In this document: positions 1 through 64,000 of the stretch, in pieces
Layout: each line of letters begins with the position of its first letter
How positions within the stretch are numbered: the first letter of the stretch is position 1
Assembly: GCA_019914995.1 (NCBI GenBank)
Contig: CM034137.1
Span: 6,537,155-6,601,154, forward strand
Direction of reading: 5' to 3'
Source of the DNA: Acanthochlamys bracteata
Taxonomy: Eukaryota; Streptophyta; Magnoliopsida; Pandanales; Velloziaceae
Length of the DNA: 64,000 nucleotides
Notes under the pieces: model-generated
Seen by the model: the letters and a program-made list of their open reading frames with translations, nothing else
The model's database searches: none
What the model was told of the DNA's origin: nothing
Made by a program: the position numbers and the translations under genes

Positions 1-589
1 GTAATTCAGCTTTCTGCTCTGACTGCTTGAATATCAGCAACATACTTACCAGTTTTAATGATGCCAAGTAAAGTACAGTTACATTCTACTGTTAACTACT
101 GATGAGCTACTCATTGTATTATTGTTAATGGTTTGATAAAATGTTTTACATCAGAATCTATAATGCTCATATTTATCAAATAATGCTAGACTGGTTTATA
201 ATTAAATTAAAGTCTCTTTCCTAAAGAATAAGAGAGCTGAAGGCTTACACGCAGCCATCACCCAGTAGTAGTGCCAACCAAGTAAGATTTCGCATAAACT
301 AACAAGCCTAGTATGTCTTTTTTACTGGCAGTATAATAGATATGCCATCCAAACCAAAAAAAGTAAGAGCAACACAAACTTTTTAAGTTCCAGATGATCG
401 AAAATTTAGGTTTCAGCAAGCATGGTATTAATTCTGTTTCCTTTAATCTAGACTTCAGAAAATAATCTCAAGAATTCAATTTGAAGCTTGTAAAATCTAG
501 CCTCTCAAACTACCTGCGAATAATAGAGCAAGCAGAGTTTCTGAGCTTTCATTGCATCAGAGCTGCTGTGATGTTCACTTGTAGTCTCT
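1..589. other. spacer, no gene recognised
   Basis: I see no coding segment, RNA gene or structured repeat here. From about position 590 the minus strand begins to show remnants of a PPR-DYW C-terminus, so part of this stretch may be the former 3' flank of that decayed gene. Confidence 0.4.
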
Positions 590-2300
590 CTAGTGTCATA
601 GAGAACTTCCATAGATATCAGCTTGACTGCAGATTCGCAATCACCACAGCCGGAAGTTTTTGTAAACCCTTATTTTATCTGAAGTGCTAAAAAGGGCCCA
701 GGCAATAGCAATCCTCTCACTGTGATATGCCGAAGCAGCCTCCTGCTCATCATCCACATCATGCATTGCAGATTTTTTATCATAGAAATAAACCAAATTC
801 GTTCAATTTACCACCAATCCAATCAATTTACCACAGACAAATTCATCTCTTGACTAACTGATTGTCATCCAACTGCAACCAGGAAGATTCACTATCCCTC
901 TGCATCTCATCATTACTCTAGTTCGAGAGACATCATTCCATCTGCCAGCAGAAGAATTGATGTTTGATAGCATTACATGGTCAGCAGTATTAGCTGGATC
1001 CAAAGAAAAAATCTTTTGTGCAATTGTTTTGGCTCTAAGCAGAACCAGCCATATTTTGGTGTCTGACTCCATGGACAAAGTCTTAAATGAACTCTTCTGC
1101 CTCCTCCAAGCAAGCATAGTGCTCAAGCTTCACCTCTAATGAAGGATCCTGTTTAAGAATATTAAAAAAATGTCTTCCTTTCTCTAGCATTTTGGCATGT
1201 TTGCACTGCAGCAAGTGTAACCTCATCCGGTTTCATAAAGCCTGCTCCCATCTCATCCCGTTTCATAAGTTCCCACTATGCATATGCACATACAACTACG
1301 ATAGAGTTCCATGAAACAAGACTCCTCATGCTCATATTGTTAAAAACCATGAGAGCATCTTCTATAACTCCACATTTTGCGTACATTGCTGCAAGAGATT
1401 CCCACAAACACATGAGTGTCAAGGGGTTGTTTAATTGTGTATTTATGTATTTTCATCTCTCTATCAACCGCTTCAAGCTTACAACATGAGCTCAATGCAA
1501 TTGGGAAACTGAGTCGGCTAGGCTGAACACCAGAAGCAAGCATTTTGCCAAACTCGTACAATGCATGCCCATATCAGCCATTAAAAGACCATAACCAGTA
1601 GCAAGAAAGTCCATGAAACCAAAATTTTGTGCTCACTCTCATCAAACATCTTGCATGCACAATCAATTTCCTTACGGTTAGCATAAAACTTAAACAAGAG
1701 ACCAGAGATATAAGTATCAAAAGGTAACTGGTTCCCACAAGAGGTGCATGAAGCTGAGTACTGAGGCTGAGATCTGGTGGATTGCGCATGCTTTTGAAAC
1801 ACAAGCCAAGGTGCTCGACGTAGGCTTGATCCTTGAAACCCACATTTTTCTTCAAAATTCAAGGCTTGATCACTCTCCCCACTTTGGTCATACCCACCAA
1901 TCATCACTGTCCATGAAATAACATTCTTTCGCACATCTGATCAAACAACAACCTAGTGTCCAAAACTTTGCCATGGTTGTATTACTCAAGAACCATGGAG
2001 TTCCATGCTGCTATTTCTCTATAAAGCGTTCACCAAGTAACTTCTCCATAGCATCACTTCTTCCAAGTTTGAGCAAGGCCAGTAAGTATAGTAGTACAAG
2101 ACACAACACTCTTTTTGGCATTTCTTCAAACAATTTTCAAGTAAGCGGTAGATTCAACAGAATCTAAAGAGCACTTGAGCATCGAATTCCACGAAGTAAC
2201 ATCTCGGTTAGGCATATTGTCAAACAGTTGGAGGGCATCGGCGATCGTGCGAGTAACCATCGATCATCAGGATATCACAAAAACTAGTCGGGCCCGATCA
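590..2300 (-). pseudogene. PPR-DYW pentatricopeptide repeat protein, decayed
   Basis: Intact relatives are organelle RNA-binding proteins of the PLS class whose C-terminal DYW domain acts in C-to-U RNA editing. Read on the minus strand, the pieces run in the right order but in changing frames. Around 2170-2270 there is ADALQLFDNMPNRDVTSWNS, a PPR motif. At 1860-1934 there is NVISWTVMIGGYDQSGES, and at 1390-1561 a further repeat (LASGVQPSRLSFPIALSSC). At 854-1126 the E-domain hallmark AGRWNDVSRTR is followed by PGCSWMTIS. At 693-735 the DYW-domain segment YHSERIAIAWALF appears, and at 610-648 CGDCESAVKLIS. Frameshifts and stops separate these blocks (one lies between KNFR and CGDC), the catalytic histidine context is kept only in part, and no terminal D-Y-W is seen. 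It is therefore a pseudogene. PPR genes normally lack introns, so intron splicing would not rescue it. Confidence 0.85.
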
Positions 2301-2790
2301 ATTCCATCGTTGGAAAGAAGGTTGATTAGGTTAGACAATAATTAAGAGATGCTTGCTGTTGTTTTTTGTTGGGTTTTAGATCATGTTACATATGTTACGA
2401 ATGGTGAATTGGTGGAAACCGGAGGAGCGACACAAGGGAGAGGAAGTACAGATGTTTTCAGATTTGAAAAAATGGCGGTGAGTGTCGTGGCTCACTGAAG
2501 CATAGAAGACATTCTTCTAGTTAATCCTTAATTAGTCCAAGCTCTGGGAATTTGTATCCATCGACAAAGAATCGAACTCGAAGAATTAAATAAAACAAAT
2601 GCGATTACACAACATTAGTAAAGACACTCTAATTTTGATATTTTTCCACCCAAGATGCATTTTGACAATTTTATCTGAAGTTTTAAATATATGGGTGATA
2701 TTATGAAGGAAAATATTGAAGGTCGAATGAATAGTATCACCAACATCAAGCCAAAAAAAGAGGGGGAGACGACGGTGCGCGCCTTAGGAT

Positions 2791-2960
2791 CATAGTTGTC
2801 AGATTCGGATCAGACTGTTCAAGTCGACTCGAAAATCATCGAAAAGCCTACACATGTACGACTCTGCAATAACTGAATCTACAAACGACCCGTATTTACT
2901 TGGGTCGATCTGGGCAGTTTTTGAGTTGATCCACTAATCCGCTTGTTCGGGTCGACACGG
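2791..2960. repeat. TIR-like fragment related to element at 50420-51190
   Basis: The stretch begins CATAGTTGTCAGATTCGGATC, nearly the reverse complement of the right end of the element at 50420-51190 (GGATCTGACAACTATA). GC-rich GGGTCGA and CGGATC motifs follow, as in that element. The partner end is not clear; a degenerate candidate is CAGATCTGCTAAAATTA near 4590-4606, which would make an element of about 1.8 kb. No target duplication was recognised. Confidence 0.35.
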
Positions 2961-3066
2961 ATTGAATTAATAAAAAAATTTTTTTCTTTTGTGTCTGCTA
3001 GTGTGATTGTGTGACTGTGTTTAGGTTCTTCTGGTTCTTTCCTTTCTTTTGCTTTCCTTTCTCTTC

Positions 3067-3214
3067 ACATAGCTCTTGCTTCACTTTTTCTTCAATTCTT
3101 CTTCTTCTGCATTCCGTTCTTTTTCTTCTCTTTCTTCTTCACATAGCTCCTACTTCACTTTTTCTTCAATTCTTTTTCTTCCACATTCCAATCTAAATGC
3201 ATTCTTTATTAATT
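3067..3214. repeat. 74-bp tandem duplication in pyrimidine tract
   Basis: Two adjacent units with a period of 74 bases start with ACATAGCTC at 3067 and 3141 and continue with CACTTTTTCTTCAATTCTT in both. The surrounding 3010-3420 stretch is strongly C+T-biased, which is why several frames stay open. I read no protein family in any of them. Confidence 0.6.
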
Positions 3215-6200
3215 CTTCTTGGCGACTAGTTGTTTCTTCCTTCTCTCAGCCGACATTGGTTGCTTTTTTTCTTATCCACCCAAGATTTTTCTTTTTTCCT
3301 TCTCCCACCAAAGACTAGTTGCTTCTTTCCTTCTCCCACGATTCTCATTTCTTCCGGCGAGGCTCTCTACTCCTCATTTTCGACTCTCCCACCGCTACGA
3401 TTCTCTCCATAGGCAATTTGCTCAATCACCGGTGTTGTTTGTATTTTCATTCTCTTCTTCTATGTATAAAAATTATTGAATTTTGTTTTAATTTGTATTT
3501 TCATTCTAATGCCATTTTATTTTATTCTTTGGTTAGTGATTGATCGATCAACGGCAACAATGGCGACAACACGGGCACCGGCAATGGCGAAGACTTTTCC
3601 TACATCTCCTATTTTACAACTTGCTTTACGACTCCCGAGGTGTTTCATGGGCGACGGCGGAGTTTCACTACTCCTGTCCTCTTTTTTTGTTTTTTTGTTT
3701 CGATTTCAATGATTTTTTGTTAGTTTTTTCATTGATAATTACGGATGATTTAACTGAAATGGCAAAGACAGTTTAACAAGTGTTCTTAATCTAGTCCCGA
3801 TGGTATTGATTTTATGATAGGTATTTTGAACCATTCAACATCTTAGGGCGTATTTACCTCGGCTTAGAAGTGGAGTTTCTAAAAAATAGATTTAAAAAAT
3901 TAAAATTAAAATATTTAATAAAAAATAAAATTTTTATTAGTTTTATATTAATAGTAAGTTTGAAAAATGAAATTTTAAAAAAAATTCTTTGATAAAAAGA
4001 GTTTATTTTAATTTTTTTTATTTATTATATATTAAAAATGAGTTTGAAAAAAATAGAATTTAGGATGTTGGTAACAAGCCCTTAGCATATGAGTTCTTCA
4101 TCCTTTGCATTTGATAGATTTTAAGTGCATATGTAGAGTGGATACATGTTGCCTGATGTTGGAAAGTTGTTCATTACATAGAAGCGGCTACGTAGATTTT
4201 CATAATGACAAAAGGCACTAGGATAAAAATGTTGCTTGTCGTTGTAAATTTTATATAGCCACATTGACTAAACACTTAATTATTTGAATGAACACTGCTG
4301 TAGTAGTGCTAGAATTCTAGGACCGAAAGTGTATTTAAATGTTACCAGTGTTAAATTGTGTTGTTATGTTCTCTGTACTTGAATTTTGAAGTTATATTGA
4401 ACATTTTGAAGTTGTGTTCTAACTTGTAACTTGTATTGTGGTTCATTATTTGCTGCTTAGTTTTTTTATTTTTGTTATTATTTTTTGTGGTTCATTTTTC
4501 TTTTGGAACTTTGAATGACTTAATTTTTCTTTGAATGACTTAACTCGTCGATACGGACTGCATTCCGGATTGACACTCAGTTTCAGATCTGCTAAAATTA
4601 TTCTTAGGATTGGACTTGTTCAAAATCTTATTTGGATTTTGACATTTGAGGATTTTTGGTATTACTTTAAGGCGCTTATCATTTTCAAGTAAACCCTTCA
4701 CATTTTCATATAATTTTTTATATATTTCTATAAAATATTAAATATTTTAAAAAAGTGTAGTATCGTAAAATTTTTATCTCAAATTTATTATTTTTAGATT
4801 TAAAAAAATCATTCTCGTTTCTAAAGAATTTATAAAATATTTTTTATTTAAAAAAAATTTCATTTTATAAATATTCTCAATCGTTACCTAAAAACGGCCG
4901 TCGAATTTTGTTTCCTATTCTAAAATAGTTTGATAATTTTACATATTTTATTATAATTTCGAACTCTATTGTTACTTTTATATCTAACTTCACTTTTAAA
5001 AATTCATGTATTTCAATTACTCCAAACTTTATCTCATTGAATTTTACTTATGTCAAACTTCACTTTAATAGGATGCCCTAAAGTTCAATTGGTCTTTTCA
5101 AAGCACTTGAATCATATTTGGTACCGACATTTATCTAGAAGAAGAAAAATAAAAGAATAAAACATATTTAAAAGTATTTATAAAATAAAATTTTTAAAAT
5201 AAAGAGTATTTTTTTATTTCGATAAACAAGCTTTACTATTTTAATTTTAAATATATATAAATTTTAGACGTATAATTTTTCTATATATTTAAATTTTACT
5301 ATATTATAAGACTTTATTAAAATATAAAATAAGTTTTAAAAAATATACAATAAATTTTTTCAAACAGCACCTAAAGGTTTTTGCAAGTAATTGATAAGTT
5401 ACTTAAGAAAATTTGATATTCACAAGTTCTGCAAAAATTGGATTGGACGTGGTTGTTTCATATATATTTTCCTAGGGTGATAAAGAGTGGACTCATTATA
5501 TGTGGAGTTGCCAAAAAGCTTCAGTGTGGATTTTTTAAATAACTTAAATAAAAAAATTTTAAAAAGTTTATTTGGATAAATATATTATGTACATTTATTA
5601 TAATTAATTTTTATTATTGGAATTTAATATAAAATTACAAATTAAAAATTAAAAATATTAAATAAATCGATACTAAATTAATTCAATTATTAAATAAATT
5701 AAATTATAATATTCTAACAAATTTGATTTTATTATTAAATTAATTGATTCGAAATTAATTCGTTAATTTAAATTATAAATAATAAAAAAGAAAAGAAAAG
5801 TAAAGTAAAAGAAAAAGTTTGCAACTATTGTGAGCATTATATTTTATACCAAGCAGAAAAAAAAATCTTAATTCTAAAGCTATCAAAGAAACTATTTTGC
5901 TTCAAATCCAAACAAAAGATTTAGGAAAATGTGCCAGAAGATAAGAGCGTAGACAGCTTAAGATCTGTTAGGTAGAAATATATAAAATCAGCTTTCTGTT
6001 CGCATTTAAATTTTAAAAATTTCTATTTCTTAAATATTAGAATGTATAATTAAAATTATTACCAAATATTTTTTTAAATAAAACACTAATTAAAAATTAG
6101 AATTATAGAAACATGTGGAATTATTTATTCTTTTTAACTTCTGAAAAAACTGATCTTTAAAAAAACTGATTTACATTATTAAGTTTTAATTGGCCAATCA

Positions 6201-7937
6201 AACATGGACCTTTAATTCTCATGTTGCTAAACGCTTTTTTTTTTTAAAGATATTCCTGGAAAGCATTCTGTTAAACAATACCAAAATAGAAACATAATAC
6301 ATGTATGATCTTTTAAAAAAAGGAAACATTATAATTGTTCGAAAAACTTATGATTGAATCATAAAACATAAATTTTATTCTCTTTATGATTTTTTAAAAA
6401 AATTATAACCATTTGATTAAGCAATCTGATGACTAGGACGATCAAGTGCGTCTATATTTCGATCTTACATATTGCGGGAACATTTGACTGAACTTTTGTA
6501 ATACTTCTCATTTTAGTATTTTATATTTTTATTAAATTTTTTATTTATATATAGCAAAATTTTATATAAATAATAATAGTTATTTGTAATAAATATTATT
6601 TTTAAGATAAAAATTGGACTTATTTTTTATATTTTTAAAATATTTTTAATTAAAAAAATTATTTATAAGTACTTTTAAATATTTCTCATTTTATTTAATA
6701 TTTATTACAAATTTATGGAAAATTTTATATTTGACTGAACATTTCGATCTTATATTTTGAAATTTATGTAATATTTTTTTAAAATATAACATATATATAT
6801 ACCGCAAAATTTTTTATATAATAATAAATTTTAATATACATTATTTTTAAGATAAAAAATTACACTTAGTTTTATATTTTTTAAAATATTTTTTTAAATT
6901 TAAATTTTATTAAGTACTTTCATATATTTCTTATATATTGCAAAAATTGGTGTTGAAAGGTCCCATGACTCAAAACTTTGCCAAAGAAGCTATGCAATTA
7001 GAAAAAAAAATATTTTAGATACCTCGTTGAAAACCGTAAATTCTTTTGTTGTTTTCGCAAATTCATCACTCAAAACACCCATTAACAAAGTACACCTTTT
7101 TTCCGAATTGAAACCGACACCATTATAAAATGAAGTAACTGCAAGAATGTTTGGAAGTATTTTATTAAAAATTTTAAATAAATTTATTTTTATTTTAAAA
7201 ATAAATATAATAAGTTTTGTAACGTAAAATTTTTAATAATTCTTTAAAAAAATTATGAAAAGTTTTAATAAAATAAAATATTAAATATTAAATTAAAAAA
7301 ATTATAAATAATGCCAAACCGCACGACAGACGTTTCCAGAAGCATCATCGACTTCTTTTAATCTACATGTAACTATATATTTATTTAAATAAAAAGAGCC
7401 ACTAATTGTGCTTTCACGATCAACAAAGCGCGCTTTAGAGAAAAGATTAAAGCAGCTTATGCAAGCTAAGCACTTCTAATTAACCACAATAAGCTATATT
7501 TATTTCCTCCAAAAATATTTTTTTATCCAAAATTACTCTCGAATAAATTTTATATTATTGTCAGATTTTATTTACAAACTTATTTTTATTATTTTACTTT
7601 TTATAAATTAATTTTTTAAAATTTTACTTCTGCATTAAGTAAATGTGTTCTTAACCTGACAATCCTCCTATTTCATATATATAATTTTTAAATTAACAAA
7701 ATTTATTTTAGAAAAATCTAAATAATTTTATTTATTTTAAGCACTTCTAAGTTCTAAATAACTCCTAAAAGATACATAAAAATATTGAGAAGAGTTCAAC
7801 GAACCTGTTAATTGACAAAGGTCACAAATTATCTTGCAAGAAAAGGTTAGGAAACCCCAACAGGTTCCTACGCAAATCCAATGAATTGAGTTCAACAACC
7901 ATTGAAAATAAACAAAATATTAAGATACATTCGAGCC

Positions 7938-8786
7938 TATGTGTGGCGATTTAAATTGAGGGATCAATTTCGAATCAATTTATTTAATAACCGGATCAAA
8001 TTTGTTTAACTCTAATTTAACTTATTAATTTAAAAAGGATCAAAATTATCAATTCTAATCCAACATATTAATAATTGGATCATATTCAATCGACCTATTT
8101 AATAATTATAATTATTAATTTTATATTTTATATTTTTATACTTTAGTGATATTATAAAATCAGTTGTAATAAAAATACACGATGTTCTTAGTGACGAGAT
8201 ATATTGAATGTTCGTCAAAATATATATTATTTATATCTTTATCGGCCCTTAAAATATTAAAAAAATATTATTTTTATATTTTCAAAATATGTGATTACAA
8301 CTAAAAATTTTATAATTATAAAAATATACTAATAATTTCAATAAAAATTTTAATAAATATAGTTATTTAACAAAATTTTGATAAAAATCTTTATATGAAA
8401 TCTAAATTCGTTATTACAAAAATATCTACATAATAAACCTTTAGATAATATTATAATTATCAATTACACTATTTTACTAAAATATAAAACTAATAATTAA
8501 TTATAAATACCATATAATTTAGTAATTTATAAACTATTATCGACTATGTTATTACCAATATTTTAATATACAGAAAGAAAAATCAAATATTGTTACTTCA
8601 AAAAATAATAATTCAGATTGGAGGGTCAATTTTGGATTAACTCGAATCGATCTATTTAATAACCGAGTCATATTCGCTCCTTATCCAATCTATATATTTA
8701 TATAGATCAAATTTTGTACTCTATCTTAATTAAATGCATCAATTTCGAACTATATTTTTAGATCGGATCATATATTGCAATCTCTA
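7938..8786 (-). mobile_element. hAT-like non-autonomous element, copy 1 (old)
   Basis: The reverse complement starts TAGAGATTGCAATATATGATC, matching TAGGAGTGGCAATATATGATC at the left end of the better-preserved copy at 56791-57637. The opposite ends also correspond (TATGTGTGGCGAT against TAGTACTGGCAAT). Internal stretches match in reverse orientation, for example the segment around 8395-8440 against 57140-57190. Lengths are 849 and 847 bp. The flanking 8-mers TTCGAGCC and TTTAAGCT agree at only five positions, as expected for an old insertion. There is no coding capacity. Assignment to hAT rests on the ends and on the 8-bp duplication of the other copy. Confidence 0.65.
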
Positions 8787-9540
8787 TTTAAGCTTAAATC
8801 ATGTACAGCCATATTTCAATTATCACTAAATTATTTTTGTATTTTCAGTTCAGCACCTTATATATTTCAACTATTATTTTAAACTCTATTTCCACTTCTA
8901 CGTCTCTTTCACCAAAATTTTAAATTCTATTTTATATATTTTGAATTATCACACCAACTTTTTATTTTACTAAGTTTTACTTTTTACCAAATCTTTCTTT
9001 TTATAAAAATTCATTTTGGTAAAATTTATACTAATCGCTGTCCTTCTTTTGCCTTCTCTTCAAAATTAGGAGTTAAATTAGCCCAAAATATATAACCCTG
9101 CAATTTAACTCCCAAAAGTGATAGTACCTTAATAAGGTTTGTGAGTTTCAAGATCTCAAGAGATTTCAGAGACAGAGATTAACAACTCTACTCAATACAA
9201 TCTAATAGTTCACAGAATAACCCTGCAAGCAAAGAATTAGTGAACAAAATTCAATACAACATAATAAAACAGTTGATATTTTCAGATTGGTAGATGAATT
9301 CAATGAAGAATCCTGCATCTTTCTTCTTCTCTAATTATGATACGGAGAGGGGAAGGGTAGAAGCATATACATGTTATCCACAATTTACAACCAACCAAAA
9401 ACAACTTTGTTGAACAAACTTCATCATCACCTATTACCAACAACAATTAACATCAACAATTTATAATCATAATCATCACAATAATCACCAATATTCATTA
9501 TCAATTCCTTAAAATAAAATTCCTCACCAATATTAATTTC
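8787..9540. other. spacer downstream of the bHLH gene
   Basis: AT-rich DNA with a fragment at about 8860-9040 that resembles the MITE family seen at 44431-44640 and 61674-62142 (phrases such as TTTCAACTATTATTTTAAAC and CACTTCTACGTC). The part next to the bHLH stop codon should contain that gene's 3' UTR, but I could not fix a polyadenylation site. Confidence 0.35.
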
Positions 9541-9564
9541 ATTCACCGTAGCCTTAGCAATCAA

Positions 9565-10185
9565 TCAATTGTCCGTTGTTGTTCCGCCGGAATCGCTTGC
9601 TGCTGTCGTTGTTGTCACCGGAGGTGAGATAGAAGTATTGGAAAGCGCATCTGCAAGCGCACGCATAGCCTTCACCTGCATCTCAAGCGCTGCTACATAA
9701 TCAACAGCTTCTTCAAGCAAACTAGTAGCCGGAAGTTTCCGGCAACCAGGCACAAGTTTCCCAAGCTTTCTCAACCTCTCTCCAAGCTTTCCTTCTCCTT
9801 CTTTCTCCACCATCATCGCGGGCGGTAGTACCGGCGGCATATGCGGCTTTGGTAGGCAGCGCCGGCGAGCTTTCATCGCTTTTTGAACTTTAACTCTCCG
9901 GCATCTGGTAGCGAGAATCGCACGGCTCCATCTAGATTGCCCTTTTGCTGTTATCGCTAGCGCGGAATCAGCTGCTTCTTTCACTGCTTTCGCTCCGCGA
10001 GCTGATTGTAAACCTTCAAGAAGTCTTCTGTTGTAGATTCTCTCCTGTGCTCCAGTCCGCCACTTGTTCTGCGGCGGCGGCGGAGGAGATCGAGATGAAG
10101 ATTTCTGTTTGTTAGAAATAGGTGGACCTGATTGATCCGGTGATGTTGTGAATAACATGTTGAAGAAGAAAAAAGAAGAATTCAA
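9565..10185 (-). CDS. atypical bHLH transcription factor, bHLH147/148/149 (AIF/IBH1) type
   Basis: A single-exon gene of 206 codons. Members of this family are helix-loop-helix nuclear proteins that do not bind E-box DNA themselves; known ones sequester growth-promoting bHLH partners in brassinosteroid and cell-elongation control. The N-terminus is Ser/Pro-rich with a run of prolines (about residues 34-38). Residues 41-59 (KWRTGAQERIYNRRLLEGL) and 64-96 (AKAVKEAADSALA followed by SRWSRAILATRCR) are the conserved blocks that define the family. The HLH lies at about 132-181 (LRKLGKLVPGCRKLP, loop, LLEEAVDYVAALEMQVKAM). The basic region lacks the H-E-R pattern needed for E-box contact. A second in-frame Met at residue 10 is an equally plausible start. 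The Thr/Ser-rich C-terminal tail is unremarkable. The family is firm; which paralogue it is cannot be told. Confidence 0.9.
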   Translation of the reverse strand: MNSSFFFFNMLFTTSPDQSGPPISNKQKSSSRSPPPPPQNKWRTGAQERIYNRRLLEGLQSARGAKAVKEAADSALAITAKGQSRWSRAILATRCRRVKVQKAMKARRRCLPKPHMPPVLPPAMMVEKEGEGKLGERLRKLGKLVPGCRKLPATSLLEEAVDYVAALEMQVKAMRALADALSNTSISPPVTTTTAASDSGGTTTDN

Positions 10186-13100
10186 GAGGGTTGGGAAATG
10201 GAAGAGGGAATGAAAGATGGGAAAGAGGAGATGGTGGTGGGGGAGGGTTAGGGTGGAATGATAAAATGTGAAGCCATGTGAAGAGGTGGGAGTTGGTTTT
10301 TGATGGATAGATTTATAGGATTTTAATATATTTTATTGTTATTGTATTTGTTTTAGAAGAGGGTAAAAAAACAAAGATTCTTTTGTTAGTGTTTTATGAG
10401 CTTTAAAAAGTTAAAAAGTAAAATATTTGAATATTGAAATAACTAAACATATAAAGTAAATATATGAAATTGTCTAGAAGTAACTTCTGCATATTTATTG
10501 CTCACAATCTTCTTATAATAAGGTATTATTAATAGTAATAAAAGCTACTATCTATCTAATAGTAAAATATTTCTTTTCCTTTTATTATTTTTGTTAGCAA
10601 AAAAGCTATATGGATATGGGCAGCTGTGCATGCACTGTAGAGTACATTTTAGTTAAGCAAACATATTATTCACGCACTTAAAAAGTGGCCTAAACTTGCA
10701 AAGCAAACTTGTGAATTTAATCTATATATAATTAAAAAAGAAAAAAGAAAAAAGAAAAAAAAGGAGTGATTAAGATGTAATAGGGGAGCCCACCACGAAC
10801 CCTAAGCTCACATGATTCCCACATTACATGAAGGAAAATGATTAATATAACTATTATAAGCTTTTTGTTTAGTTTTGTCTAGAAATTATTTAGCTTAGTA
10901 TTTGTAAGTTAATTATTCTGTATGGAGAACCAACCTCGGTATCGATCCAAAAAGACTATCGGGCCATTGATTTATTAGGCGGGTTACTAAGTTGACCTGC
11001 CGAGAACGATATAGCGGCAGAGAAAGTTGGCATGGCGACGATGAAATCTTCGGTAGAGACAAACTGCAAATTCAAACACAGCACCATGCACATGGAAAAA
11101 ACCCTAGCCACTGTAAGCTCGCTGCCGGAGAAGACAGTAGCTCAGCCAATAGAATTGGTAGAGGAATTGCTATATCGGACACGGTGTTGTGATCATTTAG
11201 CTGATCGAAGATTGATTGATGGCTACAGTAAGGAGTGTCGAATCTACAACATTCCAAGTTGCTTATGAATAAGCTCAAGTTGAGCCTAAAACTGCATTAT
11301 GTTTACTTCTAGCTTTTTGTCTTTACTTTTTTTTTCTTCTTCTTATCTCCATCTCTCGACAGCTACCTAACACACGTAGTCCTTCTTCCCGACGCACAAC
11401 CAATTCCCCTCCAACGACGATCATCTCTTTCACAACCCTTCAAGCTGTCATCTTTCTTCCTTTCAGTTGTCGCCATCGCAATTCCCGCGATCTTCGCCTC
11501 ACAAAACAAAAAATAGGGTTTTGTCCGATTGTTTCACCGACGATCAGGTGACTTCAAGTGGCTGAAATTCTTATATGATTCGTAATCACAAGAACCGAAA
11601 CTATTTGTAATGCTAGATAAAATTTAAAAATTAAAGATAAAACTAGAATAAAGTATCCATCAATTCTTCTTCCATCATTTTTAATGAATACGAGTATTCT
11701 TATTTATAGCTAAAATTCATAATTAGAATTTTAGCTTTACTACAACTCAACTAAGATAGAATTTCTATCTAATTTGGACACTATTTCTTACAATGCAAGA
11801 TAGAGATTTTTTTCTGTAAGAATTTATCTATATATAAAATTTTTAACTATATAAGTAAATACTAATTTTTTATTAAAATTCAAATGTTTAACTCTTCTAT
11901 ATAAAATACGGGCCTCATAGCTTGAGGCTAATGGTGTAACAAGATCCTCCTCTCAACTTGCTATTGTTTTTTTATTTTATTACGTGGAGTTTTACTCCGG
12001 TGCATGATTGTATGCGAACTCTCGTCGGACGTCATTCCTTCAAATTCTAATCGTCAATGTTAAATCGAAAATCATGACTTGGTAAACAAATAATTCGGTC
12101 CAAAATCGTAGCCGAATCACTACTTTCTGATTATATTTGGCTGGTCCAGGCTAGATCTGACGATACTGATAAGAACATGTTATTAAAGCAATTCCAATTC
12201 AAGAGTTAATTTTGTATCGGTGGATAGATTGTTTAGTTTTGGTTTGGTCTATCACGACATGCTGATGCTTTCAAAAAGCAAATCAAATATGAGAAGAAAT
12301 ACTGTACCCACCAACTATTATATCTCGTCTTCTGTAAGAAGTCGACATGTATCAGATCCCTAAAAATTGTACGCATGTTTAATTTGACAGTGATCTACTA
12401 TATAATAATTATATTGAGCTAGAAAAAATAGCTAGTAATTCTATGTATTCAACTCAACATACTTTAGAAAAGTACTTATAGAAGTATTTTTTTAATTTTA
12501 ATAAATATTTAATTTTAAATATTTTTTTATAATTTCTAAAATTCTCTATTTTTTAAATAATTTATGTATATTTTATTATAAAGAATATATATCTGACTTT
12601 TACATTTAAAATAAAAAATTAAATTCTACTTTTTAATAATTAAATAACGGATTTTAATTATTCGAAGAATGAGATTGGAAAATTTGGAAGTACACATTCA
12701 CAATATATATGGGGTATTTATTCAATGATTGGTTTGTGCCCACAATAATATTCATTGACCGCCGACGACTTACCCCTTTTCTTGGAAATCAAAGAATTAT
12801 AGGAAGATAAAATATTACGAAATTTGATAATAATGTTTAGAAGTATTTATAAAATTAAAATTTTTTTAAAGTAAAAATATTTTTAAAGTGTTTTATAAAT
12901 AAGTTATTGTGCTGTTTTTATAAAATAACTAATAATAAAATTAACGATATAGACTTTTGTATTTTTACTTTTAAAATTTTTTATAAAATTTTATTATTTA
13001 TTAAAAAAGTATAACAAAATATTGAAATGAAATATTTGTGAGATAAAAATAAACTCGCTTTTTAAAAAAAATTAAAAATAAAATTAAAATATTTAACCTT

Positions 13101-15282
13101 ATATTAAAATAAATTTTAAAATTAAAAAATTTTGAGAAAAAGTAATAAAAAATTATTTTAAATTACTATACATATTTAATATTAAAAAAGAGTTGAAAAA
13201 ATCAAAATTTCGACGATCCAGTAAATGCGGTCTAAATGATGCCTAAGTCGCTTTAATAATTTTACTGGCAAACCAAAGTGCTCTAATGATATTCCAAATA
13301 ATTGTAAATATTCTTTACCAAAGTGCTCTAATGAGTTCTATTTTATTTCTAAAATAATAAAAATAAGTAATCATAAGTTATTATAAAGTATTAGTTTTAT
13401 GTATTTTCTAAATATTATAAAAAAAACTCCGTAAACTATTATAAAAAAATGTAATTTTCTAAAAGAAAATATTTTTTAAAATAATTTCTAGAAGTATAGT
13501 TATTTATAGTTTTTTTAAATCCAAAAAAATATATAATCTTAAAAAGTTTTTTGAGAAATAAATTAATAAAAAAAAAGTTATGCAAGCACTCTCCAAACAA
13601 TCCCTTAATTAGTTTTGTTGTTTCTTGTTGGTGGTGCAGAGGAATCAAATCATGGACTTTAATTTGTTTTGTTATGATAATTAATATTCGGCTTCAAAAC
13701 CAAAGCTAAACCTATTCTTAATATTAGGGTTTGTTGAATGGTCTCATCCCATCTAATTCATTCTAATAAAATTTCTAACTAATAATTATCTTTATTCCTT
13801 CTAACTAATATTAGGTTTTCTTTCTAACATTTAAGAACTTTTAGAGGATTTAAATACCATGACGATTAGAGTATATTTTATTTGTTCCAAACTCTACTTT
13901 TTTTTTTTTCGTCGAATTTAAAATTCTGATAATACTTACTAATTGTAATCGCTATTGCGAACTTTATTTTAGATTTTGAATTCTATTTAGAACTCTAATT
14001 TGAATTCTAGACTAGTTCTTATTTTCTGAATTTTATATTTTTAAACTCATTTCTGAGCAACTAGAATACGCACTTAACGAGAGTAAGATACACATTTATT
14101 TGTACGGAAGTGATCATAAAATAAATTTTTAAAAATAATATTTTAAAACTGAGTTTTTAAAAATAGTAGTGAAAATAAATTTTTAAAAAAAAATGTGAAA
14201 CAATGTTTGGTAAAAGAAAATTATTTTTGGGTGAAATACATACTCTCTCAATTCTTAATGAAAAACTACTAAAATATTTTTAAAAGGTTAAGCTGCTGGC
14301 AGGAGGAATTGAACATGGAGAGTGCGTTTGATTTAGTTTATTTAAAAATTATAAAAAATTTTACGTAATAAATTTTTTTTAATATTTTTATTTTTTAAAA
14401 AATAAAATATTAAATTTATTTCTCAAAAAATAAAAATATTTTTTATTTTAAAAAATTTAATTTAAAAGTATTTTTAATCGCCTCCGTAATTAGGTGGCAA
14501 GTGTCTTTCAAATCTGAAATGTTGTCATTATAATTTGTTTGTTCTCTTTTTCTTTTACTCGTGCAGTGTTCACGTCGATCAACTGTTTCAGAATATTCTC
14601 TAACATATATTAATATGAAATCAAATCATTAATTTCATTAATTCATGTTTTAATTGTTTCTTTATCTTCTTTGCCGGTTCTTGGTGTTATCTATGATCCA
14701 AGCAAGCCTTGCTTTCTTTCTTATATAATATATTCATGTTTGTTTTCGTAACAGACAACACCCACTTCAACTTACCGACAAATCTATTGTGATTATTATG
14801 TTTGAAATAACTAGGAAAAAAATATGTACATATTATTATTTTAAATACACATTAATCTATAGTGGGTATACATAATTATTTCATACATATAAATTTATTT
14901 ATATTTTATAAAATTTTGAAAATATTTGTAATATACTATATATACAACGCTAATAAACTAAACATTGCATGAAGTTTATTATATGAGTCAGTTTTTTCTA
15001 TTCTGTTCGATTATATATTATATTTTAGTGAATGATTCAATTATTCTAAATCTTTCATTTATCATCTTATATAAAATTAATTTTGATGTACTATTTTTTT
15101 TAAATGTTAAAATAAAGTCGCATTAAATATAGTATAGTATTTTTAGATTTGCGAAAGATATGCCAGAATCATCTAGACCTATATGTTTAAAATTGTTCTC
15201 GATCGGCAAAATAGTTACTTATTAGTTTAAATTTTTATTTCATATTTTATCTATTTTAGTATTATTTATATTTATTTTAACA

Positions 15283-15331
<49 letters not shown>

Positions 15332-16895
15332 TTTTTGAACGGGAGAAGTTCAAAAGCTGTCATGAAAAGTCAAGCCAAAGAGAACTTATGTTCTGAGATG
15401 TCAACGATCATTTATCAATATACATATAAAGTCAAATTGTCAACGATAATTGGGGCATTGATTCCCTCGTACATATATTTTCTGTAAAGATTTTAACATA
15501 TCATACTGTTCATTAAAATGTTAGGAAATACCTCTCTTCAAAATTTTAAAATTAGTTCTCTTTTTCTTATCATCTCCAGTCTCATTTATCAAATATTAAT
15601 AATTAATACTAATCTAGATTAACTTAACACCATCCATCCATTTTAATTCTCAAATGATTAAAAAAATAATTATAAAATATTAAGAAATACTTTTAAATTC
15701 ATAATAATGTGATCATATATTTTAACATAAGGGGACTGTTGGTTCAGTTTATCAAAAAATCAACTTTTTAATTTTCAATACATATTTTATAAGTATTTAA
15801 AATTTTATTTAAAATTTTAAAAAATAAAAAAATTTATTTATTGAAATTTTTTATTATATATTTTTATTATTTTTTTGAGATACTAAAAGTAAAGCTCGTT
15901 TTTAAAAAAAAATAAAAAAGTTTTTATTTTAGAAAAATTTTATTTAAAAAATACTTTCAAACGTCTCCAAGATGGGTTGCTAAAATTCTCTTGTAGATCA
16001 TTTTAATTACTGTCATCTGATTTCTTTGGCCTTATTTAGAATAATTTTAAAATTAGAGCTTTATAAAAAAAATTTCAAAAATTTTTTACAACTTTTTGAA
16101 ATAAAAAACCTTATAGTTATCGCATTCGTATAATTCAGTTTTCATTCTAAATTTTGGAAAATTTTTTCTCTAACACTACTCATGACATTTTTAAGCTTGA
16201 AAAATCCAAAAGCACTCTTCAAATGAAATGGCGAACTAGGTCTTCATTTATCCAAGGTTCTTTTAGAGGATTTAGTTGCAATACAGCTACTAAGTATTAT
16301 TTATAGATAACATAGTTGAATCGTGTACTCAATTGAACACAAAATATTATCTATAAAATAATGCTTAGTAGGTGCATCATAATAATTTTAGAGAATGTTT
16401 GAGGGTGCTTATGATAATAATATTTTATATAATAAAGACTATTTTGAAGATTTTGCAAAAAATAAATTTAACTTTTTTGATATAAAAATAATAAATTGTT
16501 CATATAAAAATTGTACGATATACCAATCAATTACTTTATAATTTTTTTTTAAAAATCTATAAATAAGATGTAAAATATTGAACATATTGAGAACTTTTGG
16601 CTAATAAAAATAGTACCATAAATAATGCTCACTTGGCTAATCTTAAAATTTAGAGCTTTCGTTTAGAAACTATTCTTTATATATTTTTGTCGAAAAAAGT
16701 GGCTGTTGTGTTTTTACTAAAAATTATTTTTTGTTGAATATTATTTGAATAAATTTTACTATTTAAGACTTTTTTGTAAAAATAAATTAAAAATATATTT
16801 GATTAATTTTGTACTTATAAATGAATAAAATATATATAATTAAATTGTTCTTAAATATATAATAAATAATGTATTGTTAAAATCTTTCGGTTTTC
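10186..16895. other. AT-rich spacer
   Basis: Upstream region of the bHLH gene followed by repeat-rich DNA. A GC-richer island at about 10915-11560 carries an open frame of 78 codons (11032-11268) that I do not recognise, plus an AAACCCTAG box near 11100. Around 11680-12180 there are LTR-like remnants. Decayed MITEs are present, among them 15724-15975 (left GGGGACTGTTGG, right CAAACGTCTCC). A TA dinucleotide run lies at 15288-15329. No gene is supported. Confidence 0.4.
15288..15329. repeat. TA dinucleotide microsatellite
   Basis: About twenty uninterrupted TA units, ending at the start of a GGTTTTTGAACGGG sequence. Confidence 0.9.
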
Positions 16896-16906
16896 ATAGT
16901 CTTAAA

Positions 16907-17335
16907 TAGAGGTGTAAAAATGGGTCGGGCCAAACGGGCCGGTCTGCGGTCCGGTCAGGTGAATAGTGACAGGACATGGCCTGCCCGGTCCAATCCATCA
17001 GGCAGGACGGGCCGATTATATTGGGCGGCCCGCTCGCCCGGATACTGTTCATATTGATCGGTCAACGTTGACCGATCAATATGGACCGTTGACTAGGTCA
17101 AATTTAAATAAAAAATATTTTTATATTACTAAAAAATAAATTTAAAAAATAAAAAATATTTATTTTTTAATTTTAGCTTAAAAATAATTTTTAATTTTTA
17201 TTTTTATATAAAATTAAAATATAAATCGGATAAATGAGTCGGGCCGGATCATAAGAAATAAAACCGAGCTGGACTGGCCCGACCCGGGTGCTTTATCCAG
17301 ACCGGGCCAATCCGATCCGTCCGTTTTTGCACCTA
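16907..17335. mobile_element. non-autonomous TIR element with 11-bp target duplication (Mutator-like size)
   Basis: A 429-bp insertion flanked on both sides by the identical 11-mer ATAGTCTTAAA (16896-16906 and 17336-17346). Its ends are inverted repeats: TAGAGGTGTAAAAATGGGTCGG at the left and CCGTCCGTTTTTGCACCTA at the right. The outer parts are GC-rich (GGGCCGGTC, GACCCGGG), the middle is AT-rich, and a perfect palindrome sits at 17050-17083. A duplication of 9-11 bp points to Mutator-like elements; if only 8 bp were counted, hAT would be the alternative. It has no coding capacity. The intact target duplication suggests a fairly recent insertion. Confidence 0.8.
17050..17083. repeat. 34-bp perfect palindrome inside TIR element
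   Basis: Each arm is CATATTGATCGGTCAAC or its exact complement, with no spacer. Such a perfect palindrome can extrude as a cruciform. It carries GTCAAC/GTTGAC, which includes the TTGAC core of a W-box on both strands, so any regulatory effect would be symmetrical. Function is not established. Confidence 0.9.
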
Positions 17336-17914
17336 ATAGTCTTAAACTATATAAATGCAAGGACGATAACAACATCTACGCACTGGAGTCATAGAAGAAA
17401 TGGACATCAGTAGACGTCTTTGTAAAGACTTTTGAATTACCAATCTAGTAGGTCTTATGTGTGAAGTTTCTTATACCTAGCTACAACAGTTATTATTACT
17501 GCCAAAAAAATGTCTCTCAGTTTCTTTGCTGGTGTTTCTCACCTATGTACAAATTTTTATTTTAGAATTGAATTTTTAGATATAAATTAATGCAAGTATT
17601 AAAAATAAATTTGTAAGATCAAATTTATAAAATAAATATAAAAAATTATTTGAAAGTAGTTTTTTGAAAGACAATTATTTTTAAATCAGTTAAGTACAAA
17701 ATAAACAAGTCTTGGGAATAAGTAGGCATTCCAAAATTCCAGAAGTGATTTATAATGAAAACTAATTCTTAGAACCATTTTGAAAAATTTATCCATTTTG
17801 GATCTTTATTTTCCTTTAAAATTGTTTGATAAGGATAAATAATTGTTGCTTAGAAGGGCCTCAATTGAATAACACCTTTCTTTCGAGTATGTATTTAAGA
17901 AACCAATTCCTAGT

Positions 17915-18147
17915 ATGTTTGGGGAGCTTTTTTTACTCAATTTTTTATATCACTCTTCTCAATAAAGCTCGTAAAATATTCTATAAAATTTTTAAAAAAT
18001 TTTAATAGTAAAAAATTCAACGTTATAAATTTTTTTATTAATTATTTTTATTTTTTAAATAAAAAAAATCAAATTATTTTTTAAAATGTTTTAAAAATAT
18101 ATATATTTTTTAGTTCTTTTCAATAACCACTCCCGAATGCGTACATC
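17915..18147. mobile_element. Tourist-like MITE, decayed
   Basis: The left end reads GTATGTTTGGGGAGC and the right end CCACTCCCGAATGCGTAC, which are imperfect inverted repeats around an AT-rich core. This is the same pattern as the element at 34201-34457. Confidence 0.45.
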
Positions 18148-18657
18148 CCCACAAACCTAACCCTTTTTGACTAAAAGAGAAAACTTGAGTCTTGATGATA
18201 ACAAAGCAAAAAGAGACATCCACGTAAATGCGGCTGATGAATAAACTAATAATAGTAAATCAGTAACAAAACTTTCAAACCTGTAAAGAACAAAAGTTAT
18301 TATTTAAGTATATATTAGGCGGTGTTTATCAAAAAAAATTTTATTTTTTATTTTTTAATAAATTTTTTATAGTATTTATAAAAATTAAAACTTGTAAAGT
18401 TCAGATTAATTGCATGTAATAAAATTTTTATACGTATAATTTTTATAATCTTTTAAGATAAAAAAATCAAAACTTATTTTCTAAAAAACTTTAAAATAAA
18501 ATTTTTTTAGAAAAATTTAATATTTGAGCATTTTCAACATTCCATAAGAATCGGTTTCACTTCTCCTTGGTCTTCAAGTTGAAACAGTCATCAAATGGAA
18601 GTCCAAACCATAACACCATCTTCTACTGATTATTTGAAGTAACGAGAAAGGATCATC

Positions 18658-18996
18658 ATGATCAGGTTCTCATCTCTTCTTCTCTTACTGGTTATTGCTA
18701 TCAACATGGCTGCTCGCGTTCGGTTAGCCTGTGCACTTGGTAAGTAAGGCCACAATCTTTTGGATTTTTTTTTTTTTTTTGGTAATAGAATCTAGCGTGG
18801 TTAGACGTGAATGTCTATCTGTTAACTTGAATTATGATTTTGATTTTCTGCTGTGTCATTTGCAATTGCAGATGGTAATAGGAGGATGATGGGAGGCAGG
18901 GTTGGATTAGGTCCACCGGCGCCTGCAGGGAACCGTCTTCATCACCATTTGCCTCCAGATGAAGGAGGACCTCGATCTCCTCCAGGCAACTACTAA
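18658..18996 (+). CDS. small secreted peptide precursor, tandem copy 1 (68 aa)
   Basis: A two-exon gene read by eye: exon 1 at 18658-18739, intron 18740-18871 (GTAAGT...TTGCAG, phase 1), exon 2 at 18872-18996. The first about 26 residues form a signal peptide (MIRFSSLLLLLVIAIN core, then Arg and CAL). The second exon gives a proline- and glycine-rich tail: GRVGLGPPAPAGNRLHHH, then LPPDEGGPRSPPGNY to the stop. There is no cysteine in the mature part. The layout (signal peptide exon, phase-1 intron, short Pro-rich C-terminus) is that of plant precursors of post-translationally modified signalling peptides. The next gene, 306 bp downstream, repeats both the intron phase and the motif (RVGL, PPAP, N, HLPP, GP at equal spacing), which strongly supports both models. 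I cannot assign it to a named family. PPAP followed by basic and His residues recalls IDA- or CLE-like peptides, but the match is weak. Function is unknown; secretion is inferred. Confidence 0.75.
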
Positions 18997-19301
18997 CACT
19001 ACAAGGTTCAACTTGATGAATTCCGCCATTTTTAAGTAGGGTTTATTATTTCAAATTGAATATGAGTCTTTAACAATATGAATATAATAGGCTTATTATG
19101 TTGCTGATCAGATTTATGTTTGTCTTTCTGATGTTTATAGTTATACCAAATTTCTTGCTCTTGTTAATGTTTATGGCCAGTAGGTAAGAATAGGTGAAAT
19201 TTATACAACCAGTTGGTGCCAAAACCAATCAAATTAGTAAAACATTTAGTTCGACAAATTATAAACCAATGCAAAATCAATCTTCTACAAGCTGAAAGAC
19301 A

Positions 19302-19576
19302 ATGCAGCACTCGCCCTTCATCATCAGAACCCTTCATGCTATTATACTCATGGTTTCCCTTTTCTTTTTCATTCAACTGTACCATGTCTATGGAGGTAAA
19401 ATTCATCTGCTCTTCATTAGGAAAATTTTTTTTTTGAATCTCTTTTTTGATGTTTTTATCCGGTTTCACTTTGCCTTTTAGGAGCCAGAGTTGGCCTTTG
19501 TCCGCCAGCTCCGTTGAGCAACGAAGTTGAGCAACATTTACCACCGCAGCAACAAGGGCCTAAAAACTTGGGATGA
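19302..19576 (+). CDS. small secreted peptide precursor, tandem copy 2 (62 aa)
   Basis: Two exons: 19302-19395 and 19482-19576, with an 86-bp phase-1 intron (GTAAAA...TTTTAG). Exon 1 encodes a signal peptide with the hydrophobic core AIILMVSLFFFIQL, ending near YHVYG. Exon 2 encodes ARVGLCPPAPLSNEVEQH, then LPPQQQGPKNLG. Compared with copy 1, the mature region keeps R-V-G-L, P-P-A-P, an Asn three residues on, H-L-P-P, and G-P after three variable residues, while the signal peptides have diverged. This is the pattern of selection on the mature peptide after a tandem duplication. It has one Cys where copy 1 has Gly. The C-terminus is shorter than in copy 1 (no PPGNY). The start at 19302 is the first Met of the frame before the hydrophobic core; a later Met within the core would spoil the signal peptide. 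Confidence 0.72.
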
Positions 19577-20084
19577 GGACTTTGCTTTCCTAAAATTTTC
19601 TTTTCTTTTCTTCAGAATCGAAATAGCACTGCAGTTAAACAATTGTGATGCTGAAAACAAAAGGGAGAGCCATTAGGTTCTTTCTGTTTCTGTAATGAGT
19701 TAGTTCAAAGAACATTGCAGAATTTCTGAGTCCAGAAAACCACAATCAATTCTTCAGCTCAGAGTCGAAATTTCATACAAAGAAAAACTTCAACAAAATC
19801 CAGAAGTTTGAAAGAGAAACATCAAGCAATGTCGTTACAAAGGCATTCTTGTAGCATGATCATATTGAACATCCTGCTAAAACAATTTCACAAAACTCGC
19901 AAGAAATGGATACAAGTAACAAGAATTGATAACAAGTCTTACGCCAGATTCTTTACAAGTGTCCCCATTCTTGACTAAGCTTTGAAATGCAGTTCAGACA
20001 GAACTAGGGAACTTATCATTGCTTGTAAAAAGTCTCTATATGAGACCTTAGACATGAATTGAAATTATGCAGTAACACGCCTCA
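19577..20084. other. spacer between peptide genes and kinase pseudogene
   Basis: Probably the 3' UTR of the second peptide gene (plus) and the 3' flank of the decayed kinase (minus). No other feature is visible. Confidence 0.35.
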
Positions 20085-21190
20085 TTAGACTCCACTGAAC
20101 TCAGATTCATATTCAGAAATATTAGACAACTCTGATTGACATTCCAAATAAGACTGCCTTCCAGATATTGCTCCAGGCTGAAGAACGAAAAGATTTGGGA
20201 GGCTATCAACATTGGCTTCAAGCATCTCTATGACTTTATTGATTGGGGGGCAATCAACAGACTTCATTTGAATGAAACATAGACCACAATAGCCAGCTTC
20301 TTCTCTAACTCATCAATATTCAGTGTCTCATCATATCTAATGCTTCTTGCTGATCATTAAACAATCATAAATCCATGAGGGATAATATACTTGGCTTGAT
20401 CTCTTTGCTTGTAGATTGACATTTCTTTGTCATCCTGCTACCTCAAGAGCAACATTCTCAATCTGTAGACATCTGATTTATCAGAAACCGCACCCAAATT
20501 CCGAGAAATTAACTCAGGAGCTAGGTATCTAATTGTACTCTTTGCTGAACTGAAAGAAACAAAACTGTAGTCCTTTCGATAGAATTTTCTAGGCCAAAGT
20601 CTGCAACCGTTGGCGTGAAGTTATGATAGGATATCATGTGGCTTTATGTCAAAAGTGTAGAATACGCATAATAACATCAGCAACATTGGTAATCAATTGC
20701 ATGAGCCACACTGAGAGCTATTTCATGGAGTTTCTCAGCTGTGAACAGTTGATTGATATCACTAGAGAAAATGTAAATGTCCAGGGAACCATTAGGTAAT
20801 GAACTCGAAAACCAGAGCTCTGTTTGGTCTGTTGCGCAGAAACAAATGACTTGAACTATGTTCATATGGTCAAATTCTACAGATGGTGTAGAATTCACTG
20901 GTGGTTAAAGGAAATATCCAAGGTTTTCCTTCAAATGAAAACCATGAAATAGGCAATGTCCCCAGGCAAACAGACCCAAAGCCACCTTGTCCAAGGTTTT
21001 CCTTGAAATGACTAGTGCTCCGATGATATCTATACATGAATACCTCATTGGCATGAGAGAATTGTGGCTCTCAGGAACTTCTCAACATTGTCAATGAATG
21101 GATACCTCTTCCAATCTGGGCATCAAGAAGCCCAAGAGCATAAAAGGTGTCATAAGCAATCATAGAGAACAGTACCATGGCTGCTGTTCA
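20085..21190 (-). pseudogene. LRK10L-type receptor-like kinase, decayed kinase domain
   Basis: Read on the minus strand, the blocks of a protein kinase domain appear in order but in several frames with stops. At about 20970-21000 is the glycine loop SHFKENLGQGGFGSV. At 20677-20898 are FDHMNIVQVICFC, LPNGSLDIYIFSS and EKLHEIALSVAHAIDY. At 20630-20654 is FDIKPHD, from the catalytic loop region. Around 20470-20580 are KFYRKDYSFVS and APELISRNLGAVSDKSDVY. At 20085-20267 is the subdomain XI segment PPINKVIEMLEANVDSL. The Y-I-F-S-S, D-I-K-P-H and N-K-V-x-E-M-L-E phrases are typical of the LRK10L/PR5K-like class. The extracellular part is not recognised. The frame changes and stop codons make it non-functional. 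Confidence 0.85.
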
Positions 21191-22778
21191 AGAAGCAGAA
21201 TAACATTAAATTGGCGAGCGCATACATTACATTTAAAGAGAAAGCAATAAAAACTTAATTATTGATGGATTAGCTACCTAGCCAGAATAATATGATATCT
21301 ACTAAAACAATCACGCTACTGTGAGGCGATAAGTGGTTTATGAATGATATATGTCAGAATTGCCACCAAGGAATCCAAGAAATTGAAGCTGGGCTGAAAT
21401 TAAAGTGGATTTACTTCCAAATGCTGGAACAGTAGAGTAGAAAGTTTAAGATTATCACCAGTGAAATAAACAAACGAGTGCCTAAACTTTTATAACTTAT
21501 AACTTTTGGTCCTTGTACTATTATAGCAATGTAATGGCAGGCTAATATGAACTCAGTTTCCTTCAGGCATATGATATGGAATCACAATGAGTTGTACCTT
21601 TAAGGTATTTAAGGATAGTAGATGCTAGTAGCTGTAGCCATTCGCTGATGATTGCCTTAGCCCTGCCAGCAGATTTTCAAGACTTCACATAGTGGCCGAG
21701 GACCCGTGTGTGACGTTAACAAATGGACAAAGAAAGCATCCTTGATGCAATCAAATATGCCTCTACAATACAGCCTTCCCTTCTCTTCTTACCAGATTCA
21801 TTGTGATTGAATGCATTTCTTCTCAAGGAGAGAGGAGTCGCTCCCATCTATAAGATAGTATAGGTACCTGCCTTTTCTACTAAGACCAGGGAAAAATATG
21901 ATCCTTTGTGTAAATGGTCTGGTGAATTTTTTCCGTGCAGTACAAAAGACTTGCATGGTTGGAGGAGCTTTTCTCCTTCAATTTTTTATTTTACATTTTC
22001 TAATAAAATTTTTAAAATATTCTACAATTTTTTTTAAAATTTTTAAAAGTGCAAAAAAGTTTCTAAGTCAGTAAAATTTTTTATTAGTTACTTTTATTAT
22101 TTTTTTGAAATAAAAAAAATATAACTTATTTTTAAAAAAATTTTAAAATATTTTTTTTTATAAAAAACTCATTTTCAATAAGTTCTCCCAAATATTTTCA
22201 AAGTCAGGCAGAACTTGGAGTGCAGGTGGAATCAAAGTAACATGTTTTGTCATCCGAAAATTCATGGCTCATAAAGGTTGGGTTCAGAAACCGGCAAGAG
22301 CAACCAGCTGAACTGTAGTCATAACCGCCAGGGAGAGAACTCTGACCACTTGAGCTAAACTGCAGTTCAAAACCCTACGTTTGGAGGTCAAGTGAAACCA
22401 GTGGAACTTTTGAAGAGCACTCGATTAACTATTCATATTTGTTATTTTTTTTAATAATTGAATCGAATCACTCGACGGGTCGATCCGGAAACTATTCGGA
22501 TCATCCAAATTTTATCAAGTTGACTGCACGGACGGTCTGTTATCAGACTCGATCTGAAATTCTGGCTGCTGGTCTGACCCGACTGGTCCGAACTGGGTCT
22601 GACTTCACTGATTAGAAAGCATCCCGCTCCCTTAAACAGCCTATTTGGATTGTAGGGGTCTACTAGTGCAAAATACCTACAATTTTTCAGAACAAACTTT
22701 GTTTAAATAAATAACAAAAGATAAAAATTATTTGATTAGCTCGCTTCTCCATCTCTACTTTTGTGTTAAAGCGAAGCC
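21191..22778. other. spacer with MITE and repeat fragments
   Basis: It contains an AT-rich Tourist-like MITE remnant at about 21955-22200 (left TGGTTGGAGGAGCTTTTCTCC, right AGTTCTCCCAAATATTTTC). It also has a GC-richer repeat fragment at about 22450-22615 (GGGTCGATCCGG, CTGACCCGACTGGTCC) resembling the ends of the elements at 2791 and 50420. The last about 150 bases should be the promoter of the Ole e 1-like gene. Confidence 0.4.
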
Positions 22779-25700
22779 ATGGAGAGAGGAGGATTTGTTT
22801 CTCTGCTGCTGCTGCTGTTGATCAGCAGCGGGGAAAGTTGGACGGGCGAGATTCACGGTCGCGTGGTCTGCGATGTCTGCGCTGATTCCTCAATCGGTCC
22901 TGAAGACCACGCTCTCCCAGGTACCAATTCAATCAAATCAATCAATCGATCAGTTTATCTTCTATAATAAAACTTTTGTCGAAGTAACTGGAAGTGTCTG
23001 TTTTCCCTACTCGATTTTTGTTTGGAATTGTTGTAGGATAGCTGCTTTTGTTAGTTTGATATTAGTATTGGGTCTTTTTCTGTTTGGAGTTTAAGCGAAT
23101 TTGCGTTAAATTGTTTAATGGTGAGTCGTGTTTTTATTGCTTTGTAACTAATTGTATTGAATTTAGTCATCCTATAGTTCATGTTTGGAGATTCCACGCT
23201 TAGGTTAAACGAAAGGTGTCCAGTAACCTGTAGTGTTCTTTTTTTTTTAGGTCTATTTTTGGTTCGTATTGAAGTTTCATACGAAGTCTCTGTTGTGCAA
23301 AATTTTCTTCCTTATACGAGGTAATGTTAGTGGTTTAGCCCTACATGACCAGACTGGATGTTTCTTTGGTCTTTTATACGTCCTAGGCAACTCCACCCTT
23401 TGCCAATTGGTTTTGGGTTAGAGACCCATGCTTCTAACAGGTCATGGATAACAGTGTTGGACTAGACAATGATTGGCTAGGTTTTGGTATTGCCTTTAGT
23501 CCTGAATCCCAGGTACCATCTTGTTTGATTATTTAACAATTGAAAATTCTTTGTGTTTATGGTTGGTTGGATTCTTACTTTTAGTTAACAGTGGATTAAT
23601 TAAGGTATGCTCTTGTTAGATAGTCCTATTGTGGAATATAGGGATTGTAATTACCAAAATAGTTAAAGCTTCCATATCTCTATCGTGCATCCTAGACATT
23701 TGTTCGATTCATGATAACGGTAGAGAGGATCGACAAAGTAATAGCTGTAGGTAAGGAATACCCTCTTCATTCTAATAGTGGCATATTTCTCATTGACATT
23801 GTGAGTTAAGAATGTTAAGGAGATACGCTTTAGCAAGTTATGACTTCAAATACTAGTGACTTCACACACAAAGATATTTAGCTAATGCTCACCCAAGTTG
23901 CAGTTAATGCACATAACTTGCCTAAATGCTCCAACTATGTTCTCTGTTTTCATTATTTGGTTTATTTTATTTTATATTTTTTGGGTGTAAAGCGTAGTGT
24001 GCCATGCATATTGGATATAAATGGATACATGATTAGGGCAATGAGGAGGACAATCTTGATTAAGGACAACGAAGTCCCACTTATAGTACTCAGGGAAGGA
24101 TCGTAACCTTCTCTCATAATTTTCCAAGTTCTGTCTATTTGATGAGCATGCATGGCATGCTTAGTAAGTTTGAACATAAAGACCAGGTCTCCATGATATT
24201 TTGAGAAGGTATGTGATATAAATTGAGCTAGTGGTTGATGCATTAATTGGAGTAGTTATAAATAGTCTAATTAGTTAAGAGCTACATTTGGGAGTTGTTT
24301 ATATACTAGAAATAGAGTTAGAATTAAGAGTTTTAGTTAATTTAGAATAAAGCGACCTATTGGAACATTATCGAGGTAATTTTCTATATATGACATTATG
24401 CGATAAAAGAAAAGGATTCTTAGGAACAATATCCTTGTAACTTCTATTTTGTTTGGCAACTTTATATATTGCAAATTTTACTAAGAACAGTGAGCATTAT
24501 ATCCAGTTTGAGTGTTTCCAATTTAGTGACATTTTCTTTTCAATTGGTTGGAAGTGTTAAATGATTGTTGGAAATCAAGCAAATGGTCTGATAAAAGGAA
24601 GTGCAAAAAATCTGGAGAAGTTTTCGAAAAATCACCAAAAAGCGAAAAAGCTATTAACCAACACTTCTCAAATAATATCTAAGAAAATTACCTGAATATC
24701 TTTTCAATTTCAGTTCTGCAATTTTTTAAGATTTAGAAATAATCCCAGAACGAATACTCTAAAGAATTAATAGATTCCGTTGGTTTTACAAATATTTCAT
24801 GTGAACAAGTCAAAAAGGATACTCATAAAAACCACTAAGAATTTCAAAATAATTTTAGAAACCACAAGTGAAAAAGGATACTCATGATTTGATCCATGCT
24901 TATGACGACTTTGATCGACCATCTCGTTTGAGATATACACACAATTCCTTATAGAGATTCAATAATCTGAGCTAATGGACATCACAAATTTAATTAGCTT
25001 GTAAATCTAGTTAACACTAGTGTTTAGAACTCACAATCAAGGAGAAAAATAAGTTGTTTAGAGTCAGGTTATTGGAGGAAATTCTTGAAGAGTAAAAGAG
25101 AGTAGTGTGCGAACTAGGATGTAAAAGAGAGTAGTTATTGAGCTTGTTTTCTTTTGTACACTGAAGGTTGTTATGTTATTTGAATTTATTTCGTTACTCA
25201 TTTACACCTTTGAGAATGGAAGAGATGGTTAAGATTTGAGTTCATTCTTTTGTAAATAAGTGTTGCTTTAGTCATGTATGATTACTGCTAGTAATATTCC
25301 ATTTAGCTTTTCTTAAGGTCAGATTAGTACCTTCTACTGTACTTCGATTTATCATGTACCATCAAATGAGTTTTGGTGGCATTTAAGCTTACCACACTTT
25401 ATCTGAAGTATGTCCTCAGTGACATTCTCTTGGCATCCTCCTAGTTCATGAGCAGCCCTAATCTTATACCTCCTATTGAAGTCAAGCATGCAATTTTAAT
25501 AAATAGGCCTTTGTTCCTTGCAGGTGCAGAGGTTGCAGTTCTTTGCATAACAAAATCAGGTGATGTTTTCAATTACCAGGCATTCGCTGACTCTAGAGGT
25601 GTCTACAGAGTGGCAGAGTCGATGCCTGAGAGTGATAGGTGGGATTCATGTGTGGTCAGGCCAATAAGTAGCTTCCATGAGCACTGCACTCGACGAGGGG

Positions 25701-25807
25701 ATGCCCATTCTGGAATTAAATTCAGATATGACCTCCAATCTGGCCGCTCTCATACTGTTAAACCATTCCTCTATAGGCCTGCATCCGTTCCTTTGTATTG
25801 TTCTTGA
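22779..25807 (+). CDS. pollen Ole e 1 / extensin family secreted protein (141 aa)
   Basis: Two exons: 22779-22920 and 25524-25807, joined across a 2.6-kb phase-1 intron (GTACCA...CTTGCAG). A signal peptide with a run of leucines encoded by CTG repeats precedes the mature start near EIHG. The family signature GRVVCDVC is present. Exon 2 starts inside HALPGAEVAVLC, continuous with the family's beta-strand pattern, and the protein ends in VPLYCS. Six cysteines are found in the mature part (two in GRVVCDVC, then VLC, DSC, EHC, YC), the usual number for Ole e 1 disulphides. Members are small extracellular, often cell-wall-associated proteins; their biochemical role is mostly unknown. An AATAAA at 26062-26067 is a plausible polyadenylation signal. 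The intron contains unremarkable AT-rich DNA with LTR-like fragments near 24240-24420. Confidence 0.88.
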
Positions 25808-27283
25808 GAATGCTAATTGTTATACGTAGAAAGGCAGCAGGTAGCTTAATGCTCACTATAATAATCAAGTGGTTTCCATCGAGGTTATGCTGTTGTGTGC
25901 AGAGGTTGTTCAGCAAGAAAATATTATCATCTATTTGTTGCGGTGTGTGCTTTATTATGAGTGGTGGCTTTGCAGCAGCATCAATATTTACAATTAATAG
26001 ATGTTGGAGATGGATGTCTGGAGTATTGTGTATCATTGTATGCTGGGACCATTTGAAGTAGAATAAATACTTATTGCTCATACTGAACGATGACTTGCTT
26101 TAACAGATTTGGGTGGAACACTGAGTTGGACAGATGAGTGGTATGCATAGTATTGTCGTAATAAATTGAGCTCCAGAGGTGCTCAATCACAACTATATTT
26201 GAACTTTCTGTGTGCTTGTGCAAAAAGCATGTTCTGGATTTCTTCAAAGATTACCCAATACCGAGTATGGAAGGTTTTCTCATCTGTTTTCTGCATAATA
26301 TAGTAATATTGAGTTCTTGCAATGGTTTTGTAGTTTGGTTGGCAGATGTAATTCTTGTTTGATTGTTATTGTTGTCGACGGTCTGATTTCTCCTAGAAAG
26401 TTTAATTTAAGCTAAGCACTTCTGTTCATATATCTTGATCTAAGTTAAGGATATTTTATTAGACAAATTCATGGTAAATTGTAGCATACTAAAGTTGAAG
26501 TTTGCAAGTTTTTTCAAACTTAGTACTTTTAGCAATTCCATATGCTATTAGACATGCCTGTATGCCATCACCATGGTGAATTCTGTTCTGTATGTTGCAA
26601 ATACGCCTTGCTGCGTGAAGGTATCATTAATGTGCTCAAAGAGAATTGAGCAGCCTGCTTTTGATCCAAGAAAGAAGAACAGAATAGAAAAGCAGTGCTT
26701 TGTCACTTTGCAAAGATAGGTACATCTGATGAGATTCATTACCAAGCAGTGGCTGCATAACAGATGTTATGCATCATGCGTTTGTGATGAATTTTCACGT
26801 TGTGGTTAGGACGCAGTCCATTTACAATTAAATAGGTACTGAAAGAAGCTGACTTGGTTCTAACTTCGTCAATCCTAGCACCAAAATCATACATTGGAAA
26901 CGCGTGAATGGGTATAAATCTCCTCCTTATGAGTAACGGAGTTCAATATATGCAATTTCAAACAGCAAATCAAATGTTAGTTGGCAGTTGTACCAAATTC
27001 CTTCCTCAAATGTGTATGTATTTTACTGGCTGAGGAAGTTCCTTGGAAGTATGCAATTTTTTTAAGGGTTTAAAGTCAGACCAATAATTTGGAATATTGT
27101 ATTACTGTAACATAATAAATTTTATGAGTTTTCAACTCTTAGCTTGTTTGCAAGCCAAGTTTTTATAGATTAGATTAATTGAAACTTGGAGAAGTGGTTA
27201 GTTTTCTCTTTAAATCTTTGATCAACAAGCAAGACTCCTGCATCCCCAATCCTAAAGTTTGTGCACTTCCAATCATTCATACG
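25808..27283. other. Ole e 1-like 3' UTR and spacer before the NB-LRR gene
   Basis: The first about 280 bases are the likely 3' UTR (AATAAA at 26062-26067). The rest shows no gene or clear repeat. The frame of the NB-LRR gene stays open upstream of its first ATG for 35 codons (from 27179), but without an ATG. Confidence 0.4.
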
Positions 27284-30200
27284 ATGGAATCAGCTATGCT
27301 ATCTTCCCTTCTGTGCGGTATATATGATTTAGAAACTTATATCCAAAATTCAAATTGCTGCAGTGTCATCAGTGAAGATTTGTGTGCAATGAAGGAACTG
27401 CTACCTGCAATTCAAGCTGTGATTGGTGACGCAGATGTAAAGAGTTTGAATGATGAGAACGTAACACGTTGGTTGCAGAATGTCAGAGAGGCAGCATGCC
27501 TAGCAGTGAAAGTGGTAGATGAAACCGGGTACGAGCTCATGAAATATGAAGCTGAGGTCAGTGATCGCTCACGCACTATTACCTCTACTGATGACCTCTT
27601 TATTACTCTAGCAAGTAATGTTAGGAACGTAGTGAAGATGTTTGATGAAATTTCGCATAAGAAGCATGCATTATTCTTAAAAGAGAATTGGTCGAATATC
27701 ACAATGCAAGAGCACTGTGAGCTGCAATCGGATGAACCAGTTCTTTATGGTAGGGAGGAGGATAAAACAAATTTGATTGAAATGCTTTTATCTGAAAGTC
27801 AAACTAATTCTATCATCTATTTAGTTGGGAGTGCTGGCATAGGGAAGACCACTCTTATCAGGGTCCTGTATGATGATCCAATTGTCCACAACCATTTTGG
27901 GGAGAGAAAATGGCTTTACATGTCAAGACATTCTGATGCTACATGGTTTCAAAAACTACTACTAGAATATTTCACAAACTACCGTTTGATAGGGCAAAGG
28001 GTTCTACTCATCGTAGATGAATTTTGTGTAGAAGACAAAAGCTTATGGAAAATTATAAAAGATCTCCTGTCTTTGGTCCGTAAGGGAAGCAAAGTTCTAG
28101 TAATTGCAGATGATCAGCAAGCTGTTAGCATTGCTCAAACTGTGCCTTCATACCATCTCAAGAATTTATTACCTGATACAAGTTACCTCTTGTTTCAACA
28201 CTATGCATTTGGTTCACAGCAGCAAGAATATGAGCTAAACTTAATAGAGGTCGGTAATAAGATAGTTGACAAATGTAACGGTTCACCTTTGTTCATAAAG
28301 ATGATTGGAGTCCTATTGAATTCTGAAACTCGAGAAGATTACTGGAACTCTATTTTGCATAGTGATTTATGGGATTCTGATGGGACTTTGGCTGCTGTAA
28401 AATTAAGCTTCTTGAGTTTGCCTTCAGAACTGAAAACCTGTCTTAGTTATTGTTCCATATTTCCTGAAGATTACCTCTTTAAAAAAGACTACTTAGTCCG
28501 GTTGTGGAAGGCAGAAGGGTTTGTCTGCCATGCAGACAGAAAGCAAAGTGAAAACTTAGCCTACAAATACTTCGATGAGTTGTTAAGAAGGTCCTTTTTC
28601 CAACATGCCCAAATTGGTCGTACGTTTATGATTCACCCTCTTGTTCGTGACCTAATAGTATCTATCTCTAGAAACCAAGTTTGTAGAATGGAAAGTCCCA
28701 ACCTATGTACCGTTCCTTCCACTGCTTGCCATTTGTTCTTAACATTTTGGGACAGTGATACACCTCTAGACATTTATCTTTTAGGCAATCTCCAAAACCT
28801 GCGTAGTTTTTTGACTCTGAACAGACTGCAGCAGGCACATATTGACTACTTTCCTGACTCTGATAAAATTCGTCTTCTGCTTCCAAATGACTCCTTTTCC
28901 AATATGAAATCCTTGAGAGTACTCAATCTGAGTGACACTGACCTTGTCAACCTGCCTGATTCCATTGCCATCCTAAAACATCTCCGTTACCTTTCCCTCA
29001 ACCGCACAAGCATCAGATTCTTACCTGAGTCTTTAAGTAAACTTTACCATCTGCAGACGTTGGAACTGCAAGATTGCTTCGATCTTATAGAGCTGCCAAG
29101 AAATATTGTTCATCTGCGAAATCTGCAACATGTTCTTCTTCCTAACAGCTACAGGTCTGTTCTCCTGCCTCGTGGGATTGGAAAATTAACTAAACTAGAG
29201 ACTTTGTCAACATTTCTTGTTGGTGGAAAGGAAAACCATTATGTCATCAGAGAGCTTGAAGGTTTGGTTAACATCACAGGAGATCTGCGAATTTCTGGGC
29301 TTGCTAATGTTATAGATGTGGATGATGCAAAGGCAGCCAATTTGATGAATAAGACGAACCTCATAAAATTGACACTATCCTGGGGTTGCCTCAGAGTGAT
29401 ATATCCTAAAGATGAGGATATTCCAAAACGTTCGCTTTCTGAGAAGGGACTTGTATATGATAAAGGAAGAACGGACTTGATGGAAGAAAACACCAGCTCC
29501 AGCAGTTCTAACTTTGAAGATGAAGGATGGATCTACAACATTGATATAGTCTATGAGCAAGTTGATCTAAAAAAGATTAAGCAAAAACACCGTTTAGCAG
29601 AAAGAAATGCTCGTGAATTACAAGAAGGAGTAATGGAGACCCTTCAGCCTCACAGCAACCTGGAAGAGTTGATAATTGAGGATTACAAAGGGTGCAGTTT
29701 TGGGTCCTGGTTAGGGGACCCTGGTTTCTCCAAATTGGTGTCCATTAAGCTTCACAGTACCTCAAATTGCCAACAACTTCCTCCGCTTGGACAATTGCCG
29801 TCACTCAGGCATCTCCACTTAAGAGAGATCTATCGTTTGCAAACAATTGGCCAGGAATTCTATGGATATGGTAGCTTGCACAACATAGCATTTCCATCTC
29901 TTGAGACATTTGAGCTTGAACAGCTATTTTCTTTGGAGGAATGGTTCGGAATAGAGAACGGAACTGCATTTCCTCGTCTTCAGCAACTGAGACTGGAAGG
30001 ATGCAGTCGTCTACAGGTGATCCCTAATATCTTCATTTCTTTGAGAAAGTTGGTAATCCACAATTATTTGTTGCTAGGAAGACCTGCGCTACGAAGTCTT
30101 CCTACGGTTCCCTCATTGACACATTTGGAAATTTTAGTAACTGACGAGAAGATCCTTTCCTTCTTGCATGAGGATTTGCTGCCTGAACTTAGAACTTTGA

Positions 30201-30532
30201 AATTTTCTTTTGACAATAACACAGAAGCCATACATCTGAATAATTTGTCTTCGCTTCAAGAGCTTGAAATCCTTGGAGGGTCATGTTCATTGGTGGGATT
30301 GCAGTCTCTCCTTTCTCTCAAGAGCTTAGTGATACGCAGTTCAAAAATGGTTTGGAGTCCAGATGAAGAGTTGCCTCCAAACCTCGAATATCTTGATATC
30401 TCCCACTGCCGATCACTGACTGAGTGGTTTCTTCAACATGGAAGAAGCAGACTGGTTCACATACCTGAGGTTCGACTAAATGACAAGGTTGTCAACCTTA
30501 CCGGCGACGAGGAAAAAGCTTATGTTCACTGA
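27284..30532 (+). CDS. CC-NB-ARC-LRR (CNL) disease-resistance-like protein, 1082 aa, intronless
   Basis: CNL proteins are cytoplasmic immune receptors that switch between ADP- and ATP-bound states. From the first ATG (27284) the order is: an Rx-type coiled-coil region (about 1-135; KELLPAIQAVIGDAD, TRWLQNVREAA); a P-loop GSAGIGKTT at 182-190; a shortened RNBS-A to kinase-2 stretch; kinase-2 LLIVDEF at 241-247; RNBS-B-like GSKVLVIAD at 268-276; a GLPL-equivalent CNGSPLF at 331-337; RNBS-D LKTCLSYCSIFPED at 383-396; and an MHD-equivalent MIHPLVRD at 449-456. Leucine-rich repeats run from about 540 to the end (MKSLRVLNLSDTDLVNLPDS, LRNLQHVLLP). Oddities: kinase-2 has D-E instead of D-D, GLPL is GSPL, MHD is IHP, and a charged, serine-rich insert occupies about 702-780 between LRRs. 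The LRR part is of the RGA/RPPL1 type. The frame is uninterrupted, so it is probably expressed, but nucleotide handling may be atypical. The upstream open stretch lacks an ATG, so I start at 27284. Confidence 0.92.
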   Translation: MESAMLSSLLCGIYDLETYIQNSNCCSVISEDLCAMKELLPAIQAVIGDADVKSLNDENVTRWLQNVREAACLAVKVVDETGYELMKYEAEVSDRSRTITSTDDLFITLASNVRNVVKMFDEISHKKHALFLKENWSNITMQEHCELQSDEPVLYGREEDKTNLIEMLLSESQTNSIIYLVGSAGIGKTTLIRVLYDDPIVHNHFGERKWLYMSRHSDATWFQKLLLEYFTNYRLIGQRVLLIVDEFCVEDKSLWKIIKDLLSLVRKGSKVLVIADDQQAVSIAQTVPSYHLKNLLPDTSYLLFQHYAFGSQQQEYELNLIEVGNKIVDKCNGSPLFIKMIGVLLNSETREDYWNSILHSDLWDSDGTLAAVKLSFLSLPSELKTCLSYCSIFPEDYLFKKDYLVRLWKAEGFVCHADRKQSENLAYKYFDELLRRSFFQHAQIGRTFMIHPLVRDLIVSISRNQVCRMESPNLCTVPSTACHLFLTFWDSDTPLDIYLLGNLQNLRSFLTLNRLQQAHIDYFPDSDKIRLLLPNDSFSNMKSLRVLNLSDTDLVNLPDSIAILKHLRYLSLNRTSIRFLPESLSKLYHLQTLELQDCFDLIELPRNIVHLRNLQHVLLPNSYRSVLLPRGIGKLTKLETLSTFLVGGKENHYVIRELEGLVNITGDLRISGLANVIDVDDAKAANLMNKTNLIKLTLSWGCLRVIYPKDEDIPKRSLSEKGLVYDKGRTDLMEENTSSSSSNFEDEGWIYNIDIVYEQVDLKKIKQKHRLAERNARELQEGVMETLQPHSNLEELIIEDYKGCSFGSWLGDPGFSKLVSIKLHSTSNCQQLPPLGQLPSLRHLHLREIYRLQTIGQEFYGYGSLHNIAFPSLETFELEQLFSLEEWFGIENGTAFPRLQQLRLEGCSRLQVIPNIFISLRKLVIHNYLLLGRPALRSLPTVPSLTHLEILVTDEKILSFLHEDLLPELRTLKFSFDNNTEAIHLNNLSSLQELEILGGSCSLVGLQSLLSLKSLVIRSSKMVWSPDEELPPNLEYLDISHCRSLTEWFLQHGRSRLVHIPEVRLNDKVVNLTGDEEKAYVH

Positions 30533-31044
30533 TCTTGTTGAGAATTCACTTCATGTTGGAGCTTGTAGGTGTGTCGTTTTGATGTTGTGTGTTGGTTTTT
30601 TATTTGAGCTTGAAATTTTGTGTGTTACTATCTAATTTCAGCTAGGTTTCTGCTATCATGTATACATTCTCTGTTAAACAAAAAAATCCTAGTTTTGTGT
30701 TTGCTTAGATTTCGAATGCATGTATCAAGTTCGGAACAGCAGTAATATATCTGTTGAAAGGTTTGCGTGCTTGAATGGAATATTGCATACACCGACTAGC
30801 AAATAGCCCGCATGCATGTTGCTGCAGGTGCTAAGTTAATTTTGTGAAGATAGCTTAAGGATAATTTGTTTGTAGGTTATAGATACACCTTGTTTTTTTT
30901 TTAAAAATAGCTTATGGGATTAATTAGTATATGAAAATATTTTATCGATAAGTTATTTTAGAAACCAGCTCATACATATGTGAAAATAATCTACCGCATA
31001 AGATGCTAGCGAAAGACAACTCTACATAACAATAAACTGTTTCT
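30533..31044. other. 3' flank of the NB-LRR gene
   Basis: Probable 3' UTR followed by AT-rich DNA up to the CACTA element. No other feature is seen. Confidence 0.35.
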
Positions 31045-31560
31045 CACTACTACACATTTGCTCTATGGTGACCGAAAAATTTAATCAGTAAACAAACAAA
31101 TTTAGTCGGTAAAGAGATTACCGACTAAAAAAAATACAGTCGGCATTCGGTCGGCAACAACTCGTCGGTAATGCATTTACCGACTAACATATAAATTCAG
31201 TCGATAAGTTACTGTGCATTACTGACTGCTTAATTTTAGTCGAAATTTAATAAATTACCGACTGAAATTATTAGTGAATAAATTCAAATTACCGACTACT
31301 ATTTTAATAGGTAAATTAAATTTACCAACTATAATTGATTCAGTCAGTAATTTATTAATAAATATAAATTTGCTTAATAAATTTACCGACTGCTTTTATT
31401 TTGGTGGGTAATATATCTAATTTATCGATTGTCAATGCTTTCCGTCGGTAATTTAAAAATTTTTTTTGACTGAATTATTTTCAGTCGGTATTTAATAAAT
31501 ATACAGACTATATTTTTTCAGTCGGTATGTTTTAGTCGATGAAAATTATTTTGTAGTTGA
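31045..31560. mobile_element. miniature CACTA (En/Spm) element
   Basis: The left end is CACTACTACA at 31045, the classical CACTA terminus. At the right, TTTTGTAGTTGA (31549-31560) is a degraded complement of the CACTACAAAA type. Between them lie about twenty direct and inverted copies of a 10-12 bp unit, TTTAGTCGGTAA or TTACCGACTAAA, with variants, spaced every 20-30 bases. These match the subterminal repeats that CACTA transposases bind. The element consists almost entirely of these repeats and has no coding sequence, so it is non-autonomous. The 3-bp target duplication could not be confirmed because the right end is degraded. Confidence 0.75.
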
Positions 31561-32731
31561 AATTAGCATTTGAATAAATTGGTACATTAAAATTATTTAT
31601 AAAATGACTTTGTGTGAAATGTGTTTTTGAAAAATTTATTTTACTAAATGTGATTAAAAATGGTTTTAGTATTTTATTAGTCTTATTGATTGAGCTTTGA
31701 TCTGGAAGATCAATTACCGTAAATTGAATTAAGTCTCAATTTTCTCTAGTTCAACTTACCACAAACGAAATCTCTTTCATTATTTGATTTACCATGGTTG
31801 GACCTATTTACATCAAAATAAATATAGGAAACTGATGGTAATTAAATTTACGGTAGTTTCAATTGCATTGAAATAAGCATGCTCGTAGTAAAATCAAAGC
31901 AGGTCTTTGATAAATAAAAATTGCATGAGCATGTCCATGATTAACCATATAAAAGCAGTATATTATATGTTGTTATACCTTAATAGAGAATTATTTATTT
32001 TGTGTAAGTTCAAAAACCATCAGCTGGTTAAAAATTCTATTCAAAGGTCAACACAACTTCTAGATAATTTTTTTTCTCAATAGCAAATAAATTTATTATT
32101 AATTATTCAATCAAAGAGAAGTGCTACAAAATTGCAAAATTTAAAACGTACGATGAAACCTTTTTTATAAGAGTTGATTTTATATTTATATTAAATTTAA
32201 AATATTGATTTTGATTTAGAAGACCATTTGAAGAGCGGTTTGATATTGCACTTTCAAAAAAATTTTAATTTTTAATTTTTAATTAATTATTTAAATAATT
32301 TTAATTATATATACATATATAGTTTATAATATATATTTTATAAAATTAAAATGTTGAATATTATTAATAACTGTATTTGAAATAAATTAAATATAAATTT
32401 TAATTTCGAAAAGTCCCCTCGTTCGTTTACGTTTCTAACATTCTAACCTGATTCATGCCATCTCAGTCAATGGTCAACTCAATATATAGTCGTCATGATA
32501 TTTAAAAAAAAAGAAATAAAAAAGAAAGAAAGCCGGAAACAAAGAGGAGAGAAGGAGAAGAACGAAGAAATGAGAGAGAAAAAGAGCGTGTGAGAATATT
32601 GAATTGATTTATAAAGAAACCTTTTTCCTTCAACAAGCAAAGAATCAACGGATCGACGTCTTTGTTGTTGTTTGTGTTATATTGTTACAGATCGAGTTTG
32701 AAGATCAAGGAGAAGAAGAAAGCAAGGATCA
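31561..32731. other. spacer and promoter/5' UTR of the FBT gene
   Basis: AT-rich up to about 32500, then a purine-rich leader (GAAAGAAAGCCGGAAAC, GAGGAGAGAAGGAGAAG at 32521-32580) that probably belongs to the 5' UTR of the following gene. Exact transcription start not determined. Confidence 0.4.
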
Positions 32732-35700
32732 ATGGCGGTCATGGGTTGGGCACGGCAAATGCAGTCAGCTTTCGGTTTCCCGTTTCTCTGCCTCGTCTCC
32801 GTTGTTTACTTCACTCAGGTAGTACTCTATCTATCTTTTATGAAATTGAATTAATTTTATTATTTTATTTTGTTTTTTTTTCTTAATGTTTGTCCAATAT
32901 TGGAGACCTATTGCATGGGGTTTTTATAGCTTTGGTTTTGCTAGTTTTAAAGTATTTATGGACTCTGTTTGTAAATTGGAGTTCTTTCCTGTGTCATATC
33001 CCGATCCAACTTTATTTGGGTGTTTATAGCTTGATTTTGCTAGTCCTTAACACACATACGAGTCTGTTGCTGAATTAAAGATGCTTGTTTGTATTATATT
33101 TGATCCACATGATTTTAAATGCTAAGCTTGCTTTATCTAATATGTAGCTGAGTAAATATGTGCATAGTGGCTGTATATTTATGTGTTTATTTTTTTCCAG
33201 CAACACTTTGTTATCCTAGTGGCTGTATATTCTGTGTTTATATAACTTCTTAAGGTGCTTGTTGATGTCCTCTGTTTTAACGTGCTTGTAAGTGCCCTAT
33301 TTTCATTGCAATACTGCTGTCAAGTTTATGTGCATATTAAGATCTTGTCAGGATTAGGTTAGTGTGAGGTTCTGAATAGAGTTTTCTGTTGAAATCAATG
33401 AGAGGAGTCTGGATTCAATGTTTTATCGTTGCTTTTCTAACTTCTGGTGTCATGAAGATAATTTGCAAACTTCTCTTCAGCATAAGTATTACAGATTTTT
33501 CTTCGGTTTTTGTTTCTACAAGTTTAAGGCGGCATTTGGAAAATGACTGACTTGGTCCAATAGGTGCTACTTTCAAGGTTCTTAGCTCCTACTCTATTTT
33601 CTGATGTTTAACTTAGGCAACTCGACTGCATTATCATTGAATCAAAAAAGTTTGCACGTAACCATATGTCGATGAATATGCAAAATTTAACTTTACATTC
33701 CCAAATAAGATTAAGAGGTAACTTAACGGTATATTTCACAGACATCGTTCATTTTTTTTAATGAAAATTAGAAGTGTTTGGCCTTAAAACTTAATAAATA
33801 GTAGATATGCTTTCTGTTGGGGACAAGTGCAAATACAAGCCTCGTTAGTTTACCACTTACTGTTAGAAATGTTCTTAATCCTGTCGTACGTCTTATCAAA
33901 TCTCTATCAAAACTCTTAGGGCCGGTTTGGTAAGTGAGTTTTAGTACAACCAATTTTTCTAAAATGGATTTACAAATGTGGTTGTTTTGGTTGCCTTGTA
34001 AAACAGGTTCTGTTAAGAGTTTATTCTTTTAAAACTAAGTTTTTGGAGTTTTTGTTAAAACAATATGTAGTAGATTTTTATTAGACTCATTTGGGGAATT
34101 TTAAAGCTTGTTAAATTATTAAATACTTTGTCAGCCGTTTTACATTATAAGGCACAAAGCTACATGCAAGTCCATGAAGGATCTCTTTCTCTTATACTAA
34201 GGTGATGTTTGGGAGTGCTTATGAAATAGAGTTTTTTTTTCAAATAAAGAGTATTTTGGAAATACTTCGAAAAACGAGCTCTACTTTTTTTTACATAAAA
34301 AAAATCAGCAATAACAAGATCTTACCACATACGATTTTTTAGTATTTTTTTCAAATTTTTAAATAAATTTTGTAGAATGTTCTAGAAAGTTTATTGAAAA
34401 TGTGAAATGAAAAGTTTGAATGAAATGGAGTTAACAAGTGCACTGCCAAATGGTGCCTAAGATGATTGAGTATTTCTTCACTATCAACGCCCAACTTCAC
34501 TAGGTGTCTAGGACCACAATAACATTGCTCTGAATCTATGTGAATTTTGTGCCTTGCTTAGAGTAGCTCTTTGAGATTTATAGTGTAGTTGCATTTTTGA
34601 GAATGTTAACATCTGCTTATCCTATCTTAGCCAACAAGAAACTAACCATATTTCTATTGTATAAATCATGGGTCAGACATACTTAACCGTAATAAGTTGG
34701 AGTTTTTTCTAGTTGCTTTCCACTATTCTCTTTGCTGAAATAATTGCAATAGTAACAAAATGGTATATTGCGTAGCCCTAATGAGTGAATTCTGATCTCT
34801 ATCCATGTGAATCACTTTAGTACTCACCATATCCATAAAGTATTCTCAGTTGACAATTTTGTGTCGAGAGGAATAACTTTTAATTGCCTGCGCATAGATT
34901 AAATTAATAGTTAAGAGATATTAAGTCAACCTAGTGTAAATCATGATCAAGGCTTCAGAGTAGACACTTGCATTAGCATCATAGCTTCCCGTTTGTTCCC
35001 CTAAATTACAGCTAATAAAAGTAAGATGTTTTTTTCCTCCTTCCATATGACAAGTATATCTGTAGCGTTTCAAATAAGAACAACAAGAGGGATTGCAATT
35101 TGGAAGGGATTTGAAAAAGTAGGCTAGAATCTTGTTTTTGTTTGTTCTTTAAACCTTAGAAAGGTACTAATCTGTGATATCATTTTGTCATGCAGTTTTT
35201 AGATAGTTTTGAATTTTAAAATATCTGGAATATTAAGCTTGTTACCTAGACTGTAACGTAAATATTTTCTTTTTAAATTATTTGAGGAAAAAATGTGGTA
35301 ATAGTTTTATGAAAGGAGCATCTAATAAAAGGTTAATAATTTAAGAGAAAAAAATGTCAAGTCAATAAAATAGGCATCATGACTGCTTTCTCTTCTCAAA
35401 CAACCAGGACTTTTTACCATCTTACCAAAAAGTTGTCTTGTTTTATATCAGTGTCAAGCTACTGCTAGTTTGTGTAGCATACCGTTGGTAGCTAAGTGAT
35501 GCATTGCCTTTTCTCCCCATGAAATAGATAACATCTATCCATTAGATTTCTGATTGCAAACTAACCTTTCGCACATTTACAATATACTAACTCCATTCAC
35601 AAAACCCCACAACACCTATAAAATCTATTTTGCTTTCTAAATACATTTAGAAAGGTGGTATTATGTACTCTTTCTGGAATGTTAAAGATGCTACTTGTTT

Positions 35701-38700
35701 AGATTTGTATTGATTGTAATGATGATTTAGTAATAGCTTTGATTTTATTTATTTATTTATTATTATTATTATTTTGGTACTAGTGATTTCTGTTTACCAT
35801 GATCTCTCTTTTGCACAGCTGCTTCTTTCAATTTGACTTTCATGAAAGCAACTGTGAACTCTCCTGGTTGGAATTTATCCAAAATGGCTACTAAACTCTG
35901 TATTTTCTTCTATTCTCCTTTTGTGTCTTTTACATTGTATGCGCTTTCTGAGGTTCTGCAGTAATGTTCATTGAGGCCTGGCTCATTTATTACATTTTAA
36001 TCTTTCTCTCAGCAATAATGTAGAGACGTATGGTTAGTTAAGTTTGAATGCTTAAATTTTCTTATCTCAACTTTAAGACTCTGAATGAATGATATTTCTC
36101 ATATGCCATATATTCTAGGGCTTCAGATCTTTCGTATGGACAGCAGTTTCCTTCCAGATGAAAGATATGCTTAAGTTGTCACCTTCAGCTTCTCAATTTG
36201 TAATCTCTGTTGCTTATTCTCCTTGGAGCGTAAAGCCACTTTACGGGTACGTACTATTATTAGATAAACTTAAAGTCTTATTTGACAGCTTAACTTTCAT
36301 AACTACTAATTTTGTTACCAAAAATTTTCTAAAGCACTCCTTTTGTCCTTGGACTTTTTCATTGGATTGATTTTGATCCTTGAAAAAGTCAATGTCCTTT
36401 TGTTGCCTTATGATATGTTTTCATGGCATTAGGTAAGTTAAATTCAAGTTAATGACTTCGATGGAATTTCTTAAAAGGAGTTTGTTGTGCCTCAAACTCC
36501 TGCAAAATTACTGTGTTCTGAAATATTAGGTATCTAAAATGTCTTAAGCACTTAAGAAACTAGGAACTGTGAATTGTTTCCATTGAGGACCAAAAGGAGC
36601 CTTTAGTTTGATGCTTCAGAGGCTATAAGAGTGCTTTTGAAAGTTTAGTGACTAAATTGATCATGGAAGTTTGGAGACAAACTTAGGACTTTGACCTTAA
36701 CAGTATTATTTCTACGACTTCTATTTTACTCTTTCTATCTTATTACCATAAGTATTAAGTGTGAGAAGATGGTTTGGAGATACTGACATTTGATTGTAGC
36801 CTCCTGGAGTCTGATGAAAATATAGGTGAACACTTAGCAGGATTCATCTTCATTCATAGAAAACTGTCTTTACAGCTGTGGATGTAAAATCTCTCAAGGT
36901 TGTAAAACCTCTCAGGTGATTAATTAACTGAACATTTTGGTAACATGCTTCTTGAAGATATGCATTTGCTTTAGGATATTCTAAGGCAGGAAATTTCAGT
37001 TCTTATTTGTATTTCTAGTTGGATTGATCGTGAATGGTGTCTTTCCTCTCTACCATTAAGTGCTGCAAGTGAAATAAACTTTCTCTTTCTTTTTTTCATC
37101 TGATTTTGTAATTTGACCTGGCTGTAAAAAGAATGGATCTCAGTTAGCATATGATATTCTTTTCCTCTACTTTTTTTCTCGGTACTTCTGATTGCAACAT
37201 AAACTGGTTTTTGTATATGTATTTACTTCATTTTTTTGCAGGATCATTTCAGACTGTATTCCTATCAAGGGGAAGAAAAGAGTTCCATACTTAATCATAG
37301 CCACTATTCTGTGCCTTTTCCCTTGGATTGTTCTCAGTTTACTATCATCTTTGAGAAATTCACGCAACGGTCTCACTGTTTTTTTAACAGTTCAAAATAT
37401 TGGATCTGCTATGGCAGATGTGGTTATCGATGCAATGATTGCAGAGGCAATTCGCTCTGAGAAGTACGCCATTCTCCTTTTCTCCTATTTAGTTCTGTAA
37501 GTATGCCATGGTTTACCTGACAGCATGTTTTTTATCAGCTCAAAATTATCTGGTGATCTTCAGTCAGTTTCATGGTCCTCAATGGCTTTGGGTGGAATTT
37601 TTGGGAGTGTTCTTGGCGGATATGCATTGTCAAATCTGAGCATAGAGAAAATCTTTCTTCTTTTTGTTATTCTTCCAGCTGTTCAACTATTCGCTTGTAA
37701 GTTTGTCCATGAAGCTTCTTCTGGGCTTCTTAAGTCAACGAGTGGTAGCAAGGTTGTTCTTTCAGAACCTGAAGCTACCACAGAAGTTCAAAAGTCTTCC
37801 AGTCAAAAAGTAAACGGTGGAACTTCACAGAGGAGGAGGAACAAACTTAATAAAAATAAAGAAGAAGCAGATAAGAGAGTAGCAGAGAATAAAGCACAAA
37901 ATAATCAACAACCATCAGGATTGCTTATATCTCTAAAATCTGCTACTTTCGGGTTGATTCAAGCATTCAGGCAGCCAATGATTCTAAGGTACTGCATAAC
38001 ACCCTCTTGTTGATTTTATTTTTTTTTTTCAAAATTAATTATTTGAGTTGAGCATGCCCACCAGTGAATGTTCACTTATTTCCACATTTTGATTTCTACA
38101 TTTCCTGTGGCAGACCTATGGCCTGGTTCTTCTTATCTCATGTTGCAATTCCGAATCTCTCAACAGTCATGTTCTATTACCAGACTGATTTCCTGCATCT
38201 GGGGGCATCATTTTTGGGAAATGCACGAGTTATTGGATGGTTTGGCCTCATGTTTGGAACATATGCTTATAATCGCTATTTGAAGCACGTGAGGCTCAGA
38301 AGCATTCTCATGTGAGTATAAACTAAATCCTCGAACTTTACTTTTCTTCTCTTTTTGTTGTTTGTTATTATATTTATTTTATGCTGTGTTTCTTGGTGTC
38401 TTATGGTTTTGCAATTTATGTGCAAATCTGCATCATATGAGCAAATGTCCATGTTATAAGTTGATAACTTTATGGCTGTGACTGAGTTTTGCTTGGCCTT
38501 TACCATAATACATGGCAGAGAGTTTGAAAAGATTTGGTACTTTGATTTCGGATGCATTTTATGTATATATTACAGAGTATGTATACCTAGTTCTTTCTTT
38601 CTGTAGAATATGGTGCCGGTGGCTCTATTAGTAGATCATATAGAACCCATTTTGTGAGAATTAGGATACCATGCAAGTCATGCTGATAAACTAGGGGGAT

Positions 38701-41657
38701 TATTTAGGATATGACATGAAAGATATTTCAATTTTCCTTTGTTTTGAGATAGAAAAGCTAAGAAGGTGATGGAAAGGGAGAGGCAAACCTTTTATACAGA
38801 TTTTTGGGAGACTAAAGACTAAAGAGCGGTCCATATCCTTTTAAGTGAACAAATTCATTGCTAAGTATTAACAAATGCATTGAAGTGACTAGGGAGTATA
38901 GAGTGGTCCACATCCTTTGAGCTGAGTTAATTCATGCTAAGCTTTTGAGGTACATGTTGAAAAGCTCCAAAAAGAGAACAATGGGGGACCAAAGTAGCAA
39001 ATTAATTGATTTGTGGCATTACCGTAAACAAAATCTCTCATAAGTTCTTTTCGAAAGTAGATTCTCTAAAGTAACCATCTTATAGCTAGAGGCTACAGTT
39101 GTAATAATTTCCTATAAAGTAGCTTATTTTATGATGGTTTGCTTATACTGAGTATGTCTGCCATAACTGTCTACTCGGCCTCTGGCAGCTGAGAGAGAGA
39201 GAGAGAGAGTCTAAGGTCATTCTCAGATATGTTGGTTTTTTAAACCAATTTTAATAAGACCGTACATCAGTTAGACTATCTTATATCTAAACTTTGTAGT
39301 GGTTAGATTATACAGAAATATAGGTCCTATGCAAGAACGAGCAACCACTTGAGGCTTGTCTAGTGAAAACCACATTATGAAAAGGTATGAAAAAATGCAT
39401 CTATATTCAATACATGTTGACATGCTTAAAACAAATGTTTATATCGTTCTTGTAATGTCAATCTCCACTTAAACATTCACCACCTCAGTGTCAATTTAAA
39501 ACTTCAACTGGATCATTCTTTTGAGTTTTAGCTAGGTACATCGCTGTTAGAGTAGGTATTCTCTGAAGATATGATCCTTTTAGGTGCCTTCAGAAAGCAA
39601 TTTTCCTTTTTATGAATGAAACATTCTGTAAGTTTTCATGGAAAAAGTAAGAAATATTTTATTTTCTCTGTAAGCATATTAGTGACGTGTTATAATTTTT
39701 AATAGAGTATCTTGATTTTAGCGTGGGCACTCCTTTGTAATAGTTTGTGAATATTTGCCTTCTGAAAATTAGGCCCTTGTTTAGAAGCTTCTCAGTAATG
39801 TATTTTTTTATCTAATTATCTAGTAATTGAACCTGATGCAGGTGGTCTCACATTGGCCTGGCCTTAATTGGAATTCTTGATATAGCATTAGTATCCCGGT
39901 TGAATATAAACCTTGGAGTTCCTGATAAATATATGGTCCTCTTTGGATCAGCACTCCATGATGCAGTTAATCAATTCAAGTAAAGAACTGCTCTTGTAAC
40001 TCTGCCTTTTCTGTTTCCTTTTATGTGGCCTGTCTTTGTCTGTTTTCTATTAGTTTTTCCGCCCAAATCAATGAATATGGTCATACTTTTATCTGCGGAT
40101 TATATAGGTAAGCAATTCATGTTGCATCCTGTAGTATGGCCTACTTCAAGACTGCTTAGGAAATTGGATATGCATATGCAATATAACATCATTCTGAGCT
40201 AGTAAATGTGTTACTAGGCTGCTGGACTATGTATGCTAGCTTTCCTCATGTTAATGGTTTTTGAGGTATTATTTTAGCCAAGGCCAGGACTACCTTGATT
40301 ATTGAAATTTAGGGAACCTTTCGCGCAGAGTAGAGATAGCAATCTGGGATAAGACTTTAATCTAGAATATGGATTTACGCTGTTAGTATTCTATCAAGAC
40401 CTCCTTTACCATGAAACTTTTCATCTGGCAAGTTATTCTTACGAGCAGTATAACTATCTCCTCAGTTAGAATCAGTTTAGGTACAGTCATAACTACAGAT
40501 TTCTTGCTTAGGCTAGCAGATTGGGGGCGGACTTAAATTTCTGAAATTTTAAGCATGCACATTGTACCTACTGAAGATTAACACCTTGGTCCTTTCCTAC
40601 CTTGAGCTAGGACTTCTGAATTCTTTTCACAGTCAATGCTGAGAAGAACTTAACAATTCATACATATATTAGTAGACAAAGTCTTAATTGTGTTTGAAAA
40701 GAAATTTACATGCGAATGCTGCATGTGTTTACAAGAGAGAATTGCTGAAATGTTTCAAATATCGGGTTGTTGCTTTACTCCATTTTTCACTAGCTCAGTG
40801 TATTGCTTCCTGTCGGGAGTATTCTTTTACATTAGTAGATTACTGTCAATATACTGCCTGACTATATGCTAAAAGAGTATCGAAGCAATATCCTAACTAG
40901 TTCTTCTTAGCCTTAGAAGTTGGTTGAAGTTATTTTGTATGAGTTTGGTCTTTTATTTTAGCTAGTCACCAATGCATATTACAAGGATGAACATCTTAGT
41001 GTAGTGAATTTGTTTTAAAAGCATACCATCAGCATAGCCATTTTACTTTGTACTAGTCAGACAACTTGTTATACTTGTTAAACATAGTGTTGTTTTAGTC
41101 AGACAGAAGTACACAACTGATGTGTCTGGTTTGTTCATCTCGATGTTGATTAAGGAAACAGCCGCAATTTATTAGTACTATCTTAAGCATCATTTTTTCC
41201 TTCTTCATGTTCAATATTCTTGCTTGATCTCGCTCAAATGCATGCAGCAGATTCAATCATGCTAATAAATATGAAGAGTGTCCTATGGAGTTGCAATTAT
41301 ACCTACTTCATGGAATGAATCTTCAAGTTATCTTGAACTTGTTAACATGTTGATTATCACATGTTTTTGACTTTTGACTTTTGATGTTCATGCAGGATGA
41401 TGCCATTCTTGATAATGTCCAGCCATCTATGCCCTCCTGGAATTGAAGGAACCCTTTTTGCTCTTTTTATGTCTATAAACAATCTTGGGTATACGTTGAG
41501 CTCATTTCTAGGGGCTTCTGTTGCTTCTTTGCTGAGTCTTTCATCTGGATCCTTTGATAACCTTCTTTTTGGCTTATTTTTACAGCTAGTAGCTACTCTC
41601 ATTCCCATTGCTTTCCTGTTTTTGATTCCAAGGGAAGCCACAGGTTTAACATCTTAA
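32732..41657 (+). CDS. FBT4: folate-biopterin transporter family protein (FBT4-like), 494 aa
   Basis: A seven-exon gene: 32732-32818, 36119-36246, 37242-37463, 37539-37988, 38114-38311, 39842-39979 and 41396-41657. All introns are GT-AG and the summed coding length is 1485 bases. BT1-family proteins are 12-helix major-facilitator-type membrane carriers of folates and pterins; most plant members lack a proven substrate. Recognisable blocks are QSAFGFPFLCLVSVVYFTQ (exon 1), FRSFVWTAV and SPSASQFV (exon 2), IISDCIPIKGKKRVPYL with SAMADVVIDAMIAEA (exon 3), GDLQSVSW (exon 4), PMAWFF with VMFYYQTDFL and ARVIGW (exon 5), and LCPPGIEGTLFALFMSINN (exon 7). A long lysine-rich hydrophilic loop (RRRNKLNKNKEEADKR) separates the two halves. 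These agree with Arabidopsis FBT4 (At5g54860) as I remember it, including length. Intron 1 is 3.3 kb and holds a Tourist-like MITE. Intron 3 is only 75 bases; its retention would bring a stop at about 37500. Confidence 0.9.
34201..34457. mobile_element. Tourist-like (PIF/Harbinger) MITE in FBT intron 1
   Basis: 257 bp flanked by TAA on both sides (34198-34200 and 34458-34460), the target duplication of PIF/Harbinger elements. The inverted ends are GGTGATGTTTGGGAGTGC at the left and GCACTGCCAAATGGTGCC at the right. The core is AT-rich and non-coding. Decayed relatives with the same TGTTTGG...CCAAACA pattern recur throughout the window (about 7146-7330, 15724-15975, 17915-18147, 21955-22200, 58395-58610). 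Confidence 0.75.
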
Positions 41658-42501
41658 ACTCCCAAAGCTAATCTGTATTCCTTCTTTCTAGCATCATTAT
41701 CTTGATCCCCCTTTTTAGAGTCTTTTTTAGGAATTTACAGAGCTTCTTTGAAGTCATAATATTTTCTTGAGAGTTGATTAGACAGCATATAGTAGGAACA
41801 TCTTTTACACTACAGATTTGCCACCGAAGTTTTTTAACCTAAGGTGGTTGCAATCTTCAACTCCTATGACCTCTTTACCTTTCACATTGATTCAACAAAA
41901 CACAACTCTGGTAGGTTCCTTACCATGAAAATATATGAAGTTAAGTGCTCCTTATCGGACAGATACTGGATTTTTTTTTTTCATTTTTTCTTTTCCTCCA
42001 GGTTTTATGGTACAAAGTCTTGTAAGAACATTATCTGCTCTTGTAAGTTCAAATATTGATATTGAAGCTTTTGAAATGTTTTCATTGAACATCTTTTGCT
42101 CACAGTTTATGTTCTCATTTGAACTGAATGCGTTGCATTGGGCTTGTCGCATTTTTTGGAATATTTTGTGTTTTCAATTCTCCAGATTCCATCATCTCCT
42201 ATATTGTAAACATTTGAGCAGAAGTAATTGTGTTGTTGAATACTACTCATTGCCATTGTTATTCTAATTGAGTGGTTAAAGGTCCATTAGATCTCTGATA
42301 TTGTTGGTCTACATGTTCACCAAGATACTCAAGTGACATATGGAGAAATCCCGAATAGCACTGAGAGTAGATATCATAAAAACGCAATAGTCGTTGAGGT
42401 TATTGATATCAGATCTTTTCTTTCTATTGTTATATTACTGATAATCATCTCAATGCATACATCTTCCTCCTATTAGACCTGATTATCAGACAGATAAATG
42501 G
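41658..42501. other. FBT 3' UTR and spacer
   Basis: The 3' UTR of the transporter gene is expected here. Open frames around 41844-42267 show no family resemblance and I leave them out. Confidence 0.35.
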
Positions 42502-43036
42502 TGTTAAAGAAAGCTTTAGTCATATATTCTTTATCAATGTTCTTAAGATATTATTTATAAAGACTTGAGCTCACTCTTTTCTTTGTTAATTAGTTTTGAA
42601 AAGAATTTTAAATTCGTCACATGATATCAGAGAGGGTTGGACCGGATCGGTCCAAAAATGTAAGCTAAATTTAACTTTATTATTCATATCTATTCAAGGC
42701 ATTCATGATTCGCTTTATTTCAGAACAAAATTAGTCCATTTTATTTCAGAATAGATAGTATGTTTTATTCAAAAGACAGTTATCTGCTACATTGTAAGAT
42801 AAATAGCCTATTTAATTTCAGGACAGGTCGTTCGCTTCATCTAATTCATTATAGAGCACGTAGTTCGCATCAGTTCAGTTTATAAAATAAAAAAAATTGC
42901 TCCACTGGAGAGCAGGTGTTAAATAAAAATTTAGTTCCACATTGCTTATCAATAGTCCTGAGATAATATTCATAAAGATTTGGGCTCACTTTTCTCATTA
43001 TCAATTAGTTTTGAAAAGAATCTTAAATTCGTCACA
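42502..43036. mobile_element. TRIM (terminal-repeat retrotransposon in miniature)
   Basis: A 535-bp element with two 120-bp direct terminal repeats, 42502-42621 and 42917-43036. Both begin TGTTAAA, end AAATTCGTCACA, and are of exactly equal length with scattered substitutions. Directly after the left repeat comes TGATATCAGAG, close to the usual TGGTATCAGAG primer site complementary to initiator tRNA-Met. A purine-rich GGAGAGCAGG precedes the right repeat as a polypurine tract. Flanking 5-mers AATGG (42497-42501) and AATGA (43037-43041) form a target duplication with one mismatch. The 295-bp interior has no coding capacity. Orientation is plus, taken from the primer site and purine tract. Confidence 0.85.
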
Positions 43037-44430
43037 AATGAAAAAAAATAAACAGCAGCTGTGTAGAAGTTTTAAATTTTCTTTCTAACATCTTGCGTTT
43101 GGAGATTCAGCTGTGCGGATGTACATGAGATTTAGCCCATAAGATGAGAGAAAAATAAAAATATTACTGGAATAATTTAGACTTTAACGAACTATTTTCT
43201 GCAGGAAAGTGAGAGGTTGTATTTAAGATGGATTCCAGCATGATGCATGTGATAGCTTCATTTTGTCCATTGCATAGTTCGCAGGTACGATTTTCCTTCA
43301 GTGGCACTTTTTGCACTTCATAGGCTGTTACCGTTTTTGATGTGCAACTCCTGGCTTTTATTGCAGCATTTGGTTAGCATGCCTTTGATTTAACATCTAA
43401 ACGTAATCTTATCAGGACGTCCTCTTGAATTGAATCCTATCTCTTGCTTGGCAATGATCCTGTTCTAGATTAGTTCGCAGCAACTCAATTTGGTCTGTTC
43501 TTGTTGAATGTCATACTAACACATTTAATCTTCATCTGTTCATTTCCAGATCAGTATAGAATAACAAACTAGTCTTGATAGTTTCTCTAGTCATTCCTGA
43601 AAACATTTTCTGGTGCTATCAAGTACATCGAACATCCCTAAAGGTTTTATTGACTCTTTAGTCTTATTATGCATCAAGTCACTGGACTTTCGTTGCCAGA
43701 ATTTACATGTAAAACTTATCTTCTTGAGACACTTCTTATAGTCACACTCAGAAAACGGTTAGGATGTGCTTTAATTGGTAAGAAATAAATTTCGTAAAAC
43801 TGAGTTTGATAAGAAATACATTAGAGATGAGTTCAATAAGTTTGAAATAAACTGAAACACGACAAATGTATTCCAACTCAAAATCTGCACGTCTGTTAGA
43901 GAATGAGGTCAGTTAAATTCAGTGTTCCTAACCTTTCAACATCTCTTCGTTGCATAAATTTATACTTGAATGAAAATGGGATATCAATTCAAGAGAGTAG
44001 ATTTTGTTTTCCTTCGACTAATTACAACCAAAACTCATGTGTTCAATCAAATGATAGAGACATCTCTTCATGCTTTCAACCAAACTAGATAAACATGTAT
44101 ATAATCAATTGCCTAAAAGAGTATGAATCAGCTAACAGAAAAGGGTATTATATAGCACAGATTATTCCTGCTACTACCAACGAAGAAGATGCATCTGTGA
44201 AATAAAAAAGATAACAAAGTGAAACAAAATCCTTCTACAATCTCGCTCAATAAAACATATCTTATGAACTATGCATGGCTCAATTAAGCACATCCAAAAA
44301 CACTGGTAATTTGGCACGCAACCCGAATGCGTAGACTTCAAATTTCAATTAGGAAATGTTTTTGGTCATCTGATGCAGTTATCTGATATATTTTCTCCTC
44401 TAGGAATACGCTGTCATTAAGAAAGGCTTA
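43037..44430. other. spacer, no gene recognised
   Basis: No gene is supported. A stretch at about 43760-43870 (GGATGTGCTTTAATTGG ... CTGAAACACGACAAATG) looks like a shortened relative of the MITE at 44431-44640. The 61-codon open frame at 43903-44088 has no recognisable features. Confidence 0.35.
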
Positions 44431-44640
44431 AGGCGTGTTTTTAAATACAATAAACTCTACTTTTTTTTATTAAATTTTAAATTTTATCACTTTATATATT
44501 TCAATTATTAATGAAAATTTTACTTTCACTTTCACACCTAACTCTATCCATATAAAAATTTAATTACAACATTCACATCATGTATTTTAATTACCTTATC
44601 GAATTCGTGAAATTCACGCTAATATAATTAAAACACGTCC
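44431..44640. mobile_element. MITE with AGGCGTGTTTT ends and TTA target duplication
   Basis: 210 bp bounded by AGGCGTGTTTT and AAAACACGTCC, with TTA directly on each side (44428-44430 and 44641-44643). The interior is AT-rich with phrases such as CACTTTATATATTTC and ATGTATTTTAATTACC that recur in the inverted pair at 61674-62142 and near 4915-5090, 8860-9040 and 13880-14080, so this is a dispersed family. The TTA duplication suggests PIF/Harbinger. Confidence 0.7.
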
Positions 44641-45621
44641 TTAAAGTATTGATCAGATCTCAAAGTGCCCACTATTGACCACTAACAAAATAACAATGCT
44701 CCAATGGAATTCTGAACCAGCATATGTTAAGTGGTAATATGCAGTTGTGACTTTATCGCTTTATTCAAATATAAATAAAATAATAAATACTTCCAATTTT
44801 AAAATATTAGACTTGATTAATATGATAGCAAATCATATATTGCCTTTATGAATTTAACCTTTGATCTTTATACAAAGTTTATCCATTCTATTCAAACGCA
44901 CATGATTTTGAGATTGATGTTTTTTTAATATAGTATCAGAGCCAAAAATTTTGACATTGAGCCACAGACATTTAAAGTTAATTTTTATCATTAAAAAAAA
45001 TATCTCTGTATATATTCATGTATCAAGCCAGAAAATAAAAAAAGTCATACATACGAAAGCATGCATATTAAAATATAAAATAATTAATAAAATAATAAAT
45101 TATGTTTTATCAGTTTAAAAATTAAGTCAATTGTTTAATACACTCAAGCAAACCAATAACAAATCAATTAACATTATTAGCACGGCTTCTGAAGTAAATT
45201 TACAGATGATTTTTGTTTTACTATCTAAAACAACATTGTAGGAAGAGAGATAAAAGAAGCTTTCTCTTTAAATTAATTTTATTTTATTTTTTCCTTGTAT
45301 TGATAGTATATATATGTGTGTGTGTGGATTTATCTTGTTTCTATGAAGTTAGCTCTGTAAAATTAAGTTCGATAAGAATTGAGTTAGAAATGAGTTTGGT
45401 AAGTTTGAAAAAATTGAAACATATGAAGTAATTTCGAAATCAAAAAATGAGTTCGAAGATATTGAAATAAACTCTCTTTCAAATTGTCCGACAACAACAA
45501 ATCTATATTAAAATGCTAAGATATATATAAGCAACTCACAACAATGTAGTAATTCAACAAACACAAGCCCAGTACATAAAAAGAATACTCAAAATTAATG
45601 ACGTAGACATACATATGCATC
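44641..45621. other. spacer downstream of the AG-peptide gene
   Basis: AT-rich. TAGTATCAGAGCC at about 44931-44943 resembles a retrotransposon primer site, but no LTR could be delimited next to it. The 3' UTR of the arabinogalactan peptide gene should occupy the last part. Confidence 0.35.
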
Positions 45622-45831
45622 TCAGAAGAGCCAAGCAACGATAGAACCCATAGCTGCAACTACAACCGGCGCTGCCAACTCCGTTGCTGCATTGCTGTTT
45701 GTGGTATTGGTTGCCAAACCCGGTCCTGGTGCCGGCGCATTATGATTATGACCTTCATGAGCCGATACGCCATAGCTAAGCAGCGCAACGATGCAGACCA
45801 TGAGAACAACCGTCAGCTTCAAACTCGCCAT
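45622..45831 (-). CDS. arabinogalactan peptide, GPI-anchored (69 aa)
   Basis: AG peptides are tiny cell-surface proteoglycans: a signal peptide, a short Hyp-rich stretch carrying arabinogalactan, and a GPI-anchor signal. Here residues 1-24 (MASLKLTVVLMVCIVALLSY plus GVSA) are a clear signal peptide with an A-x-A-like cut. The mature start is histidine-rich (HEGHNHN), followed by APAPGPG as the likely glycomodule. NTT is an N-glycosylation sequon. The tail after SNAATELAAP is a hydrophobic GPI signal (VVVAAMGSIVAWLF). The whole precursor is a single exon. A TATATATA lies 64 bases upstream of the ATG. A second, related gene lies 2.7 kb upstream on the same strand. The His-rich amino end is not typical of the classic AG peptides I know and could bind metal; that is inference. 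Confidence 0.85.
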   Translation of the reverse strand: MASLKLTVVLMVCIVALLSYGVSAHEGHNHNAPAPGPGLATNTTNSNAATELAAPVVVAAMGSIVAWLF

Positions 45832-45894
45832 TGCTGCAAGTAGCTAAGATTGTTGTTTGATTTTCAGTACTTGATTCTTTACAAGGTTATTGCT

Positions 45895-45902
45895 TATATA
45901 TA
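45895..45902 (-). promoter_or_regulatory. TATA box of AG-peptide gene
   Basis: TATATATA 64 bases before the start codon on the minus strand, the expected distance for a TATA box plus a short leader. Confidence 0.55.
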
Positions 45903-47811
45903 GAAGGAGAGAAAACAGACGTGGGTGATTATGTAAGAATGTACTTTTTTTTTTTTGTATTTGTACTAATTTAGCAAGGTCAATGGAAAAATGGCACCAT
46001 TAATTTTTTGGTGCCAACCTGGGTTTGCTAATTAAAGTTTTTTTTTCCTATTCTTATTCTCTCTAAATGCAGCAGCTTGCAAATGTTCAATGAATTTGTG
46101 CTGGCAAAAGTTGCGGTAACAATTGCACATTTTTACCTGTTTTCTGTTGAAGGCATGTATCAGGTTCTTTTTAAAAATAGTTTTAATAAAATGTTAAATT
46201 TACATAGTTAACTATAAGTTTGAAAAAAAATGATAAAAAAATGAGTTTGAATCAACTAATAAACGTTCTAAGAATTGCTATCATAATATGTTTACAGATA
46301 TTTATTTCTAGTCAATGCAGATAAAGATTTTATTATATTACATGTTGCACTACATATTAGGAGGTATGAAAGAAACTTAAAGTTAATTTAAATCATTTTT
46401 TATAATTAAGTAATCAAGATATTTTTAAAGAAAAATACAATTCATTTTTTATCATACTTAAAAAATAAAAATTGACAAATTTATAAATAATTAATTTATA
46501 TATTTGAAAACTTAGGTAGTACATCATCATCAAGGATTTATGTATAATTAATTAGCGATGATTGCAGATTATAAATCATAAGTCAACCCAAACCATATTG
46601 CAATTAAAAACTAGTGTTGGTGTAATATCCGGACTTCATTTGTATTAGAGGTAGCTTTGGGTAATTGAAAATTTTTTGTTATTAGACCGACTAGTGCGTA
46701 GACTAACTGCACCAAATTATCAAAAAAGACGTTTAAGAATATTTATAAAATATTTTTTTTAAATAAAAATATTTTATTGTATTTTAAAAAACAAATTTTA
46801 TATTTTTATTTTAAATGATAATAATAATAATAAATTTTTGTTATGTAAAATTTTTCTATATTTTAACTTGCGATTGTGACTTGATATGCATTGTCTAATT
46901 GAATCCTAACCCTATTTAGGTTGGACCATATTGTTGAATGGTTTGTTGCAAGTATAACTTTGAAAAACTTATAAGTTTTTATTATTTTTTGAATTATGTT
47001 GATTTGTAATTATAAGCGTCAGTTTTGTATTAAGTATTATCAGCTATGGACTGCATTTGTTGTATCTACTAGTTTAATTATCGAAGTTAGATTTATTATG
47101 TAGGGTTCATTGTTGTATAATCTTTTTCTAAGTTTTTATATTTACAATTTTTCATTTTTTTTTAAAAGGGTTATTTTCTTCGTATTTAAAATTATGTAGC
47201 CTCCCCCTTGAATATTCAAAGAAAATTTTGCTAAAATTTTAAATAATTTTCACATGTTGAATTATTTTGAATTTTGGATTAGACTTATTGGATTGTGCCG
47301 AGTTTGAATTTTATATGCTCTTGATTTAGTTCATAGCGGTCCTAGTTCAGGATTAATTCGTGGCACTTTGGCTTCAATATTTTCTTTATTGAATTAGCAA
47401 AGCCTAGAATTCTAAGAATTTTATGGCTAATACAGATTTTTGGTTGACTTGCTCTATTGAAGTTGAATGCTTCTTATTTTCATAAGAACATGTAGTGGAT
47501 TCTTAGAAAACACTTCATATAGCTGGTGTGCTATTTCTTAATAGTTTTAAGGTCAATCAACTTTTAGTCCTGATAAATATTAGAATGAAGCAAACACCCT
47601 TACATAGCTAGGAAGTTGGCTGGCTAATTCCAAACATCATTAGTGATAAACATTTGATTTTTTTGAAGTAATAATGTGAGAATTGAAACTGCAAAGAGTA
47701 TTGCAGAAATATGGTCTAATTCAAAATAAAAAGAATATCTGTATTCTCCTTGAACCAGATTATCCCCATCAAACAATCAGTAAATTCTACGATATGAATC
47801 TATCCATTAAA
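45903..47811. other. spacer between the AG-peptide genes
   Basis: AT-rich DNA without a recognisable gene. ATAATAATAATAATAAAT at about 46819-46836 is a short ATA microsatellite. Confidence 0.4.
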
Positions 47812-48134
47812 GACGTGTTTTAAATGCGCAAAAATTAGCTCCACGAAAGTAAAAAGTTCTTTTGGAAGTAGAGTTTTTTAAAAAGTGTAATTTTTTAAAA
47901 AGTTAGCTCCGTATCAACCTAAACTTAGTTTTTATGTTTAATTTTATTTAGAAGTAGTTGGAAGTAAAGAACAGAGTTGGAACTGAAAAACAGAGCTTTA
48001 AAAGTTGAAGTAATGAATTTCTGAATAGTAAAACAAAAATGGAGTTTTTACTTCAATGAATAATTGAAATGCATAACTTTATGGAAACATCAAAGATAGA
48101 AAAAAGTAAAATTTCGGGTGTTTAAAATACACCC
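47812..48134. mobile_element. MITE, GACGTGTTTTAAA ends
   Basis: The left end AGACGTGTTTTAAAT faces TTTAAAATACACCC at the right; these are imperfect inverted repeats. TAAA abuts both sides. The AT-rich interior is non-coding. It is related in its ends to the element at 44431-44640. Confidence 0.5.
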
Positions 48135-48533
48135 TAAATAGGTATTCACTTATTTGCAAGTGAATTTTATAAAAGATAAATTTATAAAATGTAAGAAAAA
48201 AATAAATTTATAAAAATAAATTTTTACAAAAATAAAACATAAATAGTCACCTAGAAAGTAATTTTTTGGGATTACTTAAGGTGAAACTAAAGTTAAGTCC
48301 TAAACTGCAAAGTATAATGGTCTGAGTGAGCGGAATAGTTTCCTTCAATAAAAATTATGAAATATTCAATGCAGTTTAAAGTCCAATACATATACAAATC
48401 ACATAAACTAAATGACCAAAGCAATTGCATAGAGTACAAATTCGAAAGTTATTATTACTACTAATATAGCACAACGCTCTCAGGAGTAACAACCAATTGC
48501 AAATATAATGACATCACCAAACCAATAACAAGA

Positions 48534-48794
48534 TTAATAATGCATCCAAGATACGAGACAAGCCACGCCGGCAGTGACGATAAACGCCGGAGCATCAATC
48601 GCAAATGCAGCACTCGGAGTAGTCGATACGGAGGACCGAGGTGCCGGTGCCGGAGCTGTAACATTTGTGTTGTGGGCACGAGCAGATGCAGGTGCAGGTG
48701 CACGAGCAGCCTTGGGAGTAGCCGATGCCGCAATGCTCAGCAAAGCGAAGGCGCAAACCAGAAGCAGAAGAGTTTTATGTCTGAGACTTGTCAT
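48534..48794 (-). CDS. arabinogalactan peptide / short AGP, GPI-anchored (86 aa)
   Basis: Residues 1-25 (MTSLRHKTLLLLVCAFALLS plus IAASA) form a signal peptide. The mature part has Ala-Pro glycomodules (ARAPAPASARA, TAPAPAP), an NVT sequon, and a C-terminal hydrophobic GPI signal (APAFIVTAGVACLVSW, ending MHY). The frame stays open upstream to a Met at 48836, but that extension (MCFRKKESIELIKA) would put a charged stretch before the signal peptide, so I start at 48794. The layout, signal peptide (M-x-S-L-K/R ... VC ... ALLS ... SA) and C-terminal helix match the gene at 45622-45831, suggesting an old tandem duplication. The product should sit on the outer face of the plasma membrane. No function more specific than AGP can be given. 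Confidence 0.82.
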   Translation of the reverse strand: MTSLRHKTLLLLVCAFALLSIAASATPKAARAPAPASARAHNTNVTAPAPAPRSSVSTTPSAAFAIDAPAFIVTAGVACLVSWMHY

Positions 48795-50419
48795 TGCTTT
48801 GATTAATTCTATGCTTTCTTTTTTTCTGAAACACAAAATTCCTTCCGGTGAAGTTGTTCTGTAGTTGTTTGCGTTCTGAGGATGGCACTATTTGTAGTGT
48901 TGTTGTTGCGACTCTTTCTAGGTAGTTCAGGTTTTTAATTTACTACGAAAGAAACTTCCCTAGATAATAAATAAGGGCTTATTTCAAATCACGTAATTAA
49001 ATTTTGCAAAATAAAAAATAAATTTTTTGTTAAAATATTAAAAATAAAGTTTTATTTTATTTTAAAATGAATTAAAAGTGAAGTATAAATACTTTAAAAT
49101 ATAATTTTAAATTTAGTTTATATTTGAAATATATAAATTATTTGAAATTCTAATTCTAGCGAATAAATTTGAAACTGAAATTTCCGTACATTTAAAACTA
49201 ACTCTAATAATAAGTTTTGCAACTTTCTTAAAATATTCAGATAATTTTATGTTTTGGTTTCAGAAGCTGTTTGAGTTGGGTGTGTTATGAACTACCTATC
49301 CCAAATGTGTTCTGAAAGTTTCTGGAAGCGTCTGTAACAGAAGGTAGTTGTGATCTATCTCAATCAACTAATTTAAATTATAAGCTCCTTAATTAATAGT
49401 CCTCAAGCATATATAAGTAATGTGATATATTATATAGTGGTTTTGTTATTTTTGGTTAATAATGACTTAGTTCTTTTGTCATTATTATTATTATTATTAA
49501 AAAAAGTCGAGGTGATCTAAAAGTTTAAAAGTATAAAAAAAATTATAAAATTTTATTTTGATTATATTTAAAAAACTACTGTTAAAAAAATTAAATAATT
49601 TTTATTTAAAAAAATTTTATTTGATAAGTTCTCAACTCTCAAGCAATCACCTAATCGGCAATCAGGAACTGACCAAATTAAAATTTGTATTTAAGACTTG
49701 TTTACTTGTGATCAACAAGAAATTCAGAATATAAATTTCTAAAAGGTGTATTATTGAAAGTAAATTTTTGAAAACAAATTTACAAAAATAAATATGAAAG
49801 GTCAACCAAAAGTTAGTTTGATAAAAAAAGTTACTTTTAAATTTTTTTCCTAATAAGTTCGAGTGTAGCTTCTTTGTTAATCAACTATTATGTGTTTAAA
49901 GAATGTATTTATCTCTCTTAATTAATTTCTTAATTTTTTATAAATAAAAACTTTCATTAATAAAATTAACCAAAAACTCTAGATTCCCATTATGAGCAGA
50001 AAGATAACCAATCTTTTAGAAGAATGTAATTATTGGTAAGATATGTAAAATATATCTTATGAAATATAAATTTTTTGTCCTCATTTTGTTGTTTTGCTGT
50101 GTCTGCTGCAAGGGCCGGCCCTCTGTTTTAATTTCTTTTATAATGTAACAATTATTAATCTATATTCTATCATATAAATATTTGCATTAACTAATCAAAA
50201 CTGACCAGAAAATAAAATTATGTTACTTGAGCTGCTAATATTTTCTCACATGACTCCTATGTCGTAGTTTAACTTTATAATTTAATAAAAATATAATGCG
50301 CAATGGTAATTTAGGTGCAGATATTTTAGACAAGTTAGTAATTGGATAAAGTTTGATTATCATCAACATAAAAAATGTAGTAATTAAAACTCTGTGGGTG
50401 AGATCTTTAGGCTCTCATT
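48795..50419. other. spacer upstream of the second AG-peptide gene
   Basis: The promoter and leader of the minus-strand AGP gene lie in the first about 150 bases (TACAAATA-like TATA element near 48888-48895). The remainder is AT-rich without a gene. Confidence 0.35.
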
Positions 50420-51190
50420 CATAGTTATAAAAATCGGATCGGACATCAAACCGAAAAATTGTCCGGGTCACGATTCTCGAGTTGAACCGTCAGATCAATA
50501 ATATTAAATTATTTTTAATTAATAATAATTATTACTATAGTAAAAAATTTACTATCAATGACACTATCAATAATAATAGCTATAGCAATCATAACAAAAA
50601 ATTAGATTATTTTATTATGTCATTACTATCAACAACAACAGTAATAATAATTACGGCAAAAATTGAAATATTGCCACCTAATTGCCATCACCAACAATAA
50701 TAATAACAACTAAAATTTATAAATAAAAATATTTAAATAAATTAGAAGATTAGAAAAAAATAAAATCATAAATAGATAAATCATAAAAGAGATATAACTA
50801 ATTTTTTTAGGTATACATATTTGAGTCTAATATTTTACAATATAAAAAATTTAAAAATCACTAGTAATTGATATTTATAAATAAGAAATAATCAATTATA
50901 TTTTGGCATTATCATATCCAAATGCTAAATCTAAACTACATATCATTTTTCAACATAAGACTATTAATAATTATTTTTGCATTAAATATATTATCAATTT
51001 AAAATTTTTAATTAATTTTTTAAAAATTTTTCAATCCGGTTTGATCCGGACGGGCGGATTGAACAGATCAAAACGGATCAAATCGGATCGATTGTATAAA
51101 CAATTTTTTTGCAAATTGAAATCGATTTACCGTTCGGATCGACGATTTTCGGGTCGACCCGGATGGATCAGTTTGGATCTGACAACTATA
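50420..51190. mobile_element. TIR element with 8-bp target duplication (hAT/Mutator-like)
   Basis: 771 bp flanked by the identical 8-mer CTCTCATT (50412-50419 and 51191-51198). The inverted ends are CATAGTTATAAAAATCGGATC at the left and GGATCTGACAACTATA at the right. GC-rich subterminal stretches (GGATCGGACATC, GGGTCGACCCGGATGG) enclose an AT-rich core with AAT-repeats. The 130-codon open frame at 50903-51295 and the 72-codon frame at 50482-50700 lie in or across the element and look accidental. Confidence 0.75.
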
Positions 51191-51463
51191 CTCTCATTTG
51201 AAGCAAATGAGAAAAGGCCGCTATGCCACTTGGGCAATAAACACTGCATCATTTCTCTTTGCAATATCCCAATCTTTAGATTTGTGTTCTTTTAAATTAA
51301 AAAATAAATTACTATAAATAATATTATTGATACTGAGATTAATTTTATATTTTTTTAAAAGTGAGTTAATAATAATTTTTGAAGTAAGGGAGTTTTCAGC
51401 TTCTCCAAATCGGTATATATAAATAAAAGTACGACTCTTTCATTTTTATCCGGATTGAACGGA

Positions 51464-51673
51464 ATGACAAATTGGGTGCAGCTCATAGGCTGTGGAAAGC
51501 AAGAATTTGGCCTTCAGCACCAAATAAAGAATGACCGGGAAATGAAACATTGGGTGCGGGTCGTAGGCTGGGGAAAGCAAGACTTTGGCCTTCGGCACCA
51601 AAAAGAAAAAGATTTGGGAATGGCATATTGGGTGCAGGTCATAGGCTGGGGAAAGCAAGACCTTGGCCAATAG
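51464..51673. repeat. three-unit 78-bp tandem repeat, open as 26-aa repeats
   Basis: Units start at 51464, 51542 and 51620 (the last is cut short at the stop). The period is exactly 78, so the frame is kept. On the plus strand an open frame from 51455 reads WVQLIGCGKQEFGLQHQ, WVRVVGWGKQDFGLRHQ and WVQVIGWGKQDLGQ in successive units. The minus strand is also open across the array (AKVLLSPAYDLHPICHS type units). Both strands being open is expected for a short repeat without stops in one unit, so coding is not proven. I recognise no family. Confidence 0.7.
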
Positions 51674-53480
51674 AGTCTCTTTCCAGGTAAAGGTTAGTGC
51701 TTCTTAAAGATGATTGCTCCTTCAAATATGTCTATACATCTTTGTAGCAAACTTTGGTGAAAGCTCAGTTATAATATATAAATAAGCATTTCCAGATCAA
51801 ATGAACTACCAAAGCACCGACAGAATATATATGTACACCTGACATCAGACTAGAAACGAGGTATACTCGTTTACGAGTAATGCCAATGTTGAACTTGTTT
51901 CGCAAATTCCATGTGTTCATGTTGAACTTCTCCCCTCAAATTGAACCTAATAGACACTGAAGTTGATTCAATTTGAGAAGAGAAAATTAAACTTAATTTG
52001 AAAAGTTGGTGGAGTCTAAATTCGTGCAGGGTCCTCAACAACAGAAAGTGTCAAACAAAAGATCATCAAATAAACATGTATATGCCTATACTACAATCAA
52101 AAGAAAAGTAGATATGTTACTTAGGAAGAGCTTTGCTGTAAACAACTAGTAACCATGCAATCAATATTCACTAGTAACCATACAAGTTTGACATCTTTCA
52201 TAAGGAAATCAAGAGATATTCGTCACTTAAAACTAGCGCCACAAAATTGTAATGTCAAAACACAAGGTTGAAACATGCACCAGAAGTTGTTCAAGGTTAA
52301 AAAATAGCCGTAGAAAGATACTTACGAAGTTTAGCTTTCTAGCAAACCTTCAGAAAGCTCAGTTGCAACCCACTTGTTCAAGGTGCAAGGAGAATATAAA
52401 ATGCTAACGACATAAGATAGACTCCTTGAAACAGACATCCTTTGAAAATCCTTTCCTGTGTTTGTTTCGCAAATTCAACACGCTGAACTTCTTCAAGGGA
52501 ATATTCACCTGAGTATGAAAAATTTGTGAAGCAAATCTTGGAACAAGTAACAAGCAGAATCTCAAACATATATTGAATGACCCACTAGCCCCCAAAATCC
52601 AAACTCTGTGCCAAACTAAAAATAGGACACATACGAATTTCCTTATTGTAATTACAACCAACGGAAATTTGATGTGTGCTATCTACAGAAAAGGTAGATG
52701 AAAGAGCTCTATTTCGAAGGTGATTCAACATATAACTGCATAAAGATAATTTGGAACTACCAATCCAAAAGGATTGATATAGATATTCACTAATTATGAA
52801 TTTAAGAAACAACAAAAAACTTGCTTTAATGTTAAATTATAAACCCTAACTTTCAACTTTATAATAGCTCTATCCAACCAAAATACCCATTTCAATATAA
52901 GAGTTATAGCTAAAGAGTCGCAAAGTCAGACAACTCATACTCTCTTTTCTAATGCAAACTAGATCTATCTTGGTGCATATAGCATTAAGCTTTGTCAGTT
53001 AAGAGATATAAAGTGGATGCTGAAATCTCATGCTAGAAGTACATAACTCCTGAGAAACTTCATTGAGAAGTTTATTTCATACGAAGCATGTACCTCCATT
53101 TGTTAACAAAGACTAGTAGCTCTGCAATTATCAATACATTCACCACAATATGTAACTAAAGAAAATATGAAGAACAAATTGATATTCCAAAGAAAAACTG
53201 AGTGCCTTTCATTTAAATAAAGATTGGAGACAATGTTAAGCAAACTTGACGGAAAGAAAAGGCCTAGACCACTAAACAACTGATTGAGACGACACTCACA
53301 AACACCCTCATTTCCAGCTTTACTCACTGACCACTCACAACTCCACCTTTACGCTCCTACAAACTCTTCGACAAAGCTAAAAAAATATTAAGGAAAACTC
53401 ATCCATTATTTCAACCTCCAAGAGGAGGTGTAGAACAGAACTACTATTCAAGCAAATCATGTAGTCACTACAGCAGTGAG
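51674..53480. other. spacer and 3' flank of the DUF7054 gene
   Basis: No gene recognised. The 3' UTR of the minus-strand gene should lie in about 53200-53480. Confidence 0.35.
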
Positions 53481-54513
53481 TCAATGGGAAGAGATCTTGA
53501 GATGGAGAGACTTGTTAAGCCAGGTCTTCCAAGTACCGCCACTCTTCCAGCTTATCATCCGAGCAGGTGTGTTCAGCTTCACATCTTCCACTCCCTGCTT
53601 CTTGCAAAGCAGAAAGTTCCTGCAGCCAAAGGAACCAATCGGCTCCCAGGGGTTCAATGCTGAAACCAACATAACCATATATCAATTTCTAACCAACCAA
53701 CAACTCAACCATAGAAGAACTATCACGTAAATCATATATTGTTCAATAAGCCAGTTTTAAGCTTCAACACAAACTGCAATTCTGCAGCTTGAAATTTCTT
53801 ATCACTGAGAGTATTTGCAAATGAATTTATAAGACGCAATTGATACACACAAAACAATCAAGTACCTGCATAGATAGGGTTAGAAAACAAGATCACATGA
53901 CTACTCTATAAAAAAGGAGATGAACTGAATCTAACCACCTTTATCTCAAAATAAACCAAAGCCCGATTACAACAAGAGTAGGGTTTTTCTTGCAGAGAGA
54001 GGTAATCTTGTATATCTTCAAAATACCACTTCCGAAATTCAACTGTTTCATGGCCACAAAAAAAAACTCCAGAAAATATGTACAAAGATACAAAGATCAC
54101 ATAATCAGTTGCACTCAACAACAATGCTACAACACAATCCATGCCACAAAAATTTAATCTATATAAAACTACTTCACAAATAAATCTAAAGCAAAATCAA
54201 TCAACAACCAAAACTCAAAATCATTACCTTCAGATCCAGCATTGGCGCGGTAAAGCAGAAAATGGTTAAGATCCGATCCAAGAACAGGTCTCCTTCCTTC
54301 ACGCGCATAAGATTTCAACACGTTGCTTATAACAGCAGCAACAAGATCTCCTTCGTTAACAACAAACCGTAACGGCCCTGCGCTTCCCGGCACCGTCACC
54401 GTTATCAACAACCTCGTAATTTTCTTTCCATCCACAGCCGTCGATTTCTCCTTCTCCTTCTCTTGTTGCGCCCATCTCTTCGGTTTCGGCGGCGACAAGG
54501 CCATCTCTCCCAA
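53481..54513 (-). CDS. DUF7054 protein, At4g22758-like (154 aa)
   Basis: Two exons on the minus strand: 54513-54228 and 53659-53481, with a 568-bp phase-1 intron (GTAATG...TTTCAG). The N-terminus is basic and low in complexity (PPKPKRWAQQEKEKEKS). The conserved domain follows: KITRLLITVTVPGSAGPLRF, VVNEGDLVAAVISNVLKSYA, REGRRPVLGSDLNHFLLYR, and after the splice ALNPWEPIGSFGCRNFLLCK. This beta-grasp-like arrangement is the plant DUF7054 family, whose molecular function is unknown. The junction gives GSEALNPWEPIG, which reads smoothly. The tail after KKQG is about 37 residues of unconserved sequence ending LHLKISSH. A second in-frame Met at codon 4 could be the true start. Confidence 0.82.
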
Positions 54514-56790
54514 ACCAAATATAAAATTCCTAACTTTTATCGAATCAAAATTTAAAAAAATAACAGATTTTTTTAAAATCTGAAAAATGGTATCAAAATC
54601 AAATGATCGAAATTTTTAATAAAATTGAGTGATTTAATTTATCGATTGATTCACGGGTCGAGACCGAGGCAGCGATAGTGCCAGCCTTGCATGCAAGATC
54701 CAAAGAAAGAGATTGCAACAGCAACAACAACGAAAGCAGTAGTGAAGAAGGAGGGAGTCCTCTCTACGGAAGAGGAACGCGACGATGAGCACAGACGGAC
54801 GGCCACCATTCACAACGATCTTCGATTTGATTAGCAAAAGCTAAAGCGAAAAAAGAAAAGAAAAAAACAAATGGAAATCTCAGAGATCTCTGTCTTCTCT
54901 AAACAAAAATCAAACAGTCAATCAAAATTCGAATTCTAATTCGAATTCCAATTCAATGAACGAATGGAAGAAGAAGAATATAAATTGTTTGTTGGGTTTG
55001 TTGTTCGGTCGATAGAAGGAATAGAATAAATTTATACGGGGAGAGAGGTGGTGGAGAGTTCGAGTAAGAACGCGTTTGATTTGATGATGATTCGATTTGA
55101 GTTGGATCGGTTTTGCGGCGGCGCGTGGAAGGATTAGATAAGAAGGAAAAACAAAAATTAAAACCCTAGAAACTGACTTCCAAAAGAATAAGCGAATTAG
55201 AATACGGAACTAAAGATAACAGTATAAAAATAATAAATAAATTAATAATAATAGAGGATAAAATTAGTTTGAGTTCAATTTGAAGTCAAATTATAATAGA
55301 AAAAAATAAAATATTGACTTTCGGAGTTTAACGTAAAATTAAATTGATATCAACGTGAAGAAGTTCTTTTGAGGGATCATTTAAAAGTGCTTAGAATAAA
55401 ATTATTTTTCTTTAAAAATTATTTTGAGATTTTTTTAAATAATTTTTTTATGAATTTTAAATAATAGTTAATTTATAATTCTAAATTATTTAAAAATATT
55501 ATACTATAGAAATTTTATTTGTAAATGAAAAATTGAAATAAAATAAAAAACATCTCAAATATTATTGTCAAAAATACACTGAATCCTGATTAACTATTCC
55601 AAGTAAAAAAGTATTCAAGTTAATTGATTATATCAAGACGTGTTTTGTTTCTGTGACGATTATGTAGTTTAAGTACCCCAGAAGCAAATACATAATTCAC
55701 GTTAACAATGTTGTAAAATTTTAAATAGGATCATTAAACTTAAATATAATCATAAAATTGAAATTTTAAATTAAAATCGTAAAATTTTACATTCAATAAT
55801 TTTATAAAAACTTTTTATAGCATTTAACATTTTTTATATTAATTTTAATATACTTACTGATTTTAAAAAAAAAATTAAATTTTATAAAAATCTTCTATAT
55901 TCACCAAATTTTACAAAATAATAATTTTATAAAAAAATATTTTTAAAATTTTACAAAAACTTTTTAAATATTAGTGTATACAGTATGGTAACACCCAACT
56001 TTACAAGAGATTGGAGGTTAAATTTTTGATACACTAATGAATGTTGGATGTGAGGTTTAAATTTCTATACACTTCTTTTACTTTTTTAATCTAGCCGTCT
56101 AATGGCTGCGATTTAAACGAGGCGATCGGAGTGTGGAAATAAAATTCATCTATTTTTTAAAAATATATGGTGAATATAATTGTTCAATCATTTAGGGCGA
56201 TGTTTATCAATTTCTTAAATTTCACTTTTACAAATTCATTTTTAATATAAACTAAATAAATAATTTTAAAATAATTTGTTTACAAATTTTTTTAAAAATT
56301 TTATTTTTAAAATAAAACTCATCTATGTTTTATAAAAATATAGGAAGAATATAATTGTTCAATCATTTATCCGGACGCTTAAATTAGAATGAGTGTTAGA
56401 GTGCCTAACAATAACAGGAGGTCCTGTAAAGTTAGCAATAAGATCTTGTTTGCCGTAATGACTTCTCAGTACAGCTGGAAGACATTTCTTGAAACATTTC
56501 TTGAAAAAAAAAATTCTTTTCATTAATTTGACTTGTTTGCATAAAAGTTATAACTTATAAAAAAAATTTTACATAAAAAATACTTTTAGTTTATTTTAAT
56601 AAATAAATTTTATTTTTTATCAAAAAATATTAATAATAAATAATAATATTTTATGATTAAAACTTTTTATATATTTTTAAATTTTAAAAAAAATTTTAAA
56701 ATATTAAAAATTTATTAAACAATATGAAATGAAGAAAAAATTTTTAAAAGGCGCAAGAAAGCGATGTCAAACAAAATCCAACATCTATAT
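54514..56790. other. promoter of the DUF7054 gene and AT-rich spacer
   Basis: The first about 650 bases are of mixed composition and probably include the leader and promoter. AAACCCTAG, a telo-box, lies near 55162. After about 55200 the DNA is AT-rich without a recognisable gene. Confidence 0.4.
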
Positions 56791-57637
56791 TAGGAGTGGC
56801 AATATATGATCCGATCCGAAAATTCAATCCGAAATCGACCTATTTAATTAGGATTAAGATTGAAAAATTTGACCCGTATAAATATACAGATTGGGTTAGG
56901 GTTGAACAAATTTGATCCGATTATTAAATGGGTCGATTCGGATTAATCCGAAATTGACCCACCAATTCGAAATGTCATCTTTTGAAGAATCAGTTCTTGA
57001 TTTTTTTCTTACTGTATAATAAAATATTGGCAATAAAAATAATCGATAATAGTTATTTACAAACTATTAAATTATATTATATTTATAATTAATCTTTATT
57101 TTTATACCTTAGTAAAATAGTGTAAAATTATAATATAATCGAAAGTATTACTATATAGGTATTTGTAATGACGAATTTAGATTTCGTATAAAGATTTTTA
57201 TGAAAATTTTGTTAGATAGATATATTTATCAAAATTTTTATCAAAATTATTAATATATATTTATAATCATAAATTTCAGCTGTTATCATATATTTTTAAA
57301 AAATAAAATTTTTTTTTTATATTGTAAGGACCGATGAAGACATAAGAAATGCATATTTTATCGGACATAATTATATCTCGTCAGTAAAAATATCGTGCAC
57401 TTTTATTCAAACTGATCTTATAATTTCACTGAAGCTTAAAAATATAAAATTTATAATTAGTAATTTTAATTATTAAATGGGTCGATCCGAATTTGACCCG
57501 ATTATGAGTAGGTTGGGTTAGTGTAGACAATTTTGACCCGTATAAATTCATAGATTAGGTTAGGATTGAACGAATTTGACCCGATTATTAAATCGATCGA
57601 TCCGAAACTGACCCACCAATTCATATTGCCAGTACTA
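56791..57637 (+). mobile_element. hAT-like non-autonomous element, copy 2
   Basis: 847 bp. The ends TAGGAGTGGCAATAT and ATATTGCCAGTACTA are inverted repeats. The flanking 8-mers ATCTATAT (56783-56790) and ATCTATCG (57638-57645) agree at six of eight positions. Subterminal stretches carry repeated GATCCGA, TTTGACCCG and ATTATTAAAT phrases in inverted arrangement, and the core is AT-rich. A second copy of nearly the same length lies inverted at 7938-8786. No transposase is encoded. Confidence 0.75.
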
Positions 57638-60600
57638 ATCTATCGAATTAAAACATACCAAATCAAACACTCCATATAAATTTTTAAAGTGAATTTATTT
57701 TAGAGTCTGAATTAAGAAAAGTGAATTTATTTCAGAGAATCATATTTTTAAGGGAACGCTTTAGAAGTATTTAAAATAAAATATTTTTTAAAGTGTTTAT
57801 TTTGAAACTCTTTAGAAAGGATTTTGACTTTCTAATCTTAACAATAATAATTTATATATAATACTTTTTTGACATATATTTATATATTTATTCTAATTTT
57901 ATAAAATAATTTTAAAATATAAAAATAAATTATAGTGAAGACTTGTTTGAGTGGAATTGAAAACTCAATTCTGAATATTTCTAATCTGAAGCATATAGAT
58001 ATTTATATTTGATATGACTTTTGTGGGCTTTTTTAGTTTCTTAGGTGTCGTTTGAAATTATTTTTATAAAATTTAAATATTTTTATTCAATTTTAAAAAC
58101 TAAAATTTATTTTTATAACTCAAAATAATAATAATAATAATAAATAATAATAAAATTTTACTATATAAATTTTTTTATTTAAATTTTAAATTCTATAAAT
58201 TCTAAATAATTTATTAAATACATTTTATAATGTATATATAAATAAATATATATTATAAATAATTGTATTACTTTGTTTTAAAAAGTCATGAAGAATATTG
58301 TATAAAGAAGTTTTTTCTTGAAAAAGATATTTTTAGATATTGTAAACATGACCAATGAATAAAATTATAATAAGACCGGATTATATTGTATTGGGGAGTG
58401 ACTTTGAAATAAAATTTTTTAAATAAAAAATATTTTTATTTTTTAAAGAAAAAATTTACTTTTTTTTTAAAAAAAATAATAAAAATATGTAATAAAAAAT
58501 TCCACTACATAAAAATATTTTATATTTTCTAAATTTTTTAATAAAATTTTTTAAATATTTATAAAATATATATTAAGAAATTTTAATAAGCTGAACAAAA
58601 TAGCCCCAATTATCCATTCGTGTGACCAAGGTTGGAGTCTACATTGTCCAACTGTCTGTCTGGTGTGCTGCAATTTTCACGCCAGCGCAAGGCATATTTC
58701 TCTGTCGTTTTAAATACATATTAACCTTTATTTTAATTTTAAATTTTATAGTACAGTAAGAATTTTTTATAAATTTTAAAAAAATAAATTAATTAGTATC
58801 ATAAAATATTTATTTTATAAATATAATTTCTCAAAAGAATAATATCATAAGCTTATCATACCGATATTTGGCTAAGTTTCATCCAATTTTTTATAAATAT
58901 TATTTACAGACTTTTAAAAAATTTAAAAATACAAAAAATTTGAGGTAATAAAATCTTATATTATTATTTTTATTAATTTTTTTGTGCTAAAAAATATAAA
59001 TTAGTTTTTAAAATCTTTACAATATATTTTTATTTCACCTAAAATTTTTTTAAAAGAACTCTTAAATATCTCATGTTTATAAAAAAAGATTTTGTGTTTT
59101 TTGAATAAAACATGTTGGAGTTATTTATGCAAAAGTCATCATTGACGTTGCAATGTCTGCGTTGGCAACTTTCGTTTGCTGATTTCAAAGATGGACCAAC
59201 TTGAAGCGTGGATGAATACGTAAAAAAATACAGAGAATATTTAAAAGTAGTTATAAAAAATATTTTAATAAATTATTTTAATTTTTTTTTAAAAACAAAT
59301 TTAAATTTGATTGATCTTAGAAAATGAAATTATATATATAAATATTATACTAATATATCTTTAAATTTTTAAATTTTATAAAACACTAATATAAAATATG
59401 AAGTATTTATTTAAAATAATAACTTATTTGAATATTAAAAAAGACACACTATCTGTGTGACAAATGGCACACAATTTGAACATTCTACTCACTTCAAATA
59501 ATTTTTTAATAGAGAAACAACACTTTGAATGATAATGATATTATCTAATATTTAGCAAATTTATTTTGTTATTTTTTTATTATTTTATTAAGCAAACGTG
59601 AGGTTTTTTTATATAAATTCACTTGGCATGCTTCTGCTTGTGGTTTCATAATTGGCATTAAGTAGCGTGACTCACATAAGCTTTCATAAAAATATGAACA
59701 AAAATTTGAAATAAATTAAACTCTGATAATTAGCTATCGGTGAACAGTAATGCTAGTAGGAGTCAAATAGTTAGAATTCTGAATGATTGATATATTCGAT
59801 GCGCAATAGGATGCTCATATGAGAAAATATATGTGACTCTATTTTGAGAAAGAAATTATTAAATTAGAAATGAGCAAATTAATTTTATATTGAATAAAAA
59901 TAAGATAAAAAATAAGTTAATATAATAGATAGTTTTATAATTCATTAACTTAAATTTTTTGAATTGGATTAAATTTTTTAATACATATAATCGAACCTTT
60001 TAATATATCTTATTTAGATTCAACTTTCCGGTGTTGTTTCTTACCAATATTTGACCGCCATCCATCCATCGAGAAGGAAGGGGAACAAATATGAAATAAA
60101 AACAAATATGGTTAAGGTGGAAAAATACTTCACCATCACCATTATTTTTCATCTTTATTTATGAACCAAACATAACGAAAGTGTTATGTTTTCGACCAAT
60201 AATCTATCTCCTCCACGGCTCTACAGCTATAGTCCATAAAGTACGAGTAATAAAAATACTTTCTTTGCTTAACCTTCCATAATTCTCATTGATTTTGACA
60301 ATACTGTTTATTTTAAAATAGGCACACTTTTTTAGAAGTGATAAATATTTAATAAAAAATAATTTTGTATGTTTATTTTGAATTAAAAGTAAATTAGAAT
60401 TAAAATTTAAAAACTAAATTTTTGATTGAAATAATTTATTTTAAATAATTTATTTATTTTATATTAAAATTGAGTTTGAAAAAAGTGTGTTTGGTGGATT
60501 TGTAAACAAACCCTTAGGGATATTTTTTTTATCTTTTTTTAACTTTTATTTTTTAAAAAGTTCTTATAGTATTCATATTTTGAAAAAATTAAAAATATGT

Positions 60601-60950
60601 ATAATTGTGTGTCATAAAATTATAACTTGTATAAATTTTTTTTTTTCTAAGCAAATAAATTTATTTTTTATAATATCTTACTAAAATTTTTTTTAAGTTT
60701 TAAGCAATCTCGACAGGTGATTCTCTTGCCTATGATACATTACTAGATAGATACTTTTTACCGCTAAAATTAAATATCAAATTTCGCAAAACCACCTCAG
60801 TTAATATCTTATGTCAAAACACTGCATTTTGGCGCCCAAAAAAAAATCCAAAAAAATGTTAGGGGAAAAATGTGAAATCTAAGAGCAATTTAAACGAACA
60901 CATGGCATGTCAAACATTTCATATCCAATTTTATGAAGGGAAGAGATAGA
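57638..60950. other. AT-rich spacer
   Basis: No gene supported. It includes an AATAATAATAAT run at about 58127-58145 and a Tourist-like MITE remnant at about 58395-58610 (left ATTGGGGAGTGAC, right AGCCCCAATTATCC). Confidence 0.4.
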
Positions 60951-61273
60951 GGCACTTCGGGACATTCTTTCTCCGGTTTATAATCAAGGTAATCTTCGAA
61001 TCCAATCTTCACCATTAGATATGGAGAGCAATGAGTTAGAAACGTAGCAACAAAATTTTAGTTCAATCGGATCACGAATTCACTTCCATCTAGTCACTTG
61101 ATTAAGATAACAAAAATTATACAATATATATTTTTTGAAGTTTTTTTATTTTCTGTCATCTTGATCAAATGATCGGATAGAGGTGAATTCGTGATACGAT
61201 TGAGCTGAAATCTTGTGACTAAATTTGGAGATCATTCTGGCAATAAATCGGAAGATGAGTGCCTAAAAGTGCC
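60951..61273. repeat. 323-bp fold-back (imperfect hairpin)
   Basis: Two arms, about 60951-61127 and 61143-61273, are imperfect inverted repeats round a short AT-rich loop. The best-paired parts are ATCGGATCACGAATTCAC at the left facing GTGAATTCGTGATACGAT at the right. The outer tips GGCACTT and AAGTGCC also pair, as does TCTCCGGTTTAT with ATAAATCGGAAGA. A transcript through it would fold into a long hairpin. Confidence 0.75.
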
Positions 61274-61673
61274 AATAAAAAGGGAGTATCCGTTTTTATG
61301 AAATAGAAGATGATACATTCTCTTACATTTTGAATGAGAATATTTTGGTAAGGGCTTGTTTACCTACACTCCAAATTCACTTTTTTAAAATCATTTTTGA
61401 CTTTCAACTTATTACTAAAATAAAATAAATATAAATTTTAAACTCAATTTTTTCTGCTAAAAGCTCACTTTTAAATTCAAGATTTGAAAATAAAATTTTC
61501 GCTTTCAACTCACTTTTAATATAAGTAAACAAACACTTATTTTTAACTTCAAACTCATTTTTTACAAACCCACCTCCAAAAAATGAGTTTAATACTAAGG
61601 TAAGCACTCTTTAAATATCATTTCCATATTTTTAGTTAAGTCAGTATAATTCCAATATACAAACTCCTTCGGG

Positions 61674-62142
61674 CGTGTTTTAATTTCTTTAAATTGAGTT
61701 TCGTAAAAATAACATCTATGAAAGTACATTTTTGTGAGAAGTGAAGTCAGTAAAAGTAGAATTCATAATGTTAGCTAAATTACGTGAAATGAAATTTGGA
61801 GTGAAATTTTTGTAGAAATAAAATTCGATATAGAAGTGAAAGCAAGGAATAGCAACTGAGTAAGTGAAATATTCAAAATTTAGGGCATGTTTTAGTAACA
61901 CTAAATTCCATTTTCTTCTTCTAAATTTTGATTTCGATCACTTTATGTGTTTTAGTTACCACTTTGAACTTCACTTTTACTTTCTGATCAAATTTCACTT
62001 TCATAAAAGAATTATATCAAATCTTACTTCACGTATTTCAATTATCATACTAAATTTTATTTTTACCGAGCTCAAATTTCACCAAACTTTATTTTTACAA
62101 AACTCATTTTTGCTAAATTCATTCTATATCATTGAAAAACAC
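61674..62142. repeat. pair of MITE copies in inverted orientation
   Basis: Two copies of the family seen at 44431-44640. The first starts GGGCGTGTTTTAATTTC (61674); the second starts GGGCATGTTTTAGTAAC near 61883 and ends GAAAAACACCC (to 62142). The reverse complement of 61690-61885 aligns with about 61915-62120 (for example ACTTCACTTTT and TTATTTTTAC phrases in the same order). The pair can fold into a hairpin. Confidence 0.6.
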
Positions 62143-62480
62143 CCTTCAACTTTAGATGGAGAAAGTGGAAAACCTATCTTAATTCAAACAATTCAGAAAG
62201 TGTTCTTTCGAGAGTTAGCTAACTCTAAATTAAATTATGTAATAACTATTTTAATCCCGTAGAACTTTATCATTCTCATGTTCTGAAATCTGAATTAATC
62301 CAAAAAGAAGGCACCACTATAGGCCAGGCAAGTGAATTTTCATTGTGTTTAAAATTCTTGAAAACTGGAGACAAATGCAACGCACTTGGGCCTAACCAAT
62401 TAGTTATTGTCCAAGCCCAAGTCCAAATAATAAAAACCTTTTCTATTTCGATTTTCTTTTTAATTTTTTTAATCTTGTTT
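62143..62480. other. promoter region of the SEC24-like gene
   Basis: Short spacer with the expected promoter of the following gene. No specific element could be assigned. Confidence 0.3.
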
Positions 62481-62775
62481 TCATTTGTTCCTTTGTTTTT
62501 TTCTTTTTCCCTTGCTCCTTCCCGATCTCTCCCACTCTCCGATCCACTTTTGTTTCCAATCTCGATCACCGCCGTCGTCGCCGGATTCGCACCGTAGATC
62601 ACCGGCGTCTCCGATTATCTGTCACCATATATCTTTGTTTCAACTCTTGTTGCTCAGATCCGTTAAACCCCGTCATGTCTTCTCGTTGCTGATTGCTGTC
62701 ATTGAACTTCTGATGCAACCTTGTTCTTATTGATTCATGCTTTGCTACCGATTGTGGACTCAATAGTCGCTGAAG

Positions 62776-63831
62776 GTAATCTACATATGGCGGGCTACTT
62801 CTGTGCTACGAATTTTCCGCTATCTAGGGATGTAACTGTTACTTTTCTATTCAATCTTCACATTTTACATCTAGACATGTTAGGTTTGGAGTAATTACAA
62901 ATGTTAATCTAGGTAAACAGAGGTTAGCGATGTGCTGTGATGTGTTCCCCCTACCGAGCCTTATTCGGTGTAGTTAGCTTTGGCTATAATCAAAATAGAT
63001 TAGTTTATATTCTATGCTACAAATTTGAATTCATAATCAAAACTCAGTTGTAGTATCATAGTCAATGATAAGTTTTACTCTTGGTTTGTAATTTGAGCTG
63101 TTTGAAATCAATTGTGATTTGGAGTGTTTAGTACAGTTTCCTTTTGATTATATGAGTTGCTTGGACTGCCTCTGATTAAATTTCTGAAGTAAATGTCATT
63201 CAGTCGACCAGAGTACAATGTTGTTGTACTTGTTACATGAATGTGAAGATACTGTTAACGAATGAATAGTGGAGAGTAGACTTAACAACTTTCAGCTGGT
63301 TTGGCTCATAAAGGTTTTTGCTTTAGATTTATGTCTTTGGCCTCATTCTATGAATGGTCTAATGCAAAAGCATTGTTCTGTTAGGCATTGTGATTTCACA
63401 TTCTGTAGCATGCTTTCAGTGAAACATCTGGAAAATGTCTGATTCCCATGTTAATTTACCAAGTGCAAATCTTTATAAGACTGAATGAAGATTTCTTCAT
63501 ATATTACTTTGAATATCCACCTCGTAGGTTAAGGCTTGGTGTATTGGTTTTGAGTTTATATCATCACCAGAAGTGTTCTTGCTCTAACAGCATATTTATT
63601 TACAAAGATCAATTATATCCTGATCTTCCTTATTGTTATGGAATTTCTTTTATGTTTATGACTGCCATAGTGATATGCGGAAGCATAGCAACATTTAGCA
63701 AATCATCCTTTGTATATTAAGAAAGTTTCAAATGTCTTTTCTTCTTAAAATTAATATTATAATATAGAATTGTCCTTCTTTGCGCATGTAATTACTATGA
63801 TCATCCCATATCTGTGTGTAATGAAATTCAG
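62776..63831 (+). other. 5' UTR intron (inferred)
   Basis: The pyrimidine-rich, GC-richer leader at about 62480-62775 (TCTCCCACTCTCCGATCC, CACCGCCGTCGTCGCCGG) ends GCTGAAG before GTAATC. An acceptor GAAATTCAG at 63823-63831 lies 23 bases before the ATG at 63855. A leader intron of 1056 bases is typical of plant housekeeping genes. The splice sites are consensus, but the exact 5' end is unknown. Confidence 0.55.
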
Positions 63832-63854
63832 GTAGCAGATAACTTCAAGCTAGC

Positions 63855-64000
63855 ATGCAGCCGCCAATGGGCAATGAGAGGCCAACCACTAATACACAAG
63901 GCCAGCCATTGTCGCCTTTCTCTTCTGTTCCTCAACCTCCAGCACCTTTTGCATCCCCAGGGCCAGCTTCTCAGATGCCAACACCAATGATGCCTACTTC
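63855..64000 (+). CDS. N-terminus of Pro-rich protein, possibly SEC24-like (partial)
   Basis: The frame from ATG 63855 is open to the end of the window (48 codons and two bases). It reads MQPPMGNERPTTNTQGQPLS and continues with PFSSVPQPPAPFASPGPASQ, then MPTPMMPTS. Low-complexity Pro/Ser/Gln-rich starts of this kind, with the pattern P-F-x-S-x-P-Q-P-x-x-P-F-x-S-x-G-P, occur in plant SEC24 COPII coat proteins, which select cargo at the endoplasmic reticulum. They also occur in other proteins such as PRP40-type splicing factors. The catalytic or structural domains lie beyond the window, so the identification is tentative; that a gene begins here is well supported by the leader intron and the long open frame. 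Confidence 0.5.
   Translation, partial: MQPPMGNERPTTNTQGQPLSPFSSVPQPPAPFASPGPASQMPTPMMPT

Follow-up and report, generated by a model that had tools for sequence, protein, structure and literature searches.

Two tandem genes for putative secreted, proline-rich peptides belong to a small gene family in Acanthochlamys bracteata

Introduction

Plant peptide hormones that are modified after translation share a simple anatomy, in which a leader precedes a short, proline-rich stretch of 12 residues that is under constraint. We are interested in two adjacent genes of this anatomy in a 64,000-nucleotide stretch of the Acanthochlamys bracteata genome, hereafter the window. We consider it probable that both are intact members of a small family of precursors of secreted peptides, five copies of which were identified, that the conserved core of each is processed into a modified apoplastic ligand, and that the tandem duplication behind the pair preceded the duplication of the surrounding block. 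As judged from sequence comparison, the existence of the gene family in this one genome is well supported; its signalling role is a candidate role only. The family members most likely represent proline-rich, modified secreted peptides.

Results

Two adjacent two-exon genes

Both genes can be read in the sequence as a preliminary description of this DNA had proposed, namely as two-exon models with GT-AG junctions at introns predicted from the sequence (Table 1). Their coding lengths of 207 and 189 nt correspond to precursors of 68 and 62 residues for gene 1 and gene 2, respectively, and the lengths of the first exons place both introns in phase 1. The first exon of either gene encodes a hydrophobic leader, the intron follows directly after the leader, and the tail resides in the second exon. 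The best 11-residue hydropathy of the gene 1 leader is 2.9, and the leaders of all five family copies peak between 2.9 and 3.3, secretion being judged by hydropathy only. The longest ATG-to-stop frame containing the core of gene 1 spans 36 residues, and the core of gene 2 lies within no ATG frame of at least 20 residues. A plain list of open reading frames would therefore miss both genes, in line with the earlier remark that such exons escape ordinary annotation.

Table 1. Gene models of the tandem pair and other features noted in the window.
Feature	Position	Strand	Length	Description
Inverted repeat	17044-17089			abutting arms of 23 nt with 91% complementarity; about 1.6 kb upstream of the pair
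Gene 1, exon 1	18658-18739	+	82 nt	leader MIRFSSLLLLLVIAINMAARVRLACAL and first base of the next codon
Gene 1, intron	18740-18871	+		predicted, phase 1; donor GTAAGT, acceptor GCAATTGCAG
Gene 1, exon 2	18872-18996	+		DGNRRMMGG-RVGLGPPAPAGN-RLHHHLPPDEGGPRSPPGNY, stop
Gene 1, core	18898-18933	+	12 residues	RVGLGPPAPAGN, conserved; proposed mature peptide region
Gene 2, exon 1	19302-19395	+	94 nt	leader MQHSPFIIRTLHAIILMVSLFFFIQLYHVYG and first base of the next codon
Gene 2, intron	19396-19481	+		predicted, phase 1; donor GTAAAA, acceptor TGCCTTTTAG
Gene 2, exon 2	19482-19576	+		GA-RVGLCPPAPLSN-EVEQHLPPQQQGPKNLG, stop
Gene 2, core	19487-19522	+	12 residues	RVGLCPPAPLSN, conserved
Open frame	25445-25807	+		Pollen Ole e 1 match, barely over the curated cut-off
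Long open frame	27179-30532	+		CC-NB-LRR resistance protein; Rx_N, NB-ARC, winged helix and LRR Pfam matches
Open frame	37501-38013	+		BT1-family transporter match
Open frame	48534-48887	-		Ala/Pro/Ser-rich, arabinogalactan protein-like by eye; no Pfam match
Open frame	54169-54615	-		DUF7054 match

Conserved tails behind diverged leaders

The tails of genes 1 and 2 are identical at 15 of 29 positions in an ungapped alignment, and when the second tail was shuffled 5000 times, their score was never reached. RVGL, PPAP, N, HLPP and GP recur in both tails at identical spacing. The leaders have diverged, as also described, and score no better than shuffled sequences (813 of 2000 shuffles reached the score). 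When the whole genome of 195.5 Mb was searched in six frames, each tail retrieved the other with E-values of 0.0011 and 4.6e-4, and a reversed 26-residue exon-2 query gave no match at E ≤ 10.

Three further copies in the genome

The window lies on contig C12. A DNA search revealed a second tandem pair on contig C7, located inside a block collinear with the window, and a fifth copy resides on the minus strand of contig C14 (1007312-1006994). The first copy on C7 (C7-1) starts at about position 7983354. Its leader reads MKFPSILSYVLLVNLIIIAISMQFYLSHAIN, and its core RIGLSPPAPSGN follows an intron predicted in phase 1. Past the asparagine at the core end it aligns poorly with gene 1, and its frame continues beyond the position of the gene 1 stop codon, most likely because of a frame shift. 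In the second copy (C7-2), the leader exon ends with a stop codon, and the second exon encodes the core RVGVSPLAPLSN. With a run-on frame in one and a stop in the other, both C7 copies look damaged. In the C14 copy, an intron predicted in phase 1 separates the leader MRSSLLASCLILIVVFVSASPLMHVVDG from a second exon reading ...NNRRILGS-RTGISPPPPANN. Of the five copies it is the remotest: 30 and 37 of 5000 shuffles attain the scores of its tail against those of genes 1 and 2, respectively. It stands alone within 60 kb around it, whereas the C12 and C7 copies are arranged in tandem pairs. Retroelement remnants containing stops, copia-like by eye, lie at C7:7979433-7980810 and C14:994758-1003222, within about 4 kb of the C7 pair and of the C14 copy.

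All five copies are built alike: the first exon encodes a hydrophobic leader, the predicted intron occupies the same position and is in phase 1, and the core lies in the exon that follows. The precursors of the family measure 62-71 residues. The 12-residue cores follow the pattern R-[VIT]-G-[LVI]-x-P-[PL]-[AP]-P-x-x-N, directly preceded by N-R-R-x-x-G in three copies. Their centres read GPPAP, CPPAP, SPPAP, SPLAP and SPPPP, that is, PP[AP]P in four copies and PLAP in one. When the whole genome was searched, the second exons of different copies matched one another with E-values of 6.5e-6 to 0.0107. A composite query assembled from the copies retrieved exactly these five loci in the genome, and queries from single copies recovered two or three loci each, thus an incomplete set. 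Because the search scored only the best first-look candidates, the family may have additional, more distant members.

The constrained unit ends at the asparagine

The additional copies allow the conserved unit to be delimited. Between gene 1 and C7, DNA identity in aligned columns is 54% in exon 1 and 43% in the intron; in exon 2 it amounts to 81% (50/62) from the exon start to the asparagine and falls to 40% (22/55) thereafter. From this drop right after the asparagine, we read the selected unit as ending there, with the 12-mer as the best-supported unit. For gene 2 and C7, the identities are flat (exon 2, 68%; intron, 65%; exon 1, 60%; stretch between the genes, 61%) and offer no clear contrast at the DNA level, so the case for gene 2 rests on codon counts. 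Nei-Gojobori counts for the core, which comprises 12 codons with few substitutions, gave a dN of 0.25 with saturated dS between genes 1 and 2, a dN of 0.13 and a dS of 0.56 between gene 1 and C7-1, and a dN of 0.12 and a dS of 0.39 between gene 2 and C7-2. For the latter pair, dN was 0.46 and dS 1.23 in the leader exon (30 codons), and dN was 0.34 with saturated dS in the stretch after the core (12 codons). Substitutions spread evenly over leader and tail, which had been named beforehand as an outcome contradicting selection on the peptide, were thus not observed: between gene 2 and C7-2, the leader exon has a dN of 0.46 and the core a dN of 0.12.

The same comparison narrows the original proposal, which had taken the whole tail as the conserved unit. 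With the three added copies, the unit shrinks to the 12 residues from arginine to asparagine, joined in three copies by the preceding N-R-R-x-x-G. The HLPP motif is present in both C12 genes, appears as NFPP in C7-2 and was not seen in C7-1 or C14. The suggested selection on a mature peptide is accordingly supported for the core, and not in full for HLPP and GP, which are kept in part only. The LHHHLPP stretch in the tail of gene 1 could also point to an antimicrobial or other non-signalling apoplastic peptide with a His/Pro-rich tail, for which the CC-NB-LRR gene 7.6 kb away provides a weak context. However, the histidine stretch is not common to the other copies and the conserved part is the 12-mer, which makes such a function extremely improbable.

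A 16-nt non-coding block, TAGGTAAGAATAGGTG, at window positions 19181-19196, 105 bases before the start codon of gene 2, recurs unchanged in the C7 copy. Allowing up to two mismatches, no other site was found in the window, the C7 stretch examined or 60 kb of C14. The block is possibly a promoter or 5' UTR element. Together with the 61% identity in the stretch between the genes and the broken appearance of both C7 copies, it could also be taken to mean that the region is not protein-coding but consists of conserved non-coding sequence or decaying copies. We regard this as very unlikely, since in all 10 pairwise comparisons of the copies the core shows more synonymous than nonsynonymous differences per site, the splice phase is common to all five copies, and the nonsynonymous differences between gene 2 and C7-2 fall mainly in the leader.

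A tandem duplication older than the block duplication

The window and C7 are collinear at window positions 195-2483, 9354-10337 and 18866-19545 and over pieces between 22746 and 29311, all in the same order and with about 66-89% identity, which is the pattern left when a segment or the whole genome was duplicated long ago. The tandem duplication probably predates this block duplication, as suggested by the same gene order in both blocks, by the leaders, each of which scores highest with its counterpart (38 and 62), and by the core dS values, which are lowest between counterparts (0.56 and 0.39). The tail scores do not indicate this order, since the loss of the tail in C7-1 leaves the gene 1 tail scoring highest with that of gene 2 (89, versus 56 with the truncated C7-1). 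We also considered whether C14 is anciently syntenic with C7 and C12 and rejected this, as the only matches were repetitive sequence, short dispersed hits, the exon of the family itself and a copia-type retroelement common to C7 and C14.

Comparison with known peptide families

We compared the family with known plant peptides as they are described in excerpts of the papers cited below by PMC number. No Pfam-A family was matched by the proteins encoded by genes 1 and 2 and by the C14 copy, and the tail of gene 1 had no match among PDB sequences. In the collection of open-access papers searched, none was found with the motif strings of the core or the preceding stretch, and no title or abstract start among the matches listed in searches by topic names such a family. 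A PSGP centre, which the excerpt of PMC11331138 assigns to the CLE, CTNIP, PIP, CEP and IDA peptides, is absent from the five cores.

The likeness to CLE peptides of the CLE46/TDIF type comprises a putatively secreted precursor, a core of 12 residues, R1 (usual in CLE peptides), P7, P9 and [GS]11-N12. The copies could hence be strongly diverged CLE genes with an intron that have lost P4 and G6. In four of the five copies the core ends in P-x-[GS]-N, as in the poplar CLE46-like HKSPSGPNPVGN and TDIF-type HEVPSGPNPISN (PMC4776436, in part), and the gene for GmCLE13, with a CLE domain similar to that of AtCLE46, is predicted to contain an intron and encodes an extension at the C-terminus (excerpt of PMC4526924). 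One query and two patterns found no canonical CLE46 gene in this genome, although the query of 19 residues is short for the search used and its empty result shows little. The sole motif match, on contig C17, was rejected as a CLE46 ortholog, as it is without a leader and lies in a frame full of stops. A generic CLE pattern gave 19 matches in the genome, most of them after a CLE-like precursor, so the pattern method works for CLE genes.

Against a CLE origin, P4 and G6 are absent in all five cores, which therefore lack the CLE motif (P4, G6, P7, P9, usually H11, and N/H12). Scored with a matrix built from 50 poplar CLE motifs, the five cores obtain values between -1.2 and 5.7, far below every one of the 50 motifs, the lowest of which scores 22.5 with its own sequence left out; the AtCLE46 motif (from an excerpt of PMC7552357) scores 22.9. 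Shuffles of each core reach its score in 27 to 293 of 20000 cases, with the frame chosen after inspection. CLE genes are also mostly intronless in soybean, bean and poplar, according to the parts of PMC4526924 and PMC4776436 available. A CLE origin thus appears distinctly unlikely; the family may work like a CLE, and we do not class it as one.

The IDA/IDL and PIP/PIPL genes likewise encode short proline-containing peptides, and the IDL core ends in N followed by a variable tail (PMC4526919, excerpt). According to the same excerpt, these genes are intronless and carry SGPS, whereas none of the five cores contains SGPS and all five copies have the predicted phase-1 intron. The PROSCOOP precursors are small secreted proteins of 72-117 residues encoded by two or three exons in tandem copies, two of which had been unannotated before a manual search (excerpt of PMC6382344). 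They may resemble the present family in the two predicted exons, the tandem pairs on C12 and C7 and the leader, here recognised by hydropathy only. The defining SCOOP motif, SxS (PMC11331138, in part), occurs in none of the five cores, a single SAS being located in the C14 leader outside the core, and the excerpts of PMC6382344 and PMC8591736 report PROSCOOP and SCOOP in Brassicaceae only. The motif therefore falls outside the CLE, IDA/PIP and SCOOP definitions as well as Pfam, in agreement with the initial impression of a weak CLE/IDA resemblance without a named family.

The PP[AP]P centre of four copies resembles the -PPSPX- of HypSys and SCOOP2, and HypSys precursors possess a signal peptide, to which the putative leader of the present family may correspond (excerpt of PMC8591736). 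The genes could accordingly encode a HypSys-like, hydroxyproline-rich glycopeptide of plant defence or a small proline-rich peptide of the cell wall, acting via its Hyp-glycan with no strict sequence. However, each precursor of 62-71 residues holds a single short core whose conserved letters beyond proline include R1, G3 and N12, and HypSys, compared here by description only, is reported from Solanaceae and Convolvulaceae in the available part of PMC8591736. We therefore consider this alternative fairly unlikely.

Discussion

The evidence favours a family of secreted precursors whose 12-residue core is the functional part. In the proposed mechanism, the leader would route the precursor into the ER, where-after the prolines of the core would be hydroxylated and perhaps arabinosylated. 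Proteases would cut ahead of R1 and trim after N12, and the short peptide would reach the apoplast as a ligand of a putative receptor kinase. A tandem duplication would have come first, followed by the duplication making the C12/C7 block, after which the C12 pair would have remained intact. Both copies on C7 look broken, and constraint is therefore not needed everywhere.

Only tentatively do we suggest the further step that these genes constitute a separate plant peptide-ligand family, with a P-P-x-P core instead of P-S-G-P, two exons that annotation easily misses, an old tandem pair and a putative receptor kinase; this possibility is weaker than the reading as secreted precursors. If real, it would add one more small family of peptide hormones, whose core of 12 residues is defined and could be directly synthesised and tested. 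The two-exon precursors of the family would exemplify how such genes escape annotation, and the core pattern provides a concrete profile for searching other plant genomes.
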